Assembly: GCA_020073485.1 (NCBI GenBank)
Contig: JAIQFB010000001.1
Span: forward strand, 372,001 to 436,000
Length of the DNA stretch: 64,000 nucleotides
Direction: 5' to 3'
From: Terriglobia bacterium
Lineage (GTDB): Bacteria; Acidobacteriota; Terriglobia; Acidiferrales; UBA7541
Shown: piece after piece, positions 1-64,000 of the stretch
Position numbering within the stretch: the first letter of the stretch is position 1
Layout of the letters: each line of letters opens with the position of its first letter
Position numbers and translations under genes: made by a program
The notes under the pieces: generated by a model
What the model saw: only the letters and a program-made list of their open reading frames with translations
Told to the model about the DNA's origin: nothing
The model's database searches: none

Positions 1-1305
1 GAGCGTGACGCTTTGCTGGCGGAGCACGACGTCAGCCAGCGCGTGCTTTGAGGTGGTGGGGCGCAGCAGATACGAGTACAGCATGGTCGCGTGGCGGATT
101 CCGGCCACCGGTCCCGTGAGCAGCTCGAACAGCTTGGGATCGTGCACGATTTTCGGCCGCGCCGGGTCGCGCAGAAAATCCTTTAGAGCGGCGAGCATGT
201 CGCCCTTCGGGTCGATCCACGCGGTGCGCGAGACGCCTGCCTGGGGCGAAATTTCCAGCGCGGCGATAGCTGTGCCGAAGCCTTCGGTCTCGCGTTCGCC
301 ATCGGCCAGCGTCAACCACACGGCGATTTCGGCATTTTTCGGAAGCGCGGCCAGATATTTCCTTAGCGCGGCGGGAGAATCGAGCGCTGCGGAATCGCTG
401 GCCGCAACCGCCGCGGTGGTCGCCGCCGGAAGATCGCGCAGCAGCGACGTAAATCCAAGTTCCGCGTAGAGCGAGCGCAGGGCTTCGATGTCCGGCGCGC
501 GCTGCGTCAGATCGTCGAGCACCAACTTTACGGGCGCCTTCGTGTCGATGATGGCGAGCTGCTTGGACATCAGAACGGCTTCGCGGCTGTTTTCCAGCGC
601 CTCACGGTAACGCTTGCCTTCGACTTCCTTGGCGTGTTCCAGCGCCGATTCCGCGGAACCAAAGCGGCGGATCAACTCCTTCGCGCCCTTTTCACCAATG
701 CCTTTCGCGCCGGGAATGTTGTCGATCGAATCGCCCATCAGGGCCATCACGTCGGCGACTTGCTTGGGCGGCACGCCCATGATTTCTTCGACTTTCGCTT
801 CGTCCACGATCAGATCAGTCTTGTCCGGTCCGGCGCCGGGCCGCAGCACGTGCACGTTTCCGCCGACCAGTTGCATCATGTCCTTGTCGCTGGTGATAAT
901 GGACACCGCGAGATTTTTTTTCTCGGCTTGCCGGGACAGCGTGCCGATCACGTCGTCGGCCTCGAACCCATGAAATTCCAGGATCGGCAGCCGCATGGCC
1001 TCGCACATCCGCCGGACGTAGGGTAGTTGCACGGCAAGGTCCTCGGGCATCGGAGGACGCTTGGCCTTGTATTTGGCGAACAGTTTGTCGCGGAACGTCG
1101 GCTCTTTCGTATCGAACACCACGGCTAGATAGTCGGGCGCGTGCTCCTTGGCCAGCTTGCGCAACATGTTCGAGAAAAGATAGGGAACCTTGGTCGGAAT
1201 CCCCGCGGGACTGTTCAGCCGCGCCATGGGAGCAAAATAGGCGCGGAAGATGAATCCCATCGCGTCGACCAGGAAGAGCTTTTTCGCGGCTGCGGTCTTT
1301 GCCAT
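1..1305 (-). CDS. polA: DNA polymerase I, N-terminal part (runs off the window)
   Basis: Reading the minus strand from the ATG at 1305 gives an uninterrupted frame of about 435 codons to base 1, so the gene is cut by the window edge and has no stop here. The start MAKTAAAKKLFLVDAMGFIF and the following FRAYFAP match the 5'-nuclease (FEN-like) domain of Pol I, with the metal-binding Asp at residue 14. Further nuclease motifs follow: GFEADDVIG, TSDKDMMQL, and a helix-hairpin-helix around GDSIDNIPGAKGIGEKGAKE. From about residue 320 comes the 3'-5' exonuclease-like domain, but its metal motifs look lost: the first strand reads IAVWLTLADGE where proofreading enzymes carry DTE, and the second motif reads VHDPKLFELL. 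The polymerase domain lies outside the window. The gene diverges from the dinG-like gene across a 90-base gap. It functions in repair and Okazaki fragment processing in the cytoplasm. Family assignment is firm; loss of proofreading is inferred. Confidence 0.95.
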   Translation of the reverse strand, partial: MAKTAAAKKLFLVDAMGFIFRAYFAPMARLNSPAGIPTKVPYLFSNMLRKLAKEHAPDYLAVVFDTKEPTFRDKLFAKYKAKRPPMPEDLAVQLPYVRRMCEAMRLPILEFHGFEADDVIGTLSRQAEKKNLAVSIITSDKDMMQLVGGNVHVLRPGAGPDKTDLIVDEAKVEEIMGVPPKQVADVMALMGDSIDNIPGAKGIGEKGAKELIRRFGSAESALEHAKEVEGKRYREALENSREAVLMSKQLAIIDTKAPVKLVLDDLTQRAPDIEALRSLYAELGFTSLLRDLPAATTAAVAASDSAALDSPAALRKYLAALPKNAEIAVWLTLADGERETEGFGTAIAALEISPQAGVSRTAWIDPKGDMLAALKDFLRDPARPKIVHDPKLFELLTGPVAGIRHATMLYSYLLRPTTSKHALADVVLRQQSVTL

Positions 1306-1395
1306 CCGCGCGAGTATAGCAAAGCGGCGCGTGCTCCTGGTGTGTGCTATTTTATTGGTTCGCGGTTTTTCGGAAGACCCCCGCGTATCCCTTCA

Positions 1396-3492
1396 ATGCC
1401 TAAACGGAACAAGAAAAACGCTCAGGAATCGCCCGCCGCGCCGGTCGAGCCCGTGTATGCCCGGTACGCAATGACGCAGGGCGATTCCGAGCAGCCGGAA
1501 ATTGCGCCGCCGGCTTCCGTCGCGCGATCCTCCAGGACGTCGCCTGGCGCGGATGCGCAGGAAGAAAAACCCACCATCGCTGAAATTTTTGGCCCCGGCG
1601 GCGCGGTCGAAAAATGCATGCCGGAGGGGTACGAGCACCGGCCGTCGCAACTGGAAATGGCGGAACTGGTCGAGGCGGCGTTCACGCAAAAGCGGCACCT
1701 GATCGTCGAGGCCGGGACCGGGACGGGGAAGACGCTGGCGTACTTAATTCCGGCGATCCGCAGCGGGCGCACCGTGGTGATTTCCACGGCCACAAAATCG
1801 CTGCAGGAGCAGCTGTACGAAAAGGATATTCCGTTTCTGCAAAAACATTTCGCGCCGGGGCTGAAAGTGGCGGTGATGAAGGGGCGCGGAAATTTTCTGT
1901 GCCGGGAAAAAGTTTACCGCATGGCCGACCAGCCGGTGCTGAAGGGCCTCGACGAACTCGACTGGTTCCACCAGATTCGTGATTGGGAAAAAGTCACCGA
2001 GACGGGCGACCGCGCGGAACTAAATTTTTTGCCGGACGATTCCGAATTGTGGCAGCGGCTGGACGCGCGCCGCGATGCCTGTTCGGGGCAGAAGTGCCCG
2101 GAGTTCAACAAGTGTTTTATCACCGCCATGCACCAGCGAGCCGCCGAAGCCGACCTGATCATCGTGAATCATCATTTGTTTTTCGCGGATCTGGCGCTGA
2201 AGCAGGACGACTTCGGCAGCGTGCTGCCGGAATACGCCGCGGTGATTTTCGACGAGGCGCACGAGATCGAGGACGTGGCCAGCGATTTTTTCGGCCGGCA
2301 GATTTCCAATTACCGTTTCGATGAGTTGGGGCGCGACGCCGAGATCGCCGTGCGCGTCACGAAAATCAGCGGCGCGCCGCTACTGAAGCGCGTGGCGCGG
2401 ATGCGCGAGCGTTCGCGCAGCTTTTTCGAGGCGTTTCCGTCGCGCGAAGGGCGTTTTCCCTTCGATAAGATGCAGCGCGCGGGATTCCTCGAACAGAACC
2501 GCGAAGCCTACGACGCCTTGGTCGACGCGCTGAAAAGCATGGAGGCGGAAATCGCCGCGCTGCCGTCCAAGCCCGAGGAGCTGCTGAATATCGCGCGGCG
2601 CGCCATGGAGCTGCGCGGCGAATTGAAATTCCTGTTTGAGTCGAGCGAAGGGAATTTCGTGTACTGGTTCGAGCGCCGCGCCAAGGGCGTATTTGTGGCG
2701 GCGACGCCCATCGACGTGAGCGCGCTGCTCCGCGAGCGATTGTTCGAGCCGTTCGAGACCATCATTTTGACTTCGGCGACGCTGGCGGTGGGCGGACGCT
2801 TCGATTTTTTGAAGCAGCGCCTTGGCCTGCAAGTCGCCGCCGAACGCGTGCTGCCATCGGAATTCGATTTCGCGGAACAAGCTCTTCTTTATGTTCCGGC
2901 GACGCTGCCCGATGTGCGGGACTCCGCGTTTCCCGAGCGCGCCGCGGCGGAAATTGTGCGGCTGCTGGAGATTTCCGAGGGGCGGGCCTTTTGCCTGTTC
3001 ACCAGCTACAGCCAGATGAACGATTTGTACGAGCGCGTGCGCACGCGCGTGCGGTTTCCGGTGCTGCTGCAAGGATCCGCGCCGCGATCGGCGCTGCTGG
3101 AAAAATTCCGCAACACCGAGGGCGCGGTGCTGTTTGCCACGTCGAGTTTCTGGCAGGGCGTGGACGTGCGCGGCGAGCAGCTTTCCTGCGTGATCGTCGA
3201 CAAGCTGCCGTTCGCGGTGCCCTCGGACCCGATTGTGGCGGCGCGCGTGAAGGCGCTGCAGGAGGACGGCCGCAACGCCTTCGCCGAATACCAGGTGCCC
3301 GAGGCGGTGCTGGCGCTCAAGCAGGGCTTCGGGCGGCTGATCCGCTCGCGCACCGACCGCGGGGTGCTGGCCATCCTCGATAACCGCATCCAGCGCATGC
3401 AGTATGGTAAAATCTTCATGGAATCGCTTCCGGCGTACGCGACCACCAGGGACATCGCCGCAGTCGAACGGTTCATGAACAAACTAAAATAA
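1396..3492 (+). CDS. dinG: DinG/XPD-like ATP-dependent DNA helicase with Fe-S cluster cysteines
   Basis: 698 aa from the ATG at 1396 (MPKRNKKNAQ). The frame is open further upstream, but that stretch crosses the polA start and is not expected to be coding. The first 60 residues are polar and probably disordered. A Q-motif-like RPSQLEMA (residues 82-89) precedes Walker A AGTGTGKT at 106-113, and the DEAH box lies at 286-289. Four cysteines at 169, 229, 234 and 240 fit the 4Fe-4S domain of XPD/DinG helicases. The C-terminal half has the second RecA fold: TSSFWQGVDVRGEQL, then QGFGRLIRS with the arginine finger motif VI. The family unwinds DNA with 5'-3' polarity in repair, for example at R-loops or D-loops. 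It is followed after 54 bases by queD and may be cotranscribed. The dinG symbol is by family; the related yoaA type cannot be excluded. Confidence 0.92.
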   Translation: MPKRNKKNAQESPAAPVEPVYARYAMTQGDSEQPEIAPPASVARSSRTSPGADAQEEKPTIAEIFGPGGAVEKCMPEGYEHRPSQLEMAELVEAAFTQKRHLIVEAGTGTGKTLAYLIPAIRSGRTVVISTATKSLQEQLYEKDIPFLQKHFAPGLKVAVMKGRGNFLCREKVYRMADQPVLKGLDELDWFHQIRDWEKVTETGDRAELNFLPDDSELWQRLDARRDACSGQKCPEFNKCFITAMHQRAAEADLIIVNHHLFFADLALKQDDFGSVLPEYAAVIFDEAHEIEDVASDFFGRQISNYRFDELGRDAEIAVRVTKISGAPLLKRVARMRERSRSFFEAFPSREGRFPFDKMQRAGFLEQNREAYDALVDALKSMEAEIAALPSKPEELLNIARRAMELRGELKFLFESSEGNFVYWFERRAKGVFVAATPIDVSALLRERLFEPFETIILTSATLAVGGRFDFLKQRLGLQVAAERVLPSEFDFAEQALLYVPATLPDVRDSAFPERAAAEIVRLLEISEGRAFCLFTSYSQMNDLYERVRTRVRFPVLLQGSAPRSALLEKFRNTEGAVLFATSSFWQGVDVRGEQLSCVIVDKLPFAVPSDPIVAARVKALQEDGRNAFAEYQVPEAVLALKQGFGRLIRSRTDRGVLAILDNRIQRMQYGKIFMESLPAYATTRDIAAVERFMNKLK

Positions 3493-3546
3493 TTTGTTGT
3501 GTCTCTGGATTCGCCCATTTCATGAATTCTTTCCCAAGGGAATCTG

Positions 3547-3921
3547 ATGTTCCAAGTGAGTGTTGACGAAAGTTTTTCCGCGGGGCACGCCCTGCGCGGC
3601 TACAAGGGGAAGTGCGAGAATCCGCACGGCCACAATTACAAGGTGCGCGTCACGCTGGAAGGCCCGGCCCTGGATTCCATCGGCCTGCTTTACGATTTCA
3701 CGCACCTGAAACGCGCCATGCGCGAAATTATCGCCGGCGTGGACCACATCTATCTGAACGATAAGGCGCCCTTTGACACGGTCAATCCCTCGGCGGAAAA
3801 TCTGGCGAAGTATTTTTTCGATGAAACCACGCGGCATTTGAGCGCGGCGCCGCAGGGCGCGCGCATCGCCAGCGTGACGATTTGGGAAACCGATACGACT
3901 TCGGCGACGTACTGGCCGTAG
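3547..3921 (+). CDS. queD: 6-carboxy-5,6,7,8-tetrahydropterin synthase (queuosine pathway)
   Basis: 124 aa, the usual length of QueD. Zn ligands are visible as H14 (SAGHAL) and H27/H29 in CENPHGHNY; the nucleophilic Cys is C23. The C-terminal strand IWETDTTSATY carries the conserved Glu that anchors the pterin. QueD converts dihydroneopterin triphosphate to 6-carboxytetrahydropterin, the second step toward preQ0 and tRNA queuosine. queE and queC follow on the same strand, which supports queuosine rather than biopterin synthesis. GTP cyclohydrolase and QueF are not in the window. No preQ1 riboswitch was recognised in the 54 bases upstream. Confidence 0.93.
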   Translation: MFQVSVDESFSAGHALRGYKGKCENPHGHNYKVRVTLEGPALDSIGLLYDFTHLKRAMREIIAGVDHIYLNDKAPFDTVNPSAENLAKYFFDETTRHLSAAPQGARIASVTIWETDTTSATYWP

Positions 3922-3972
3922 GCGTGGTTTTAGTAGCACAGGCTGAAGGGGTTTCGGGAAAACTCAAATTGT

Positions 3973-4061
3973 CGTCATTCCGAGGCATGTTTTTCGCCGA
4001 GGAATCCCTCTTTTCTTGAACTTAAATCGAAGAGGGATTCCTCGCTTCGCTCGGAATGACG
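3973..4061. repeat. Imperfect inverted repeat, REP/MITE-like element
   Basis: An outer arm CGTCATTCCGAG (3973-3984) pairs with CTCGGAATGACG (4050-4061), and an inner arm GAGGAATCCCTCTT (3999-4012) pairs perfectly with AAGAGGGATTCCTC (4030-4043). The 89-base element can fold into one long interrupted hairpin and lies between queD and the small membrane gene. I recall very similar intergenic palindromes (CATTCCGAG...GGAATCCCT) in acidobacterial genomes, but could not search. The left arm carries a different filler (GCATGTTTTTCGCC) from the right arm (GCTTCG), so one arm has diverged. It could be a non-autonomous mobile element, a transcript-stabilising or terminating hairpin, or a DNA structural site. 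Confidence 0.8.
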
Positions 4062-4110
4062 GGGGAATAAAGTGTTTCCGAGAACTCTGAAATCTGCGCC
4101 ACTGGAAAAT

Positions 4111-4299
4111 ATGAACCGTTCCTTTCTGATCATAATTTTGCCGGCGATTGCCGTGGGTCTCGGCTACATTTTTGTGCTGCACTGGCTCGGCTACGAACTG
4201 GAGCCGTTTCGATTCGTCATGGCAGGAGTTGGGGCGGTCGCGGCAGTAGTTCTCGTCCAAGTCTACCAGCGCCGCAAAGCCGCGCGAAAAAACCGATAA
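4111..4299 (+). CDS. Small two-helix membrane protein of unknown function
   Basis: 62 aa from the ATG at 4111 (MNRSFLIII); an in-frame start at 4072 would add 13 residues but lies inside the tail of the inverted repeat. Two hydrophobic segments are visible, about residues 4-25 (FLIIILPAIAVGLGYIFVL) and 35-52 (VMAGVGAVAAVVLVQVY), followed by a basic tail QRRKAARKNR that would sit in the cytoplasm. The stop is 4 bases before the queE ATG, suggesting cotranscription with queE. I do not recognise the family. It is real-looking because of its clean membrane pattern and tight spacing, but it could be lineage-specific. Confidence 0.6.
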   Translation: MNRSFLIIILPAIAVGLGYIFVLHWLGYELEPFRFVMAGVGAVAAVVLVQVYQRRKAARKNR

Positions 4300-4303
4300 G
4301 ATC

Positions 4304-5011
4304 ATGCAAATTTCCGAAATATTCCGGTCGATCCAGGGGGAAAGCACACGTTCGGGCTTGCCGTCCATTTTTGTGCGGCTGACCGGCTGCAATCTGCGCT
4401 GCACCTGGTGCGACACCGCCTACGCGTTTCACGGCGGCACGAAGATGACCGTCGATGAAGTCTTAAATCGCGTCGCTGAACTATCCCATGCCGGGCCCGG
4501 AAAATCATCCGGCCAGGCGGGAGCGCCGCCGGCGGTTACTCTGGTCGAATTGACCGGGGGAGAGCCGCTGTTGCAGCCGGAGGCGATCCCTCTGGCGCAA
4601 GAGCTGCTGGACCGCGGCTACACGGTGATGATCGAAACCAGCGGCGAGCGCCCGGTCTCCGGTCTGCCCCGCGAGGTCATCAAAATTGTCGACGTAAAAT
4701 GCCCCGATTCGGGCGAACCGGACACTTTTTATATGGAGAACCTGGGCGCGCTCGACGAAAAAGACGAAATTAAATTCGTGATCTCCACCCGCCGCGATTA
4801 TGAATTTGCCCGCGAATTCACGCTGCGGCACAACCTGGCGCATCGCGTTCATCAAGTGGTGTTTTCCCCGGTGCACGCCGATCCCGAGGGAACCTGGCCG
4901 GGGATGAGCGCCCGCGACGTCGCGGAGTGGATTCTGGCGGACGGCCTGCCGGTGCGGCTGGGACTGCAACTGCATAAATTCATCTGGCACCCGGCCATGC
5001 GCGGCGTATAG
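4304..5011 (+). CDS. queE: 7-carboxy-7-deazaguanine synthase (radical SAM)
   Basis: 235 aa. The radical-SAM cluster motif is C29-x3-C33-x2-C36 (TGCNLRCTWCDT). An N-terminal SIQGEST segment and a later ELTGGEPLLQ segment are typical QueE signatures for substrate and SAM binding. The enzyme rearranges 6-carboxytetrahydropterin to 7-carboxy-7-deazaguanine, the step between QueD and QueC. A short Gly/Ala/Pro-rich insert (about residues 63-75) between the second helix and the GGEP strand looks like a lineage-specific loop. ATG at 4304 sits just after the stop of the small membrane gene. queC follows after 54 bases. Confidence 0.94.
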   Translation: MQISEIFRSIQGESTRSGLPSIFVRLTGCNLRCTWCDTAYAFHGGTKMTVDEVLNRVAELSHAGPGKSSGQAGAPPAVTLVELTGGEPLLQPEAIPLAQELLDRGYTVMIETSGERPVSGLPREVIKIVDVKCPDSGEPDTFYMENLGALDEKDEIKFVISTRRDYEFAREFTLRHNLAHRVHQVVFSPVHADPEGTWPGMSARDVAEWILADGLPVRLGLQLHKFIWHPAMRGV

Positions 5012-5065
5012 ACTTTATGGCTCGCAGCCGCATCTAACTGGCAAGGGAAAGGCACCAGCGGAAGA

Positions 5066-5776
5066 ATGGCCGAAAAGCCCAAGGCAGTCGTCTTGATAAG
5101 CGGAGGGATGGATTCGTGCGTGACGGCCGCCATCGCGCGCGAAACTCATGACTTGGCGCTATTGCATGCCAGCTACGGCCAGCGCACCGAGAGCCGCGAG
5201 CGGCAGGCGTTTGACGAGATTGCGGATTTCTACGGGGTACGCCAGCGCCTGGTGGTGCACCTAGACCACTTCGCGCAGATCGGCGGGTCGGCCTTGACCG
5301 ACAGGAGCGTTGCCGTACCGGAGAGCGAACCGGGAGCGCCTGTCGAGGGTAACGAAATCCCGGTCACATACGTCCCATTCCGTAACGCCCACTTCCTGGC
5401 GGTTGCGGTCAGCTGGGCAGAAGTGATCGGAGCAAAGGCCATTTTCATTGGCGCGGTGGCGGAAGACAGTTCGGGGTATCCGGACTGCCGTCCGGAATAT
5501 TACCGCGTGTTTCAGCAGTTGGTCCGGGAGGGAACGCGCCCGGAAACGCAAATAGAGATAGTCACACCGGTCATCGGAATGCGAAAATGGGAGATCGTGC
5601 GGCGCGGTATGGAATTGGGAGCGCCCCTGGACCGGACTTGGTCGTGTTACCAGTTTGAAGACGAGGCGTGCGGCGTGTGCGATAGTTGTCGGCTGCGCCT
5701 GAGCGCGTTTACCGAAGCAGGAATTAGCGATCCCATTGCTTATCGGGTCGCCAATCGGGTTCGAATTGAGAGATAA
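5066..5776 (+). CDS. queC: 7-cyano-7-deazaguanine (preQ0) synthase
   Basis: 236 aa. The PP-loop ATP pyrophosphatase motif SGGMDS is at residues 12-17, and a C-terminal Zn site is formed by C194, C202, C205 and C208 (CGVCDSC). QueC uses ATP and ammonia to convert 7-carboxy-7-deazaguanine to preQ0. It completes the queD-queE-queC run. preQ0 may be reduced to preQ1 for tRNA queuosine by a QueF encoded elsewhere, or be used for deazapurine DNA modification; no DNA-modification genes are nearby, so the tRNA role is the simpler reading. No terminator is obvious before the next gene. Confidence 0.95.
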   Translation: MAEKPKAVVLISGGMDSCVTAAIARETHDLALLHASYGQRTESRERQAFDEIADFYGVRQRLVVHLDHFAQIGGSALTDRSVAVPESEPGAPVEGNEIPVTYVPFRNAHFLAVAVSWAEVIGAKAIFIGAVAEDSSGYPDCRPEYYRVFQQLVREGTRPETQIEIVTPVIGMRKWEIVRRGMELGAPLDRTWSCYQFEDEACGVCDSCRLRLSAFTEAGISDPIAYRVANRVRIER

Positions 5777-5852
5777 TGGGCCATTGATAGATTATGAAAC
5801 GACCGCGCGGGACACCCCGCCGGATCTGCGTTGCTAGGAGGCAGTGAAGATC

Positions 5853-7043
5853 ATGAATCGAATGAAAACACTCAGGATGGCAGTCGTGCTCGCGTTGATC
5901 GCCGGGCCGATGGCGTTGTGGATGGCAACTGCCGCCTACGCGCAGGGCGCCGGCACGGTTTCGGGCACGGTGTTGGACTTGAATGGAAAACCCTACCCAG
6001 ACGTAACCCTGTACTTCACCAACCTGGAAACAAACAAACCTTCCCAAACCACGACGGACGCCAAGGGGCACTATGCCATGGCCGGCGTAACGGGCGGGAA
6101 ATATAACGTCGACTTCAAGGCCAAGGACAAAGACGGCAACGAACAGCTGGTTTTTCAAGCTGGCTTGGTTATCACTTCGGGTTCTTCCCCCACCTACGAC
6201 GTCAACTTGAAGGAACTTCAGGAGCAGGGAAAATTGGGCGCCATCGATGCCGCCAGGAAACAGGCTGAAGCCGCCAAGAACTTTGAAGCGTTGAAGGCCC
6301 ACTATGAAGCCGGTTCGGCGGCCATCGAACAGATGAAGGCGGCCCAGGCGCAACTGGCAAAGACCCCGAAAGACCAGCAGGACCCGATTAAGGAAAAGAT
6401 CAGTCAGGCTGGAGGCACGGCCGTCACGGAGCTGTCCGGGGCGCTGGATCTGATGAAGCCGGAAGATACCAACCGTCCCATCGTGTTGTCCCGGCTGGGA
6501 GAAGCCTACGAGAGCATGAACAAGTGGCAGGAGGCGGCCGACACCTACCAGAAATCGATCGCCTTGAAGCCGGACGTTCCAGCCAATTACAACAACCTGG
6601 GAAACGATCTTGCGAAACTCGGGAAAGTCGATGATGCGCGGGCGGCGTACCAGAAATATGTGGACCTGAACCCGACCGACGCGGCGCTGGCTTGGCGGAA
6701 TTTCGGAATCGTGCTGTACCAGGCCAACCGCATGAAGGAAGCCGTCGAGCCGCTGCAGAAGGCTACTACGCTGGATCCCAAGAATGCGCAAGCCTGGCTG
6801 CTGCTCGGAATCGCTCTGGTCAATACCATGGAGTTCAAGACCGAGGGCGACAAGATCACTCCGGTGATTCAGCCCGGCACGATCGAGGCTTATCAGCATG
6901 CCATCGACCTCGATCCGAATGGGGACGTTGGCGCGCAAGCCAAGGCAGGCATGGATTCCCTGCAGGCGATGGGCGTCGGGATCACCACGAAAGTCGGTTC
7001 GGCTCCGGCCAAGACGACATCGAAAAAAGGCGGAAAGTCGTAA
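5853..7043 (+). CDS. Secreted carboxypeptidase-regulatory-like plus TPR protein
   Basis: 396 aa from ATG 5853, chosen because AGGAGG at 5836-5841 lies 11 bases upstream; a GTG at 5844 would be only 2 bases from it. A signal peptide ends near residue 30 (ATAAYA before QGAGTV), giving an exported protein. Residues about 33-110 form a carboxypeptidase-D regulatory-like beta-sandwich (VSGTVLDLNGKPYPDVTLYF, then TTDAKGHYAMAGV). A charged Ala/Glu/Lys-rich helical stretch follows. At least three TPR units lie in about residues 205-320 (for example AADTYQKSIALKPDVPANYN). The tail is Lys/Ser/Thr-rich. Such proteins are abundant in Acidobacteriota; their exact role is unknown, probably periplasmic or envelope protein-protein contacts. 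It is transcribed alone and ends in a strong terminator. Confidence 0.85.
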   Translation: MNRMKTLRMAVVLALIAGPMALWMATAAYAQGAGTVSGTVLDLNGKPYPDVTLYFTNLETNKPSQTTTDAKGHYAMAGVTGGKYNVDFKAKDKDGNEQLVFQAGLVITSGSSPTYDVNLKELQEQGKLGAIDAARKQAEAAKNFEALKAHYEAGSAAIEQMKAAQAQLAKTPKDQQDPIKEKISQAGGTAVTELSGALDLMKPEDTNRPIVLSRLGEAYESMNKWQEAADTYQKSIALKPDVPANYNNLGNDLAKLGKVDDARAAYQKYVDLNPTDAALAWRNFGIVLYQANRMKEAVEPLQKATTLDPKNAQAWLLLGIALVNTMEFKTEGDKITPVIQPGTIEAYQHAIDLDPNGDVGAQAKAGMDSLQAMGVGITTKVGSAPAKTTSKKGGKS

Positions 7044-7066
7044 CTTTTCACTTTCCGCGCATATCG

Positions 7067-7105
7067 AAAATCCCCGGGTCAGAAGACCCGGGGATTTTCT
7101 TTTTT
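7067..7105. terminator. Strong intrinsic terminator, bidirectional
   Basis: A 14-bp perfect stem AAAATCCCCGGGTC / GACCCGGGGATTTT with an AGAA loop is followed by CTTTTTT. On the minus strand the 5' A-run also reads as a U-tract. It sits between the convergent TPR gene and the ABC permease gene and can serve both. Confidence 0.93.
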
Positions 7106-7122
7106 GTGGCCGGAAACTCGGG

Positions 7123-7956
7123 CTAGAAATGCGTGAGCGTGCCCGTGACTTTCGTGCGGCGCAATGCCCAGGAGAACACCACAAAAGAGACGGGCAGAAT
7201 CACGGCCGCGAAGGCCAGTAATACCGCCAGCGAGGGCCACAACTGGCGCAGCGAGGCATGTCCCAGCAGCGCCGTGCGCATTCCCTCCAGGGAATACGTG
7301 ACCGGAATCAATCGCGCCACTACCTGCAGCCATTTCGGCAGCACCGAAATCGGGTACATCATTCCTCCCACCACCGAGGAAAGCCCCACCACCGCCCAGT
7401 TCACGGGATTGCCGCGCTTGAACACCAGCAAATAGCTGGCGCTCAGGATTCCCAGTCCGGAAAAGGTGAGGACCGATGCCGCCAGGATCAGCGCCGCCCC
7501 CAGCCAGTTGGCGTCGCGCAGGGGAAAACCGAACAGCGCCGCGCCCCATCCGATGTAGATGGTCGTGCGCAGCGACAGCAACGCAAACGGATACAGGCTC
7601 GATCCCAGCAGGATCACGGGAAGGGAAGTCTGCGTCACCAGCAGATTTTCCAGCGTGCCGTTTTGCCTGGCCTCGCGCAAACTCTCATCGAAGGTTTGCA
7701 GCGCCACGCTCAGGTAATCGAAAAAGGCCAGCCCCACCAGGGCGAACGCGAAATAGCCGGAATTCTGCGGGAGAGACTTCTCCAGTTGAGGGCTGTTGAT
7801 GAACCGGGAGAGAAAATAAAAGCCGGCCACTGCGAAAAGAGATTCCAGGGCCTGCACCAGGAATGCCGCCCGGTAACTCCGCGCGACCGCAAAATCCCTT
7901 TTAAACAGCAGGGCTAATTTTCGCAGCGTCATGTGCAACCGGCCGGAATCGTTCAT
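7123..7956 (-). CDS. ABC-2 type transporter permease
   Basis: 277 aa with about six hydrophobic spans. The start region (LALLFKRDFAVARSYRAAFL) and the helix with GGMMYPISVLPKWLQ are typical of the ABC-2/NodJ-like exporter permeases. ATG at 7956 overlaps the stop of the upstream ATPase gene (ATGA), so the two are translationally coupled. An inner start at MTLRKLALLF is also possible. The protein would form the membrane pore with the 7953-8756 ATPase. The pair is divergent from the RiPP cluster and could export its product or give self-protection, but lipid, drug or polysaccharide substrates cannot be excluded. Confidence 0.88.
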   Translation of the reverse strand: MNDSGRLHMTLRKLALLFKRDFAVARSYRAAFLVQALESLFAVAGFYFLSRFINSPQLEKSLPQNSGYFAFALVGLAFFDYLSVALQTFDESLREARQNGTLENLLVTQTSLPVILLGSSLYPFALLSLRTTIYIGWGAALFGFPLRDANWLGAALILAASVLTFSGLGILSASYLLVFKRGNPVNWAVVGLSSVVGGMMYPISVLPKWLQVVARLIPVTYSLEGMRTALLGHASLRQLWPSLAVLLAFAAVILPVSFVVFSWALRRTKVTGTLTHF

Positions 7957-8756
7957 TGCGCTTCCCGCGCCGCGCGATGCGTGAGGATTTCCATCGACTG
8001 CTCCAGGGTTTCTGCGCCCGCTCCGGCCATCAAACCCGCGGGCGTATCGCAGCCGAGAATTCTGCCGCCGCCCAGAACCGCGACGCGTCCGGCGAGTTGC
8101 TCCACTTCGGAAAGAGTATGAGAGGCGAACAAGACCGCGGTGCCGTGCCGGCCGACGATTTGCTCGCGCAGAAATCGCCGAAATTCCGCGGCTGCCAGAG
8201 GATCCAGGCTGCGCGTGGGCTCATCGAGAAGCAAGACCGATGGGTTGTGCAGCATGGCCCGCGCCAGCCCCAGCCGGTGAATGTTTCCGGTGGAAAGTGT
8301 GCGCACCTGGCGATCGAGCAAGGGGCCGAGGCCGAACAGATCCGAAAGTTCCGCGATCCGCCGGGCCGTTTCCTTTGCCGGGAGGTTGTTCAGCCCGGCA
8401 AACAAATTCAGGTTTTCCCTGCCGCTCAGGCGCGAATAAAAGCAGGCGTCCGCTCCGGTGTGGTATCCGATCTGAAGGCGGACTTTGGCGGATTCCCGGG
8501 CGACGTCATAGCCGCAAACCTCGGCGCGCCCGCGCGTCGGAATCAGCAGGGTCGTCAGGATGCGCAGCAACGTCGATTTTCCCGCGCCATTGGCTCCTAC
8601 CAGAGCCAGCACTTCGCCGTGCTCGAGCGCAAAGGAAATTCCGCGCAGCGCCGGTACGGTCAGGCGCGACTCCGGATGCCACAGCGCCCGCCATCCGGTG
8701 ACGGCGGGCGGAAAATACTTTTCCAAATTTTCAGCACGCAGCGCGAAGTTTTTCAC
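7953..8756 (-). CDS. ABC transporter ATP-binding protein
   Basis: 267 aa beginning at a GTG (8756). Walker A is ANGAGKST (GANGAGKSTLL), Walker B is VLLLDEPTRSLDP, and the signature is LSTGNIHRLGLA instead of the classic LSGGQ. An insert before the Walker A domain (WRALWHPESRL) resembles exporter ATPases of the NodI or polysaccharide type. The candidate promoter upstream is very close, giving a short leader. The protein partners with the permease that overlaps its stop codon. Its shared intergenic region with the lasso-like operon suggests, but does not prove, a role in export or immunity. Confidence 0.9.
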   Translation of the reverse strand: MKNFALRAENLEKYFPPAVTGWRALWHPESRLTVPALRGISFALEHGEVLALVGANGAGKSTLLRILTTLLIPTRGRAEVCGYDVARESAKVRLQIGYHTGADACFYSRLSGRENLNLFAGLNNLPAKETARRIAELSDLFGLGPLLDRQVRTLSTGNIHRLGLARAMLHNPSVLLLDEPTRSLDPLAAAEFRRFLREQIVGRHGTAVLFASHTLSEVEQLAGRVAVLGGGRILGCDTPAGLMAGAGAETLEQSMEILTHRAAREAQ

Positions 8757-8764
8757 TCTCCGCC

Positions 8765-8793
8765 GTTATAACCTTTCAAAGGGCCTGACACAA
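8765..8793 (-). promoter_or_regulatory. Candidate sigma70 promoter for the ABC exporter pair
   Basis: On the minus strand TTGTGT (8793-8788) and TATAAC (8770-8765) are 17 bases apart, ending 8 bases before the GTG start. The transcript would therefore have almost no leader. Visual match only. Confidence 0.4.
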
Positions 8794-8846
8794 GGTGAAC
8801 CGGGAGCGGGAGGTATCTTCGCAGCAACTAGACTGCGGAATCACGA

Positions 8847-8875
8847 TTGCCGCGGCGCGATGAAGCCGCTACAAT
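8847..8875 (+). promoter_or_regulatory. Candidate sigma70 promoter for the RiPP operon
   Basis: TTGCCG (8847-8852) and TACAAT (8870-8875) are separated by 17 bases, about 110 bases upstream of the PqqD-like gene. Together with the minus-strand candidate it makes the 8757-8983 gap a divergent control region. Visual match only. Confidence 0.35.
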
Positions 8876-8983
8876 TCCGGGCGTTGCCAGTCGCCGCGTC
8901 CAAGTACGCGAGCGTCCGGCGAAGTTGGCGCAAGGTTTGCGCGCGAACTCCCGGATTGAGCAGGGGTGAATGAGGGAGTGTGC

Positions 8984-9283
8984 ATGAATCCAGTAATTTC
9001 CGTTCAATCCATAGTGGTAGCCGCGAAAGATCAAGTGTCGTGCGATCTGGCCGGTGAGGCCGCGATTCTCAACATCAAGAATGGCGTTTATTACGGGCTG
9101 GACCCGGTGGGCGCGCGGATCTGGAGCCTGATGCAGGAGCCTCGAGCCGTGTCCGACATTCAGAACACGATCACCGGCGAATATGACGTTGAGCCGGAGC
9201 GCTGCGCGCGGGACCTGACTGAACTCCTCGAAAAACTTCTGGCCGAAGGACTGATTGAGGTGAAAGACAGTTCCGCCGCCTGA
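8984..9283 (+). CDS. PqqD-like RiPP recognition protein (lasso B1 type)
   Basis: 99 aa from ATG 8984, preceded by GAGGGAG at 8972-8978. The sequence follows the PqqD/B1 pattern closely: AILNIKNGVYYGLDPVGARI, then WSLM, then an EYDVEPERCARDL helix and a closing LAEGLIEV strand. In lasso biosynthesis the B1 protein is the RiPP recognition element that binds the leader peptide and presents it to the B2 protease and the cyclase. Here it opens a run that includes B2, cyclase and precursor, which supports that role. The next gene starts only after a 339-base gap, unusual for B1-B2 pairs. Confidence 0.88.
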   Translation: MNPVISVQSIVVAAKDQVSCDLAGEAAILNIKNGVYYGLDPVGARIWSLMQEPRAVSDIQNTITGEYDVEPERCARDLTELLEKLLAEGLIEVKDSSAA

Positions 9284-9622
9284 GATTTTTTGCGGTTGGT
9301 GAAGCGCGTAACGGTCGGGAATGAACCGACTATCGATCGAAACCGAAACGAGTAACGCGACTCTTAAAGCCGCAAACCGCAACGTCCCGAATGTGAGCCG
9401 CTCGAACGCCATGCCGATGGGACGCGAAATTGGGCGGCGCCAATCGCGCCTTCTTTTCCGTGGGCGAAATCCCCGGCAGGCGGCGGTTTTTTCCGGCCAG
9501 CCGGCTGCCCAAACGAACTTCAACCATCCCGTGCCGGGAGATGCGGCTCCCGCAGGAAATCCATTGTACGGCGGTGCGCATCTGACTTCCGGCATGGCCA
9601 GGGCGCAATGCGCGGGAGACCG
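9284..9622 (+). other. 339-base gap between B1 and B2; contains an uncertain ORF
   Basis: No recognisable gene. A plus-strand frame from ATG 9321 runs 101 codons and its TGA (9624-9626) overlaps the B2 ATG as ATGA, which is what translational coupling looks like. However the product is polar, Asn/Arg/Pro-rich, shows no fold or family I know, has weak third-position GC bias and has no good ribosome binding site. Another plus frame ending at about 9584 has a stronger GC bias but also no recognisable motif and no clear start. No lasso-type leader motif (Tyr-x2-Pro-x-Leu) was found in it. It may be a degraded gene or untranslated spacer. Confidence 0.3.
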
Positions 9623-10141
9623 ATGACCGGAAGCCGCAAGACACTGCCCGAAAAATGGCGCGGATTTCGGAATCGCCCGCCCGAGGAGCGAACGCTTATT
9701 GTCCACGCCGCGATGCTGCTGCCATTGACCGAAGCCGGGTTGCGCTTGTTCGGCTTCCGGCGGTGCAAGGAACTGATCGAAAAATTTTCTCCCTCGCGGC
9801 GCCTTCCCCAAACCTTGCCCGTTGACGCGGAACACGAGGCGGCCATGCGCGCCGTCCGTGCCGTGCGCTCGGTGGAGTTGCACGGCCCAGCCAATCCCAA
9901 TTGCTTGGAGCGTTCGATGACGCTTTGGTGGCTGTTGCGGCGCGACGGCATCGATGGCGAGCTGCATATCGGCGCGCGCAAGGAAGACGGTCAATTAAAA
10001 GCGCATGCCTGGGTGGAACTGCGCGGGGAAGTGTTGAACGACAACGCGGAAATACACAATCACTATGCGCGTTTCGACGCTCCCATTGCGGCTGCCGAAG
10101 ACGCGAGTGCGCGCGCTGGCGCGGCCGTGAAGCCGGAGTGA
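9623..10141 (+). CDS. Lasso-type leader peptidase (McjB/B2, transglutaminase-like fold)
   Basis: 172 aa from ATG 9623, with GGGAGA just upstream (an in-frame ATG at 9608 would add five residues). The catalytic Cys-His-Asp set is visible: C94 in NPNCLERS, H128 in KAHAWVEL and D140 in EVLND. The pattern LWWLLRRDGIDGELHIGARK between them is typical of the McjB C-terminal domain. The N-terminal half lacks an RRE, as expected for a split B1/B2 system in which the separate PqqD-like protein supplies it. The family cleaves the leader peptide after a conserved Thr at position -2. It is followed by the cyclase gene. Confidence 0.87.
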   Translation: MTGSRKTLPEKWRGFRNRPPEERTLIVHAAMLLPLTEAGLRLFGFRRCKELIEKFSPSRRLPQTLPVDAEHEAAMRAVRAVRSVELHGPANPNCLERSMTLWWLLRRDGIDGELHIGARKEDGQLKAHAWVELRGEVLNDNAEIHNHYARFDAPIAAAEDASARAGAAVKPE

Positions 10142-10235
10142 TGCGCCGCCGGCTCCATGCAAGCCGCACACGGTTTGGCTCGCCCGCCGCGGTGAAAGGG
10201 ATACACTTGCAGTTCAAGCGGGAGACGTTTCGCGG

Positions 10236-12068
10236 ATGAGCGGGTTTGTCGGAATCTGGAATCTGGACGGAGCGCCGGTGGACCGCGCGCTGCTCGAACG
10301 GATGACGCAGGCCCTCGCGTTTCGCGGCCCCGACACGCAACGGATCTGGTGCGATGGCCCCATCGGCATGGGCCACGCGTTGCTGCAAATCCCGCCGGGG
10401 GCTCCGCTGGAGGAGCAACCCGCGCACCTCGAGGGCCGCCTGTGGATCGCGGCGAACGCGCGGCTTGATGCGCGCGATGAACTGATCGGTAAGCTTAAGG
10501 AAAAATGCCGGACCGCGGACACGCTATCTTTATCCACTCCTGATGCCGAACTCATCCTGCATGCCTACGATGCCTGGGGCGAAGCCTGCGTGGAATATCT
10601 GCTTGGAGATTTCTCCTTTGCACTCTGGGACGCGCAAGTAAAGCGCTTGCTTTGCGCGCGCGATCCGATGGGAATCAAGCAGCTGTACTATGCCCAGGCC
10701 GGCTCCTCGCTTGTCTTCGGCAATACGCTGAATTCCATCCGGTTGCATCCGGGTGTTTCCAGGCGGCTCAACGATCTGGCGATTGCCGATTTTCTCTTGT
10801 TCGAGATGAATCAGGATCCCTCGACCACGTCGTTCGCCGATATTCGCCAACTGCCTCCTGCACACGCGCTGCTCTGCGAGCGGGGAGCTATAAGTGTGCG
10901 GCGCTATTGGGAGTTGCCGCCTGCCGCGCCCGTTCATTTCTCCCGGAACGCGGAATACGTCGAGCGCTTTCGGGAACTGCTCGACGTCGCCGTGGCCGAC
11001 CGCCTGCGCGGCAGCAACGTGGGCATAGCAATGAGCGGGGGCCTTGACTCGACCGCGGTGGCCGCCAGTGCGCAGCGGGTTCTTGCTCGCACTGGAAATG
11101 TCAACGGCGTCCGCGCCTACACGGAAGTTTTTGACAGCCTCATTCCGCATGAAGAGCGGCGCTACGCCACGCTTGCCGCAAACGCTCTGAAGATTCCCAT
11201 CGAATATCTTGTCAGCGACAACCGGAAAATATTTGAGCGCGGCGACGAGCAAACCCGTCGTTTACCGTTACCCATAAATTTGGCTTGGCCGGATGCCTCT
11301 CCCGATCAGTTGCGCCAAATCATTGTTCATAGCCGCCTCGCCTTGACCGGGTTTGGCGCCGATCCGGCGTTTGCCGCGCGGATCACAGTTCATTTTCGCC
11401 AGTTGATTAAGAAAGGGCGATTCGATCGCGCGCTGGCGGACGCGGTTCACTATCTCACCAGGCCGGGAAGGACGTCCCGGCTTTACTTGCGTCTTCGGTG
11501 GCAACGATTGTTTCCTGCCAAGACCTCCGCGGTCCCTTACCCGGAATGGTTAAATCCAGGCTTGGAGAAGAGGTTGTCCCTGCGCGAACGTTGGGCGGGC
11601 CTGACCCATGATCAATTTCCCAACCATTCTGCTCGTCCAGAAGCGTACGAATTGATTGCCAGCCCGGGTTGGCCGAGCCTTTTTGAACTCCTCGATCCCA
11701 ACGTGACTCAAATGCCGGTCGAGGTACGCAACCCCTTTTTCGATCTACGTTTGCTCCATTTTCTTCTGGCACTGCCCAGACTGCCCTGGTGCTGTGACAA
11801 AGAATTGCTCCGGGAAGCTGCCCGCGGCTCACTTCCCGAAGCCGTGCGTTTGCGCCGAAAATCACCCATGCCCGCCGAGACCTTGAACGCACTCCTTCAG
11901 AAGCCCGAGTCTGCGTGGGTTGATCGTTTCGACCCCATCGAGGAACTGGAAACTTACGTATTGCGGCAGAAGATTCCCCCTGTATACTGTGAAAAGGACC
12001 TATGGTCCGCCCGGGTTCACCTTAGGCCACTCAGCCTTAATTTTTGGTTGCGCCATAGAGAATCTTGA
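10236..12068 (+). CDS. Lasso cyclase-like asparagine synthetase homologue
   Basis: 610 aa. The N-terminal glutaminase-like domain begins MSGFVGIWN: the position-2 nucleophile Cys of true Gln-dependent amidotransferases is Ser, so it should not release ammonia from Gln. The C-terminal synthetase domain has the ATP-binding PP-loop SGGLDS at residues 267-272. This fits lasso cyclases (McjC family), which adenylate an Asp/Glu side chain of the core and let the peptide N terminus attack it to form a macrolactam. Its stop overlaps the reading frame of the precursor gene. Regular asparagine synthesis is unlikely given the Ser2 and the B1/B2/precursor neighbours. Confidence 0.87.
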   Translation: MSGFVGIWNLDGAPVDRALLERMTQALAFRGPDTQRIWCDGPIGMGHALLQIPPGAPLEEQPAHLEGRLWIAANARLDARDELIGKLKEKCRTADTLSLSTPDAELILHAYDAWGEACVEYLLGDFSFALWDAQVKRLLCARDPMGIKQLYYAQAGSSLVFGNTLNSIRLHPGVSRRLNDLAIADFLLFEMNQDPSTTSFADIRQLPPAHALLCERGAISVRRYWELPPAAPVHFSRNAEYVERFRELLDVAVADRLRGSNVGIAMSGGLDSTAVAASAQRVLARTGNVNGVRAYTEVFDSLIPHEERRYATLAANALKIPIEYLVSDNRKIFERGDEQTRRLPLPINLAWPDASPDQLRQIIVHSRLALTGFGADPAFAARITVHFRQLIKKGRFDRALADAVHYLTRPGRTSRLYLRLRWQRLFPAKTSAVPYPEWLNPGLEKRLSLRERWAGLTHDQFPNHSARPEAYELIASPGWPSLFELLDPNVTQMPVEVRNPFFDLRLLHFLLALPRLPWCCDKELLREAARGSLPEAVRLRRKSPMPAETLNALLQKPESAWVDRFDPIEELETYVLRQKIPPVYCEKDLWSARVHLRPLSLNFWLRHRES

Positions 12069-12097
12069 TGGTAAAAGCTTACGGGAAGGAGAACACA

Positions 12098-12247
12098 GTG
12101 AACCCAAGTTTGCCCCAATCCGGCAAGAAACCCTACAGCACGCCAATCATTAAGATCTATGGCGATATTCGCGTCATAACGCAGTCCATCACGAAGACCC
12201 ACGTCACAGCCGATGCAGGCACGTATCCTGGTAATACCAAAACGTAG
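12098..12247 (+). CDS. Putative lasso-like RiPP precursor peptide
   Basis: 49 aa from GTG 12098, chosen because GGGAAGGAG (12083-12091) lies 6 bases upstream. An ATG at 12068 overlapping the cyclase stop would add ten residues. The leader carries the lasso recognition motif Tyr13-x2-Pro16-x-Ile18-x3-Gly22-x5-Thr28 (YSTPIIKIYGDIRVIT), the spacing expected for B1 binding and for cleavage two residues after Thr28. Cleavage after Q29 leaves a 20-residue core starting SITKTHVTADAG and ending NTKT. The only acidic residue in the core is Asp39, at core position 10 (or 9 if cleavage is one residue later), whereas known lasso rings use positions 7-9. The core is Thr-rich (six Thr) and has no aromatic plug except one Tyr. 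No other gene in the cluster fits a precursor. Confidence 0.75.
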   Translation: MNPSLPQSGKKPYSTPIIKIYGDIRVITQSITKTHVTADAGTYPGNTKT

Positions 12248-12261
12248 CTAAGTTTACGGTT

Positions 12262-13299
12262 GTGCGAGGACCGGTCGGAACTCCATTGCCAGCCTCTTAT
12301 TTGCTTTACGGATTGCGAGCTTTCAGTAACCTTCCCATTCCGGGCTTAGTCCTTACGGAAGGGTCCAGCACCGTTCCTGTTCACATTCGACTGAAGAACG
12401 GGTCCGAGTTCGCCTCGAAGTTTTCCGCATCACTGAGTGATATCTTTTATACCAGCCCGAATTCCAATCGGAACGGCGACTCCAACTTGCGCGCCGGCAT
12501 GCTCAATGACGGCGCCTACTACGGTTTCTTCTACAGCGATGGTCCAAGATTTGCCATCGACCGCCAGGGCCGCGAAATCTGGGGCGATTGGCCTGATGGC
12601 TATACTCTGGAAGACGTCTGCACCTACCTGATCGGCCAAGTAATCAATTTCGCGTTGCGCCTGCGAGGGATTACCTCTCTGCACGCGAGTTCGATTGGCA
12701 TAGGAGATCGGGCCATCGCCGTCATGGGAGCGCCTGGAGCGGGAAAATCAACCACAGCTGCCGCTTTCGCGCGACTCGGCTATTCGATCCTTTCGGATGA
12801 TGTCGCTGTTCTGGATGATCAGGACAGTACGTTTCTGGTTCAGCCGGGATACCCGCGCGTCAATTTGTGGCCGGATTCGGCGCGCGCGCTGTTCGGTCCC
12901 GGAGAGGAGTTGCCGCGTATTACCCCTACGTGGGGAAAGAAGTACCTGTCGCTTGATAGGGGCGGCTACTGTTTCCAGCCGAAGCCTCTGCCTCTGAGCG
13001 CGGTGTACTTGCTCGATGTGCGCGAAGATGCACCGGAAGCTTCGATTCTGGAGGAGCTGACACCCACGGATGCGTTCTTAGCTTTGGTTGCGAACACATA
13101 CTTGAATTATCTTCTGGACGCTGACATGCGAAGCCACGAATTTGAAATGCTTGGCCGCGTGGCCAAGATCGTGCCTGTCCGCCGCGCGTGTCCCGCTCGT
13201 GACCCGTCCAAGGTATTTGAGCTTTGCAATGCGATTGCCGCGGATGTCAAACGGCTCAGAATACAGGAACCGGCGAATGCGATGTCGGGTTCCCTGTGA
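12262..13299 (+). CDS. HPr-kinase-like P-loop kinase, probable RiPP tailoring enzyme
   Basis: 345 aa from a GTG at 12262, 14 bases after the precursor stop. The N-terminal part (YGLRAFSNLPIPGL) and the central kinase fold match the HPrK-like proteins of lasso clusters. Walker A is GAPGAGKST (about 156-164), preceded by the conserved H141 (SLHASS), and a SDD pair follows at 178-180. Paeninodin-type clusters encode a homologous kinase that phosphorylates the C-terminal Ser of the precursor. Here the precursor ends in Thr, a possible acceptor. The protein lacks the HPr partner context of carbon regulation, so a tailoring role is favoured. The exact start is uncertain because no strong ribosome binding site is visible. 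Confidence 0.82.
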   Translation: MRGPVGTPLPASYLLYGLRAFSNLPIPGLVLTEGSSTVPVHIRLKNGSEFASKFSASLSDIFYTSPNSNRNGDSNLRAGMLNDGAYYGFFYSDGPRFAIDRQGREIWGDWPDGYTLEDVCTYLIGQVINFALRLRGITSLHASSIGIGDRAIAVMGAPGAGKSTTAAAFARLGYSILSDDVAVLDDQDSTFLVQPGYPRVNLWPDSARALFGPGEELPRITPTWGKKYLSLDRGGYCFQPKPLPLSAVYLLDVREDAPEASILEELTPTDAFLALVANTYLNYLLDADMRSHEFEMLGRVAKIVPVRRACPARDPSKVFELCNAIAADVKRLRIQEPANAMSGSL

Positions 13300-13418
13300 A
13301 TCGGTAATTTGCGGGAGGTCTTAAAGCTGGAGGGTAGACTGGACGAATCGCGGGTGGACAGAGTGCGTTTTCGCCACGTAAGATTGCTGGCGGGTGAAAT
13401 TGGACGGAAATAGAAATA

Positions 13419-14375
13419 ATGAAGACCGCCACACAAGGATTGCAAACACTGCCGGTCGAGCGAACAGCTAGCCTAACTCCTGAAATCTTTCATCAGCGCT
13501 ACCTCACTGGATCCGGCAAACCTGTTATCGTCTCCGACGCCCTGAATTCCTGGGAAGCAGTGTCGCGGTGGAGCTTCGACTTATTTAAGGCGCGCTACGG
13601 GGCCGATCGAGTCTCGCCAAAAATTTTCCGGGGCGTCAAGCGCGTGAAGTTAATGACGCTTAGCGAATTCCTGGACTATCTCGATGCTCCGGATGCTGTG
13701 TCGCCGGGTTTGTGGATCGACCCGGAAACGCTGTATCCATGTGCGGCTCCCGCGGACCCCGGTTCGTCTCCCTTGTACCTGGTTTGGGACGGATTCGGAA
13801 TGCATCCAGAATTGCTCGATGATGTGGAACTTAGCCCGACATTTGTCGAGGACTGGCTGCCCTTATTGCCGCCCGGCTTGCGTGGGGCCCTCAACACCAC
13901 GAAATTCTTTTCCGCGGGATTCATGATTGGCCCCAAAGGCGCGCAAATCGGGCTGCATTACGATTTTCTGCAATCGCACGCATATCTGGCGCAGATCATC
14001 GGTAAAAAAAGATGCTTGCTGTTTTCACCGGAAGATTCCGTGGCGCTCTATGGCGGAAAGGTCAATCCCGATGTGCCCGACTTCAAAGAATTTCCGCTTT
14101 TCAGAAATGTGACCGCGTATCAATGCACGCTGGAGCCGGGCGAGCTGCTGTTCATGCCTTGCGGGTGGTGGCATCACGTTGTTTCCCTGGAAAAATCGGT
14201 CACCGTGAACTACAACTTTTTTAACCGTGTTAACTTCAGCGGCTATCTGACCCATCTGCTGCGCGAAATGCCGCTCGTTGTGAGCGCTTTGGAGCAGTTG
14301 CCTGATCAGCGCGCAGCTCTCGGGATCAAATGGAAATCCCGCGGATTTGATTTTCCCGAGTCCGGCGTGGTGTGA
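13419..14375 (+). CDS. JmjC/cupin-8 type Fe(II)/2-oxoglutarate oxygenase
   Basis: 318 aa. The N-terminal part (SGKPVIVSDALNSWEAVSRW) is the typical entry of FIH/JmjC-like cupin-8 proteins. The iron triad is visible as H180-x-D182 (GLHYDF) and H252 or H253 (CGWWHHVVS), preceded by LEPGELLFMP. The substrate-binding Lys/Thr region is also present (NVTAYQCTLEPGELL). Family members hydroxylate side chains of peptides and proteins, or transfer RNA bases. Located between the HPrK-like kinase and the PRMT-like gene, it is a good candidate to hydroxylate the RiPP core (Asp, Asn, Lys or Pro). The 119-base gap upstream holds no gene I trust. Function is inferred from position. Confidence 0.8.
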   Translation: MKTATQGLQTLPVERTASLTPEIFHQRYLTGSGKPVIVSDALNSWEAVSRWSFDLFKARYGADRVSPKIFRGVKRVKLMTLSEFLDYLDAPDAVSPGLWIDPETLYPCAAPADPGSSPLYLVWDGFGMHPELLDDVELSPTFVEDWLPLLPPGLRGALNTTKFFSAGFMIGPKGAQIGLHYDFLQSHAYLAQIIGKKRCLLFSPEDSVALYGGKVNPDVPDFKEFPLFRNVTAYQCTLEPGELLFMPCGWWHHVVSLEKSVTVNYNFFNRVNFSGYLTHLLREMPLVVSALEQLPDQRAALGIKWKSRGFDFPESGVV

Positions 14376-14406
14376 TGGCCCTTTTGGTTGCTATACTGCA
14401 GCCGAA

Positions 14407-15567
14407 GTGATTACGCATTTTTATAACCTTGCCGGATATGCGGGGCTTATCGCGGATCGCGTTCGCACGGACGCGTATGCCCAGGCCCTTCGCGGGGCTA
14501 TTCGGCCGGGCTCGGTGGTATTGGAGATCGGCACGGGGCCCGGCATCTTTGCGGTTCTGGCCTGTCAACTTGGGGCCGGCCGCGTCATCGCGATTGAGGC
14601 CAGTCCCGTCATCCAGTTGGCGCGTGACGTTGCTGCGGCTAATCACTGTACCGAACGGATCGAGTTCATCGAGGATCTTTCCACGAACGTGAATTTTCCT
14701 ATTCGCGCGGATGTCATTGTTTCCGATTTGCACGGGGTTCTTCCCCTCTTCGAACACCACATTCCATCGATCGTGGATGCCAGACGGCGATTTCTTGCTC
14801 CCGGCGGTATGCTGATTCCCCGAAAAGAAGTGATCTGGGCCGCCGTTGTTGAAGCTCCGGATCGATATGGAAAGATTGTGGATCCGTGGGAGCACAATGG
14901 ACTCGGCCAGGATCTTGGTGCGGCCAGGAAGCTGGTCGTGAACGAAATCCTAAAAGCGCGTTTTACTCCTGCCCAGATGCTCACCGAACCGCTTGTCTGG
15001 GCCACGCTCGACTACTCAACGATGGAGAGTCCAGATGTTCAGGGCGAACTGTGCTGGTCGATTCAGCGCGACGCGACCGGACACGGGATCGCCGTCTGGT
15101 TCGAATCGGAACTGGCGGACGGCGTGCATTTTTCCAATGCCCCCGGAGAGCCGGAGACAATTTATGCCTGCATGTTTTTCCCGTGGCTGAACCCGGTGCC
15201 CCTGGCTGCGGGCCAACGTGTGCGTGTCGATCTTCTTGCGAAACTTCTCGGAAGCGATTATTTCTGGCGCTGGACGACAAAGGTCGGATCGATGGAATCG
15301 CCGGAAAAAATCATCACGCAATTTGACCAATCGCAGCTCCATGGGTCGATTTTGTCTCCCGCCGCGCTCCACCGAGGGGCGTCTACCTTCGTTCCGCAGA
15401 TCTCCGAAAAGGGAAGGATGCAACAAAGGACGCTCGAACTCATGGATGGAAGCGCCCCGCTCGAGGAAATTGCGAAACGCCTCGCGGCCGAGTTTCCCTT
15501 GCGCTTCACTTGCTGGCAGCAGGCGCTTTCCTATGCCGGAGAACTTTCCAGGGAATACAGCCGGTAA
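14407..15567 (+). CDS. PRMT-like methyltransferase with PqqD-like C-terminal domain
   Basis: 386 aa from GTG 14407; a TTG at 14347 in frame would add 20 residues and overlap the oxygenase gene. The N terminus (AGYAGLIADRVRTDAYAQAL) and SAM motif I (VVLEIGTGPGIFA) match protein arginine methyltransferases. The region equivalent to the double-E loop reads SDLHGVLPLFEHHIPS, keeping only one Glu, so the target need not be Arg. A PRMT beta-barrel follows. The last ~55 residues (GRMQQRTLELMDGSAPLEEI onward to LSREYSR) look like a PqqD/RRE winged-helix, with the LELMDGSAPLEEIAKRLAAE helix pattern. A recognition domain fused to a methyltransferase suggests the enzyme docks on the leader peptide. I know of no characterised lasso enzyme with this architecture. 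Confidence 0.7.
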   Translation: MITHFYNLAGYAGLIADRVRTDAYAQALRGAIRPGSVVLEIGTGPGIFAVLACQLGAGRVIAIEASPVIQLARDVAAANHCTERIEFIEDLSTNVNFPIRADVIVSDLHGVLPLFEHHIPSIVDARRRFLAPGGMLIPRKEVIWAAVVEAPDRYGKIVDPWEHNGLGQDLGAARKLVVNEILKARFTPAQMLTEPLVWATLDYSTMESPDVQGELCWSIQRDATGHGIAVWFESELADGVHFSNAPGEPETIYACMFFPWLNPVPLAAGQRVRVDLLAKLLGSDYFWRWTTKVGSMESPEKIITQFDQSQLHGSILSPAALHRGASTFVPQISEKGRMQQRTLELMDGSAPLEEIAKRLAAEFPLRFTCWQQALSYAGELSREYSR

Positions 15568-15677
15568 TCCACCGCGTGAGAAAATGTGGTCCCGACGTGT
15601 CCCCCATATCTCTCCGGAGCGGTAGGTGAATTTCCGCACGTGTTAAACTGACTTTAAAGACGTGCCGAGGGGTAGAA

Positions 15678-16415
15678 ATGAAATGGCTTGGACGAAATTT
15701 AAGAAGGCGTTTCCGCCACGGTCTTCGCCATCCTGGTTACACGGCGAAAGCGCTGTTTCATGATGCTCTTGGGATAGACGAGAGGTTCCTCGCAAGCCTT
15801 GTGAATTCGACCCCCGGCGCGATTCGCGGGTTTCTGAACGAACCCTCCGCGAATGTGGAGCTCATGCGGCATTGGAAGAGGTGCGAGCAAAAGCTGCACG
15901 CGGGCTCCCACCCGGGCAACGATCCGTATGCGAAAAAAGTATTGATGCAATATGCCCTGACGCGCGCCTTGGCGCCGGATTTGGTCGTGGAGACCGGTGT
16001 ATCGAGCGGCATATCTTCCACCTACTTGCTCCTGGCGTGTCGCCTCAACGGCAAGGGGCACGTTTATTCAATTGATATCGACAATAAGGAGTATCTGGCC
16101 CCGGGAAACCGCATCGGTTGGATTGTGCCCGATGACCTTAAAACTCGGTGGTCTCTCTTGTTGGGCGACTCCCACGTTGTGCTTCCACACATCCTTTCGC
16201 AGTTGGCTCAAGTGGATATATTTATTCACGATAGCAGCCACACCTACGAGAACATGAAGTTCGAATTCGAGACAAGTTATCCGTATATCCGTCCGGGTGG
16301 ATTGCTCTTGTCCGACGATACCAACTTCAATGCGGCATTTTCCGAATGCGCGAAGGCGTTCCAACCCAAAGCAGTCCGGATTATCCGCAATCTAGGAATT
16401 ATGAAGAAGGCATGA
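15678..16415 (+). CDS. CmcI/Methyltransf_24-like SAM-dependent methyltransferase
   Basis: 245 aa. The Rossmann core shows LVVETGVSSGISSTYLLLA (motif I), GHVYSIDID, then DIFIHDSSHTYENM and GGLLLSDDTN. The acidic/His pattern near HDSSHTYE and SDD resembles the metal-dependent CmcI/catechol-type enzymes. GAGGGGTAG is just before the ATG. It may methylate the RiPP product or a glycan; its placement between the PRMT-like and nucleotidyltransferase genes makes RiPP tailoring plausible. The last ~12 residues look like a natural C terminus, with no sign of truncation. Confidence 0.8.
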   Translation: MKWLGRNLRRRFRHGLRHPGYTAKALFHDALGIDERFLASLVNSTPGAIRGFLNEPSANVELMRHWKRCEQKLHAGSHPGNDPYAKKVLMQYALTRALAPDLVVETGVSSGISSTYLLLACRLNGKGHVYSIDIDNKEYLAPGNRIGWIVPDDLKTRWSLLLGDSHVVLPHILSQLAQVDIFIHDSSHTYENMKFEFETSYPYIRPGGLLLSDDTNFNAAFSECAKAFQPKAVRIIRNLGIMKKA

Positions 16416-16505
16416 CGATATGGGCCGGCACCGGAAATGTCGTCGACCATTAACCAATACGCCTTAATTTAGGTGGCGAACTCGAAAAGGCGCGAGAATG
16501 GCAGC

Positions 16506-17759
16506 ATGACGCGGGAAAGGGGCTGGCGGCAATGCGCGGGCGCGGCACGCCCGGAATTGGAATTCAATTTATGCTGCGGCCGCGCGCTGATCGATCCCGC
16601 GGCCAACGAAAGTGTTCGCCGCCTTATTCAGGAGGGATTGAATTGGCCCGAGGTGCTGGCTGTTGCCGAGCGGCACCGGTTGTCGCCGGTCGTTTATGAG
16701 GTTGTTTCCGCCGCGGCGCAGGACCTGATCTCGCCCGCGCAATTGGATGATCTGCGCCAAGCAGCGGCGCCCTCCATGGCCGCCGGGAAAGCGCTGCTTT
16801 GGGAATTGATCCGTTTGCACCGTTTATTCGAGGGCGCCCAAATTCCGGTGTTCCCCTACAAGGGGCCGCTGCTGGCGTGGATTGCGTACGGCAGCTTCCT
16901 GCGGCGCGAATATCTGGACCTGGATTTCGCCGTCGAACAAAGAAATATTCCCCGGACTCTCGAATTGCTTGAATCCGCGGGTTATCGCCCGCAGTTTGAC
17001 CGGCGGGAGGCGCACGCGGGGGAAGACGGAATCGCGCCGGGCCAGTATTCGTTCCAATCGCACCCGCACAAAATTCTGGCCGAATTTCACACCGAGCGGA
17101 CCCTGCGTTATTTCCCCACTCCCATCGATTTTCAGGACCTAAATACCAGGCTGATGACCGTCGAAATCGGCGAACAGCGCCTGCGCACATTTTCCATCGA
17201 AGACACGCTGGTCATGCTATGTGTCCACGGCGCGAAACACTTCTGGGAGAGGCTGGGCTGGGTGCTCGACATCGCGAAACTGATAACGGCTCAGCAGGTG
17301 AATTGGGAGTTGCTCTCGCGGATTGCGGCAAAAATGGAATCCACTCGCGTGCTACATCTGGGGCTTTACTTGGCGCACGATTTGTTCGGCGCTGCGTTGC
17401 CCGAGCCCATGCTGGAAGAGATTCGCCGTGATCCCGCCGTGCAAGAGTTGGCGGAAAAAGTGTATGAACAATATTCGGGCATCTCGGATCACACCGCGGG
17501 CGTACTGCCGCGTGCCGTGTTCCGGCTCCGATCGCGCGATAAATTCTGGCCCGGCCTGCGCCATCTCTTGCGCCTGGGGATGAGCCCGACCGAGCGCGAC
17601 CTGCAGACCGTGCGTTTGCCGCGTTACCTTGCCCCGCTGTATGTGCTCGTCCGCCCCTGGAGGCTTCTCACCCAGTACGGATGGGGATGGAAACGCCGGC
17701 CGGGGAATGCGCTTTCCCAAAATGAAACGGGTCGCAAAGGATCCGGGGGCGAAACTTGA
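16506..17759 (+). CDS. NTP_transf_5-type nucleotidyltransferase
   Basis: 417 aa from ATG 16506 (a GTG at 16473 would add 11 residues; neither has a strong ribosome binding site). The nucleotidyltransferase core shows PYKGPLL (K119-G120), GS at 129-130 and D138-x-D140 (REYLDLDFAV), the metal-binding pair. A helical C-terminal half follows. Members of this family recur in lasso clusters that also have an HPrK-like gene. Their reaction in these clusters is not established; nucleotide transfer to a phosphorylated C terminus is one idea. It ends the RiPP run; the next gene starts after 125 bases and belongs to the polysaccharide island. Confidence 0.78.
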   Translation: MTRERGWRQCAGAARPELEFNLCCGRALIDPAANESVRRLIQEGLNWPEVLAVAERHRLSPVVYEVVSAAAQDLISPAQLDDLRQAAAPSMAAGKALLWELIRLHRLFEGAQIPVFPYKGPLLAWIAYGSFLRREYLDLDFAVEQRNIPRTLELLESAGYRPQFDRREAHAGEDGIAPGQYSFQSHPHKILAEFHTERTLRYFPTPIDFQDLNTRLMTVEIGEQRLRTFSIEDTLVMLCVHGAKHFWERLGWVLDIAKLITAQQVNWELLSRIAAKMESTRVLHLGLYLAHDLFGAALPEPMLEEIRRDPAVQELAEKVYEQYSGISDHTAGVLPRAVFRLRSRDKFWPGLRHLLRLGMSPTERDLQTVRLPRYLAPLYVLVRPWRLLTQYGWGWKRRPGNALSQNETGRKGSGGET

Positions 17760-17884
17760 GAGCGAAAACCGGGCCCTGCACGATTCCGATGCATACCGTG
17801 AGGATTAACGTATACGCGCTAATAAACTGCGACGGTACGTTTTCAGTTGCGCAAGGCCGGGCATCCGTAGCAGATTAGCGGCGG

Positions 17885-19168
17885 ATGCCTGATGGAGCGC
17901 CCAATTCTGCAGCGCGTTGGTCCGCGGTCGCTATTGCGATCGCGGCCGCGATCTGGTTTTCCTACGCGGGCGTGAAGCATGCCGTTGCCAGCCATTATGC
18001 CGGATCAACCAGCGCGGACGATTGGCTGCATGCTGCTCAAGTGGAACCGGCCGACGCCGAACATTGGTACCAGTTGGGGCGATTCCGCCAGCTGGATTTC
18101 GAGCACACCGATCTCACCCTGGCCCTTACTTACTATCGCCGCGCCGTCGAGCTGAATCCGTATTCGCCATTCTACAAACTCGATCTGGCCGGCACGCTTG
18201 AGATGTCCGGGCAGTACGCGGAAGCGGACAAATATTTTCAAGCCGCCCAGCACGATTATCCGATTTCTCCGGAAGTCTCCTGGAAATACGGCAATTTTCT
18301 GCTCCGCCAGCAGCGCCTGACCGAAGCCTATGACGAAATTCACCGCGCCGTGATGGTGGACCCAAAGCTCATACCCCTGGCCGTTTCGCGCGCCTGGCGG
18401 AGCGATCCGGATGTCCACGTCTTGCTGGATCAAATTTTGCCCGATACACCCACCGCGGACTGGGGAGCGATCGCCTATCTATCCGATTCGCAGGAGCCTG
18501 TGGCCGGACTGGCGGTCTGGAGCCGCCTGATCGCAAAGAAGCCGGCCGTGGAATGGAAAACCGTGTTCCCGTTCCTCGACATGCTGGTCGCGCAGGAACG
18601 ATACGACGACGCCGGCCAGGTGTGGCGCCAGGCATTGTCCCTCGCGGGCGATTCCGCGTCTGCGCAGGAGGCGCGCTCGCTGGTCTTTGACGGCGGATTT
18701 GAAAAGGATCTGTCCGGCGGGGGATTCGGCTGGCAGGAAACGGACGTTGCCGGCGCCAATTTTGATATCGATAGCGACATCAAACATTCGGGCGAGCGTT
18801 CGGCGCGAATCGTTTTCGATGGGTCCGAAAATCTTGCTTACAACAATCTGTATCAACAGGTGCTTGTGACTCCCGGAACGCGCTACCGCTTCCAGGGATA
18901 CCTGCGAACGGAACAGATTTCCACCGATAGCGGCGTACGATTTGAAATCTACGATCCCAGGGACCAGAAGTCCCTGGATATTTTGACGCCCAATGAACAC
19001 GGCACGCAGCCCTGGACTCTCGAGGAGGCCGACTTCATCACCGGGGCGCAAACGCACCTGATCCGCGTGCGTGTGTTTCGCGCACCCAGCGCGCGGCTCG
19101 ACAACAAGATCAGCGGAACGGCGTGGGTGGACGACGTGGCAATTTTCACGGGAGGACCAAAGCCATGA
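17885..19168 (+). CDS. Membrane-anchored TPR protein with C-terminal beta-sandwich
   Basis: 427 aa. One transmembrane segment at about residues 10-28 (SAVAIAIAAAIWFSYAG) anchors it to the inner membrane. TPR-type helices fill about residues 45-170 (for example LTLALTYYRRAVELNPYSPF). From about residue 265 a jelly-roll module of carbohydrate-binding type follows (LVFDGGFEKD, then GTRYRFQGYLRTEQ). Such proteins often sit beside O-antigen ligase-like genes and may scaffold the polymer machinery in the periplasm. Its stop overlaps the next ATG by four bases (ATGA), so it is coupled to the polymerase/ligase gene. Exact function unknown. Confidence 0.8.
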   Translation: MPDGAPNSAARWSAVAIAIAAAIWFSYAGVKHAVASHYAGSTSADDWLHAAQVEPADAEHWYQLGRFRQLDFEHTDLTLALTYYRRAVELNPYSPFYKLDLAGTLEMSGQYAEADKYFQAAQHDYPISPEVSWKYGNFLLRQQRLTEAYDEIHRAVMVDPKLIPLAVSRAWRSDPDVHVLLDQILPDTPTADWGAIAYLSDSQEPVAGLAVWSRLIAKKPAVEWKTVFPFLDMLVAQERYDDAGQVWRQALSLAGDSASAQEARSLVFDGGFEKDLSGGGFGWQETDVAGANFDIDSDIKHSGERSARIVFDGSENLAYNNLYQQVLVTPGTRYRFQGYLRTEQISTDSGVRFEIYDPRDQKSLDILTPNEHGTQPWTLEEADFITGAQTHLIRVRVFRAPSARLDNKISGTAWVDDVAIFTGGPKP

Positions 19169-20394
19169 GCGTGGTCCGCACGGGCATCTGCATCCTGGTT
19201 GCGTTCGCCGTGCTGGCCCATGGCGGCGTCGAGCCCTGGTCCGAGGCCGTGCTGGAAGCGGGCGCCGCCGTTTTGCTGCTGGTCTGGGCGGTGAAAATAG
19301 CAACCGATCCGGGCCTAACCCTGGTTTGGAGCACCTTATTCTGGCCGCTGCTGGCGGTCTGGGTCGTGGCGGCAGTGCAATGGGGAACGGGTCTTAGCAT
19401 GGTTCCGTTTTTAACGCGTATCGAGCTATTGAAATATTCCGCGCTGATCGCCCTGTTTTTTCTGTGCCTGCAATCCTACCGGACGCGCCAGCAGTGGCGC
19501 GGATTCGTATGGTTCCTGCTGATCCTGGGGTTCGCCGTTTCACTATTCGCCATCCTGCAGCATTTTACGTTCAATGGAAAATTGTACTGGGTGCGCGAAA
19601 TGCGCTACGGAGGGACGCCCTTTGGCCCGTACGTGAACCGCAACCATTTTGCCGGCCTGATGGAATTGCTGATCCCGCCCGGCGTGGCCATCCAGGTCCT
19701 GGGAGGAGAGCGCCGCGACCAAATGCCCCTTTTGGCACTGTTCACGGTGTTGCCCATCGGGGCGTTGTTCCTGTCCGCCTCGCGCGGCGGGATCATGAGT
19801 TTCTTTGCGGAGATGGCCTTTCTGGCCATCCTGGTAGTCTTGCGCCGGCGCGAGAAAAAAGCGCTGGTGGCGGCCGTCCTGGTTGTCGGGTTTGCTGCCG
19901 TGCTGGTGTCGTGGCTGGGCATTGGCGCCGCGATGGACCGCTTTGAAAGCTACAAGGGACTCGAGGTCAGCGAGGGCCGGCGTGTCAGCATGTTGCATGG
20001 AACCTGGCATATTTTCCTCGATCATCCCGTTCTTGGAACCGGTTTGGGCACATTGCAACAAATATATCCCCGTTATGAAACTGTCTACGACGGGCTGTTG
20101 GTGAATCACACCCATAACGATTATGCCGAGGCGCTTGCCGAGACAGGCGTTATTGGTGGGATTTGTTTCGCTTCGTTCCTGATTGTTCTGTTTTGGAACG
20201 GCTGGAAAATTCTAGCAGCAGATAGCGATGCAAGAAATCTGGCGTATCACGCCGGCGCTTTGATCGCGTGTTTAGGCCTTCTGGTTCATGCTTTTGTGGA
20301 TTTCAATTTTCATATTCCCTCGAACGCACTCCTATTTCTTCTCCAGGCGGCTTTGGCCACCTCCGTGCTTCCAATATCCGAGCGAGGGCGCTGA
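19165..20394 (+). CDS. O-antigen ligase/polymerase-like membrane protein
   Basis: 409 aa from ATG 19165, coupled by ATGA to the upstream TPR gene. About ten hydrophobic spans are visible. The large periplasmic loop has FGPYVNRNHFAGLMELLIPP and later HNDYAEALAETGVIG, the pattern of the Wzy_C/WaaL superfamily (O-antigen ligase and polymerase). It likely polymerises or ligates lipid-linked glycan repeats on the periplasmic side. The coupled TPR protein and the Wza/Wzc genes downstream favour a Wzy-type polymerase. Polymerase and ligase cannot be told apart from sequence alone. Confidence 0.85.
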   Translation: MSVVRTGICILVAFAVLAHGGVEPWSEAVLEAGAAVLLLVWAVKIATDPGLTLVWSTLFWPLLAVWVVAAVQWGTGLSMVPFLTRIELLKYSALIALFFLCLQSYRTRQQWRGFVWFLLILGFAVSLFAILQHFTFNGKLYWVREMRYGGTPFGPYVNRNHFAGLMELLIPPGVAIQVLGGERRDQMPLLALFTVLPIGALFLSASRGGIMSFFAEMAFLAILVVLRRREKKALVAAVLVVGFAAVLVSWLGIGAAMDRFESYKGLEVSEGRRVSMLHGTWHIFLDHPVLGTGLGTLQQIYPRYETVYDGLLVNHTHNDYAEALAETGVIGGICFASFLIVLFWNGWKILAADSDARNLAYHAGALIACLGLLVHAFVDFNFHIPSNALLFLLQAALATSVLPISERGR

Positions 20395-20583
20395 ACATTA
20401 TCGCTCGGAATGCCGATAGAAAACACGGAGGACAATTCCGGTTTCTACTGCAAATGATGGAACCAGTGCGGGCCGAATTACCGCAATGCCGGAGATACTG
20501 CCTGCTCGGATGGGAACACCGGTGCACAGTTTTGGTGCGGTGTACCTATCCGGAACATTCTAATTTTTCACTAATAAATCCGC

Positions 20584-20610
20584 TTGACTCGCAAGAAGTC
20601 TCTGTATAAT
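20584..20610 (+). promoter_or_regulatory. Strong candidate sigma70 promoter of the export/co-polymerase operon
   Basis: TTGACT (20584-20589) and TATAAT (20605-20610) are 15 bases apart, slightly short, and lie 30 bases upstream of the SLBB gene. The surrounding gap (20395-20583) is AT-richer than the genes and contains no reading frame of note. Confidence 0.6.
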
Positions 20611-20639
20611 GGCAAGCGCGTGGGGGAACATATTTTTTT

Positions 20640-21716
20640 ATGATTCAACAACAGCAGGGCACGTCCCGCCCGGCAGTGCAGGTGTTTACCTGGGCCTTGA
20701 TTTTTCTTCTGCTTCTGGCGCCGGCAGCGTTTTCCCAACAAGAAAAAAAGATCGGAAAGCAAACCAACCTGGCGGTCTCGGAAACCAACGATCGCATCGC
20801 GCAGTTGGCGCAGGCGACTTCGGTGAGGCAGGGCGATTACGTGATCGGCAGCGGCGATCTTCTGGGCGTGGATGTGTTTGACGTGCCCGAGCTTTCCCGC
20901 GACGTCCGCGTCAATGAATCCGGGTATATCTCCCTTCCGCTGATGCCAGCCAAGGTGCGCGCCGAAGGCCTCACCACGTTTCAGTTGCAGGACAAACTGG
21001 CCGAGCTGCTGCAGACCAACGGATTGGTTTCGTCGCCGCAAGTCAGCGTCTCACTGAAAGAGCGGAACAGCCAGCCCATCACTATCATCGGCTCGGTCAA
21101 GACTCCCATGGTGATCCAGGCGGTGCGCCAGACCACGTTGCTACAGGCGCTTTCCCAGGCCGGCGGAATCGCCGACGATGCCGGAAACTCGGTGATCGTG
21201 ACGCGCCAGGCGGAAAAAGCGCTTCCTGCAAGCGATCCGAATGCTCCGCCGATGGCCGCCGAGCCACTGTCGTTCACAATTAATCTGGCCGATCTGCTGG
21301 AAACCGGCGATTCCCGGTTCAATATTCCGCTTCTGGGGGGCGACGTGGTTTCCGTGCCGCGCGCCGGGATCATCTACGTGGTCGGCGCGGTCGTTCGTCC
21401 CGGGGGCTTCGTGATGCAAAACGACCGCGACCACATGACCACCCTGAAAATGTTGTCTCTGGCGGGCGGGCCGAACAACACGGCAAAAGTCAAGGATGCC
21501 GTGATCCTTCGCAAGAATCCGGAGACGGGAAAACGCGACGAGGTTCCCGTGGATTTGAATAAAGTGATGAAACTGAAGACAGAAGATGTCACCCTGCAGG
21601 CCAGCGACATCCTGTTTGTTCCGGACAGCGCGGGCAAACGGGCGCTGCATCGCACCGGCGACATTGCCATATCGCTCACCACCGGCATTGCCATCGTTGC
21701 CGCCGGTAAATTCTGA
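20640..21716 (+). CDS. Wza-like polysaccharide export protein (SLBB domains)
   Basis: 358 aa with an N-terminal signal peptide ending near APAAFSQQ (about residue 33). The polysaccharide export motif begins DYVIGSGDLLGVDVFDVPEL, and two SLBB beta-grasp units follow (SQPITIIGSVKTPMVIQ, then GIIYVVGAVVRPGGF). Wza-type proteins form the periplasmic and outer-membrane conduit for capsule or EPS. No lipobox Cys is seen after the signal peptide, so it may be soluble or inserted without lipidation. The Wzc-type kinase gene follows after 55 bases. Confidence 0.92.
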   Translation: MIQQQQGTSRPAVQVFTWALIFLLLLAPAAFSQQEKKIGKQTNLAVSETNDRIAQLAQATSVRQGDYVIGSGDLLGVDVFDVPELSRDVRVNESGYISLPLMPAKVRAEGLTTFQLQDKLAELLQTNGLVSSPQVSVSLKERNSQPITIIGSVKTPMVIQAVRQTTLLQALSQAGGIADDAGNSVIVTRQAEKALPASDPNAPPMAAEPLSFTINLADLLETGDSRFNIPLLGGDVVSVPRAGIIYVVGAVVRPGGFVMQNDRDHMTTLKMLSLAGGPNNTAKVKDAVILRKNPETGKRDEVPVDLNKVMKLKTEDVTLQASDILFVPDSAGKRALHRTGDIAISLTTGIAIVAAGKF

Positions 21717-21771
21717 ACGGTTGAAAGACCGGATGCCTTCGACTTGACACTTTGGAGCGGATAACGACCTT

Positions 21772-24084
21772 ATGGACGAAACAAACAATTTAGCTCCGCG
21801 CGAGCGCCCGGGCGCCAATCCGGGCGATGCCATCCAGAGCCGCACGCCGTTTCTGGCGCTGGATTTGATGCCGCGGGAACCGCACCTGCTCGACTACCTG
21901 CTGGTATTGCGCAAGCACCAGTGGCTGATCATGTTCTTCCTTCTAGCCGTCGTCTCCATCGTGACCATTGCCACGTTCCGCATGCGGCCCATCTACGAAG
22001 CGACGGCCCGCGTCGAAATTGACCGGGAAAACAACAACGCCATGCATTTCGCCGATTCCACGCAGGAAGACGAGTACGCTGACCTTGAGGACTACATCGT
22101 CACGCAATCGAAAATTCTGCAGAGTGAGACCCTGGCCATGCTCACGGTGAGGTCCATGGGCCTGGACCGGCTGCCGCAATACGGCGGCCAGCCGGGCAAG
22201 CCGGTGAAAGCCGCGGCCGAAAACAGCCTGGTGCGGCCCGCGGCGCTCGGCGCGTTTCTTGGTGGCCTGAGCATCAAGCGCGTGCCCAACACCCGCCTGC
22301 TCGATGTGACCTACGAGTCCACCGATCCGGCCCTAGCCGCGCGCATCGTGAACGCTCATATCAACAACTTCATCGAACAGAATTTCCGCAGTAAATTCGA
22401 GGCAGCCACGCAAGCCTCCAACTGGCTCACCGGGCAGCTCAACGAGATGAAGATCAAGGTCGAGAACGCCGAGGATGCGCGCCTGGCCTACGAGCGCGAA
22501 AATCAGATCTGGACCATCGACGAAAAGAACGACATCAGCACGCAAAAGCTGGCCGACCTGAACAAGCAGTTGACTGATGCGCAGGCCGATCGGATCAATA
22601 AGGAAGCCGTCTATCAGCTTGCGCAATCGGGAAATTACGACGCCATCGCCGCCGTCCGCGAGAGCCAGGTCATCCAGGACATTCTCAAACAGCAGACCAC
22701 GCTGACTTCCGAATACGCCGACGCGGTAAACCAGTACGGCCCGAAATATCCCAAAGTGCTGCGCATTCAGGCCCAAATTAAAGACCTCGACCAGCTCATC
22801 ACCCGGGAAAAAGTGAATATCGGCAATCAGGTGGAAGCCGACTACCGCGGCGCGCGCCAGCGCGAACTGCTGCTGCAGCAGGCCCTTGACCAGCAGAAGG
22901 CGCAGACCAATGCCACCGCGGAAAAGCTGGTGCAGTACAACATCCTGAATCGCGAAGCCGAGGCCAACAAGCAGCTCTACGACGGCATGCTGCAGAAGCT
23001 GAAGGAAGCGGGCATCTCTGCCGGCTTGCGCTCCTCGAACATTCGCATCGTCGACCCCGCGTTGATTCCCACCGGGCCGTCACGTCCCAATAAGACGCGA
23101 AACATCATGCTCAGCATTCTGGTGGGATTCATTGGCGGCATCGGTTTGGCGTTGTTGCGCGAGTATCTGGACAACACCGTGAAGACTCCGGACGACATCG
23201 AGACCCTGGCGCGGCTGCCGTCGCTGGCCGTGGTGCCGGCGCTTTCCAGTTCCAGCGGAAAGCGCAGCGGGCGTTTGTCAAAATTGTTAAAGACTCCGGT
23301 GATCGCCTCCAAGGAAGGCCGCGCCGAACTGATTTCGCACAACATGCCGCAGTCGCAGATGTCGGAGGCGTTTCGCGCCTTGCGCACGTCCCTGCTTCTG
23401 TCCCAGGCCGATCATCCGCCGCAAGTGATCCTAATGACCAGCGCACTGCCGCGCGAAGGCAAAACCACCGCGGCCGTCAACTTGGCCGTGACCTTGGCGC
23501 AACTGGGAGACAAGACGCTGCTGGTGGACGCCGACTTGCGCAAACCCGGCATCAACCGCGCCTTGAGCCTAGTGGATGGAAAGCACGCCGGACTGAGCTC
23601 TTATCTCGCGGGAGTTTCTTCCCTGGATTTGATTACCGTGCCGCATCCGGCCATTACCAATCTGGCGGCGATTCCCACCGGGCCGATCCCGCCCAACCCT
23701 GCCGACCTGCTGTCTTCGCGCCGGCTGACCGAATTGATTGGCGAACTCAGGTCGCGGTACAAATTTATCGTCATCGATTCGCCTCCTATCATGGCTGCGA
23801 CCGACGCGGTCATTCTATCGGTGCTGGTGGACGGTGTATTGATGGTGGTGCGCAGCGGCGAGACTCCCAAGGAAGCGTTCGTGCGCACGCGCGATCTGCT
23901 GGCCGGCGTGAAATGCCACATGCTGGGCGTGGTTTTGAACGCCGTCGATGCCAGCTCGCCCGATTACTACTACTCGTACCGATACTATCCCTATTCGTAC
24001 GGCGGTTACGGACGGGAAGACGAGTCGCGGAAGTCCCGCAAAGCTCGCCGGGCCGAAGCGGAATCTCAACTGGGCCAGGACTAG
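21772..24084 (+). CDS. Wzc-type polysaccharide co-polymerase/BY-tyrosine kinase
   Basis: 770 aa. The N-terminal Wzz domain has a transmembrane segment near residues 48-65 (LIMFFLLAVVSIVTIATF), a long coiled-coil middle (about 200-400), and a second transmembrane segment near 445-465 (IMLSILVGFIGGIGLALL). The cytoplasmic BY-kinase domain has Walker A' ALPREGKTT (about 558-566), Walker A'' LLVDADLRKPG, and Walker B FIVIDSPP. The tail carries a dense tyrosine cluster (DYYYSYRYYPYSYGGYG, about 731-747), the usual autophosphorylation target that controls polymer length and export. Kinase and Wzz in one chain follow the Gram-negative layout. The next gene starts 20 bases downstream. Confidence 0.94.
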   Translation: MDETNNLAPRERPGANPGDAIQSRTPFLALDLMPREPHLLDYLLVLRKHQWLIMFFLLAVVSIVTIATFRMRPIYEATARVEIDRENNNAMHFADSTQEDEYADLEDYIVTQSKILQSETLAMLTVRSMGLDRLPQYGGQPGKPVKAAAENSLVRPAALGAFLGGLSIKRVPNTRLLDVTYESTDPALAARIVNAHINNFIEQNFRSKFEAATQASNWLTGQLNEMKIKVENAEDARLAYERENQIWTIDEKNDISTQKLADLNKQLTDAQADRINKEAVYQLAQSGNYDAIAAVRESQVIQDILKQQTTLTSEYADAVNQYGPKYPKVLRIQAQIKDLDQLITREKVNIGNQVEADYRGARQRELLLQQALDQQKAQTNATAEKLVQYNILNREAEANKQLYDGMLQKLKEAGISAGLRSSNIRIVDPALIPTGPSRPNKTRNIMLSILVGFIGGIGLALLREYLDNTVKTPDDIETLARLPSLAVVPALSSSSGKRSGRLSKLLKTPVIASKEGRAELISHNMPQSQMSEAFRALRTSLLLSQADHPPQVILMTSALPREGKTTAAVNLAVTLAQLGDKTLLVDADLRKPGINRALSLVDGKHAGLSSYLAGVSSLDLITVPHPAITNLAAIPTGPIPPNPADLLSSRRLTELIGELRSRYKFIVIDSPPIMAATDAVILSVLVDGVLMVVRSGETPKEAFVRTRDLLAGVKCHMLGVVLNAVDASSPDYYYSYRYYPYSYGGYGREDESRKSRKARRAEAESQLGQD

Positions 24085-24103
24085 GCCGCCAGGAGGACTT
24101 TCT

Positions 24104-25153
24104 TTGGTCTATCTAATTACCGGCGGTGCGGGATTTATCGGTTCGCACCTGGCCGAACGCCTGCTGGAGCGTGGCGATACGGTCCTGCTGATGGACAATC
24201 TTTCCACCGGCAGCATGGAAAATATCCGGCATCTCAAGAAATATGACCGGATGCACTATTTTCTCGAGCCTCTGGAAAACCGCCACCTGCTGGCCGAACT
24301 GGTGGACGAGTCCGACGTCATTCTGCATCTGGCCGCGGCTGTGGGCGTGAAGCTCATTGTGGAAAGTCCGGTTCGCACCATCGAAACCAACGTCAACGGG
24401 ACGCAGTCCGTGCTCGAGGCGGCCGCCCGCAAACGCAAGCTGGTCTTCACCGCATCCACTTCCGAAGTGTACGGAAAAAACACCAACGTCCCCTTTCACG
24501 AAGACGCCGATCTCGTCCTCGGCCCGACGACCAAAGGCCGCTGGAGCTATGCGGCCTCGAAAGCCCTGGATGAATTCCTGGCCCTCTCTTATTGGAAAGA
24601 AAAGGGACTTCCCGTAGTGGTCGCGCGTTTCTTTAATACAGTCGGACCGCGGCAAACGGGACGTTACGGCATGGTCCTGCCGAATTTTGTCGGGCAGGCG
24701 CTGGAAGGCGCTCCCCTTACCGTGTATGGCAACGGGCAGCAGTCGCGATGCTTTTGCGACGTGCGCGACGCTGTGGAAGGACTGTTGCGATTAATCGCCA
24801 CGGACCAGGCCGTGGGAGAAGTCGTGAATATCGGCAACGACGAAGAGGTCACCATTGAAGGCCTCGCGCGCATGGTGAAGGAGCGCACCGGCAGCCCTTC
24901 TCCCATCGAATTCGTTCCCTATGACCAGGCCTATGAACCCGGCTTCGAAGATATGTTCCGGCGTGTCCCATCCGTGGCGAAATTGGAGAGGCTGACGGGT
25001 TTTCGGCCGCAAACGCCGTTGGCGCAGATCATAGACCGCGTGGTGTCGTATCAAAGCGACAAGCGAGCCGGGGCCATGCCCCTGGCGTTTGACATTGCCC
25101 CTGTGAAAAACGACAGTGGGGTGCAGCCCGAACACGTTCGGTCCAGAACATGA
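24104..25153 (+). CDS. NAD-dependent sugar epimerase/decarboxylase (UDP-xylose or GDP-sugar type)
   Basis: 349 aa from a TTG at 24104, chosen because AGGAGG (24091-24096) is 7 bases upstream; the open frame extends back into the kinase gene but this is not needed. The Rossmann motif is ITGGAGFIGSHL at the N terminus and the catalytic pair is Y149/K153 (YAASK). GRYGMVLPNFVGQAL and ARFFNTVGPRQTGR are typical of extended SDR nucleotide-sugar enzymes such as UDP-glucuronate decarboxylase. Substrate cannot be fixed. Its stop overlaps the following GT gene (ATGA), so it supplies a sugar donor in that operon. Confidence 0.88.
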   Translation: MVYLITGGAGFIGSHLAERLLERGDTVLLMDNLSTGSMENIRHLKKYDRMHYFLEPLENRHLLAELVDESDVILHLAAAVGVKLIVESPVRTIETNVNGTQSVLEAAARKRKLVFTASTSEVYGKNTNVPFHEDADLVLGPTTKGRWSYAASKALDEFLALSYWKEKGLPVVVARFFNTVGPRQTGRYGMVLPNFVGQALEGAPLTVYGNGQQSRCFCDVRDAVEGLLRLIATDQAVGEVVNIGNDEEVTIEGLARMVKERTGSPSPIEFVPYDQAYEPGFEDMFRRVPSVAKLERLTGFRPQTPLAQIIDRVVSYQSDKRAGAMPLAFDIAPVKNDSGVQPEHVRSRT

Positions 25154-26679
25154 TGGTGGGTGAACCGTCCTTGAAGTCGACCACATCACTGTCGGTTGTC
25201 GTTCCCGCATACAATGAGCAACATCTCGTCGTTTCGAGCCTCGAGCGCCTGCGCCTTCTCGACGAATCTCCCATCTTCGATCGCGTAAAAGTCATTGTCG
25301 TGGACGACGGCTCGACCGACGAAACCGCGGCGGAGCTGGAAAGGTACCGCATCGCCCTCGGGAATATAGCGGCGGAAAAGATGGAGTGGATTTTTATCCG
25401 CCATGAAACGAACAAGGGCAAGGCCGCCGCGATCCATACCGGCCTGGCGCACGCGGATACCGAACTGACCGCGATTCATGACGCGGACCTCGAGTATCAT
25501 CCGCAGGATCTCATCAAAATGGCCAGGGTGTTCCTGCAGGAACCCGCCGACGCCGTATTCGGATCGCGCTTCCTGGCCGGCGACTACCGCCGCGTGCTCT
25601 TCTTCCGGCATGAGATCGGCAACCGCCTCCTCACTTTGATGTGCAACATCGTCACCGACCTGAACCTGACGGACATGGAGACCTGCTACAAAATGGTCCG
25701 CACAGACCTGCTGAAAAGCATTCCGCTGGTCGGAAAAAGTTTCGAGATCGAGCCGGAAGTCACCATCAAACTCGCCAAGCGGCACGCGCGTATCTTTGAG
25801 GTGCCGATCCGCTATTCCGGCCGCACCTATCGCGAAGGAAAAAAAATCGGCATGAAGGATGGTTTTCGAGCCATCTACGCCATCGTCCGGTTTGCCTTAT
25901 CCGACCGCGTGTACCGCGAGGACGAGTATGGGAGTCAGATTCTGGGAAGGCTGAATCGCGCCCCGCGATTCACCGCGTGGATGGCGGACTTCATACGGCC
26001 CTATATTGGCGAGCGCGTCCTGGAAATCGGAGCGGGCACGGGGAATTTGACCCTGCAGCTGATTCCTCGCAAACTCTACTATGCCAGCGACATCAACCCG
26101 CATTACCTGACCTACCTGCAAAACCTGATTCCCGATCATCCCTATTTGCGCGTGGGTTATACCGACGGCGAAAAGCAGGACTCTTTTCCGCTGGAGGAAA
26201 AATTCGACACGGTCGTGTGCCTGAACGTGGTCGAGCATCTCTCCAACGACCTCGGCGCGCTGCGAAATATCTGGGATTCGCTGGAAGAGAATGGTCGCGC
26301 GGTCGTTCTGGTGCCCTGCGGGCCCAAGCTCTATGGCACACTGGATAAGGTGCTGGGTCACTACCGCCGCTATACCAAGGAGCAACTGGCGGAAGTCGCC
26401 GCGCGCGCCGGCTTTCAGGTGGAGGCCGTGTTGCCCTTTAACCGCGCGGGTTCTCCGGCCTGGTGGCTGAACGCGCGCGTATTGCGGAGAACCACCTTTG
26501 GCCTTTGGCAGATCAAGGCGCTAAATTTCCTAACCCCGTTGTTCCGGGTGATCGACAGGTTTTTGCCGCTCCCCCCGCTTTCCCTCATCGCGATTCTAAG
26601 GAAGCCGGTGGGCGAGCAGGCCGGCGGCGCGCTCGATTCCACGCGGCCGGAATTGGCCTCGCACGAGGCCGCAAGGTAA
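25150..26679 (+). CDS. Glycosyltransferase family 2 fused to SAM methyltransferase
   Basis: 509 aa. Residues about 1-245 are a GT2 domain of the DPM1/ArnC kind: VVVPAYNEQHLVVSSL, then VIVVDDGSTDETAAEL, then HDADLEYHPQDL and ETCYKMVRTDLL. Residues about 275-440 are a class I methyltransferase with ERVLEIGAGTGNLTLQLI, YASDINPHYL and VVCLNVVEHLSNDL. The two modules are in one frame with no stop, so it is a genuine fusion or a bifunctional protein. It may add and methylate a sugar, or the methyltransferase part may act on another acceptor. ATG overlaps the upstream epimerase stop. The stop at 26677-26679 is followed by a probable new promoter. Confidence 0.88.
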   Translation: MMVGEPSLKSTTSLSVVVPAYNEQHLVVSSLERLRLLDESPIFDRVKVIVVDDGSTDETAAELERYRIALGNIAAEKMEWIFIRHETNKGKAAAIHTGLAHADTELTAIHDADLEYHPQDLIKMARVFLQEPADAVFGSRFLAGDYRRVLFFRHEIGNRLLTLMCNIVTDLNLTDMETCYKMVRTDLLKSIPLVGKSFEIEPEVTIKLAKRHARIFEVPIRYSGRTYREGKKIGMKDGFRAIYAIVRFALSDRVYREDEYGSQILGRLNRAPRFTAWMADFIRPYIGERVLEIGAGTGNLTLQLIPRKLYYASDINPHYLTYLQNLIPDHPYLRVGYTDGEKQDSFPLEEKFDTVVCLNVVEHLSNDLGALRNIWDSLEENGRAVVLVPCGPKLYGTLDKVLGHYRRYTKEQLAEVAARAGFQVEAVLPFNRAGSPAWWLNARVLRRTTFGLWQIKALNFLTPLFRVIDRFLPLPPLSLIAILRKPVGEQAGGALDSTRPELASHEAAR

Positions 26680-26702
26680 ACATGGCGCCAATGGGTTTGG
26701 CA

Positions 26703-26731
26703 TTAGACGATGGAACGGGCGCTGCTATAGT
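26703..26731 (+). promoter_or_regulatory. Candidate sigma70 promoter before a GT-C gene
   Basis: TTAGAC (26703-26708) and TATAGT (26726-26731) are spaced by 17 bases, 112 bases ahead of the 26843 ATG. It would begin the unit with the GT-C protein and the ABC exporter. Visual match only. Confidence 0.4.
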
Positions 26732-26842
26732 CTGTTTCCGCTGCCATCCGCTCATTCAGACCGCCCAGCATGTTTTTCAGGAATCGATGCCGGGGCCGGA
26801 TCGATTGGGAGCCGCCGGCGGAAGTTGCATGCGAGTGCCAGC

Positions 26843-28372
26843 ATGAGCGGATTGCGGACCGACGGGGCGCTCCGAGGCGATCCAATCGCCATGGGTGCTT
26901 CTCCCTCGATGGAGGCGGCGTCGCGTTCCAGGATCATGGTGTCCCACGGGAAGCTGCTCTTCTTCCTGTTTCTTCTTACCCTGCCGCTGGCCAATCCATG
27001 GGTGCGCGGCGATGGCGTGGGTTACTACGCCTATCTTCGCTCCGCGCTGATCGATCACGACCTGCGATTTGAAAACGATTATCTTGCGGCGAACGAATCC
27101 TTCCTGATGTCCCGCGTGGATGCGCAAGGGCATCTGCTGCCCAGCATGTATACGAAGACGGGCTATGTGGCGAATCACTTTTCGGTAGGCCCCGCGATCT
27201 TGTGGGCCCCGGTTCTGGTGTCTGTCCACGGGATGGTTCTGCTGGCCCAGCATCTTGGCGTGCACGTAGCTGCCAACGGATACTCACATCCCTACTTGCT
27301 GTCCATGGCCGTGACCACCGCCAGTTACGGATTCTTGTCGCTCTTTCTGGCCTTTCGTCTCTCCCGAAAATATTTTCATGAGCGATGGGCGCTGCTGGCG
27401 ACCCTTGGGATCTGGTTTGCAAGCTCGCTGCCGATTTACATGTATTTCAATCCCTCGTGGTCGCATGCTTTTTCGGCGTTCAGCGTTTCTCTGTTTCTCT
27501 GGTATTGGGAGCGAACCCGGGAGCGGCGGACGATGGGGCAGTGGTCGATTCTGGGCCTGCTCGCGGGCTTGATGGGAAATGTGTACTACCCGAATGCCAT
27601 TGTGCTGATTTTCCCCGCGCTGGAAGTGCTGCAGTCGTTGCGCTCGACACGGCGAAGTTCCGTCCTGTTTCCCGATCTTGTCCGGAAGCTGGCCCTGAAT
27701 TGCGGTGTATTTCTGGCGGTCTTTGCAGCTTCACTTCTCCCCACGTTTATTACGCGGCAGATCATCTACGGAAACCCGTTGGAAACCGGCTACCCGCCGC
27801 TCTCGACCTGGAATTGGACTTCTCCCGTGCTGCTCAAGGTTTTGTTTTCCTCCGATCACGGGATGTTCTCCTGGACGCCGGTCCTGATCCTTGCCACGGC
27901 GGGGATCTTCTTTCTGATCAAACGCGACGCCTTGCTGGGACTGGGCTCTCTGTTCACGTTTCTGGCTTTTTATTATTTTATCGCCAGCTATTCGGATTGG
28001 GACGGCCTGTCCGGCTTCGGAAATCGCTTTTTTGTTTCGCTGACGCCGATTTTTATTCTTGGCCTGGCCGCCCTGCTCAGCGCGCTTTCGGATTGGCTGG
28101 GCAAGCCGGCGCGCGCCGTTGCGGCCGCCGGCACGGTCCTGGCCTTGCTCGTTGTCTGGAATATCGGATTTATTTTTCAATGGGGCACGCACATGGTTCC
28201 GGCACGCGGGGAGATTTCCTGGGGATCGATGATTCACAATCAATTCGTGGACGTTCCCCTGCGAATGACGCACAGCCTGGAGACCTACTTCACGCACCGC
28301 GAAGACATGATGCAGCACATTGAGCGGGAAGACATCGAGCAGCAAAAAAAACAGGGGACGCAGGAGAACTGA
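26843..28372 (+). CDS. GT-C like polytopic membrane protein
   Basis: 509 aa from ATG 26843 (alternative TTG 26825, ATG 26891, ATG 26909 or ATG 26936; none has a strong ribosome binding site). About ten hydrophobic spans follow. The first outside loop holds GDGVGYYAYLRSALIDHDL, the acidic/aromatic loop expected of dolichol-phosphate-mannose-type GT-C enzymes. I would call it an undecaprenyl-phosphate-sugar-using transferase, or a family of unknown membrane proteins that resembles it. The C terminus is charged (about 25 residues with many Asp/Glu/Gln). The ABC exporter genes follow within 9 bases. Confidence 0.7.
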   Translation: MSGLRTDGALRGDPIAMGASPSMEAASRSRIMVSHGKLLFFLFLLTLPLANPWVRGDGVGYYAYLRSALIDHDLRFENDYLAANESFLMSRVDAQGHLLPSMYTKTGYVANHFSVGPAILWAPVLVSVHGMVLLAQHLGVHVAANGYSHPYLLSMAVTTASYGFLSLFLAFRLSRKYFHERWALLATLGIWFASSLPIYMYFNPSWSHAFSAFSVSLFLWYWERTRERRTMGQWSILGLLAGLMGNVYYPNAIVLIFPALEVLQSLRSTRRSSVLFPDLVRKLALNCGVFLAVFAASLLPTFITRQIIYGNPLETGYPPLSTWNWTSPVLLKVLFSSDHGMFSWTPVLILATAGIFFLIKRDALLGLGSLFTFLAFYYFIASYSDWDGLSGFGNRFFVSLTPIFILGLAALLSALSDWLGKPARAVAAAGTVLALLVVWNIGFIFQWGTHMVPARGEISWGSMIHNQFVDVPLRMTHSLETYFTHREDMMQHIEREDIEQQKKQGTQEN

Positions 28373-28380
28373 ACGCTTCC

Positions 28381-29247
28381 ATGGCAGCATCGCAAACCCA
28401 GATCGCCGTTGCCGGACAAGAGCGCGAGATTCCCGTCGTGCGCATCGTTGCGCGCCGCGGTTGGCTGGCGCTGGATCTCGCCGAATTGTGGGCCTACCGC
28501 GAACTGCTCTATTTCTTCATCTGGCGCGACATCAAGGTCCGTTACAAGCAGACCGTGATCGGCGCCGCTTGGGCCATTCTCCAGCCCGTTCTGACCATGC
28601 TGGTCTTCAGCCTGTTTTTCGGCAAGCTCGCGAAGATTCCCTCGGGCGGGCTGCCGTATCCGATTTTTTACTACTGCGCGCTGCTCCCCTGGATGTACTT
28701 CGCCGCAGCCATGCAGGCGGCCACCAACGTGGTAGTGGAGCAGCAGCGCGTGATCACGAAGGTATATTTTCCGCGCGTGGTGCTGCCGATCTCCTCCGTC
28801 TTGTCGGGGCTTTTGGATTTTGCCATTTCGTTCGTGGTATTTGCCGCTATGATGGCCTATTACCGCATCGTTCCCACCAAAGCCGTCATCTGGCTGCCCG
28901 CCTTCACGCTGCTCGCGATTCTTACGGCTCTGGGCGTAGGCCTGTGGCTATCCGCTCTGAACGCGCTGTACCGGGACGTCCGCTACGTGTTGCCGTTCCT
29001 GGTGCAATTCTGGATGTTTGCCTCTCCGGTCGCCTACCCCAGTTCGCTGGTGCCGGCAAAGTGGCGCTGGTTTTACGGCCTGAATCCCATGGCCGGCGTG
29101 ATCGAGGGATTTCGCTGGGCGCTCACCGGACACGGGGAGCCCCCCGGAGCGTTGCTGGCGGCGTCGTCCGCAGCGGTGGGCCTGCTGGTCCTCGGCGGAC
29201 TCATTTACTATCACGCGGTCGAAGGCAAGATCGCGGACGTGGTCTGA
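28381..29247 (+). CDS. wzm: Polysaccharide ABC exporter permease (Wzm type)
   Basis: 288 aa. The ABC-2 pattern of polysaccharide exporters is clear: ELLYFFIWRDIKVRYKQTVI near the N terminus, then LQPVLTMLVFSLFFGKLAKI, and about six membrane spans. The C-terminal MAGVIEGFRWAL is a Wzm/KpsM hallmark. It pairs with the Wzt gene starting five bases after its stop and moves a lipid-linked glycan across the inner membrane. This is separate from the Wza/Wzc (Wzy-dependent) system upstream. Confidence 0.92.
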   Translation: MAASQTQIAVAGQEREIPVVRIVARRGWLALDLAELWAYRELLYFFIWRDIKVRYKQTVIGAAWAILQPVLTMLVFSLFFGKLAKIPSGGLPYPIFYYCALLPWMYFAAAMQAATNVVVEQQRVITKVYFPRVVLPISSVLSGLLDFAISFVVFAAMMAYYRIVPTKAVIWLPAFTLLAILTALGVGLWLSALNALYRDVRYVLPFLVQFWMFASPVAYPSSLVPAKWRWFYGLNPMAGVIEGFRWALTGHGEPPGALLAASSAAVGLLVLGGLIYYHAVEGKIADVV

Positions 29248-29251
29248 TTCC

Positions 29252-30469
29252 ATGAGCCGTCCGGCCATCCATGTCGAATCGCTGTGCAAGCGTTACCGCG
29301 TCGGGGAGCGCGAGCGGTACTTTGCCCTGCGCGACGTTCTGACGCGTCTGGTGACGTCACCCTTCCGGCGGTCTCCTCAGGGCGCCTCCGATATTTTGTG
29401 GGCCCTGCGGGACGTCAGCTTTGACGTGCAGCCCGGGGAAGTCGTCGGCTTGATCGGCCGTAACGGCGCCGGCAAGACCACGCTGCTCAAAATTCTCTCC
29501 CGGATCACTCATCCCAGCTCGGGCTTCGCCGAACTTCATGGCCGCGTCGGGAGCCTGCTCGAAGTGGGCACGGGGTTCCATCCTGAATTGACCGGCCGCG
29601 AAAACATGTACCTGAGCGGCACGATTTTGGGAATGACCAAGCGCGAAATCGACCGGAAATTCGACGAGATCGTGGCCTTCGCCGAAATCGAAAAATTTCT
29701 CGACACTCCGCTGAAACATTTCAGCACCGGGATGCAGATGCGGCTCGCGTTTGCCGTGGCCGCGCACCTCGAACCCGAAATTCTTTTTGTCGACGAAGTC
29801 CTGGCCGTAGGCGATATCGAATTCCAGAAGAAATGTCTTGGAAAAATGCAGGAAGTCTCGAACAGCGGCCGGACCATCGTTTTCGTCAGCCATCAGATGA
29901 ATCAGATCCGGCGGCTCTGCGGGCGCGTGCTCTGGATTGACGGCGGCCAGGTCCGAGAACAGGGCCCCACGGGCGAGGTGGTGGCCAAGTATGAGACGGC
30001 CAGCTTGCAGCCCGGAGATGCGGCGGGCGGCCGGAAGACCTGCTTTCGCAAGTGGTCCATCGGCGGCGAAGATTGCGTGGTGCGGGACGGCCTGCGCGAG
30101 GTGGCCTTTCATTTTCAGTTGCGCTTGAACGATCCGGTTTCGCAAGGCCACTTCGGCATCGCCATTTTGAGCGACTCGGGTTCGGTCCTCGCCGGGTGGG
30201 GTTTTGACAATCTCGATATCCCGGACGGCGATCAGGAAATCGTTTTGCGCGTTCCGTTTCTTCCGCTGCGGCCGGGAGCCTATTCGCTGACCTGTTCGGT
30301 TTTCGATCGCGGCAACAACCTCACCGGCGGGCGACTGGTGGAACAATGGTATGCGCTGCCCACGCTGGTGGTCGATACGCCTCCGCTTTCGCACCCGCAG
30401 GACCGCTGGGCCGGCGTCTTTAATATTCCCGCTGAAATTGAAGTGGAGTCCCTGAGCCGGAGAGTATGA
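29252..30469 (+). CDS. wzt: Polysaccharide ABC exporter ATPase with C-terminal glycan-binding domain (Wzt type)
   Basis: 405 aa. Walker A is GRNGAGKTT (residues 69-77), the signature is FSTGMQMRLAFAV and Walker B is ILFVDEVLAVGD, all as in Wzt. After the ATPase (residue about 250) a ~150-residue beta-sandwich follows (VAFHFQLRLNDPVSQGHFGI, then LRPGAYSLTCSVFDRGNNL). In Wzt this extra domain binds the modified non-reducing end of the O-polysaccharide before export, so export is probably coupled to a terminal cap such as a methyl group. FkbM and other methyltransferases nearby fit that. The stop overlaps the FkbM ATG. Confidence 0.93.
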   Translation: MSRPAIHVESLCKRYRVGERERYFALRDVLTRLVTSPFRRSPQGASDILWALRDVSFDVQPGEVVGLIGRNGAGKTTLLKILSRITHPSSGFAELHGRVGSLLEVGTGFHPELTGRENMYLSGTILGMTKREIDRKFDEIVAFAEIEKFLDTPLKHFSTGMQMRLAFAVAAHLEPEILFVDEVLAVGDIEFQKKCLGKMQEVSNSGRTIVFVSHQMNQIRRLCGRVLWIDGGQVREQGPTGEVVAKYETASLQPGDAAGGRKTCFRKWSIGGEDCVVRDGLREVAFHFQLRLNDPVSQGHFGIAILSDSGSVLAGWGFDNLDIPDGDQEIVLRVPFLPLRPGAYSLTCSVFDRGNNLTGGRLVEQWYALPTLVVDTPPLSHPQDRWAGVFNIPAEIEVESLSRRV

Positions 30470-31356
30470 CATCCCATTCCATACAGCGATTCTGGCAAAA
30501 GCCGTGGAATGAAAAACTCACGACTGCGGAATTCCTGTTTCGCAAGAACCTCGCGAAGCTGCCGTATGTTCCGGTGCCCGTGAACCTGGAAGTGTCCCGC
30601 GGCGAATCCGTGCGCTTTTGGTGGTCTTATTTTGTCGGTTTCTACGACAACGATCGCGCGTTTTTCGATTACTGGGGACAGGATCGTGGGGATCTCCGGT
30701 TCCTGTGGAATGTTCTGCGGCCCGGCGACACGTTTCTGGACGTCGGCGCGTTTCATGGCGTGTACTCGGTAATCGCGGGCAAGCGCGTCACGAACCGCGG
30801 CCGGGTGATCGCGTTCGAGCCTTCGCCGAGGGACCGCCGCCGGCTCGCGCTGCACCTGGGCTGGAATGGGATTCGCTGGGCGCGAGTCGAGCCCTTCGCG
30901 GTTAGTTCCGCGGCCTCGGAAACATCATTTTTTCAGGTGGTTTCTGGCGATCCGACGCGCAACGGGCTGAAGCCTCCGGCAAGCGACGATTCCGTGGCGA
31001 AAATTAGGGTTAAGGCGATCACCCTCGATCAATACGTTGCCGATATTGGAATTGAGCGCGTGGATGTGATGAAGCTGGATGTCGAGGGCGGCGAGCTGGA
31101 AGTGCTCCGCGGCGCGGCCGGCATGTTTGAAAAGTTCCGGCCCATCCTGATCTGCGAAGTATTGGACCAGACCACCATGGTGTGGGGCTACAAGGCGCGG
31201 GAGATTATTTCGCTGCTCGCCGGCGCCGGATATCTGTGGTTTGAATGCGCCGCCGACGGCACATTGATCTCGCACGAAATTCGGGAAGAGTATCCCGAGG
31301 TAAGGAATTACGTGGCCGTTCCGCAAGAGAAATGGCCGGTGCAGGCGGAGCGATGA
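30466..31356 (+). CDS. FkbM-family methyltransferase
   Basis: 296 aa, coupled by ATGA to wzt. Motif I is DTFLDVGAFHGVYSVIAG, followed by RVIAFEPSPRDRRRL and later IERVDVMKLDVEGGELEVLR, which is the FkbM signature. Such enzymes O-methylate sugars or other small products. Placement right after wzt makes it a candidate for the terminal methyl cap that Wzt recognises. Its stop in turn overlaps the next glycosyltransferase ATG. Confidence 0.88.
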   Translation: MTSHSIQRFWQKPWNEKLTTAEFLFRKNLAKLPYVPVPVNLEVSRGESVRFWWSYFVGFYDNDRAFFDYWGQDRGDLRFLWNVLRPGDTFLDVGAFHGVYSVIAGKRVTNRGRVIAFEPSPRDRRRLALHLGWNGIRWARVEPFAVSSAASETSFFQVVSGDPTRNGLKPPASDDSVAKIRVKAITLDQYVADIGIERVDVMKLDVEGGELEVLRGAAGMFEKFRPILICEVLDQTTMVWGYKAREIISLLAGAGYLWFECAADGTLISHEIREEYPEVRNYVAVPQEKWPVQAER

Positions 31357-32405
31357 AAGTCACCGTCCTGATCGACACTTACAATCACGAGCGCTTCATC
31401 GAGCGCGCCATCTCCAGTGTCCTCGAACAGGATATGCCGCTGGACGACGTCGAAATTCTGGTGGTCGACGACGGCTCGACCGACCGCACGCCGGAACTGG
31501 TTCGCCGCTTCGAGCCGTGGGTGCGTTATCTGGCGAAACCCAATGGCGGGCAGGCGTCGGCGTTCAATTTCGGTTTTGCGCATTCCCGCGGAGAGATCAT
31601 CGCGACCCTGGATGGCGACGACCGCTGGGCCCCGGAAAAACTTCGCCGCGTGCTGGAAACTCTGGACGCCAATCCCGAGGTTGGCATCGTTGGCCATGGA
31701 TTTTACGAAGAGTATTCGCACGGGCGCCCCGACGGCCTGGTTCTTCCGGGGTGCGTCTATCGCCTGGACCTCACTTCGCGGCGGGACGCGGAATTATTCC
31801 CCCACGTGGCCGCGTTTTTCGGAACCAGCCGTTTGACCATCCGAAAATCCGTTCTGGACCGGATTCTGCCGGTGCCGGAGGAACTCACGATCGAAGCGGA
31901 CGAATATATTTTCACGCTCGCTCCGGCCATCCGCCCGGCCGTTATTTTGAACGAGCCCTTGTGTTACTACGGAATGCATCCGGGAAATCTATTTCAGTTT
32001 GGAAAATTTGACCCGGCGAAGGCCCGCCGGAAAATGAAAGTCCTTGAAGTCCTGATCCGCGAGCTTTCTGCCAAGCTGCGCGAGTTCGGCGCGAGCGAAG
32101 AAATTATCGGCGCGCTGTTTTGCGGCACGCGGGTTGAGGCGGGCCGCATTCGCCTGAGCCTGGAGGGAGGCAGCCCGCTGGAGGCGTTTTCGGTGGAGCG
32201 CGCCGCCTTCAAAGCCGCGTATAGCAAGGTCACCTGGCGGTATCAGTTGTTCCGCATGTTCGTTCTATTACAGACACTGCTGCTGCCGCCGCGTGTTTTC
32301 TACCGTCTGCGGCGGTGGTATACAGATAAGGGGCTGTCGCGTCTTCGCGGATGGACCGGGGAACCGACGCGGACCGTGCAAGTAGTCGAACGGCGTCCCG
32401 GATAG
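31353..32405 (+). CDS. Family 2 glycosyltransferase
   Basis: 350 aa from ATG 31353, overlapping the FkbM stop (ATGA). The GT-A fold begins VTVLIDTYNHERFIERAI, then ILVVDDGSTDRTPELV, then IATLDGDDRW with the metal-binding acidic pair. The C-terminal third is less conserved and helical, with no clear membrane span. It probably adds a sugar to the lipid-linked repeat on the cytoplasmic side. The longer open frame upstream overlaps the FkbM gene and is not needed. Confidence 0.88.
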   Translation: MKVTVLIDTYNHERFIERAISSVLEQDMPLDDVEILVVDDGSTDRTPELVRRFEPWVRYLAKPNGGQASAFNFGFAHSRGEIIATLDGDDRWAPEKLRRVLETLDANPEVGIVGHGFYEEYSHGRPDGLVLPGCVYRLDLTSRRDAELFPHVAAFFGTSRLTIRKSVLDRILPVPEELTIEADEYIFTLAPAIRPAVILNEPLCYYGMHPGNLFQFGKFDPAKARRKMKVLEVLIRELSAKLREFGASEEIIGALFCGTRVEAGRIRLSLEGGSPLEAFSVERAAFKAAYSKVTWRYQLFRMFVLLQTLLLPPRVFYRLRRWYTDKGLSRLRGWTGEPTRTVQVVERRPG

Positions 32406-32409
32406 ATTT

Positions 32410-32730
32410 ATGAACACCTCGGTCATGGGAACAGCGGCGCACGGGCTGGGCACTCTTCGCATGGGCCGGCGCTCCTTGCCGGGACAAGGCCGCCTCGTGG
32501 ACGCGCTAGGCAGAATTGCGGGCTGGATGGGCGGGGACCGCGCCGTGGTGACGCCCTGGCCGGGTGTGCGTTTTGAAGCGGACCTGACAGACCGGTTCCA
32601 GAGGCAGATGTGGGCCGGAACCTACGAGCCCCACGTGCGGGCGTGCTTCGACACCCTGTGCCTGCCGGAACGCAAGGCAGACGCCGCGCTGGGACGGCTG
32701 GCGCACGCAGGATTCGATCTGAGCGATTAA
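32410..32730 (+). pseudogene. Truncated FkbM-like methyltransferase remnant
   Basis: 106 aa. The middle WPGVRFEADLTDRFQRQMWA and GTYEPHVRACF is the N-terminal entry of FkbM-type methyltransferases, which should continue into a SAM motif of the kind DVGAHxGY. Instead the frame runs FDTLCLPERKADAALGRLAH and stops at 32730, only 25 bases before the next gene. No remaining SAM domain was found in any frame before 32756. This reads as an internal deletion. It may still be translated, since it lies 4 bases after the GT2 stop. Confidence 0.6.
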
Positions 32731-32755
32731 TGGCCCAACCAAGGAAATCCGCCTA

Positions 32756-34429
32756 GTGATTACTCTGGGATTTAACTATTCGCAGATGCATGACTCTTCG
32801 GCATGCATCGCCCGCGATGGCGAGCTACTCTATGCCGTGGCCGAGGAGCGCATCAGCCGCGTCAAGCACGATGCCGGATTTCCGCAGCAGGCCATTCGCG
32901 CCTGCCTGGAATTCACGAAGGTGCGGCCCGACGAACTCGATTTCGTGTGCGCGGGCTGGCCGGAGCCGCGCAAAGTCTTCGCCACGGACTTGAAGTGTTT
33001 TTTGAGCGGGCAATATCCGGCCACCTATCTCAACATGCTAAATTCCGCGCGCCTGTACGCCAGCATGGCGCACCAGAACGGCGGCTTCCGGCGCTTCACG
33101 GATATTTTCGGACCGACGCGGGCGCGCATGCGCTTCGTGGACCATCATCTGGCGCACGCCATCAGCGCGTATTCCTATTCGGGCTTTGACGACGCCGCGG
33201 TCGTGGTGATGGATGGGCGCGGCGCGTGGGAGGCGAGCACGATCTGGCACGGCCGCGACGGCCGCCTCGAGCATGTGCTCACCATTCCGTGGCCCAATTC
33301 ACTGGGATTGTTCTACGCGCAATTCACACAGTATCTCGGATTCGTTCCCAACAGCGATGAATGGAAAGTCATGGGCCTGGCGCCGTACGGACAGCCGGGA
33401 ATCAAGCTCGGCGAATTTATTTCGCTGAATCATGAGTCATACCAGGTCAATGCGCCGCTGCTCTTCGAGCGCAGGAATGGCACGTCGGCGATTGCCAAAC
33501 GCCTTGGCCCGGAGCGCACTCCGGAGAGCGAGATCGACGACAGTTTCAAGAACGTGGCGTTTGCCGTGCAAGACGCGTGCGAAGTGGCCATGATGGCGCT
33601 GGTCAAGATGGCGCTGCAGAAGACCAATTCCCGCAATCTTTGCCTGGCCGGCGGCGTGGCATTGAATTCAAAAGCCAACGGCAAAATTCAGGCCTCCGGG
33701 ATGGTCGAGCAAATCTTCGTGCAGCCGGCTGCGTCGGACGACGGCGTGGCGCTGGGCGCCGTGTTCGCTCCCTACCTTGACAACGGCGGGCGCCTGCCGA
33801 TGAAGCCGATGCGCCACGCCTACCTGGGCCCGGAATTTTCCGACGCGGAAATCGAAAAGGCCCTGCGGACCTACAAGCTGCGTGCGTCGAGGCTGGACAA
33901 CGTGGCCGCGACCACCGCCGAATTGCTCGCCAACGGAAAAATTATCGGATGGTTTCAGGGACGCATGGAGTTCGGCCCGCGCGCCCTAGGCCACCGCTCG
34001 ATCCTGGCGGACCCGCGCGATCCGGAAATGAACGCGAAGGTGAACAACGCGGTCAAGTTCCGCGAATGGTGGCGCCCGTTTGCGCCTTCCATGCTGAAGG
34101 AAGCCGCGCCCGAGTATCTGGAATGCGCGTTTGATTCGCCGTACATGATCCTCACCAGTCCCGTGCGCGAGGAAAAACGCAGCGTGATTCCATCGGTCAC
34201 GCATGTGGATGGCAGCGCGCGCCCGCAAACCGTGGAGAAGGAAATCGAGCCGCTGTACTGGAATCTGATCAACGAATTCGGCAAGCGGACCGGCGTGCCC
34301 GTGCTCATGAATACATCGTTCAACCTGCGCGGCGAAGCCATCGTGAACACGCCCACGGACGCGGTGCGAACTTTCTTCAGTTCCGGAATGGACGCGCTGG
34401 TGATTGGGTCCTATCTGGTGGAAAAATGA
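32756..34429 (+). CDS. Carbamoyltransferase (NodU/TobZ family)
   Basis: 557 aa from GTG 32756. The N-terminal YrdC/Kae1-like part begins LGFNYSQMHDSSACIARDG, with VDHHLAHAISAYSYSGF as the metal-binding motif. GGVALNSKANGKI and GRMEFGPRALGHRSILADPR are hallmarks of the carbamoyltransferase family. The C-terminal NTSFNLRGEAIVNTPTDA domain is complete. The enzyme transfers a carbamoyl group from carbamoyl-AMP to a hydroxyl, here likely on a sugar of the polymer. A second family member lies at the end of the window. Its stop overlaps the next GT (ATGA). Confidence 0.92.
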   Translation: MITLGFNYSQMHDSSACIARDGELLYAVAEERISRVKHDAGFPQQAIRACLEFTKVRPDELDFVCAGWPEPRKVFATDLKCFLSGQYPATYLNMLNSARLYASMAHQNGGFRRFTDIFGPTRARMRFVDHHLAHAISAYSYSGFDDAAVVVMDGRGAWEASTIWHGRDGRLEHVLTIPWPNSLGLFYAQFTQYLGFVPNSDEWKVMGLAPYGQPGIKLGEFISLNHESYQVNAPLLFERRNGTSAIAKRLGPERTPESEIDDSFKNVAFAVQDACEVAMMALVKMALQKTNSRNLCLAGGVALNSKANGKIQASGMVEQIFVQPAASDDGVALGAVFAPYLDNGGRLPMKPMRHAYLGPEFSDAEIEKALRTYKLRASRLDNVAATTAELLANGKIIGWFQGRMEFGPRALGHRSILADPRDPEMNAKVNNAVKFREWWRPFAPSMLKEAAPEYLECAFDSPYMILTSPVREEKRSVIPSVTHVDGSARPQTVEKEIEPLYWNLINEFGKRTGVPVLMNTSFNLRGEAIVNTPTDAVRTFFSSGMDALVIGSYLVEK

Positions 34430-35532
34430 GCGCCGATCCGGTTGTTCTGCTGCTGGGACGGCGGGATCACCCCACCGACGGCGTCGCGGATTATTGCGAA
34501 AAGCTGCGAGAATATGGGGCACCGCGCGGGCTTGCGTTTGAAGCCGTGCCGGTGCGCTGGGCCGAGGAGGGATGGGGCACCGCCCTGGCGGAGTTGCGCG
34601 AAGCGGCCGTGGCATGGCGGGACCGCTGGGTGCTTCTGCAGTACACGACGCTGGCGTGGTCCTATCGCGGCTTTCCTCTGCGCGCGCCTCGCGTTCTGGA
34701 AATTCTCCGGCATTGCGGCGCGCGTCCCGGGGTCGTCCTGCATGACTTCGCGCCGCAGACTGGTTCAGGAGTCGTCGCGGCCGTCCGAGAGATGTGCCAG
34801 CTGCGCGTCTTGCGGCAGCTGTACGAGCGGTCGGATCTCGCCATCTTCACGATCCCCGTCAAAAATATTTCCTGGCTTCCGACCCGGCGCGAGAAAGCAG
34901 CTTTCATCCCGGTGGGAGCGAATTGTCCGGAATTGCCTGCGGGCGCCCGGCACACGGAACATGACAAGATGACGGTAGCGATCTACGGCATAACCGGAGG
35001 AAGCCAGACGCTGCCTGAAGTTGCCGACATCGCGTTTGTCGTGAAACAGGCCGTCGCGTCGGGGCATGTGCTGCGCCTGCTCGTATTCGGCCGGGGTTCG
35101 AGTGAAGCCGAACCTGCGCTGCGTTCCGCCTTGGCTGGCGTGAATGTGGAAGTGGAGACGCTGGGGCTTATTTCTCCGGAGGAAGTCCCGCGAACGCTGG
35201 GGCGAGCCGATGGGCTGCTGTTTGTTCGCGGGCACATTTCGAGCCGCCGCGGAAGCGCCATCGCCGGAATCTCCGTGGGCTTGCCGGTGGTGTGCTATTC
35301 CGGGCCGGACACGGATTGGCCGGTCACCGAAGCGGGGATCCTGGCAGTTCCTCAGGGCGACCGTCAGGCCCTGGCCGGGGCGCTGGAAAATGTGCTTACC
35401 GACGCGTCCCTGCGCCGGGCGCTGTCCGATCGCAGCCGCCAGGCGCACGAAAAATATTTTTCGTGGACCGCGATTACCGCGAGGTTCGCCGCGGAAATCG
35501 GCCAGGGAGCCGATTGCGTGTCCGCGGCATGA
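34426..35532 (+). CDS. GT-B type glycosyltransferase
   Basis: 368 aa, coupled by ATGA to the carbamoyltransferase. The second domain carries the GT4-like region: LRLLVFGRGSSEAEPALRSA, then LGLISPEEVPRTLGRADGLL, then GSAIAGISVGLPVVCYSG. The first domain starts VVLLLGRRDHPTDGVADYCE. The usual EGFGLVxLEA box is not typical here (REGSAIAGI-like), so the assignment to GT4 is by fold pattern rather than exact motif. It likely adds a sugar in the cytoplasm. Confidence 0.78.
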   Translation: MSADPVVLLLGRRDHPTDGVADYCEKLREYGAPRGLAFEAVPVRWAEEGWGTALAELREAAVAWRDRWVLLQYTTLAWSYRGFPLRAPRVLEILRHCGARPGVVLHDFAPQTGSGVVAAVREMCQLRVLRQLYERSDLAIFTIPVKNISWLPTRREKAAFIPVGANCPELPAGARHTEHDKMTVAIYGITGGSQTLPEVADIAFVVKQAVASGHVLRLLVFGRGSSEAEPALRSALAGVNVEVETLGLISPEEVPRTLGRADGLLFVRGHISSRRGSAIAGISVGLPVVCYSGPDTDWPVTEAGILAVPQGDRQALAGALENVLTDASLRRALSDRSRQAHEKYFSWTAITARFAAEIGQGADCVSAA

Positions 35533-35648
35533 AAAGGCTGCTACACTTTTTGAATTCGTTGTTGATTTGCGAATGTGAATTTCGCGCCGGGCGCGGGCTG
35601 CAAGCCGTTGCCGCGCGGCGAACTTGACGCAAGGAGTTGCTGGAAGGA

Positions 35649-36644
35649 ATGAATCTGAAATCCCTTGAGAGGTTCCGGTGCGTGGGATGCGGCGGACTGC
35701 TGCAGGTGCAGCCATCCGCGTCCGCCCGGAATAACGGAAACGTCACCGAAGGCCAGCTGATCTGCTCGTCTTGCGCGCGTGTGTTTCCCATCGTGCGTTC
35801 CATGCCCCGGTTTGCGGAGGGCGAGGACTACGCCTACAGCTGGGGATACCAGTGGAACCTGTTTGATAAATTGCAGCTCGACAGCGCCGCGGGAAACAAC
35901 CTGAGCCACGAGCGTTTTTTCGCCACCACGCAGTGGCCGGAAAAGTTGGAAGGACAGGTGATCCTGGAAGCGGGCTGCGGCATGGGCCGCTTCACGCAGG
36001 TCGCGCTCGAAACCGGCGCGGAACTATACTCCTTCGATCTGAGCAGTTCGGTCGAGGCTAGCTACCGTAACAACGGCGCATCCGACCGCGTGCACATTTT
36101 TCAAGCCAGCATTTATGAAATCCCCCTCAAGAAGGAATCGTTCGACAAGATATTCTGCATGGGGGTTCTGCAGTATTGCCCCGATGTGCGCTCCGCGTTC
36201 ATGAGCCTGGTGCCGTTTCTGAAGCCGGGCGGCGAAATCGTGGTCGACTGTTACGAAAAGCATAAAGGGCTGATTCCGCCGCTGAAATACTGGGTCCGGC
36301 CGATGCTGACGTGGATGGGACCCAAGGGCGTCCACAAATTTCTCTCGCTGGCCGTTCCCCCGGCGTTTTATCTCAAGAAGGCGCTCTACAAAATTCCCGT
36401 GATCGGAAAACCGATCGGCAACCTGATTCCGATCGGGCCGGTATCGCACGCGCCGAAGCTGATTTTTACGGATAAAATGCTGATTCAAGTGAAGATCAAC
36501 AGTGCCCTCGGCTGGTACTCGCCCGCGTGCGACAATCCGCAAACAAAAGAAACGATCCGCCAGTGGTTTTCCGAAGCCGGGCTCGTCGATGTGTACATCG
36601 GGAACGGATTCAACGGCATCAACGCCAGGGGAAGAAAGCCCTGA
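35649..36644 (+). CDS. Methyltransferase with N-terminal zinc-ribbon segment
   Basis: 331 aa from ATG 35649 (TTG 35637 is possible, with AAGGAG just upstream of it). The N terminus has two Cys pairs, CVGCGG and CSSCARVFP, like a Trm112/zinc-ribbon domain. A class I SAM domain follows: VILEAGCGMGRFTQVAL, then YSFDLSSSVEAS, then IFCMGVLQYCPDV. The C-terminal ~120 residues are hydrophobic but not clearly membrane-spanning. This type is common in polysaccharide clusters; it could methylate a sugar or a lipid carrier-linked intermediate. Confidence 0.82.
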   Translation: MNLKSLERFRCVGCGGLLQVQPSASARNNGNVTEGQLICSSCARVFPIVRSMPRFAEGEDYAYSWGYQWNLFDKLQLDSAAGNNLSHERFFATTQWPEKLEGQVILEAGCGMGRFTQVALETGAELYSFDLSSSVEASYRNNGASDRVHIFQASIYEIPLKKESFDKIFCMGVLQYCPDVRSAFMSLVPFLKPGGEIVVDCYEKHKGLIPPLKYWVRPMLTWMGPKGVHKFLSLAVPPAFYLKKALYKIPVIGKPIGNLIPIGPVSHAPKLIFTDKMLIQVKINSALGWYSPACDNPQTKETIRQWFSEAGLVDVYIGNGFNGINARGRKP

Positions 36645-36668
36645 ATTGGAATTGTGGAGAGCAGCGCG

Positions 36669-37925
36669 ATGAGTCAAGGAGCCTTTGCCGTGGAAGGGGC
36701 TGATCCAAAAAGCGCGGCGTCTCCCGGCGGGGTGCGCCGCCCGCGGCTCCTGGTCGTCGGCTCCCATGTCGTCCAATACGCCGCGTCCGCGTTTCGCCAG
36801 ATGACGTTGGATGGGCGACTGGATTTGACGGTCGCTTACTGCAGCATGCAAGGCGCCGAACCCGGAGTGGACCCGGATTTTGGCGTGAAAGTTTCCTGGG
36901 ACACGTCGCCGCTCGATGGGTATGCGTGGGTGGCCGTTCCAAACCGATCTCTCCGGCCAGGCCTCGGCGGCTTCTTCGGCTTGCTCAATCCTGGCTTATG
37001 GTCGCTGATTCGCGACGGAAAATTCGATGCCGTGTTTATCAGCGGCTATTTCTACGCGAGCGCCTGGATCGCCATTGCCGCCGCAAAGTGGCGCGGGATT
37101 CCCATCCTGTTCACCACCGAGGCGCACAGCCTGCGAAGCTGGTCGGCGCAATCGAAATGGCGGCTACGGCTCAAGAAATTCTATATGTGGCGCATCCTTT
37201 CACTGGGAAAAGTGCTGTTGACGATGTCTTCGGGCTCGTTCCAGCAACTGGTTGCGCTGGGATTTCAAGAGAACCGCATCGTTCTGTCGCCATATTCGGT
37301 GGATAACGATTGGTGGACGAGGCAAGCGGCGGAAGTGGACCGCAACGCGGTCCGCGCGAAATGGAAGATTCCCAGCGGCGCGGCGGTCGCGCTGTTTTGC
37401 GCGAAATTGCAGCCCTGGAAGGGGCCGGCGGACCTTCTCGAAGCGTTCGCGCGTGCCGGCGTTCCCAATTCCTATCTGGTTTTTGCGGGCGACGGGACAT
37501 TGAAGAGCAGCCTGGAACAAAAAGCGGCAGAACTTAAAATCGCCGATCGCGTGCGATTTCTCGGGTTCATGAATCAATCGCAGCTTCCCTCGGTCTATTG
37601 CGCGTCGGACCTGCTGGTGTTGCCATCGCACTATGAGCCATTTGGTTTGGTGGTGAACGAGGCCATGATTTGCGGCCTTCCCGTGGCGGTTAGCGACCGC
37701 GTGGGCGCGAGATTCGATCTGGTGCGCCAGGGCGAAAACGGTTATGTGTTTCCCGCCGGCGGTGTGGAGGAATTGGCCGCGATCCTCCGGGAAATTTTGC
37801 CGGACGCGGAAAAGAGGGCGCGGATGGGCGCCGCGGCGCGGCATCGCATGCGAACGTGGTCACCGCGCGAATATGCGGATGGAGTGGTGAAGGGCGTGGA
37901 ACTCGCGGTGCGCGGCGGGTCATAA
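36669..37925 (+). CDS. Family 4 glycosyltransferase
   Basis: 418 aa from ATG 36669 (a GTG at 36654 is in frame). The GT4 core is visible: ALFCAKLQPWKGPADLLEAF, then VRFLGFMNQSQLPSVYCASD and LLVLPSHYEPFGLVVNEAM with the catalytic EPFGLVVNEA. The N-terminal acceptor domain starts RLLVVGSHVVQYAASAFR. It is the retaining GT-B type, using a nucleotide-sugar donor in the cytoplasm. The next gene starts 39 bases after its stop. Confidence 0.9.
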   Translation: MSQGAFAVEGADPKSAASPGGVRRPRLLVVGSHVVQYAASAFRQMTLDGRLDLTVAYCSMQGAEPGVDPDFGVKVSWDTSPLDGYAWVAVPNRSLRPGLGGFFGLLNPGLWSLIRDGKFDAVFISGYFYASAWIAIAAAKWRGIPILFTTEAHSLRSWSAQSKWRLRLKKFYMWRILSLGKVLLTMSSGSFQQLVALGFQENRIVLSPYSVDNDWWTRQAAEVDRNAVRAKWKIPSGAAVALFCAKLQPWKGPADLLEAFARAGVPNSYLVFAGDGTLKSSLEQKAAELKIADRVRFLGFMNQSQLPSVYCASDLLVLPSHYEPFGLVVNEAMICGLPVAVSDRVGARFDLVRQGENGYVFPAGGVEELAAILREILPDAEKRARMGAAARHRMRTWSPREYADGVVKGVELAVRGGS

Positions 37926-37964
37926 TCCAACAATCTGCCGGAGTGCGCGCACCGGACTTTCTTC

Positions 37965-39620
37965 ATGAAGACACAACAATTGCCTGCTTCAATCCGTGCT
38001 CGGAATCCGGCCGGCGCCGGGGCTATCTTCGCCTGCTTCGCGATTCTGTACGCTTCGCTCAGATCCGGGGACATCTTTGCCACCGACGGAGCCCACCGTT
38101 GCCTCGAAGTCTTTCACCGGCAGGCAATCTTTTTTCACGAAAATAATCATTTGCTCTATCCCGTGAATGTCCTGGCCTGGACGCGCCTCGCAGCGCAATT
38201 CGGCATGAGGGCAAACACACCGTTTGAATTTTACAGAATCACGGAGTTGATGAACTGCGTTGCGGCAGCCGCCAGTCTCGTCATCGTGTTCCTCCTGATT
38301 CGGTGGACCATTTCTTCCTGGAAGATTGCGCTCGGCGCCGTGGTAACGCTGGGATTGTCCAAAGCTTTTTTTTCGCAAGCCACGAACGCCAATGAAGCGG
38401 TCGTGGGCCTGTTCTGGAGCCTGCTGGCAGTCCTGGTGCTGGTTTTGGGGCTCCGGGCAAGATCTCTCTGGCTCATTTTCGTTTCCGGCCTCCTTTTTCC
38501 GCTTTCCATGGCGTCGTATGAATCCATGATTTTCCTGGCTCCGGCCGGGCTGGTTTTGATCTGGCGAACCTGGGCAGAAGAAGATCGCGGATCGCCGGCC
38601 TCGCGCCCGCTGCTTGTCCTTGAGGGAATCTTTCTTTTTGGATGTCTGGCCGCGTGGCTGGGCATTCACGGCTGGGCGGACTGGATGACAGGCCATACGA
38701 GTCCCTCGGAAATGGCCCATCAGCTTTTTCTGGTGCGGGATGCGCGCTCGTATCTGGGAGTGGGTCCCGGCAAAGCGCTGAATTTGCCGGCCGGGTTGAT
38801 CCGAAATATTTTTCCTGTCCTCGCCCAGTTTGACGGCCTTCGCCACGCGCTCAGCGGCCCGAAGGATTCTCTCCTCGCGTTTCTGCTGGCGGCAGCGGTT
38901 TTTCTCATCTTCCTCATCTTTTGCGGGTTGCGAGTTTGGAAGCACCGGAAGGAACTATCCGGCGCCATGAAACTGGGCCTTTGGACGGGAATCACGGGAC
39001 TTTTGTGCACGCTGGTGCCGCTGGTCATCTGGGACCCGCAATACGAAAAGCTCTGGCTTCAGCCCCTCGCGCTTCTGGCGTTCTTGATCGCCATTGCGCT
39101 GAAAATTCCCGCGGAAGAGAAATGGCAATCCATCCTCGTTTGCCGTGTGGCTCCTTGTTTGATTCTCCTTGGCGTGCTCTTTAATTTCTCCCTGCTGATA
39201 TCCGGTCACAACGCCGATGTGAGCGCATACTTCCGGGAAGCTCAGGATGTTTCCGAGAAAGTGAGCGCGCAGGATCTGGTCGTGGGAGATTGGGACAAGG
39301 TGGCCATGCTATACGGGGATGCGTGGGCCCCCGTGGATCGAATTTTTGATTTTGTAATGGAAGGCGTTTACTACGGCAGAGGGGCCACCGACCGGCTTCG
39401 TGAAAGCGTGACCGAGACCGAGCGCCGCGGAGGACACGTCTACTTCCTCGGCCTGCTCGACCAATCCGAAACGGAATGGAAGGCGTTTATCGGCCCGCGG
39501 TGCGGCATTCCCATGTCTGATCTTGACCCTTACCGCGAACACTCGCACGTTATTGCCACCTATCGGGACGGGTCGACTACAATCTCACTGCGGCGATTGG
39601 ACCTGTCACTTACGCAGTAA
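37965..39620 (+). CDS. Polytopic membrane protein, GT-C-like
   Basis: 551 aa with about ten membrane spans. The first outside loop holds GDIFATDGAHRCLEVFHRQA, an Asp-rich segment like the GT-C sugar-phosphate site, followed by hydrophobic helices such as AAAASLVIVFLLIRWTIS. A long soluble C terminus begins near residue 415 and ends in a strand-rich part (HVYFLGLLDQSETEWKAFIG). I do not recognise a named family beyond that. It lies 15 bases ahead of another GT-C gene, suggesting linked roles in periplasmic sugar addition. Confidence 0.65.
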   Translation: MKTQQLPASIRARNPAGAGAIFACFAILYASLRSGDIFATDGAHRCLEVFHRQAIFFHENNHLLYPVNVLAWTRLAAQFGMRANTPFEFYRITELMNCVAAAASLVIVFLLIRWTISSWKIALGAVVTLGLSKAFFSQATNANEAVVGLFWSLLAVLVLVLGLRARSLWLIFVSGLLFPLSMASYESMIFLAPAGLVLIWRTWAEEDRGSPASRPLLVLEGIFLFGCLAAWLGIHGWADWMTGHTSPSEMAHQLFLVRDARSYLGVGPGKALNLPAGLIRNIFPVLAQFDGLRHALSGPKDSLLAFLLAAAVFLIFLIFCGLRVWKHRKELSGAMKLGLWTGITGLLCTLVPLVIWDPQYEKLWLQPLALLAFLIAIALKIPAEEKWQSILVCRVAPCLILLGVLFNFSLLISGHNADVSAYFREAQDVSEKVSAQDLVVGDWDKVAMLYGDAWAPVDRIFDFVMEGVYYGRGATDRLRESVTETERRGGHVYFLGLLDQSETEWKAFIGPRCGIPMSDLDPYREHSHVIATYRDGSTTISLRRLDLSLTQ

Positions 39621-39635
39621 ACGGAGACGACCCAA

Positions 39636-41135
39636 ATGGGCCCGACGACAGACGCTCCGACCGATTCTTCCAACGCCGCCCCCTCGCCCCGTTGGGTTTC
39701 CCGTCTTGCTCTGCCCGCCATTCTCCTGGTTGCAGGTCTGCTGGCGTTTGCCTTCCTCAATGACTACCAGAATTGGGGAGATGACTGGGCCCAATACATG
39801 CTTCAGGGGCAGGCGATTCTGGATCACAGCATGCGCGAGTGCGTCCGGCAAAGCGCATTCATGACTCGGGAATCGGCCGTGGTGCCGGGCCCGGTGGCGT
39901 ACGCCTGGGGCTTGCCCTTGCTGCTGGCCGTGGAAGGATCGCTGTTTTCGTTTACTCTTCCAGTTTTCAAGCTCTTCAATATTCTGATCTTCTTATTCCT
40001 TGTTGCGGCCGTCCACCGGCTGGCACGTAAATTCCTGAGCGGAAACGCGGCGCTTGCCACAGCCGCTATTTTTGCGTTCAACCCGGTTGTCTTGCATTAC
40101 TGCAACCATGTTTTGACGGAGCTGCCCTTCATCCTTTCTTCGGTATGCGCCTTCCTGGCAATGGAAAACAACGGCTTGAGTAAACGTTCCCGCGTGGTGT
40201 CCCGGCTGCTGGCGGGCACTTTCGCATTCCTCTCGTTCACCCTGAGGACCAATGGCATCCTGATCCTTGCCGCTGCCACGGTGAGAGAGTTTCTCCCGAG
40301 TCCCTCGGAAAAGGGCTTGCGCCGGCCCGCGCTGCTTGAGCTGCTGCTCCCCTATATTCCCTTTTTCCTGCTCAACACGATTTGGGGCCGACTGTTTCCG
40401 GCCGGGGGAGACGGTTATCTGGCACTGCTGAGCGCCGTCACGCTTCACACACTCTTCACGAACGCGCTTGTCTATCCGGTTGCGCTGTTTGATTTCTTCA
40501 CCGGAGGGCATCACTCCGGCCTTCTGGCGGTGGTCTTGGGGCCGCTGGTCTTGTGGGGCGCGTGCAAGAGCTGGCGCAGGACGGCCCATCTCAGCGTGTA
40601 TGGATTGCTTACCATGGCGCTGTATATCGTATGGACCTACCAGCAAGGATTCCGGTTCATGTTTCCGGTCGCTCCTGTCCTGGTCATTCTGATGATGCTG
40701 GGTCTGGATGCGCTGGCGGACTGGAAAAAGGCCGGCAAATTTGGAATCTTCGCAGCCCGCACGGCCCAATCTGGATTTCCGATCTTTTTCCTACTTGTCT
40801 CCTCGGTGCTTGCGGGCACCGGTAAGATTCCCCAGGAGACCTGGAACCCGTACGACCAGCCGAGTTCCGAGATGTTTCAGTGGATCAGGAGCAACACGTC
40901 GGGCGACGCTGTGATTTCGTTTTTCAAACCCCGGGCGATGCACTTGCTTGGCCAGCGCCTGTGCCTGACGGCGACGCCCGCCGATCTCCACAAGGCTTCG
41001 TATCTAGTTTACAGCAGAGAGCACACCTGGAACGAGGCGCAGCCTTCGCTGGAGCAGTACCAGCAGGAAGCCGCCCTGACGCCGGCCTTTGAGAATCGCA
41101 ATTTTGTCGTGTATCGAGTGGGAGCAAGGCCATAA
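39636..41135 (+). CDS. PMT/ArnT-type GT-C glycosyltransferase
   Basis: 499 aa with about ten membrane spans. Just after the first span the loop reads NWGDDWAQYMLQGQAIL, the D-D motif that in GT39/ArnT-like enzymes binds the polyprenyl-phosphate sugar donor. The periplasmic C-terminal tail is short. The family adds sugars to acceptors on the periplasmic side using undecaprenyl-phosphate sugars made by GT2 synthases; two such synthases are in the window. Terminal spacing is tight with the upstream gene. Confidence 0.78.
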   Translation: MGPTTDAPTDSSNAAPSPRWVSRLALPAILLVAGLLAFAFLNDYQNWGDDWAQYMLQGQAILDHSMRECVRQSAFMTRESAVVPGPVAYAWGLPLLLAVEGSLFSFTLPVFKLFNILIFLFLVAAVHRLARKFLSGNAALATAAIFAFNPVVLHYCNHVLTELPFILSSVCAFLAMENNGLSKRSRVVSRLLAGTFAFLSFTLRTNGILILAAATVREFLPSPSEKGLRRPALLELLLPYIPFFLLNTIWGRLFPAGGDGYLALLSAVTLHTLFTNALVYPVALFDFFTGGHHSGLLAVVLGPLVLWGACKSWRRTAHLSVYGLLTMALYIVWTYQQGFRFMFPVAPVLVILMMLGLDALADWKKAGKFGIFAARTAQSGFPIFFLLVSSVLAGTGKIPQETWNPYDQPSSEMFQWIRSNTSGDAVISFFKPRAMHLLGQRLCLTATPADLHKASYLVYSREHTWNEAQPSLEQYQQEAALTPAFENRNFVVYRVGARP

Positions 41136-41145
41136 GCCAATAAAT

Positions 41146-41166
41146 GCCACTCATTTGTGGCTTTTT
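41146..41166 (+). terminator. Weak candidate terminator after the GT-C pair
   Basis: A 5-bp stem GCCAC / GTGGC around TCATTT is followed by CTTTTT. Short, so weak, but well placed 10 bases after the stop of the plus-strand gene. Confidence 0.35.
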
Positions 41167-41242
41167 CGACGCTCACTTGTCTTTACTGATTTATGTTAAC
41201 TGGAGGGGAACCCATGTTTTCATCGTTACAAGCGCACTCTTC

Positions 41243-41260
41243 GTGAGGCCTGTGCCTCAC
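41243..41260. other. Perfect hairpin in a convergent intergenic region
   Basis: GTGAGGC (41243-41249) pairs with GCCTCAC (41254-41260) around a CTGT loop, between the convergent GT-C and acyltransferase genes. There is no U-tract on either strand, so it is not a typical intrinsic terminator. It may help end or protect transcripts. Confidence 0.35.
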
Positions 41261-41273
41261 CCGTGCTCCCGAC

Positions 41274-42422
41274 TCACGTTGTAGGCTCTTCAAAAACAGG
41301 GCTTTGAATCTTGTTCACATCGATCCCAGAAAATCTGTGTCGCATTCGTAGAAATGGTTCCTCGAAGTACTGCCGGGAGAGGAACGCAATTGCGGTCGAT
41401 ATCGCCAAGCAAACCACAAATCGAAACGTCACCACGTCCAGGCGCCCCACGGGTGAAGGAAGCGCTGGCCAGATCGTTTGGATGTTACGGTTGTATATGC
41501 CGAAGATAAGCAGGTGGATCAAGTAAAGGCCGTAGCTGATTCGACCGTAAAATCTTAGGACTGGTCGTCGAATAAGGGATTTCCATCTACCCGTGCCAAG
41601 CAGTAAAGAAGCGCTGATAATTCCCAGAAATATGAAATTGAAGCATGATTCCTGCAGAGATGCCCCAAGAAGTCTTTGTCGGGTCAATATTCCGAATCGC
41701 ATACCAATGACGATCGCAAAAAGCCCAATTGCTAATGCGGATGCTGATACCCACCGCAGCCTTTCGCGGGTGAAACTCGGTTTACGAACATTTATGGCAA
41801 GCCAAGCTCCGATTGCTAGACCATCGGCTTCGCACCAGGTATATCCATGAACGCCACCATTCACACCTAGCATAAAGGAACCTGCGCGCAGGGCCGGGAC
41901 TGCACAAGTAATTCCGATCGCACATTTTTCGAGTGTACGAATGGAACATCCGCGCACCAATGCCGGCCAAAGGATGTAGAAGTGCTCTTCAACCGCGAGC
42001 GACCACAGCACCGAATAGGACGGCACTATGCCAAATAGTGGTGCGAAATTTGATAGAAAGAAAAAACTAAGAACCAGGAAAGATTGCGGCTTGAAACCTG
42101 CAATAAGAAGTACAAGCAAGATGCCGTAGTATGCCGGCAGGATCCTCAAGGCACGCTTTACGTAGAAGGACCTGAAATAGTTTTGCTTGGATTTTGAATC
42201 TAAGAGAATGCCAGTGATCAGAAGACCGGAGAGCACGAAGAACAGGTTGACTCCTAGCCAACCTGGCATGGTGGCAGCGACAATCAATTTTGCTATGCTT
42301 TTGAACCCGCTAAGTCCAGACATCCAAAAATAGCCGTGGTAGAAAACTACCAGTAAAACCGCGACGCCACGTACCGTGTCCAACTCGGGCATCTCTGGCC
42401 GGACGATGGGGTCAAAACGCAT
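41274..42422 (-). CDS. Acyltransferase family 3 membrane protein
   Basis: 382 aa with about ten membrane spans. The N terminus PELDTVRGVAVLLVVFYHG holds the catalytic His of acyltransferase-3 (H at VVFYHG), and RPVLRFYGRISYGLYLIHLL is the family's closing motif. The family O-acylates (acetylates, succinylates) sugars at the inner membrane. It is transcribed opposite to the neighbours, and its base composition is clearly AT-richer than the genes around it (for example CAATTTTGCTATGC), suggesting transfer. It is flanked by gaps of 138 and 382 bases. Confidence 0.88.
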   Translation of the reverse strand: MRFDPIVRPEMPELDTVRGVAVLLVVFYHGYFWMSGLSGFKSIAKLIVAATMPGWLGVNLFFVLSGLLITGILLDSKSKQNYFRSFYVKRALRILPAYYGILLVLLIAGFKPQSFLVLSFFFLSNFAPLFGIVPSYSVLWSLAVEEHFYILWPALVRGCSIRTLEKCAIGITCAVPALRAGSFMLGVNGGVHGYTWCEADGLAIGAWLAINVRKPSFTRERLRWVSASALAIGLFAIVIGMRFGILTRQRLLGASLQESCFNFIFLGIISASLLLGTGRWKSLIRRPVLRFYGRISYGLYLIHLLIFGIYNRNIQTIWPALPSPVGRLDVVTFRFVVCLAISTAIAFLSRQYFEEPFLRMRHRFSGIDVNKIQSPVFEEPTT

Positions 42423-42804
42423 GGTTGTTGTCCGAAAGGTGTCTGCGGTTCACAGTTTCTTTCCTGGATTCGATTTGGTGCGCATTCGCGATATTGAAGC
42501 GTGTGATCGCAGACTGTCCGATTGAGAGCATATGTCGAATCCTGTTTCCCGGAAATGATATCCCTTTTCTTTACGAAAGATGCATTTGTCTTCAAGCTGA
42601 TCTAAGACAATTACCGACCTTGACTAATTCGGAAAAGGGTTTGCATTCCCGTTTTCGGCTGCCACGACCGCGCCTCAAGTTCTGGCACAAATTGAGTCGT
42701 ATGGGGCACCATGAACTATTATGAACTCAAAGCCAATTCGACATTGCAGCGCGCGTGATTGCGAAGGATAATCCCAGGGGAGCGTAATCAGGCGCGGGCA
42801 ATAT
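42423..42804. other. 382-base AT-rich divergent gap
   Basis: Between the acyltransferase (minus) and the Wzy-like gene (plus). No reading frame I trust. It contains runs such as TTGACTAATTCGG and TGGCACAAATTGAG; neither has a good second box at the right spacing. The candidate promoter at 42744-42772 is the best site. The whole stretch from 41136 to 42804 is AT-richer than the island average. Confidence 0.5.
42744..42772 (+). promoter_or_regulatory. Candidate sigma70 promoter for the Wzy-like gene
   Basis: TTGCAG (42744-42749) and GATAAT (42767-42772) are 17 bases apart, 32 bases upstream of the ATG at 42805. Visual match only. Confidence 0.35.
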
Positions 42805-44403
42805 ATGCAGCTGACAACTCTAGGATCTCTGGGGGGCAATCGCCAAATCAAGGCGGCAGTAATGGGCCTTGTCGTCCTGGGCGTGATCTGGGAACTCGCG
42901 GCGTGGATCATTGCAGGTTCCGACCAGATGTTGATCATGTTCGGGTTGAGCATTGTCGTGCTCGGTCTTGTGGTTCACATCCTGAACGATTGGCGCAGCG
43001 GCGTTCTCCTGTTCCTGGTCTGGCTCCTGTTTGAGGACCTCGCGCGCAAATATCTTGGCAACAGCATGACCGTTTTTTTTGCCAAGGACTTCCTGGTCGG
43101 TGTTGCGTATCTTTCCTTCTACTTTGCAAAACGCCGGCGCCAGGTGGATATCGCCAAGTTTCCCTTCCTGATTCCCCTCTTTGTGTTTTTCGGACTCGCT
43201 TTGATCCAGGTATTTAATCCGATCTCACCCAACATTTTGTACGGCCTGCTGGGCATGAAGATCTACTTTTACTATGTGCCGTTGATGTTCCTCGGCTACG
43301 CCATGCTGAGCCGCCCCAGGGATTTGGAGCAACTCCTGCTGGTGAGCATGGGCGCGGGCATCCTGATCGCGGGCCTGGGAATCGCGCAGTCCGTTCTGGG
43401 CGTGACATTCCTCACGCCGGATAATTCCGCTGCCGAGCTTTACGAATTGAGCCACCTCTCGCGTTTTTCGCCGATTACCCACCAGGAAGTGCTGGCAACC
43501 AGTTCGGTTTTCGTCAGCGCCGGGCGTTTCTCCGGCTACGTCGTGCTGCTTTGGATTCTGGCCATGGGGACGCAGGGTTACCTGTTGCTGGCGCGGCGTC
43601 CTGGAGCCAAGTACGGATTTCTTGGACTCGGCGTGGTTACCGTGGCGGTCATGATCACTGGGACGCGCACCCCGTTTGTTTTTGTTGTCGGCAGCGCCTT
43701 TGTGATGTCGGCGGCATTTCTCTGGGGCGCTCCCTGGCGCTGGGGCCAGGGGCAACGCATGCTCAAATCGCTGCGCCGCGCATTCCTGTTCGGAGGTATC
43801 GGACTGATTCTGATGGTGGAAGTATTTCCAACGGTCATCGGCGGAAACTGGGCGTTTTTTTCGGAAACACTATCTCCGACCGGAGAAGGTTCCCAGCTGG
43901 TTAACCGAGCCGTGGATTACCCGATTTTGAATCTTCAGGAATCGTTCCAGGACGGGATGTGGCCGTACGGGCACGGTACAGGCATGTCTACCTTGGGCAT
44001 GCAGTATGTCGCGCAGTTTCTGAATGAGCCGATGCCCAGGTTCGGCGTCGAAAGCGGATACGGAACCCTGATTGTTGAATTTGGAATTCTCGGATTGGTC
44101 CTCTGGTTCGTGTGGGTCTCGGCGTTGCTTTATTCCGGCTGGCAGATTATCAAGCATCTTCGGCAAACCGTGTATTTCCCGATCGCCTTCGCGATCTGGT
44201 GGTACGCCGTCGTAATGCTCATCCTGATGATGTACTTTGGCCAGCAGGCCTACGACGACTTCGTCGATAACGCCAATCTATGGTTACTGATTGGCGTCCT
44301 TTACCGGTTACCAAAGTTGGCGTTGATGCCGCAGCCGGTCGCGGTGCCCAAGCACCTGCGCGCCCTTACCCGCTGGCAGTTTTCTGCTGCCCGGAATAGG
44401 TGA
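42805..44403 (+). CDS. Second O-antigen polymerase/ligase-like protein
   Basis: 532 aa, about twelve membrane spans. It has a central loop LVNRAVDYPILNLQESFQDG and a later GVESGYGTLIVEFGILGLVL, the latter matching the Wzy_C pattern seen in the first family member at 19165-20394 (AEALAETGVIGG-like). The two are not close relatives beyond the family fold. The gene opens a plus-strand unit with the GT-C and GT2 genes. It may polymerise a second glycan or ligate to an acceptor; polymerase and ligase cannot be separated by sequence. Confidence 0.75.
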   Translation: MQLTTLGSLGGNRQIKAAVMGLVVLGVIWELAAWIIAGSDQMLIMFGLSIVVLGLVVHILNDWRSGVLLFLVWLLFEDLARKYLGNSMTVFFAKDFLVGVAYLSFYFAKRRRQVDIAKFPFLIPLFVFFGLALIQVFNPISPNILYGLLGMKIYFYYVPLMFLGYAMLSRPRDLEQLLLVSMGAGILIAGLGIAQSVLGVTFLTPDNSAAELYELSHLSRFSPITHQEVLATSSVFVSAGRFSGYVVLLWILAMGTQGYLLLARRPGAKYGFLGLGVVTVAVMITGTRTPFVFVVGSAFVMSAAFLWGAPWRWGQGQRMLKSLRRAFLFGGIGLILMVEVFPTVIGGNWAFFSETLSPTGEGSQLVNRAVDYPILNLQESFQDGMWPYGHGTGMSTLGMQYVAQFLNEPMPRFGVESGYGTLIVEFGILGLVLWFVWVSALLYSGWQIIKHLRQTVYFPIAFAIWWYAVVMLILMMYFGQQAYDDFVDNANLWLLIGVLYRLPKLALMPQPVAVPKHLRALTRWQFSAARNR

Positions 44404-44423
44404 GCCGCGCGGCTTAGTGCCTC

Positions 44424-46133
44424 ATGACTTTGCTTCACCGTATCTCCGCCTTGTTAATCGCGCACCTGCACGATAGTGTTTCAGTTTTGGTATTGATGTT
44501 TTCCTTGGTTTTCGCGTGGTGCAGGCCGCGTTTTTGGGAAGCCCTCTTCGAGGCAATCGAACGAGCCGGAACCGCCATTGCCCAACGCACGGGACTTGCG
44601 ATGGTATTGCTCGCGGCTGCAACAATCCTAATCCGAGTGAGCTTGCTGTGGGCGCTTCCCCTTCCGGTACCCCGGGTTCACGACGAGTTCAGCTACCTGC
44701 TTGCAGCAGACACCTTCGCTCACGGTCGCCTCACAAATCCCACCCATCCTATGTGGGTGTTCTTCGATACGATCCACGTCAATCAGCATCCGACGTACAT
44801 GTCAAAGTATCCTCCGGCGCAGGGGGCTATGCTGGCGGTCGGAATGTTGCTTGGCAACGCCTGGTTTGGCGTGGTCTTGAGTGTCGGACTCATGTGTGCG
44901 GCCATACTATGGATGTTGCAAGGCTGGTTCCCGCCAGGCTGGGCGCTGCTCGGCGGCATCCTGGCGATGTTCCGGCTGGGAATATTCACCGGCTGGATGA
45001 ATACCTACTGGGGTGGCGCCGTCGCGGCAATCGGTGGAGCATTAGTCGTCGGCGCCATGCCACGGATCATTCGGCATTGGCGGGCGCGCGATGCTCTGCT
45101 GTTGGCCTTCGGCGTGGCAATTCTCGCGAACAGCCGTCCGTTTGAAGGCCTCATTCTCTGCTTGCCGGTGATGGCGGTTCTCCTTGCGTGGCTGTTCAGC
45201 AAGAGAAGCCCCTCGTGGCGCACGACCTTGCCGCGGATCATTCTGCCCCTATGCGCTGCGGGAGTTCTTTGTGGAACCTTCATGGGCTATTACAACTGGC
45301 GAGGTACGGGAAGTCCCGCTCTGTTTCCGTACGTTGTGAATGAACGGACCTACATCTCGACGCCAACGCTCTTTTGGGAAAAGCCAAGGCCTCCGTTGGA
45401 CTACTCGAACCCACAATTGGACGCCTTCTATAACGTGTTTGCGCGCAAGGTGTGGTTCGAGAGCCGTGTTGATAGCGTCGGTAGTGCCGCGAGGTCCCTG
45501 TTTTCGGATCTGAAAAGCATGGCCTATTTTTTCATGTGGCCGGAACTTCTAGTGCCGCTCGTCGCGCTGCCCTGGCTTTTATGGGACCACAGGATTCGTT
45601 TTCTGATCGTGCAATGTGGCATCTCTCTGTGTGGGATGGTGTTGGTTCCTTGGTATCAACCGCACTATACGGCCCCCCTCGCGGCAACATTATTCGCCCT
45701 GCTGACTCAGGCGATGCGCCACTTGCGGCAGTTCCGGCATGGGGGAAGGCCCGTGGGCATCGGTCTTTCGCGCGTCGTTGTATTGGCGGTTATATTTTTG
45801 AGCCCACATAATGTGCGCTTCGGACCGTTCGGGCATCGGTCGCTGGAGTCAATCGATTACCGCGCCATGTTCGACCGCAGATTGCAGCACACTCCCGGCG
45901 AACACCTCGTGATTGTGCGCTATGACGTTACCTTGGAGAAGGAAGGCAACGGACCCGAATGGGTTTACAACGCGGCGGACATTGATCATTCCAAGATTGT
46001 CTGGGCACGAGAAATTCCCGGCGTGGATATCCGGCCTCTGCTTGATTATTTCCACGGGCGCCACCTATGGCTGGCGGAGCCGGAGGCAATTCCGCCGCGG
46101 GTCACTCCGTACACCGAGAGTCCGGCGCATTGA
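44424..46133 (+). CDS. GT-C type glycosyltransferase, PMT-like
   Basis: 569 aa with about ten membrane spans. The first periplasmic loop carries VHDEFSYLLAADTFAHGRL, with the acidic pair expected for undecaprenyl-phosphate-sugar binding, then NPTHPMW. The C-terminal soluble tail begins near HNVRFGPFGHRSLESIDYR. The family typically transfers a sugar to proteins or glycans on the outer face of the inner membrane. The next gene is a polyprenyl-phosphate GT2, the natural donor-making partner. Confidence 0.78.
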   Translation: MTLLHRISALLIAHLHDSVSVLVLMFSLVFAWCRPRFWEALFEAIERAGTAIAQRTGLAMVLLAAATILIRVSLLWALPLPVPRVHDEFSYLLAADTFAHGRLTNPTHPMWVFFDTIHVNQHPTYMSKYPPAQGAMLAVGMLLGNAWFGVVLSVGLMCAAILWMLQGWFPPGWALLGGILAMFRLGIFTGWMNTYWGGAVAAIGGALVVGAMPRIIRHWRARDALLLAFGVAILANSRPFEGLILCLPVMAVLLAWLFSKRSPSWRTTLPRIILPLCAAGVLCGTFMGYYNWRGTGSPALFPYVVNERTYISTPTLFWEKPRPPLDYSNPQLDAFYNVFARKVWFESRVDSVGSAARSLFSDLKSMAYFFMWPELLVPLVALPWLLWDHRIRFLIVQCGISLCGMVLVPWYQPHYTAPLAATLFALLTQAMRHLRQFRHGGRPVGIGLSRVVVLAVIFLSPHNVRFGPFGHRSLESIDYRAMFDRRLQHTPGEHLVIVRYDVTLEKEGNGPEWVYNAADIDHSKIVWAREIPGVDIRPLLDYFHGRHLWLAEPEAIPPRVTPYTESPAH

Positions 46134-46353
46134 TTGCCCACGGCCCTCCCATGGCCTATGACTTGCGGAGGAGTCCGCGGAATTTCGAAAATCGAGTCCC
46201 TATTCGTTATGCGCTTGTGGTCCTTGTTCACACTGATCTGGATGAGCTAGAGTTCGCCACGGCGGGAGAAATAGACTGAACACGATAACACCAGCCCCGG
46301 GTTCCCAACCGGCTCCTTCGGAAACGAAAGCCGGCGATGAGATCGAACTATCG

Positions 46354-47484
46354 GTGGTCATGCCGTGTCTGAATGAGGGTGCGACCGTCGCTGGATGTGT
46401 GCGCAAGGCACTGAGCGCGCTGCAGCAGCACGGGATTCGCGGGGAAGTGATCGTCGCGGACAACGGCAGCACGGACGGGTCGCGGGAGCTTGCAGCGGAG
46501 GCCGGTGCGCGCGTCGTTGCTGTCGAGACACGCGGCTACGGCAGCGCGTTGCGCGCAGGCATCGCAGCGGCGCGCGGACGCTATGTGCTGATGGGCGACG
46601 CCGATGACAGCTACGACTTCGCGCATCTTGATCGCTTCGTCCAAAAATTGCGCGAAGGATACGACCTGGTGATGGGCAACCGTTTCCAGGGCGGTATCCT
46701 TCCGGGCGCGATGCCGGCGCTTCACCGGTACCTTGGCACGCCTGTCCTCACGATGCTCGCGCGGCTGTTTTTTCATAGCCCGTTCGGGGACCTGAACTGC
46801 GGCCTGCGCGGGTTCCGCAAGGAAGCCTTCGACGGGCTGGGCTTGCGAACGCTGGGGATGGAGTTCGCAGGAGAAATGATCGTGAAGGCCAGCGCGTTTG
46901 GATTGCGCAGCACCGAAGTTCCCACTACGCTTGCGCCCGACGGTCGCAACCGCGCGCCACATTTAAACACGTGGCGTGATGGCTGGCGACATTTGCGCTT
47001 CCTGCTGCTATATAGCCCGCGCTGGCTGTTTCTGTATCCGGGCATGACGCTGTTGCTCCTCGGAACTATCGTAGGCACAGTGTTGCTCCGGGGGCCCTTG
47101 GTGATCGGAAGCATTGCTTTCGATGTGGATACACTTCTATTTGCGGTGATGGCGATCTTGATTGGTTTCCAATCCGTGGTTTTCGCCATGTTTACGAAAG
47201 TGTTCGCAATCTCCGAAGGATTGCTGCCTGAGGATCCGCGATTATCGCGCGTCTTTCGCTACGTCACGTTGGAGGCCGGGCTGCTCGTGGGCGTCGCGCT
47301 GGTGCTGGCGGGGGGCGGCGCGTGGCTGCTGGGTCTGGCCTACTGGCGCAGCCGACATTTCGGTCCCCTCGACCCGACGCAAACTTTGCGGATCGTGATC
47401 CCCGGTGTCGTGTGCTTAACGCTGGGATTCCAGATCATCCTGTCGAGTTTTTTCCTGAGCGTGCTAGGAATGTCGCGCCGATGA
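46354..47484 (+). CDS. Polyprenyl-phosphate glycosyltransferase (GT2), paralogue copy 1
   Basis: 376 aa if it starts at GTG 46354, which only just keeps the first strand (VVMPCLNEGATVAGCV). The frame is open upstream only to TAG at 46273-46275 and offers no ATG, GTG or TTG before 46354, so the true start is uncertain; the paralogue at 57028-58275 has about 40 more N-terminal residues. GT-A motifs are VIVADNGSTDGSRELA, MGDADDSYDF and GMEFAGEMIVKA. The C terminus has two transmembrane pairs (FLYPGMTLLLLGTIVGTVLL, then FAVMAILIGFQSVVFAMF), as in GtrB/ArnC-like synthases that make undecaprenyl-phosphate sugars. It follows a GT-C gene. Confidence 0.78.
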   Translation: MVMPCLNEGATVAGCVRKALSALQQHGIRGEVIVADNGSTDGSRELAAEAGARVVAVETRGYGSALRAGIAAARGRYVLMGDADDSYDFAHLDRFVQKLREGYDLVMGNRFQGGILPGAMPALHRYLGTPVLTMLARLFFHSPFGDLNCGLRGFRKEAFDGLGLRTLGMEFAGEMIVKASAFGLRSTEVPTTLAPDGRNRAPHLNTWRDGWRHLRFLLLYSPRWLFLYPGMTLLLLGTIVGTVLLRGPLVIGSIAFDVDTLLFAVMAILIGFQSVVFAMFTKVFAISEGLLPEDPRLSRVFRYVTLEAGLLVGVALVLAGGGAWLLGLAYWRSRHFGPLDPTQTLRIVIPGVVCLTLGFQIILSSFFLSVLGMSRR

Positions 47485-47745
47485 AGGATGCGGGAGATTT
47501 GTTCGATAATTGCGTAGCCACTTACGAGTATTCCCAGCCGGGCGCGTAGCTAGTGGGGCGGCCGAACAGAAATTGATCACTCGCGGGCATTCCTACGCGT
47601 AAGCGGCGATGCAAGCGGAATCAGCGAGGTGAGCGTGCGGGACATTGCTCCCGGGAGCGCCAATTTCCATCCGTACGCTCTCGGAATGGAAATGACGTAC
47701 TGCAATCGCATGCCTTCACGCGCTCTTCAGGTGTGATTGCGTAAT

Positions 47746-49611
47746 TCAGTTAGCCACACGCATCAGGACGATCGGAACCAATCTGCGGTTGTTCAGCGTT
47801 CGGGAATTTCCGGTAAATTCCTCGACCTCGCCCTGAGCTTCGGGAACAAGCATCCCTTGTTTTTCGCATTCCTCGAAAACGCCCGCCAAGGAATCCGGAT
47901 AGCCGTCGAACTTCACGACCCAGTGTATATCCGCTGCTTTAAGAAATTCGAGAAGCGCCGCCGGGTCCGTGAGGAGATCCGGATTGGTCGCCCAGGACGA
48001 GTCGGGATTTCCACCCCGATAGGGAACTCTTAGATAAAAAAGGTGGCGATTGAAAATCAGGGCGTTGCCCTGCCGGGTTGCCAACGCCGCATTGATGAAT
48101 TGCGCTGCCTCATAATCGGGCGCCATGCGGTCGAGAAATGCTTCCCGGCTTTCCAGGCCCAGCGAGACAGGCAAAAAATCCCGGGCGTAGAGCGCATCCG
48201 ATGCCAGGCAGAAAAATCCAAACAGCGCAAGCGTTGCCAGGCATCCTGAACGCACACCCTTGCCCGCCTTGCGGGACGCATCCGCCGCCCCCGCAAAAAT
48301 CAAAGCCAGGGCAAGGGGAAACGCGGGCAGCAAAAATCGCGCCATCTGCGTAGTCAGCGCGTTGGCGAAAAGCAGGGAAAACCACAATGCCGCCCCCACC
48401 CAGACCAGCCTCTTCCGCCAATCGCAAAAAAATAGCAGCGGCAGAAATGCCAGGACAATCGGCCCAAAGTAATTTCCGAATCCATATTCCGATCCCGTCA
48501 GGGTCATGGCCGTCAGATAACGCAAGATAGCGAGAGGTTGCGTGGAAAACGCGCGCGCATGGATATCCGACTGAAGCAGTTTCATTCCATAAGGATTCGC
48601 CGGAATGTTTCCCATCCATCGGTTAAGAAACGGAAAAAACGGATCGCCCGTCCACACGAAATTCCGCAGCAGAGGAAATACGCCGGCGGCCGCGGCTGCA
48701 ATCGAACACAGCGCAGCCCACAAAAAAGATTTGGATATCCAAAACACGCACACAACGATCACGGCCGGAATGATCCAACCCGTGTACTTGATGCTGGCCG
48801 CAGCGCCGGAATAAACGCCCGCAAGGACCATCCAGCGATGGCCCACTGCGCCGGACGTCCGCTCCATCGCCAATGCGGCCAGCAGAACGTAGAATCCCAT
48901 CCAGATATCCGGAGCGCCTGCCGTGCCGATTTGCCAGAACACCATCGGCGCCATGAGAAAGGCGAGAGCCGCGGATAGCGCCCATTCCATGGGCATCAAC
49001 CTGCGCGCGAGTTGCAACAGCGCCGCCGCCGTCAGGCACCCGCACATGAAAATCATCAGCAGCGCAAGTTTGTCTCCTCCCAGCACCAGCCCCAGTCCGA
49101 TCAATTCGTGACCAAGTCCCAGGAAGAACGAGTGCGTCAGCCAGAAGATCGGATGTTCCGGCTTGCCCAACTCGAGCAGCGGCGCCGTAAAGTGATAGTG
49201 CATGGCGTCAGACCCGGTTAACGGAGCCGTTGCTAGGAGCGCCTCCAAAGCGGCAAAAAAAAGAATTCCGATTCCAATCAATTTCGCGATTCTCGACCCT
49301 GAATGTTCGGCGAGATCCCTGAGGGATTGCTTACCCAATCGCGGCAGCGATTTCCATCCGCGTCCGCTCGCGACGCTCATAATCAGGAGCAACGCAATCG
49401 CCGACCGAAGCGTAAGGCCGGCCGCGAAGGAAATAATTCCCGCAACCAATTGCAGGACGGCAAATCCGATTCCCGAGGAAAACAGAATCTCGTCCAGCGG
49501 CTGTTCCGCCGCCAGACCCATCCTTTTCAATACCTGGCTTCCAAATGCGACTGTAACAAGGAAAATTAAAAACAGGATCGCAACGCACCCCGCCGAACCG
49601 ATCAACGCCAT
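47746..49611 (-). CDS. Polytopic membrane protein, GT-C-like
   Basis: 621 aa with about twelve membrane spans. The loop after the early spans carries APLTGSDAMHYHFTAPLLEL, an acidic and His-rich loop typical of GT-C sugar-phosphate binding sites. The C-terminal domain after about residue 480 is soluble (SREAFLDRMAPDYEAAQFIN). Its ATG overlaps the stop of a 46-residue membrane ORF upstream. It is convergent with the GT2 gene across a 261-base gap in which I see only a 12-base palindrome GCTCCCGGGAGC. Confidence 0.7.
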   Translation of the reverse strand: MALIGSAGCVAILFLIFLVTVAFGSQVLKRMGLAAEQPLDEILFSSGIGFAVLQLVAGIISFAAGLTLRSAIALLLIMSVASGRGWKSLPRLGKQSLRDLAEHSGSRIAKLIGIGILFFAALEALLATAPLTGSDAMHYHFTAPLLELGKPEHPIFWLTHSFFLGLGHELIGLGLVLGGDKLALLMIFMCGCLTAAALLQLARRLMPMEWALSAALAFLMAPMVFWQIGTAGAPDIWMGFYVLLAALAMERTSGAVGHRWMVLAGVYSGAAASIKYTGWIIPAVIVVCVFWISKSFLWAALCSIAAAAAGVFPLLRNFVWTGDPFFPFLNRWMGNIPANPYGMKLLQSDIHARAFSTQPLAILRYLTAMTLTGSEYGFGNYFGPIVLAFLPLLFFCDWRKRLVWVGAALWFSLLFANALTTQMARFLLPAFPLALALIFAGAADASRKAGKGVRSGCLATLALFGFFCLASDALYARDFLPVSLGLESREAFLDRMAPDYEAAQFINAALATRQGNALIFNRHLFYLRVPYRGGNPDSSWATNPDLLTDPAALLEFLKAADIHWVVKFDGYPDSLAGVFEECEKQGMLVPEAQGEVEEFTGNSRTLNNRRLVPIVLMRVAN

Positions 49612-49742
49612 AGGTGCGCCAGCCAGGGCAGCCGGGAGAGAGCCATCTCCCGGAACTGCGCGTAGTAATAGAAATTGATGAGGAGCAGCCAGAACAGAAA
49701 AATCGGCGGGCCGATTTTCCTGGCGATTTGCGGTATCTCCAC
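49602..49742 (-). CDS. Tiny membrane protein coupled to a GT-C gene
   Basis: 46 aa from a GTG at 49742 with GGAAGG about 10 bases upstream. It has one hydrophobic segment (PPIFLFWLLLINFYYYAQF). Its TGA (49604-49602) overlaps the ATG of the 621-residue GT-C gene by eight bases, the geometry of translational coupling. No family recognised. It may be a helper subunit or simply a leader ORF for the GT-C gene. Confidence 0.45.
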   Translation of the reverse strand: MEIPQIARKIGPPIFLFWLLLINFYYYAQFREMALSRLPWLAHLWR

Positions 49743-49954
49743 TTGCTTCGTTCCTTCCTGTTTCGTACCGCTATCCTAGCACGCTTTGGAATTCGCTTAC
49801 TGTTGAGGACGGCGTCCTCCATGTAAGTATAGAAGTGCGCGCCGGGACAAGTTAAAGTAACAGGCGCGCGGCGCAGGCAGCGCATCCGGAGCCGGGGATT
49901 CTCCAGCGGCAACGTAAACGCAAGCAGGTCCATCCTTAGGGAGCATCCACACGA

Positions 49955-51157
49955 ATGCGGCCAGTCCGGATCGCCATTGTTTCTCCCTTCATCGACAAGC
50001 GGCACGGGACCGAGCGGCGCATCGCCGAATGGATCACGCGCCTCCCGTTAGACTACGAGATCCATATTTACAGCCAGCGCGTGGAGGATGTCGACCTCAC
50101 GCGCATGCAATGGCACCGCATTCCGCAAATTCCCGGCCCTCACCTGATTGATTTTCTTTGGTGGCTGGCGGCGAACCACGTGTGGCGCTGGTGGGGCGCC
50201 CATTTTCGTGGACTTCCATTCGACCTGGTGTACACCGCCGGCACCAATTGCTGGGACGCCGATCTGATTTCCATCCACATCGTGTTCGCGGAGTTCGTCC
50301 GCATGGCCGCTCCGGAATTGAGTTTGCGTGGCAATCCCATACGTTTCTGGCCCCGGTTGATTCACAGGAAACTCTATTACGCGCTGGTGATTTTTCTTGA
50401 GCGCCGCATGTACACCAATCCGAAAACGGGTTTGATTCTGATTGCCAGGAAGACAGCCGTCGATTTAAAAAACCACTACGGAATCAAGGGTCCTCTGCCG
50501 GTGGTTTATATCGGCCTCGACCATAAGATTTTCAACAGGGAATTGAGGCTTCGCAACCGGCCCGAGGTCCGCAAGCGGCTTGGTTTTGACGACAATACGT
50601 TCGTTCTCGTCCTGGTCGGAAACGATTGGAAGAAGAAGGGCCTGGTGGCATTGATCGAGGCGCTGGCGATGCTGAAGGATCTGCCTGCGGTCCTGGTGGT
50701 TGCGGGCAAGGACGATTCCGCGCCTTACCTGAAGCGGATTCGCGAACTGGGCCTGGAAGGGAAAGTCACCTTCCAGCCCTCGCGCCCGGATGTGCAATGG
50801 TATTACGCAGCCGCCGATGTGTACGTCGGGCCGTCTCTGGAAGACACCTTCGCGCAGCCTCCCACCGAAGCCATGGGCTGCGGCCTGCCCGTGATCACCA
50901 CGGCCACCAATGGTACCGCGGAGATCATGACCGATGGCGTCGACGGCCTCGTGCTCCAGGATCCGAACGACGTTGCAGGTTTGGCCGAGAGGATTCGATG
51001 GCTCTACGAGCATCCCGAACCGCGTGAACGCATGGCCGAGCAGGCCGCGATCACCGCCAGCCAATACACGTGGGACCGCAACGGAGTGGAAATGCGCGCG
51101 ATTTTTGCTGAAGCGCTAAGCCGGAAAGGTCGCAGCGATGTTCAAAAAGAAGTGTAG
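49955..51157 (+). CDS. Family 4 glycosyltransferase
   Basis: 400 aa. The acceptor domain starts RIAIVSPFIDKRHGTERRIA and the donor domain has FVLVLVGNDWKKKGLVALIE, then VTFQPSRPDVQWYYAAADVY, then PPTEAMGCGLPVITTATNGT with the catalytic E-x7-E region. AGGGA (49938-49942) is upstream of the ATG. It probably adds a core or repeat sugar in the cytoplasm. It is flanked by minus-strand genes on both sides, so it is its own transcription unit. Confidence 0.9.
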   Translation: MRPVRIAIVSPFIDKRHGTERRIAEWITRLPLDYEIHIYSQRVEDVDLTRMQWHRIPQIPGPHLIDFLWWLAANHVWRWWGAHFRGLPFDLVYTAGTNCWDADLISIHIVFAEFVRMAAPELSLRGNPIRFWPRLIHRKLYYALVIFLERRMYTNPKTGLILIARKTAVDLKNHYGIKGPLPVVYIGLDHKIFNRELRLRNRPEVRKRLGFDDNTFVLVLVGNDWKKKGLVALIEALAMLKDLPAVLVVAGKDDSAPYLKRIRELGLEGKVTFQPSRPDVQWYYAAADVYVGPSLEDTFAQPPTEAMGCGLPVITTATNGTAEIMTDGVDGLVLQDPNDVAGLAERIRWLYEHPEPRERMAEQAAITASQYTWDRNGVEMRAIFAEALSRKGRSDVQKEV

Positions 51158-51166
51158 GGAGCACTT

Positions 51167-52162
51167 CTAGGCCCGCAGACCGGGGCCGGTCGAGCGATAC
51201 CACGCGACAAATTTCCGGAGGCCTTCTTCCAATCCAGTTTGCGGCCGGTAGCCCAGCAGGCGCCCGGCTTTTGCAATGTCCGCCCAGGTCAGCGGCACGT
51301 CCCCCTGCTGCACGCTTTCCCGTTGTATGATCGCCTTCTTTCCGGTCGCTGATTCCAGCATGCGGACCAGTTCGCCGAGCTTCACCGGATGCGAATTGCC
51401 CAGGTTGAAAATTTCAAACGGAGCCTTGCCGGTCGCGGGAAATTCGTAATCGAGCGCCGCCATCACGCCCGCAACGATGTCCTCCACGTATGTGTAATCC
51501 CTCCCTGTTTCCCCGTCTCCGAAGATCGGGATGGGTTGCCCCTTTTCGATCCGCGCGACGAATTTGTGAATGGCCAGATCGGGGCGCTGCCGGGGCCCGT
51601 AGACCGTGAAAAATCTCAGGCAGACCACGGGAATCTTGTACAGATGCGCGTAGGTGTGGCCGAACAATTCGCCTGCAAGCTTGGTGGCGGCATAGGGCGA
51701 GATCGGGCGCAAGTCGAAATTGTCCTCGGAAAAAGGGGCGCGGCTGCTGGCGCCGTACACGGAACTGGAAGAGCCGAAGAGGAATCTGGAAACGTGGAAC
51801 TCCCGCGAGAGTTCGAGCAAATTCACCGTGCCCGCCACGTTCACCTGTTCATATAACTCGGGCTGCTCGATCGAAGGACGCACGCCGGCGCGCGCCGCCA
51901 GGTGGATGATCGCGTCCGGTTTCGCGCGAGCCACCGCTACGCGCATGCGGTCCTTGTCGCGGATGTCGGTCTCGAAAAATTCAAAATCCCCCGCGCGGCG
52001 GACGGCATCCAGATTCGCTTTCTTCCATGCCGGAGAATAGAAATCGTCCAGGCTATCGACGATACTCAGCGAAGCGTTGCCGCGCAGAAGAGCTTCGGCC
52101 ACGTGCGAGCCGATAAATCCCGCTCCTCCCGTCAGCAAGATGCGTTTTGGTTTTTCACTCAC
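51167..52162 (-). CDS. UDP-glucuronate 4-epimerase-like SDR enzyme
   Basis: 331 aa. The cofactor motif is ILLTGGAGFIGSHVAEALL and the catalytic pair is Y157/K161 (SPYAATK). The stretch RPSIEQPELYEQVNVAGT and the T-x-G-P-R-Q-R-P-D segment (FFTVYGPRQRPDLAIHKFVA) match UDP-GlcA/UDP-GalA epimerases. A uronic acid donor would suit the AsnB-like amidotransferase later in the island. Its end is 9 bases from the end of the convergent GT4 gene. Confidence 0.88.
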   Translation of the reverse strand: MSEKPKRILLTGGAGFIGSHVAEALLRGNASLSIVDSLDDFYSPAWKKANLDAVRRAGDFEFFETDIRDKDRMRVAVARAKPDAIIHLAARAGVRPSIEQPELYEQVNVAGTVNLLELSREFHVSRFLFGSSSSVYGASSRAPFSEDNFDLRPISPYAATKLAGELFGHTYAHLYKIPVVCLRFFTVYGPRQRPDLAIHKFVARIEKGQPIPIFGDGETGRDYTYVEDIVAGVMAALDYEFPATGKAPFEIFNLGNSHPVKLGELVRMLESATGKKAIIQRESVQQGDVPLTWADIAKAGRLLGYRPQTGLEEGLRKFVAWYRSTGPGLRA

Positions 52163-52405
52163 CAGTATTTCCTCATGCCAGCCGCATGGACTGGCCAGCG
52201 TAACAGGATATTGCCTGCCCGACCAGTATGGCGGTTGCGCTTCAGGCAGCAGGCATCCTGATGTAGACTCTCCCCGTGCGCTCGATTTGACAATGTTGCC
52301 CCACGGCGCGGGTGCGCGAAGATTTCCCCGAACGGAAAGAGTTTCAGAGCCACCGGCCTGGCCAATCCCGGTGCAATATCAAGAGCAAAACCGAGCCTCA
52401 GGCGA

Positions 52406-53536
52406 ATGAGTTTAGTTATCGGGCTATTCACACAAGTGCTTTCCCCCGGCGGAGTCCAGCGGGCCAGCCGCCATGTCGCCGCCGTTACGGCCGCGTTCGC
52501 CGTCGATCGCGGTTTTTCCTGCCGCTTCCTCAGCTTGAACGATCCCCAGGGCCTGCACAGCGTGCGCGTGGGCTCGAGCGAATTTTCGGTTACCGGGCAT
52601 GCTCGCGACAAAGCGCAATTCGTCCTGGCCGCGCTGCGTTCGGCCGGGCGCGATCCCGCCCTGGTCATTGCGCTGCACCCGAATCTCGCTCCCATTGTCT
52701 GGGCCATGCGGCTGCGCTCCCGAAAATTCCGTTCGATCGTCTTCGCCCATGGAATTGAAGTGTGGCAACCGCTCTCGTGGACGCGCCGCCGCGCCCTTCG
52801 CCAGGCGGATCTGGTGATCGGGCCGAGCGAAGATACCGTGCGGCATTTGATTTCCACGCAGGGAGTTCGCGCCGAGAAGGTACGGCGGCTCCCCTGGGGT
52901 CTGGATCCGGATTTCGAAGCGCGGCTGGCGGCACGCGTTCAACAGCCGCTGCCATCCGGATTTCCGACAGAGGGCAAAATCATTCTGACCGTTGGCCGGT
53001 GGGATCCCGCCGAGCGATATAAGGGAGCAGATACGATGATCTCCGCTCTGCCGCGCGTTTTGCGGAAATCGCCCGATGCGTTCCTCGCCTTGGTCGGTGA
53101 CGGGGCCGATCGCGCGAGGCTTGAGCAGCTTGCCCGCGACCTTGGTGTGTCCGAGCGCGTGCGGTTCCTGCCCGGCCTCACGCAGGATGAACTCTTCGCC
53201 TGTTATGCAGCCTGCACTGTGTTCGCTCTGCCCAGCCGCGGAGAAGGCTTCGGCCTTGTATTTCTGGAGGCGATGGCTCACGGCAAGCCCGTGATCGGCG
53301 GCGCGCACGGAGGCACGCCCGACGTGATCGAGGATGGCGTCACCGGACGGCTCGTTCAGCACGGGGATATCGAGGAGCTTGCGGGCGCTCTCGAATCCCT
53401 GCTGGCCGACCCGGCTGGTGCAGCGGAAATGGGGGCGAAGGAGCGCATTCGCATCGAGCGATTATTTTCCTTCGCGCAGTTTCAGGGTCGGCTCACCCAA
53501 GTGCTGGATGATGTCCTTTTGCGCAAACACTCCTGA
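52406..53536 (+). CDS. Family 4 glycosyltransferase
   Basis: 376 aa. Core motifs are IILTVGRWDPAERYKGADTM, then VRFLPGLTQDELFACYAACT and LPSRGEGFGLVFLEAMAHGK with the catalytic EGFGLVFLEA. The first domain starts GLFTQVLSPGGVQRASRHVA. It is divergent from the epimerase across a 243-base gap in which no gene or clear promoter was seen. The next GT4 follows after 100 bases. Confidence 0.92.
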   Translation: MSLVIGLFTQVLSPGGVQRASRHVAAVTAAFAVDRGFSCRFLSLNDPQGLHSVRVGSSEFSVTGHARDKAQFVLAALRSAGRDPALVIALHPNLAPIVWAMRLRSRKFRSIVFAHGIEVWQPLSWTRRRALRQADLVIGPSEDTVRHLISTQGVRAEKVRRLPWGLDPDFEARLAARVQQPLPSGFPTEGKIILTVGRWDPAERYKGADTMISALPRVLRKSPDAFLALVGDGADRARLEQLARDLGVSERVRFLPGLTQDELFACYAACTVFALPSRGEGFGLVFLEAMAHGKPVIGGAHGGTPDVIEDGVTGRLVQHGDIEELAGALESLLADPAGAAEMGAKERIRIERLFSFAQFQGRLTQVLDDVLLRKHS

Positions 53537-53636
53537 TCTAGCCACGAACGTAAGTATTGAACTCGGGGGTATAATCCAACGCGGGGTGCCTTAATGGATT
53601 ATTTATACTATCGATAGGGGCCGAGGCTCCCGACCT

Positions 53637-54842
53637 ATGCAGCTGCTTTATGTCACGCAATCTTACTTTCCGTTCCTCGACAAGGGTGGCCCCACGGTTA
53701 AAGTAAGGGCGCTTGCCCGCGGCATGGCCTCCCTGGGACATGGCGTCACGGTTCTGACGGCTGATTTTGGACTCGACGATGCAAAACGAAGGGCGATTCA
53801 AGCAGTTCCGAATCTCTGGGGCTACGAAGCCAACGAAGACGGTGTGGAAGCCGTTTATCTTCGAAGCCGCGCCCGCTATCGCGCGCTAACCTGGAATCCG
53901 GGCGTTGCCGATTTCTGCCGGGACCGGCTTGCGGCAATTGACTTGGTGCACATCTACGGGATGTATGATTTGATCGGTCCGCGAATTGCTCGGCAATGCA
54001 GGGAGATCGGCCGCCCATATTTGGTGGAACCAATGGGGATGTTTCGGCCAATCGTAAGAAATATAGGAATGAAGCGCCTATACCACGCCGTGCTGGGAGG
54101 TCCCATGATCGCCGGAGCCAGCCGCGTCATTGCAACCTCTGAACAGGAACGGGACGAATTGGTGGAGGGAGGAGTCCCGGCCGCCAAGATCGTGGTTCGT
54201 CGAAATGGGATTGACGTCCCCAGCCAGTTGCCTCCCCGGGGGTATTTCCGCAATGAATGGGAGATATCCAAAGATGTGAAACTCATACTTTTCCTAGGGC
54301 GTCTAGTATCTAAGAAGAGTCCTGACTTGCTGTTAGAGGCCTTTTCGCGGTGGCAGCGGCGCAGCCAGGGATCGCAGGGCTCGGTACTCGTATTCGCCGG
54401 ACCCGATGAGGGAGATGGCTACCGGCAGCGCCTGGAAGCTTTGGCTGCGAAGATGGGATTGAACGGGGGAGTATTGTTTACTGGACCTTTGTACGATGAA
54501 GCCAAGTGGGCGGCCTACCGGGATGCGGATCTGTTTGTCCTGCCGTCTCAAAACGAAAATTTTGGAAATACAGCGGCAGAGGCGGTTGCGTGCGGAACGC
54601 CCGTGCTGGTCACCGACCGCTGCGGGATCGCGCCGATCGTGGACCGGCGCGCCGGCCTGGTAGTGCCGCACGATTGCGACGCGCTTCAGGCGGGTCTGGG
54701 ACGGATTCTGGACGATCCCGAGTTTGCCGCGCATTTGCGAACGGGATGCGCAGGGGTCGCGCGTTCGCTGGGCTGGACCGAACCGCTGGCGGAAATGGAA
54801 ACCTTGTACCGGGAGCTAGTCTCCGGAAGGCGACCCGATTGA
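53637..54842 (+). CDS. Family 4 glycosyltransferase
   Basis: 401 aa. Core motifs are KLILFLGRLVSKKSPDLLLE, then FVLPSQNENFGNTAAEAVAC (catalytic ENFGNTAAEA). The first domain has LYVTQSYFPFLDKGGPTVKV. A TATAAT-like string at 53572 upstream has no matching -35 at the usual spacing. Its TGA (54840-54842) overlaps the TTG start of the next gene, so it is translationally coupled to the transglutaminase-like gene. Confidence 0.92.
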   Translation: MQLLYVTQSYFPFLDKGGPTVKVRALARGMASLGHGVTVLTADFGLDDAKRRAIQAVPNLWGYEANEDGVEAVYLRSRARYRALTWNPGVADFCRDRLAAIDLVHIYGMYDLIGPRIARQCREIGRPYLVEPMGMFRPIVRNIGMKRLYHAVLGGPMIAGASRVIATSEQERDELVEGGVPAAKIVVRRNGIDVPSQLPPRGYFRNEWEISKDVKLILFLGRLVSKKSPDLLLEAFSRWQRRSQGSQGSVLVFAGPDEGDGYRQRLEALAAKMGLNGGVLFTGPLYDEAKWAAYRDADLFVLPSQNENFGNTAAEAVACGTPVLVTDRCGIAPIVDRRAGLVVPHDCDALQAGLGRILDDPEFAAHLRTGCAGVARSLGWTEPLAEMETLYRELVSGRRPD

Positions 54843-55681
54843 AAAGGCATCCGCTCATTCAAGTATGCTGGTTCGCGATCAACTGCCTGCTGATCGTTTC
54901 GCTTGCGGCTGCCCTGTACGGAATCGGATGGGAATTTTCAACGCGGAGTTTTTTGAAGGGTTTTACCGACGCCATTATCCCAGCTTCCGATAACCCGGAG
55001 CAAAAGGCTGAAGCCATACTGGCCTGGATTGCCAACGGCCCGGCGCGCCGAAGCACCACGAACCCCGCCGATCTTTCCCTGCGCAACCCCGAGGATACCC
55101 TGAATTTTCAGCAACTCCTCCAAGTGTGCGGCACGGCGACCAACGCGTTTGTGAATCTTGCCGAGAGCACCGGGCTGCGAACCCGGCGCCTGCTTTTGCT
55201 GAATGGCAATCGTGCCAGCAAACATGTGGTCGCGGAGGTCCTGGTGGGGGATCGCTGGATCATCGTGGACCCTTCCTACCACACGATATTCCGGAAACGC
55301 GACGGGCAACTGGTCACGCAATCGGATCTTCGCAACCTTCAGACGTTTCGTGAAGTAACCGAGGGGATTCCGAATTATCCGCAGACGTATACGTATGAAT
55401 CGACGGCTCACGTGCGCCTGCGGAGAATTCCAGTCGTCGGGAGATACTTGCGCGGAATTTTCAATGTGATCTGGCCGTCCTGGGAAGAATCCATCAATTG
55501 GACTCTGCTCGTCGAACGAGATTCCTTCGCCATGGCGGTCGTTTCTTTCGTGTTTTTCTTCTTTTTGTTGGCCCTGCGATTCCTCTTCAGTTGGTATTGC
55601 TCTAAGCGGCTCGGAATTTCCCGCGTGCGGCTGCGGGACCGGATCGTGCGGGTGAGCCAGGTCCTGGCCGGCAATCCCTAG
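54839..55681 (+). CDS. Membrane-anchored transglutaminase-like protein
   Basis: 280 aa from TTG 54839, overlapping the stop of the previous GT4 gene (TTGA), with GGAAGG eight bases upstream. Residues about 8-30 form a membrane span and a second span lies near residues 233-256 (FAMAVVSFVFFFFLLALRF). Between them is a transglutaminase-like core with C97 (LQVCGTATNAF), H129 (ASKHVVAEV) and D144 (IIVDPSYH). The family includes proteases, peptide N-glycanases and periplasmic amidases. Its place in a polysaccharide island suggests an envelope role, such as modifying or cleaving an exported product. The reaction cannot be deduced. Confidence 0.78.
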   Translation: MKRHPLIQVCWFAINCLLIVSLAAALYGIGWEFSTRSFLKGFTDAIIPASDNPEQKAEAILAWIANGPARRSTTNPADLSLRNPEDTLNFQQLLQVCGTATNAFVNLAESTGLRTRRLLLLNGNRASKHVVAEVLVGDRWIIVDPSYHTIFRKRDGQLVTQSDLRNLQTFREVTEGIPNYPQTYTYESTAHVRLRRIPVVGRYLRGIFNVIWPSWEESINWTLLVERDSFAMAVVSFVFFFFLLALRFLFSWYCSKRLGISRVRLRDRIVRVSQVLAGNP

Positions 55682-55747
55682 GAACGATGCTTGAAATCAG
55701 CGGATTTTGCGGCAGAAATCGTATGGTCCACTCCAGATGCGGGGAAT

Positions 55748-56395
55748 TCAGGATCCCGTTTTTTCAAGAAGCCCAATGAAGTGCAATTGGCGCCCAAAAA
55801 GCGCAGAGAATGGCCACGGGTAAAGCGGTATCAGCGTTTGCCAATGCTCCACTTTCAATCCGGTTTCATTGAAATACTGATCCCACTGGCGGCGGCTTTG
55901 ATAGTTGTAGGGCAAGACTACGCCGTGCGGACGATTGCCCACCCAATCCATGAATTGCAGAGTCCTGTAATCGAGCCAATTTTCGGAAAGATGATCCTTA
56001 ATGAGAATGAATCGACGGGCTACGCGGCGCGCTTCGGAGAGCAATTTCACAATGCCCTGCGAATTTCCGACATGGTGCAACACATCCACGAATATGCAGA
56101 CATCGAATGACGCGTCAGGATAGGGGATGGTTGCGCCGTCGAACGCCTTGCATTCGATTCTGCAATTTCCTCGCGGCGCAAACTCAATTCCTTGTACGGT
56201 TATTGACGGATTGTAATCTTTCATGAGTGATGCGAGCGTGCCGTCGCCGCATCCGATGTCCAGGACCGCCGCGCCCGCTGGAATCCTGCAGGCCAGGAAT
56301 TCCGCGAGCACGCGCACTCGCCTGTCAAATACCGAATGACGGTGGGCGCGCTCCAGCAACGAAATGGCCCTCGAGACCTGTGGGTCCTTCTCCAC
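55748..56395 (-). CDS. Class I SAM methyltransferase
   Basis: 215 aa from GTG 56395, which begins immediately after the stop codon of the previous minus-strand gene. Motif I is AAVLDIGCGDGTLASLM, followed by DVCIFVDVLHHVGNSQ. It may methylate a sugar or lipid intermediate. The three minus-strand genes 55748-58275 form one unit with a GT2 gene at its head. The short C-terminal part contains a Trp/Tyr-rich segment of no known meaning. Confidence 0.85.
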   Translation of the reverse strand: MEKDPQVSRAISLLERAHRHSVFDRRVRVLAEFLACRIPAGAAVLDIGCGDGTLASLMKDYNPSITVQGIEFAPRGNCRIECKAFDGATIPYPDASFDVCIFVDVLHHVGNSQGIVKLLSEARRVARRFILIKDHLSENWLDYRTLQFMDWVGNRPHGVVLPYNYQSRRQWDQYFNETGLKVEHWQTLIPLYPWPFSALFGRQLHFIGLLEKTGS

Positions 56396-56956
56396 TTAGA
56401 TTCCTTTGTGAGCCACGAGCCAGTTGTTCAATCCCATCTCAAACCTTCCATCTTCGAATCGCGTGAAACCGATCTTCCGCAGCATTTCCTTTAATTTTTT
56501 CATTGGTATCCGTGGCTGGTGCTGATCGAATCCCAATTCATGGTTGACCAACCCGACGCGGGTCAAGACCTCCAGAATGGGATCGACGGCGGGACTGGGC
56601 CAGGTCATCACCAGAGTGCCCTGCGGCCGCAGGATTCGGTACGCTTCGGCAATTACCGGCACGGGTTGCGCCAAGTGTTCCAAAACGGCGAGCATCGTCA
56701 CATGGTCGAACTGGGCGCTCTCCAGCGGGAGGTTCGCGGTAATATCCGCAGACACCACCGAGATTTTTTCTCGAGGAGACATTCCAACATGCTCGTCCAG
56801 GCCCACGCCGGAAATAATGCGTGATTCGATGTATTCAAGAAACGGCGCTCCTGCGCCACAACCCAGATCGCAAACTTTGGACCCTGCACGAATATGCGGG
56901 GCGACGGCTCGAAAACGGCACCAGGCGACAAAACGATCGAATGGGGTATAGGCCAT
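56396..56956 (-). CDS. Class I SAM methyltransferase
   Basis: 186 aa, with motif I SKVCDLGCGAGAPFLEYI and a later VTMLAVLEHLAQPVPV. It is shorter than average for the family but ends naturally (LNNWLVAHKGI). It and the following methyltransferase gene are not alike beyond the fold, so they are not a simple tandem duplication. Both may act on the product of the GT2 gene upstream. Confidence 0.83.
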   Translation of the reverse strand: MAYTPFDRFVAWCRFRAVAPHIRAGSKVCDLGCGAGAPFLEYIESRIISGVGLDEHVGMSPREKISVVSADITANLPLESAQFDHVTMLAVLEHLAQPVPVIAEAYRILRPQGTLVMTWPSPAVDPILEVLTRVGLVNHELGFDQHQPRIPMKKLKEMLRKIGFTRFEDGRFEMGLNNWLVAHKGI

Positions 56957-57027
56957 TTAATTTGATAGGTCCAACGAAAAGTCGAAACCCGCTGCTGCCT
57001 GCCCCGCTAACCGCTTCATCGCACCCT

Positions 57028-58275
57028 TCATCGGCGGGCCATTCCCAGAACGCTCAGAAAAAAACTGGAAAGGACAATCTGGAATCCGAGTGTGAAGAAC
57101 ACAACGCCCGGGATCACTATGCGCATCGTCTTTTCCGGGTCGAGCGGCCCGAAATGATGGCTTTGCCAGTAGGCAAGACCCAGGATCCACGCCCCACTTC
57201 CCGCGACGATCAGCAATCCGCCCGCCACGAGACCGGCTTCCAGCGTCAAATAACGGAATATCCGCGTAAGTCTCGGATCTTCCGGGAGTAGCCCTTCGGA
57301 AATCGCGAATACCTTGGTGAATGCGGCGAAGACAAGCGATTGAAAGCCGATCAAAATGGCCATGCCCGCGAACAGAAGCGTATGCACGTCGAATCCAACG
57401 CGCCCGATCATTCGAGGCCCCGGCAAGAGCAGCGCGCTGACCACGATTCCCGCGGCGCACAGCGCGATTCCGGGATACAGAAACAGCCAGCGGGGGCTGT
57501 ACAGCAAGAGAAACCGAAGATGCCGCCAGCCGTCGCGCCAAGTGCGCAGGTGTGGCGGGCGGTCGCGTTTGTCGGGCGAGAGCGTGGTGGGAATTTCGGT
57601 GACGCGCAAGCCGAAGGCCGTGGCTTTCACGATCATCTCGCTGGCGAATTCCATGCCCAGAGTGCGCAGGCCCAGCCGGTCGATGGCCTCCTTGCGAAAC
57701 GCGCGCAACCCGCAATGAAAGTCGCCCACCGGGCTCTTGAAAAACAGGCGTCCAATTCCGGTCAGCACGGGGTTCCCGAGGTAACGGTGCAGGGGCGGCA
57801 TCGCGCCCGGCACGATCCCTCCGCGAAAACGGTTGCCCATCACCAGATCGTATCCCTCGCGGAGTTTCGCGACGAACGCGTCCATCTGCGTGAAATCGTA
57901 GGTATCGTCGGCATCGCCCATCAAGATGAACTGCCCGCGCGCCGCCGCGATGCCTCCCCGCAAGGCGCTCCCGTATCCGCGCGTCTCCACCGGAATCACT
58001 CGCGCCCCGAGGTCCGCGGCGATCTGCCGCGATCCATCCGTGCTGCCGTTGTCGGCCACGATCACTTCTCCCCTGATTCCGTGCCGTCGCAGCGCTTCCA
58101 TCGCTTTCTGGACGCAAATCCCCACCGTGGAGCGCTCATTCAGGCACGGCATCACCACCGAAAGTTCGAGCGCATCTTCGGGCCGCCCGAGTTCTTCAGT
58201 GGACTGCGTGTTCACCGCTGATTTCAGGGAACCGATTGTGAATCTCCCTTGGCCGGCGCAATTCCCGGTTTCCAC
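57028..58275 (-). CDS. Polyprenyl-phosphate glycosyltransferase (GT2), paralogue copy 2
   Basis: 415 aa from GTG 58275 (an internal GTG about 20 codons later is possible). Core: LSVVMPCLNERSTVGICVQK, VIVADNGSTDGSRQIA, MGDADDTYDF, GMEFASEMIVKATAFGL, and two C-terminal membrane pairs. By eye about three quarters of positions match the copy at 46354-47484, on the opposite strand. This kind of enzyme makes undecaprenyl-phosphate sugar for GT-C transferases. The gene is at the head of a three-gene minus-strand unit. Confidence 0.9.
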   Translation of the reverse strand: METGNCAGQGRFTIGSLKSAVNTQSTEELGRPEDALELSVVMPCLNERSTVGICVQKAMEALRRHGIRGEVIVADNGSTDGSRQIAADLGARVIPVETRGYGSALRGGIAAARGQFILMGDADDTYDFTQMDAFVAKLREGYDLVMGNRFRGGIVPGAMPPLHRYLGNPVLTGIGRLFFKSPVGDFHCGLRAFRKEAIDRLGLRTLGMEFASEMIVKATAFGLRVTEIPTTLSPDKRDRPPHLRTWRDGWRHLRFLLLYSPRWLFLYPGIALCAAGIVVSALLLPGPRMIGRVGFDVHTLLFAGMAILIGFQSLVFAAFTKVFAISEGLLPEDPRLTRIFRYLTLEAGLVAGGLLIVAGSGAWILGLAYWQSHHFGPLDPEKTMRIVIPGVVFFTLGFQIVLSSFFLSVLGMARR

Positions 58276-58372
58276 GACTTTAACCGATCTGATTACCTTC
58301 GAAAAGGGCGGCTATGCTTTAGTTCATCTTGCGCAGGTTTGCCGCGGCTGTTACCGTTTCTTGTGGCCGTAC

Positions 58373-59494
58373 ATGCCTGATCGCATCCCGCAAAAACGCA
58401 TGCCGGAACTCGATGGTCTACGCGGGATCGCCATCCTGCTGGTGTGGACGGGGCATTATTTCGCCGTTCCCGGCAAGGGAATGCTAAGCCTTCTGGACGG
58501 CTACTGGTTTCGCCTTGGATGGACGGGTGTCGACTTGTTCTTCGTGCTCTCCGGTTTTCTCATCGGCGGCATTCTCCTGGACGTTCGGGACTCTCCCCGC
58601 TATTTTCAGACATTCTACAGACGCCGGTTTTTCCGAATCATTCCGCTCTACTATGCCTGGATTGCCATCTATGTGTTATTGGCCGGTTTGGCGGCGCCGT
58701 TTCTATCCGCGCGGATCGGATCCGTGCAGGGCACCGATCTCGCAATTTTGTCTCACTTCTTCTTTCTGCAGAATTTCCGCGACATTCTTACCAGCACGGT
58801 TTCTTTCTGGTGGCTGTCGGCCACGTGGTCATTGGCCGTCGAGGAGCAGTTCTATCTGGTTTCTCCTTTGGTGGTGCGTTTCTTGTCAAAGCGCGCGCTT
58901 ACAATTTTTCTCATCCTGGTCACCGGAGCCGCTCCTCTGCTGCGCTGGTTTCTCCGCGGCCATTTCGATTCGGGGCCGTGGCTGGCTTACCGGCTGATGC
59001 CTTGCCGCGCCGACTCTCTCTCGATCGGCATGCTTGCCGCAATGATCTGGAGCAACCCGAACGGCCGCGAATGGCTTGGGCGCCATGCCCTGTCGCTGTA
59101 CGCCCTGTTTGGCGTTTTGTTCGCCGGCGTTGCCTGGCTGTGGAGATGGCCGCTGCCAGCTCTTACCCAAACGCTGGGCTATACGTGGCTGGCTTTGTTT
59201 TTTGCCGTTGTCCTGCTGCTGGCCATTTCTCGACCGCAATCCCCACTTGCCGTTTTCGCGCGACACGGGTTCCTGCGCGAGATGGGCGGCGTTTCCTATT
59301 GCGTTTACATCATTCACACGACGGTATTCCTTTTCTGTCACCGGATTCTGCTACATTCACTGCCGGACTTTACCGATGTAAAGGTTGCCGCTGTCACTTT
59401 GCTCGCAGCTTTGATCACGTACGGCATCGCAAAATGTTCCTGGAAATTCCTGGAGGAGCCTTTGCTCCGGCGCGGCCACGCATATAGATACTAG
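58373..59494 (+). CDS. Acyltransferase family 3 membrane protein
   Basis: 373 aa from ATG 58373; the longer open frame upstream covers the opposite-strand GT2 gene. PELDGLRGIAILLVWTGHYF carries the catalytic His of the family, then WTGVDLFFVLSGFLIGGILL and later MGGVSYCVYIIHTTVFLF. About ten membrane spans. O-acetylation of the glycan is the likely role. It is divergent from the GT2 gene. Unlike the acyltransferase at 41274-42422, its base composition is like that of its neighbours. Confidence 0.9.
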   Translation: MPDRIPQKRMPELDGLRGIAILLVWTGHYFAVPGKGMLSLLDGYWFRLGWTGVDLFFVLSGFLIGGILLDVRDSPRYFQTFYRRRFFRIIPLYYAWIAIYVLLAGLAAPFLSARIGSVQGTDLAILSHFFFLQNFRDILTSTVSFWWLSATWSLAVEEQFYLVSPLVVRFLSKRALTIFLILVTGAAPLLRWFLRGHFDSGPWLAYRLMPCRADSLSIGMLAAMIWSNPNGREWLGRHALSLYALFGVLFAGVAWLWRWPLPALTQTLGYTWLALFFAVVLLLAISRPQSPLAVFARHGFLREMGGVSYCVYIIHTTVFLFCHRILLHSLPDFTDVKVAAVTLLAALITYGIAKCSWKFLEEPLLRRGHAYRY

Positions 59495-59549
59495 AAATCG
59501 TTTCTTCGGCCTCTGGCGTTGGCAAACCCGCGAAAAGTGACAAATCGTT

Positions 59550-59577
59550 TTGTGGCTTTGGCGATTACCATTATTCT
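59550..59577 (+). promoter_or_regulatory. Candidate sigma70 promoter before the oxygenase gene
   Basis: TTGTGG (59550-59555) and TATTCT (59572-59577) are 16 bases apart, about 65 bases before the ATG. Visual match only. Confidence 0.35.
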
Positions 59578-59643
59578 AGACTCAGGGACGCGAGGGAATT
59601 GCATTTGGCCGTGCAGGCCAGGTCTTGAGAGGTGCGAGCGCCC

Positions 59644-60639
59644 ATGTCATCCGCTTCCGGATTGATTGCCAGCCAGGAGTTCTCCAAGCCCGGAGTCCAT
59701 TCGATTACATACAAGGATAATTTTTATCCTTTGGCGTCCGAGGTCCGCGAAGAGCTGCTTCGCCATCCGAAATGGAAACCAATGCTTCAGGGAAGCACCT
59801 CGGGCAGCACCATGTTTATTCCCCAGCGTCAGAATGGCATTACGACATCTCAACTGCTTGAAAAGGACCGCGAACACTTTCCCCAATGCCTCAAATTCAG
59901 GGATTTTGTGGCGCAAAATTTTGGCGTGCTCTGTCCGCTGGCTGGCGTGCATCCGGCGGATGCGCGAGTGGTCGAAATCAACGGCATGGCTTACGGAGCG
60001 GGCGCGTGGCTTTCTCCACACACCGATTTTTTTGGTCACGCCAATAAGCAGAACCGGCTGATCGCCTGGATGCTGTACCTCACTGCGCCCGAGGATGGCG
60101 AGTGGCCGGCCGAGAAGGGCGGAGCGGTGCGCGTATGGCAGCCCGGCGGCGAAGAGAAGCGCATCCGTCCCCGGTTTAACCGCTTCGCAATGTTTCGCGT
60201 TCACGCCAACAGCTTTCATGAAATTGAGAAAATTACCTGGGAGCCGGATTGGCCGCATTGCCGACTGGCTCTGTCGGGCTGGATTCAGGGTAAGCCGCTG
60301 GACGAAACCGGGCGCAATACACGCATGTATCTAATTTCTCCTTCCGCCCAGTCGATATCCGGGGAAATCGGGGCTTCATTGCAGGGCGAGCTCGCGCTTC
60401 ATCGGCTTCTGGCAAAACAGATGAGCTATTGTGGTGAAGATCCCAGTTTGGAAATTGCGCGAACCGCGGAACTCGAGCAGGACTACCAGGCCCACAGAGA
60501 GGCGCCGGCCGGCACATATTTTATTCGCCGGATTGCCGGCCCCCCAGGGTGCATTATCGTTGTTAACGAGGCTGGGGAAACCGTTTACTTTGGGGCACCC
60601 GAAGGGGCCGGTGAAAAACTCCGGGCTGGTGATCGTTAG
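59644..60639 (+). CDS. 2-oxoglutarate/Fe(II)-dependent oxygenase
   Basis: 331 aa from ATG 59644 (a GTG at 59632 is in frame). The iron triad is visible as H126-x-D128 (LSPHTDFFGH) and H192 (ANSFHEIEK), with R207 (CRLALSGWIQG) binding 2-oxoglutarate. This is the prolyl-hydroxylase-like PhyH/2OG superfamily. The C-terminal ~110 residues are an extra domain of unknown role (SISGEIGASLQGELALHRLL). It sits ahead of an AsnB-like amidotransferase and a second carbamoyltransferase, so it may hydroxylate a sugar or amide product of the same pathway. Confidence 0.85.
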   Translation: MSSASGLIASQEFSKPGVHSITYKDNFYPLASEVREELLRHPKWKPMLQGSTSGSTMFIPQRQNGITTSQLLEKDREHFPQCLKFRDFVAQNFGVLCPLAGVHPADARVVEINGMAYGAGAWLSPHTDFFGHANKQNRLIAWMLYLTAPEDGEWPAEKGGAVRVWQPGGEEKRIRPRFNRFAMFRVHANSFHEIEKITWEPDWPHCRLALSGWIQGKPLDETGRNTRMYLISPSAQSISGEIGASLQGELALHRLLAKQMSYCGEDPSLEIARTAELEQDYQAHREAPAGTYFIRRIAGPPGCIIVVNEAGETVYFGAPEGAGEKLRAGDR

Positions 60640-60650
60640 CCGATTTTCAT

Positions 60651-60674
60651 CCACGGAACCCGTCTGTTCCGTGG
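60651..60674. other. Perfect 9-bp hairpin between oxygenase and asnB
   Basis: CCACGGAAC (60651-60659) pairs with GTTCCGTGG (60666-60674) around CCGTCT. No U-tract follows, so it is not a typical terminator. It lies 80 bases before the asnB-like ATG and could be an attenuation or processing element. Confidence 0.4.
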
Positions 60675-60753
60675 GGAACAAATTGCATGCTGTGCGCACA
60701 CGGTTGCAGGTAACGGTGGAACTGCGGCGTGGTTCACGGTAAAGTAGCGCGGA

Positions 60754-62772
60754 ATGTGCGGAATCTGCGGTGTCATCGGAATTGAACGATCGGAATTAGC
60801 CGAAGCCGTAACGCGCCGGATGACGGAGGCGCTCTGGCATCGCGGCCCGGACGAAGATGGCCTGCTGGTCGCGCCGTCAGCGGCGCTGGGAATGCGCCGA
60901 CTAAGCATCATCGACCTTCCCGGCGGCCATCAACCTGTCTTTAATGAAACCGGAAACGTTGGAGTCGTCTTCAACGGCGAAATCTATAACTTTCGCGAGC
61001 TGCGCAAGACGCTCGAAGGGCTCGGGCACACCTTCCGCACGCATTCCGACACCGAAGTAATCGTCCATGCCTATGAAGAATGGGGCGAGCAATGCGTCCG
61101 CGAACTGCGCGGCATGTTTGCCTTCGCCATTTGGGACGCGCGCTCCTCCGGCACCACGGGCGACGCCGCGCGGCACGCCTGTATTTTCCTGGCCCGCGAC
61201 CGCCTGGGAATCAAGCCGCTCTATTACGCTTGCGCGGACGGAGCTCTTCTGTTCGCCTCCGAAGTCCGGGCTTTGATCGCCAGCGGGCGAGTTGCCCCGA
61301 ATGTCGACCCGGACGCAGTCGAAGCATATCTGTTATTCGGCTCCGTTGCCGAACCCACCACGCTGGTCCAGGGCGTATTCTCGCTTCCGCCCGGACATTC
61401 CCTCACCATGTTCGCAGACGCACCGCCGCAGAAACCGGCTCCCAAATGCTATTGGGATTTTGCGGATGCCGCGCTTCGACAGGAAGGTCCGCGCCCGAAA
61501 GACAAGCAGGACGCGGCAAAACAGTTGCGGCGCCTGCTGGAAGAGACTGTAAGCGACCACTTGATTTCAGATGTCCCGCTGGGCGTCTTTCTTTCCAGCG
61601 GCATGGATTCCACGGCGCTGGTGGCGCTGGCCAGCCAGTCCCAGAATGATTTGCATACCTTCACGGTCGTGTTTCCGGAACAGCGCTTCAGCGAGGCCGC
61701 GATTTCGCGCGAAACCGCGAAGCGTTTCAAAACGCGCCATCAGGAAGTCATGCTCACCCCGGAACAGTTGCTGGACCAGGTGGACGACGCCGTCGGCGCG
61801 CTGGATCAGCCCACCATGGACGGCCTCAACACCTACTTCGTTTCCAGGGCCGCGCACCAAGCCGGATTGAAAGTCGCTCTGTCCGGATTGGGCAGCGACG
61901 AAATTTTCGGCGGCTACTCGACATTCGCTTCGACTCCGCGAGCCTCAATTGTGGCCGGGCTGGGGCGCTGGATTCCCGGCCCCTTCCGCCGATTGAGCGC
62001 CGCCCTGGCGACCAGGGTCGTGGCGGGCGACGCGATTCGCAAAGCCGCAGCGACCTGGAAGTCGCCAACCGATTTTCCGCACGCATATTTCTTCACCCGC
62101 CTGCTGTACACGCCGGGCCGCGTGGACCGCCTTCTCGCTCCCTATTTCGAGTCCCCTGCCTATGGCGAAAGCGCCGAGTCCAGCTGGCGCTTGCGCATGA
62201 GGGAAACCGCGCGGCAGGCCGCGCGCCTGGATTCCTTCACGGCGATTTCTTGTTTCGAGTTGCAGTCCTACATGGTGAATACGCTGCTGCGCGATACCGA
62301 CGTTGCCAGCATGGCCAATTCCCTGGAAGTCCGCGTGCCTTTCCTGGACCACAAGCTCGTGGAATTTGTCGCCCGCCTGCCGAAGGATGTGAAATACAGG
62401 CCGGACATGCCGAAGTCGCTGCTGGTGGAGGCGATGGGCGATCTATTGCCGGAGGACGTCGTCGGCCAGCCCAAACGTACGTTCACGCTGCCGTGGGACG
62501 TTTGGCTCCGAGGGCCGCTGGGCGTGCAGCTTTCGCAGAACCTCGCCAACCTGACTCCGCCGCTGCTGCGGTACATGAACCAGCGTGCCGTGCGGGGTTC
62601 CTGGCAAAATTTCGTTACCGGCCACACGAACTGGTCGCGCCCCTGGAGCATTTACGTGCTCAATCGCTGGGTGCAGCGCCATCTGAGCGGCTCGGCATCG
62701 GGTCAAGGTTCAACCGCAGGGGCGGTGAAGCCTGCCGCTATCGCCACCAGCGCAGCCAATCCACGGTCTTAG
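60754..62772 (+). CDS. asnB: Glutamine-dependent amidotransferase, asparagine synthetase type
   Basis: 672 aa. The start MCGICGVIGIERSEL has the nucleophilic Cys2, and the synthetase domain has the PP-loop SSGMDS at 281-286, so both glutaminase and synthetase halves look intact, unlike the Ser2 enzyme in the RiPP cluster. Many polysaccharide islands carry such an enzyme, which amidates uronic acids in the glycan; the uronate epimerase at 51167-52162 supports that. A simple asparagine synthetase is also possible. The last ~30 residues (SGQGSTAGAVKPAAIATS) are low-complexity. It is followed by a second carbamoyltransferase after 21 bases. Confidence 0.87.
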   Translation: MCGICGVIGIERSELAEAVTRRMTEALWHRGPDEDGLLVAPSAALGMRRLSIIDLPGGHQPVFNETGNVGVVFNGEIYNFRELRKTLEGLGHTFRTHSDTEVIVHAYEEWGEQCVRELRGMFAFAIWDARSSGTTGDAARHACIFLARDRLGIKPLYYACADGALLFASEVRALIASGRVAPNVDPDAVEAYLLFGSVAEPTTLVQGVFSLPPGHSLTMFADAPPQKPAPKCYWDFADAALRQEGPRPKDKQDAAKQLRRLLEETVSDHLISDVPLGVFLSSGMDSTALVALASQSQNDLHTFTVVFPEQRFSEAAISRETAKRFKTRHQEVMLTPEQLLDQVDDAVGALDQPTMDGLNTYFVSRAAHQAGLKVALSGLGSDEIFGGYSTFASTPRASIVAGLGRWIPGPFRRLSAALATRVVAGDAIRKAAATWKSPTDFPHAYFFTRLLYTPGRVDRLLAPYFESPAYGESAESSWRLRMRETARQAARLDSFTAISCFELQSYMVNTLLRDTDVASMANSLEVRVPFLDHKLVEFVARLPKDVKYRPDMPKSLLVEAMGDLLPEDVVGQPKRTFTLPWDVWLRGPLGVQLSQNLANLTPPLLRYMNQRAVRGSWQNFVTGHTNWSRPWSIYVLNRWVQRHLSGSASGQGSTAGAVKPAAIATSAANPRS

Positions 62773-62793
62773 GGCAGGGAGAAACACTTCCGG

Positions 62794-64000
62794 ATGAACA
62801 TTCTCGGGATTAACGCCTACCACGGCAACGCCTCCGCGGCGATCGTTTGCGATGGCCGGCTGATTGCCGCGGTCGAGGAGGAGCGCTTCAACCGCGTCAA
62901 GTACGCGGCGGGATTTCCTTCGGCGGCGATTCGCTACTGCCTGGAAACCGCCGGGATCACCATCGGCGAAGTGGATCACATCGCCATTCCGCGTAATCCC
63001 TGGGCGCGCCTGGGAACGAAGCTCCTGTACGCGATGAAGATGCCCAGCTTTGCCCGCGAGCGCGCCAAAGTTCTGGCCCACTTTGTGGGCATTCCCGAGG
63101 CGCTGGCGCGGACCTTTGACGTTGCGCCGGATAAAATTCGCGGGAAATTTCACCGCGTCGAGCATCACCAGGCGCATCTGGCCAGCACGTTTTATGTTTC
63201 ACCGTTTGAAAATGCCGCCCTGCTTTCCGCCGACGGCCTGGGCGATTTCGCCAGCACCATGTGGGGAACGGGCCAGGGCCCGCGCATGAAGATCGACGGC
63301 GCCATCGCCTTCCCTCACTCGTTGGGGCTTTATTACACGGCGGTCTCGCAGTATCTGGGATTCCGCAAGTTCGGCGACGAATACAAAGTGATGGGTCTGG
63401 CCGCGTACGGCGAGCCTGCTTACCTTGACGAATTCCGCCGCATCGTCCGCACCAACGGAGGAGTTGGTTTCCGCCTGGGCCTGGAATATTTCAAGCATCA
63501 CCGCACCGGGCCGGACATGACCTGGAGCGATGCCGGTAAAACTCCCGAGATTGCCGCGATGTTCTCCGATTACATGGCCGAACGGCTGGGGCCTGCGCGC
63601 GATCCCGCGGCTCCGGTCGAAAAAGTGCATCGAGACGGCGCTGCTTCGCTGCAGGCGCGCCTCGAAGAAGTCTTGTTCACCATGCTGCGCGCCCTGCATG
63701 CGCGGACCAAACAAAAGGCGGTGTGCCTGGCCGGAGGCGTGGCGTTCAATTGCGTGGCCAATGGGAAAATTTTTGATGAGACGCCGTTTGAACAGATTTT
63801 TCTGCAGCCCGCCTCGGGCGATGCGGGGCTGGCGATCGGCGCCGCGTATTTTGTGCATCACCAGGTCCTCGGCCAGCCGCGATCCTTCGTCATGGAAAAT
63901 GCTTACTGGGGGCCGGGTTACACTCCCGAGCAGGTGCGTGCAGCAGTCGCTGCCAGCCGCCTGTCCGCCGAAGGCATGGCAATTTCCGAGCTTCCCGAGG
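62794..64000 (+). CDS. Carbamoyltransferase (NodU/TobZ family), N-terminal part, runs off the window
   Basis: Open from ATG 62794 (GGAGAAACACTTCCGGATG) to the last base, about 402 codons, with no stop. The start MNILGINAYHGNASAAIVCD, then AAVEEERFNRVKYAAGFPSA, and VEHHQAHLASTFYVSPF match the first carbamoyltransferase at 32756-34429. YKVMGLAAYGEPAYL and CLAGGVAFNCVANGKIF follow. The C-terminal domain lies outside. It would carbamoylate a sugar hydroxyl in the same route as the AsnB-like and oxygenase genes beside it. Confidence 0.92.
   Translation, partial: MNILGINAYHGNASAAIVCDGRLIAAVEEERFNRVKYAAGFPSAAIRYCLETAGITIGEVDHIAIPRNPWARLGTKLLYAMKMPSFARERAKVLAHFVGIPEALARTFDVAPDKIRGKFHRVEHHQAHLASTFYVSPFENAALLSADGLGDFASTMWGTGQGPRMKIDGAIAFPHSLGLYYTAVSQYLGFRKFGDEYKVMGLAAYGEPAYLDEFRRIVRTNGGVGFRLGLEYFKHHRTGPDMTWSDAGKTPEIAAMFSDYMAERLGPARDPAAPVEKVHRDGAASLQARLEEVLFTMLRALHARTKQKAVCLAGGVAFNCVANGKIFDETPFEQIFLQPASGDAGLAIGAAYFVHHQVLGQPRSFVMENAYWGPGYTPEQVRAAVAASRLSAEGMAISELPE

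Follow-up and report, generated by a model that had tools for sequence, protein, structure and literature searches.

A probable kinase-type lasso-peptide operon with a PRMT-fold methyltransferase and a predicted 10-residue ring

Gene content of the locus

The window, a 64,000-nucleotide stretch from the genome of a soil-type acidobacterium, encodes B1, B2, C, the precursor (A), a kinase (KIN), an oxygenase (JMJ), two methyltransferases, one of PRMT fold and one CmcI-like, and a nucleotidyltransferase (NTP), all on the plus strand. The preliminary description had placed B1, B2, a PP-loop cyclase, a precursor with a leader motif, and tailoring genes on one strand, and all of these are found at or near the positions it gave. 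The combination that marks lasso biosynthesis, i.e. a RiPP recognition element (RRE), a leader peptidase, and a cyclase, is present. The PqqD-like RRE B1 (8984..9283; PqqD E 5.9e-19) scores 79.2 bits against the lasso PqqD model NF033536, which has a cut-off of 80. B2 (9623..10141, alternative start 9608) is a leader peptidase of transglutaminase fold that matches NF033537 (lasso_biosyn_B2) with 84.8 bits at a curated cut-off of 33; it is the only B2-type gene of the genome, and the triad Cys94/His128/Asp140 assigned to it earlier is correct given the start at 9623. The lasso macrolactam cyclase C (10236..12068) is composed of GATase_7 and Asn_synthase domains, contains the PP-loop SGGLDS, and has the lasso isopeptide cyclase as its best NCBIfam match (NF033535, E 2.5e-103). 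Some relatives (L153-L156) have no B1 or B2 near C. The precursor gene (12098..12247) has a GTG start preceded by AAGGAG and matches the NCBIfam lasso model NF033528 weakly (E 2.8e-5); an alternative ATG start at 12068 overlaps the stop of C.

The precursor gene is followed by KIN (12262..13299), an HprK-type peptide kinase. Its His, GxxGxGKS, and Asp-Asp motifs are intact, as expected for HprK-like kinases, and its TIGR04352 (E 1.1e-10) and Hpr_kinase_C matches fall below the curated cut-offs. At 16473..17759 lies NTP, an NTP_transf_5 protein of the PsmN type of nucleotidyl/glycosyl transferases (PF14907, E 2.1e-53). KIN was found in 52 of the 70 C-containing lasso loci examined and NTP likewise recurs with lasso genes; both are known lasso companions, as the preliminary description stated. 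JMJ (13419..14375) is a JmjC/Cupin_8 Fe(II)/2OG oxygenase (Cupin_8 E 8.9e-33, over the curated Pfam cut-off) with HxD...H intact by eye; its nearest solved structure is TYW5, followed by JMJD5/FIH. The CmcI/rhamnosyl-O-methyltransferase-like enzyme (15678..16415; RMNT_CmcI E 9e-8) exceeds the PF04989 cut-off of 23.2 with 32.5 bits, and scores higher with Methyltransf_24 (E 5e-20).

Divergent from B1, on the minus strand, lie an ABC-2 permease (7123..7956; ABC2_membrane E 7.7e-19), which is a candidate exporter, and its paired ABC transporter ATPase (7953..8756; ABC_tran E 1.7e-29), whose position is conserved. The permease takes the equivalent position in L161, L164, and L158. The order QueE-TPR-ABC-B1-B2-C-A-KIN-PRMT-NTP is kept in L164, and mostly kept in L158 and L161. 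The gene run extends beyond 17759 into an exopolysaccharide locus on the plus strand (17885..24084), comprising a TPR protein, an O-antigen ligase, a Poly_export protein, and a Wzc-like kinase, within the conserved neighbourhood.

Leader register and predicted ring size

Motif register and start sites place the leader up to 12184 and the core at 12185-12244 (plus strand), reading SITKTHVTADAGTYPGNTKT. The leader carries Y(-17)STPII...G(-8)...T(-2)Q, including Pro(-14), and thus has both the YxxPxL/I motif and Thr(-2). The ring acid had been expected at core position 7-9, the range that describes characterised lasso peptides (PMC10368454, PMC13352647). That expectation fails: the sole acidic residue of the core is Asp10 (codon 12212..12214, plus strand), which is the predicted ring residue. 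Asp10 weighs against calling the ring a standard lasso ring but leaves the case for lasso-type machinery untouched. Among 41 related precursors, which were collected by motif so that atypical ones would be missed, the ring acid is at position 8 in 9, at 9 in 18, at 10 in 12, and at 11 in one; hence 13 have it at 10 or 11. The ring of the window product is accordingly predicted from these alignments to have 10 residues, one more than any solved lasso ring.

Cut site and ring acid alignment depend on motif spacing, and a 9-residue ring would result if B2 cut one residue later in the D10 precursors, making Ile residue 1 in the window. Such a ring would agree with all structurally characterised ones, which have 7, 8, or 9 residues (PMC13352647), and a one-residue change of ring size is reported to lower production. 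However, under the Thr(-2) register the D10 cores start with Ser/Thr/Ala like the D8 and D9 cores, the identity of residue 1 favours this register over the shifted one by 21.7 nats, and even the shifted register leaves L151 in need of a 10-residue ring. We consider the later cut unlikely. An unthreaded branched-cyclic product, with a 10-residue ring and a short tail lacking bulky plugs, is quite improbable. Some tails are indeed short and free of aromatic residues (GQANKTN in L155, NVMAKRT in L160), and bigger rings would unthread more readily; yet the core enzymes are of the lasso type, and a phosphate-sugar on Thr, as proposed below, could serve as plug. We retain the predicted 10-residue lasso ring.

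The PRMT-fold methyltransferase and its conservation

The methyltransferase gene is located at about 14407..15567 (plus strand), with an alternative TTG start at 14347. Its product shares the whole PRMT fold with PRMT1/6/8 (Z 35; against PRMT1, VIA Z 35.3 and rmsd 2.2 over 312 residues), but has an altered double-Glu loop and THW His and an additional C-terminal three-helix tail. In the window enzyme Asp replaces the first Glu, Ile occupies the THW His position, and the second Glu is kept. The alteration is clade-wide, and the features expected of an arginine methyltransferase are not intact. The first Glu is changed to Asp in 40 of 51 lasso-linked copies versus 1 of 49 others, the second is retained in 18/50 versus 44/48, and the tail is present in 41/53 versus 2/49. 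The window core contains no Arg, and the core of L065 has neither Arg nor Lys. With no Arg in the core and an altered double-Glu loop, arginine methylation of the window core is excluded, and the label PRMT-like does not equal arginine methylation. The tail had been described as PqqD-like, which holds for half of that structure: the model shows helices only, resembling the helical half of PqqD/RRE without the leader-binding β strands. A full RRE in the tail was rejected, as hhalign against B1 gave a probability of 17% and the Foldseek matches to PqqD/B1 were weak.

The loss of the double-Glu loop suits a non-guanidinium target, which would fit formation of a C-terminal methyl ester, as by StspM, or of an aspartimide, as by PIMT homologues; both chemistries are already known among lasso peptides. 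Against this, the enzyme has a PRMT fold and matches PIMT weakly (PCMT E 0.025), and aspartimide formation would consume the sole Asp, which is required for the ring. These two chemistries are doubtful, and methylation of a non-arginine residue is preferred.

Across 396 genomes of the phylum and 89 of the family, the top PRMT matches lie beside B2, C, or KIN, and the association extends to Myxococcota, Actinomycetota, and Nitrospirota. In a quick tree with many weak forks, the PRMT-fold enzymes form a clade of 32 rows (SH-aLRT 100), 31 of which adjoin lasso genes; this count includes L167, which is labelled 'other' in the tree but has C, A, and KIN, and the remaining row, L175, runs off its contig. 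Judged by gene neighbourhoods, kinase-type lasso clusters of at least four phyla have the PRMT-fold enzyme as a core partner.

The same clade bears on whether the locus is an ordinary kinase/NTP cluster of the paeninodin/pseudomycoidin/Bsf type, with the PRMT-fold, JmjC, and CmcI enzymes belonging to the adjoining exopolysaccharide locus. Exopolysaccharide genes lie directly downstream, they accompany 21 of 52 KIN-type lasso loci versus 0 of 18 KIN-less ones, and CmcI homologues are known to occur without lasso genes. But the lasso-linked PRMT clade also occurs at loci free of exopolysaccharide genes (L062, L070, L152, L171), and is set apart by a distinctive active-site and tail signature. 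We regard an exopolysaccharide assignment of these enzymes as very unlikely, and the PRMT-fold enzyme as part of the lasso operon.

The other two enzymes are lineage-limited. JMJ is lasso-linked only in the genus of the window organism, in which a congener has two tandem lasso units with one full and one relic JMJ copy. The lasso linkage of CmcI is confined to the window organism and one other genus of its family. Its closest homologue (68%) sits in the lasso locus L237, only one PRMT cluster contains it, and the CmcI gene is a late insertion. Because JMJ and CmcI are both restricted to narrow lineages, the five-enzyme set was rejected as a conserved architecture. By contrast, loci combining B1/B2/C with KIN, the PRMT-fold enzyme, and NTP number dozens in Acidobacteriota, Myxococcota, Actinomycetota, and Nitrospirota, although loci were partly chosen through PRMT or B2 matches and some counts are inflated. 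The preliminary description's single pathway is thus supported for these genes. Relatives do have the lasso set without JMJ and CmcI, which is part of the finding that it said would make the association accidental, while the PRMT-fold enzyme stays associated with lasso genes. Likewise, its proposed new subclass narrows to a conserved PRMT-associated kinase-type family.

Proposed pathway and relation to known clusters

We interpret the locus as a lasso-peptide operon of the kinase-type family, with a probability of about 0.7. The YxxPxI leader would be bound by B1. KIN would phosphorylate the precursor, most likely on Thr20, the last residue of the conserved C-terminal [K/R]-Thr pair, and NTP would extend the Thr phosphate. 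The PRMT-fold enzyme may methylate a non-arginine residue, perhaps only after phosphorylation, because PRMT genes without KIN were seen only on split or truncated contigs. B2 would cleave after Gln(-1), and C would link Ser1 to Asp10. JMJ probably hydroxylates a core residue, at a guess Asn17 or His6, and CmcI, a relative of sugar methyltransferases, might by a further guess methylate the sugar added by NTP. [K/R]-Thr did not hold up as a PRMT signature, being present in L237 with no PRMT nearby and absent in the PRMT-bearing L065 and L157.

The paeninodin (PadeK), ThcoK, and SyanK clusters share B1, B2, C, a precursor, and an HprK-type kinase acting near the C-terminus; they have a C-terminal Ser target, whereas the window core ends in Thr, following Lys/Arg in this family, and no PRMT-fold, JmjC, or CmcI enzyme is described in them (PMC9266682). 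Pseudomycoidin from Bacillus shares the kinase and NTP-transferase (PsmK/PsmN) and receives a phosphate and then a hexose, but no PRMT-fold enzyme is described for it. The Bradymonas bsf cluster, whose authors noted Acidobacteriaceae relatives, shares split B1/B2, the kinase, and the nucleotidyltransferase, and differs in Asp8 ring closure, Ile(-2), and phosphorylation by BsfK of Ser3 in BsfA, so that the phosphorylation site varies among known members (PMC10368454). BsfA-like phosphorylation at residue 3 was rejected here since this residue is not conserved in these cores. The soil acidobacterial BGC 44.1 has the same order of ABC permease, ABC ATPase, B1, B2, C, and A, but its published table lists no tailoring enzyme (PMC9064862). 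StspM, which forms a C-terminal methyl ester, and LihM, a PIMT-type enzyme that forms an aspartimide, are, like the window enzyme, SAM-dependent methyltransferases of lasso clusters, but of other families. CanE of canucin A, also an Fe(II)/2OG oxygenase, modifies a lasso precursor, a role that is predicted for JMJ, whose nearest solved relatives are the JmjC hydroxylases TYW5/JMJD5/FIH. Literature searches for lasso peptides with 10-membered or 10-residue rings, and for a lasso peptide with an arginine methyltransferase, returned nothing relevant; both negatives are weak, most subscription papers and all of bioRxiv being outside their scope.

On sequence comparison, B1, B2, C, the precursor, the kinase, the PRMT-fold methyltransferase, and NTP are a recurrent cluster. 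We assign it to a PRMT-associated family of putative phospho-lasso peptides, for which 10-residue rings are predicted, as a variant of the known kinase-type clusters. More tentatively, at a little short of even odds, the family combines rings of 10 (once 11) residues with a PRMT-fold enzyme that has moved from arginine to a new target on the peptide, recognised perhaps only after phosphorylation. A mining filter restricted to 7-9 would miss precursors whose acid lies at position 10. As two cyclases that are 92% identical are paired with a D9 core (L154) and a D10 core (L167), the determinant of ring size is directly testable. If correct, the regular pairing of kinase-type lasso clusters with a PRMT-fold enzyme whose active site is remodelled would give RiPP chemistry a further methyltransferase family and probably a new type of modification.

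Cluster layout and predicted ring size

The window (G000:C45:372001-436000, within a 5.05-Mb genome) carries on its + strand, in this order, B1 (a PqqD-like RRE), B2 (leader peptidase), C (macrolactam cyclase), the precursor (A), an HprK-type kinase (KIN), a JmjC/Cupin_8 oxygenase (JMJ), a PRMT-fold methyltransferase (PRMT), a CmcI-like methyltransferase (CmcI), and an NTP_transf_5 protein (NTP). Intergenic gaps in this run (8984-17759) measure -1 to 324 bases. A divergent ABC permease/ATPase pair lies upstream of B1, and an exopolysaccharide locus follows downstream. Starting the precursor at ATG 12068 gives a one-base overlap with C; GTG 12098, preceded by AAGGAG, is the likelier start. The leader contains Tyr(-17), Pro(-14), Ile(-12), Gly(-8), and Thr(-2), a spacing that serves to locate the cut site in PMC10368454. 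The core so delimited is SITKTHVTADAGTYPGNTKT, with Asp10 as its sole acidic residue.

We then located the ring acid, taken as the first acidic residue within positions 7-12, in 41 motif-gathered precursors that come mostly from kinase-type loci. It falls at position 7 in one, 8 in nine, 9 in 18, 10 in 12, and 11 in one. Structurally characterised lasso rings have 7, 8, or 9 residues, and changing the ring size by one residue is reported to lower production (June 2026 review, PMC13352647). Shifting the cut one residue later in the cores with the acid at 10 or 11 places Ile, Val, Lys, and similar residues at position 1, and the register set by Thr(-2) is better than the shifted cut by 21.7 nats under a simple model trained on the position-8 and position-9 cores of the same 41-precursor set. 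The cyclases of loci L154 and L167 are 92% identical, and these enzymes serve predicted 9- and 10-residue rings, respectively. L155 and L167 have an identical core, and their cyclases are 79% identical. The precursor-like peptide TCGITTKATGNMLRVCL at L068:11192-11401 has a core devoid of acidic residues, so an ordinary macrolactam ring is impossible for it.

The PRMT-fold enzyme in lasso loci

Relatives were searched in 396 genomes spread evenly over the phylum and 89 of the family, and neighbourhood genes were labelled with profiles built up from the window proteins. The order B1-B2-C-A-KIN-PRMT recurs in the family, with NTP usually and TPR and O-antigen ligase genes often nearby, among loci partly selected via the very genes counted and precursors collected by motif. 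The TPR-side flank is retained in L161, L163, and L164, and QueE in the latter two. L153-L156 have C, precursor, KIN, and PRMT, while B1 and B2 are absent from the 15-18 kb covered and must have been lost or lie in another part of the genome. In a single scan of named genomes, PRMT also stands with lasso genes in additional Acidobacteria, Myxococcota ('Deltaproteobacteria'), Actinomycetota, and Nitrospirota. The closest named relatives of the window PRMT gene are Acidobacteria MAGs, consistent with the Acidobacteriota origin assumed in the preliminary description.

The window enzyme has a complete PRMT fold, on which sequence and model are concordant (Z 35.3, rmsd 2.2 over 312 residues). A quick tree places it in a 32-row clade (SH-aLRT 100), 31 rows of which are in lasso loci; all eight rows of a second clade (SH-aLRT 99) are lasso-linked. 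Among lasso-linked copies, 40 of 51 carry Asp in place of the first Glu of the double-Glu loop, versus 1 of 49 others, and the second Glu and the THW His are likewise mostly gone in the lasso-linked group. The C-terminal tail is largely restricted to lasso-linked copies. Fisher P values overstate these differences because related rows are non-independent, but the contrast is plain. The tail had been called PqqD-like, and a weak resemblance to PqqD/B1 does exist; however, the tail is a helix bundle lacking the leader-binding strands, and is therefore no demonstrated RRE.

Distribution of JMJ and CmcI

A 74% JMJ homologue was found only in the congener G479, which has two tandem C-A-KIN-(JMJ)-PRMT units (L151:4359-15512) with the ring acid at 11 in one and 10 in the other. 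One unit holds a full JMJ, and the other a C-terminal JMJ relic between KIN and PRMT. JMJ matches in the phylum draw, own genome excluded, reach at most 38%, and the additional family homologues inspected all lack adjacent lasso genes. CmcI is inserted between PRMT and NTP, which adjoin each other in relatives. Its nearest homologue (68%), in locus L237 of another genus, is accompanied by KIN, B2, B1, C, and a precursor with the acid at 10; around the remaining homologues inspected in the family (L238-L241), lasso genes are absent. A 2OG-Fe(II) oxygenase/TPR/GT41-type glycosyltransferase fusion (L237:6180-8558, minus strand) lies between that precursor and the CmcI homologue. The earlier proposal of one pathway is supported for KIN, PRMT, and NTP, which recur in lasso loci; among the relatives examined, the lasso association of JMJ is limited to G479 and that of CmcI to L237.

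Predicted kinase target and exopolysaccharide setting

In the literature, kinases of the KIN type phosphorylate linear precursors, mostly at a C-terminal Ser and once at Ser3, and the NTP-transferase PsmN attaches a hexose to the phosphate. In most window-type cores, [K/R]-Thr either forms the C-terminus or is followed by up to three residues, and Thr20 would thus be the likeliest residue for KIN to phosphorylate in the window. Cores ending in Cys-Leu (L068, L101, L176, L177, and L178) accompany the second lasso-linked PRMT clade; several of them lack Ser/Thr close to the C-terminus, and their kinase target must therefore be different. KIN occurs alongside PRMT in 40 loci, and C plus PRMT without KIN in three, all on split or short contigs. 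This co-occurrence of genes is compatible with methylation following phosphorylation. Any target named for JMJ or CmcI is a guess.

Exopolysaccharide genes adjoin 21 of 52 KIN-type loci and 0 of 18 KIN-less loci (P 0.0007, kinship uncorrected). Window positions 17885-24084 are an instance of this enrichment beside KIN-type lasso clusters. In a Bacillota RiPP family with a kinase and an NTP-transferase, an exopolysaccharide gene in the region of the lasso cluster was measured to rise in step with that cluster (2026 paper). A functional link between lasso clusters and exopolysaccharide genes is possible.
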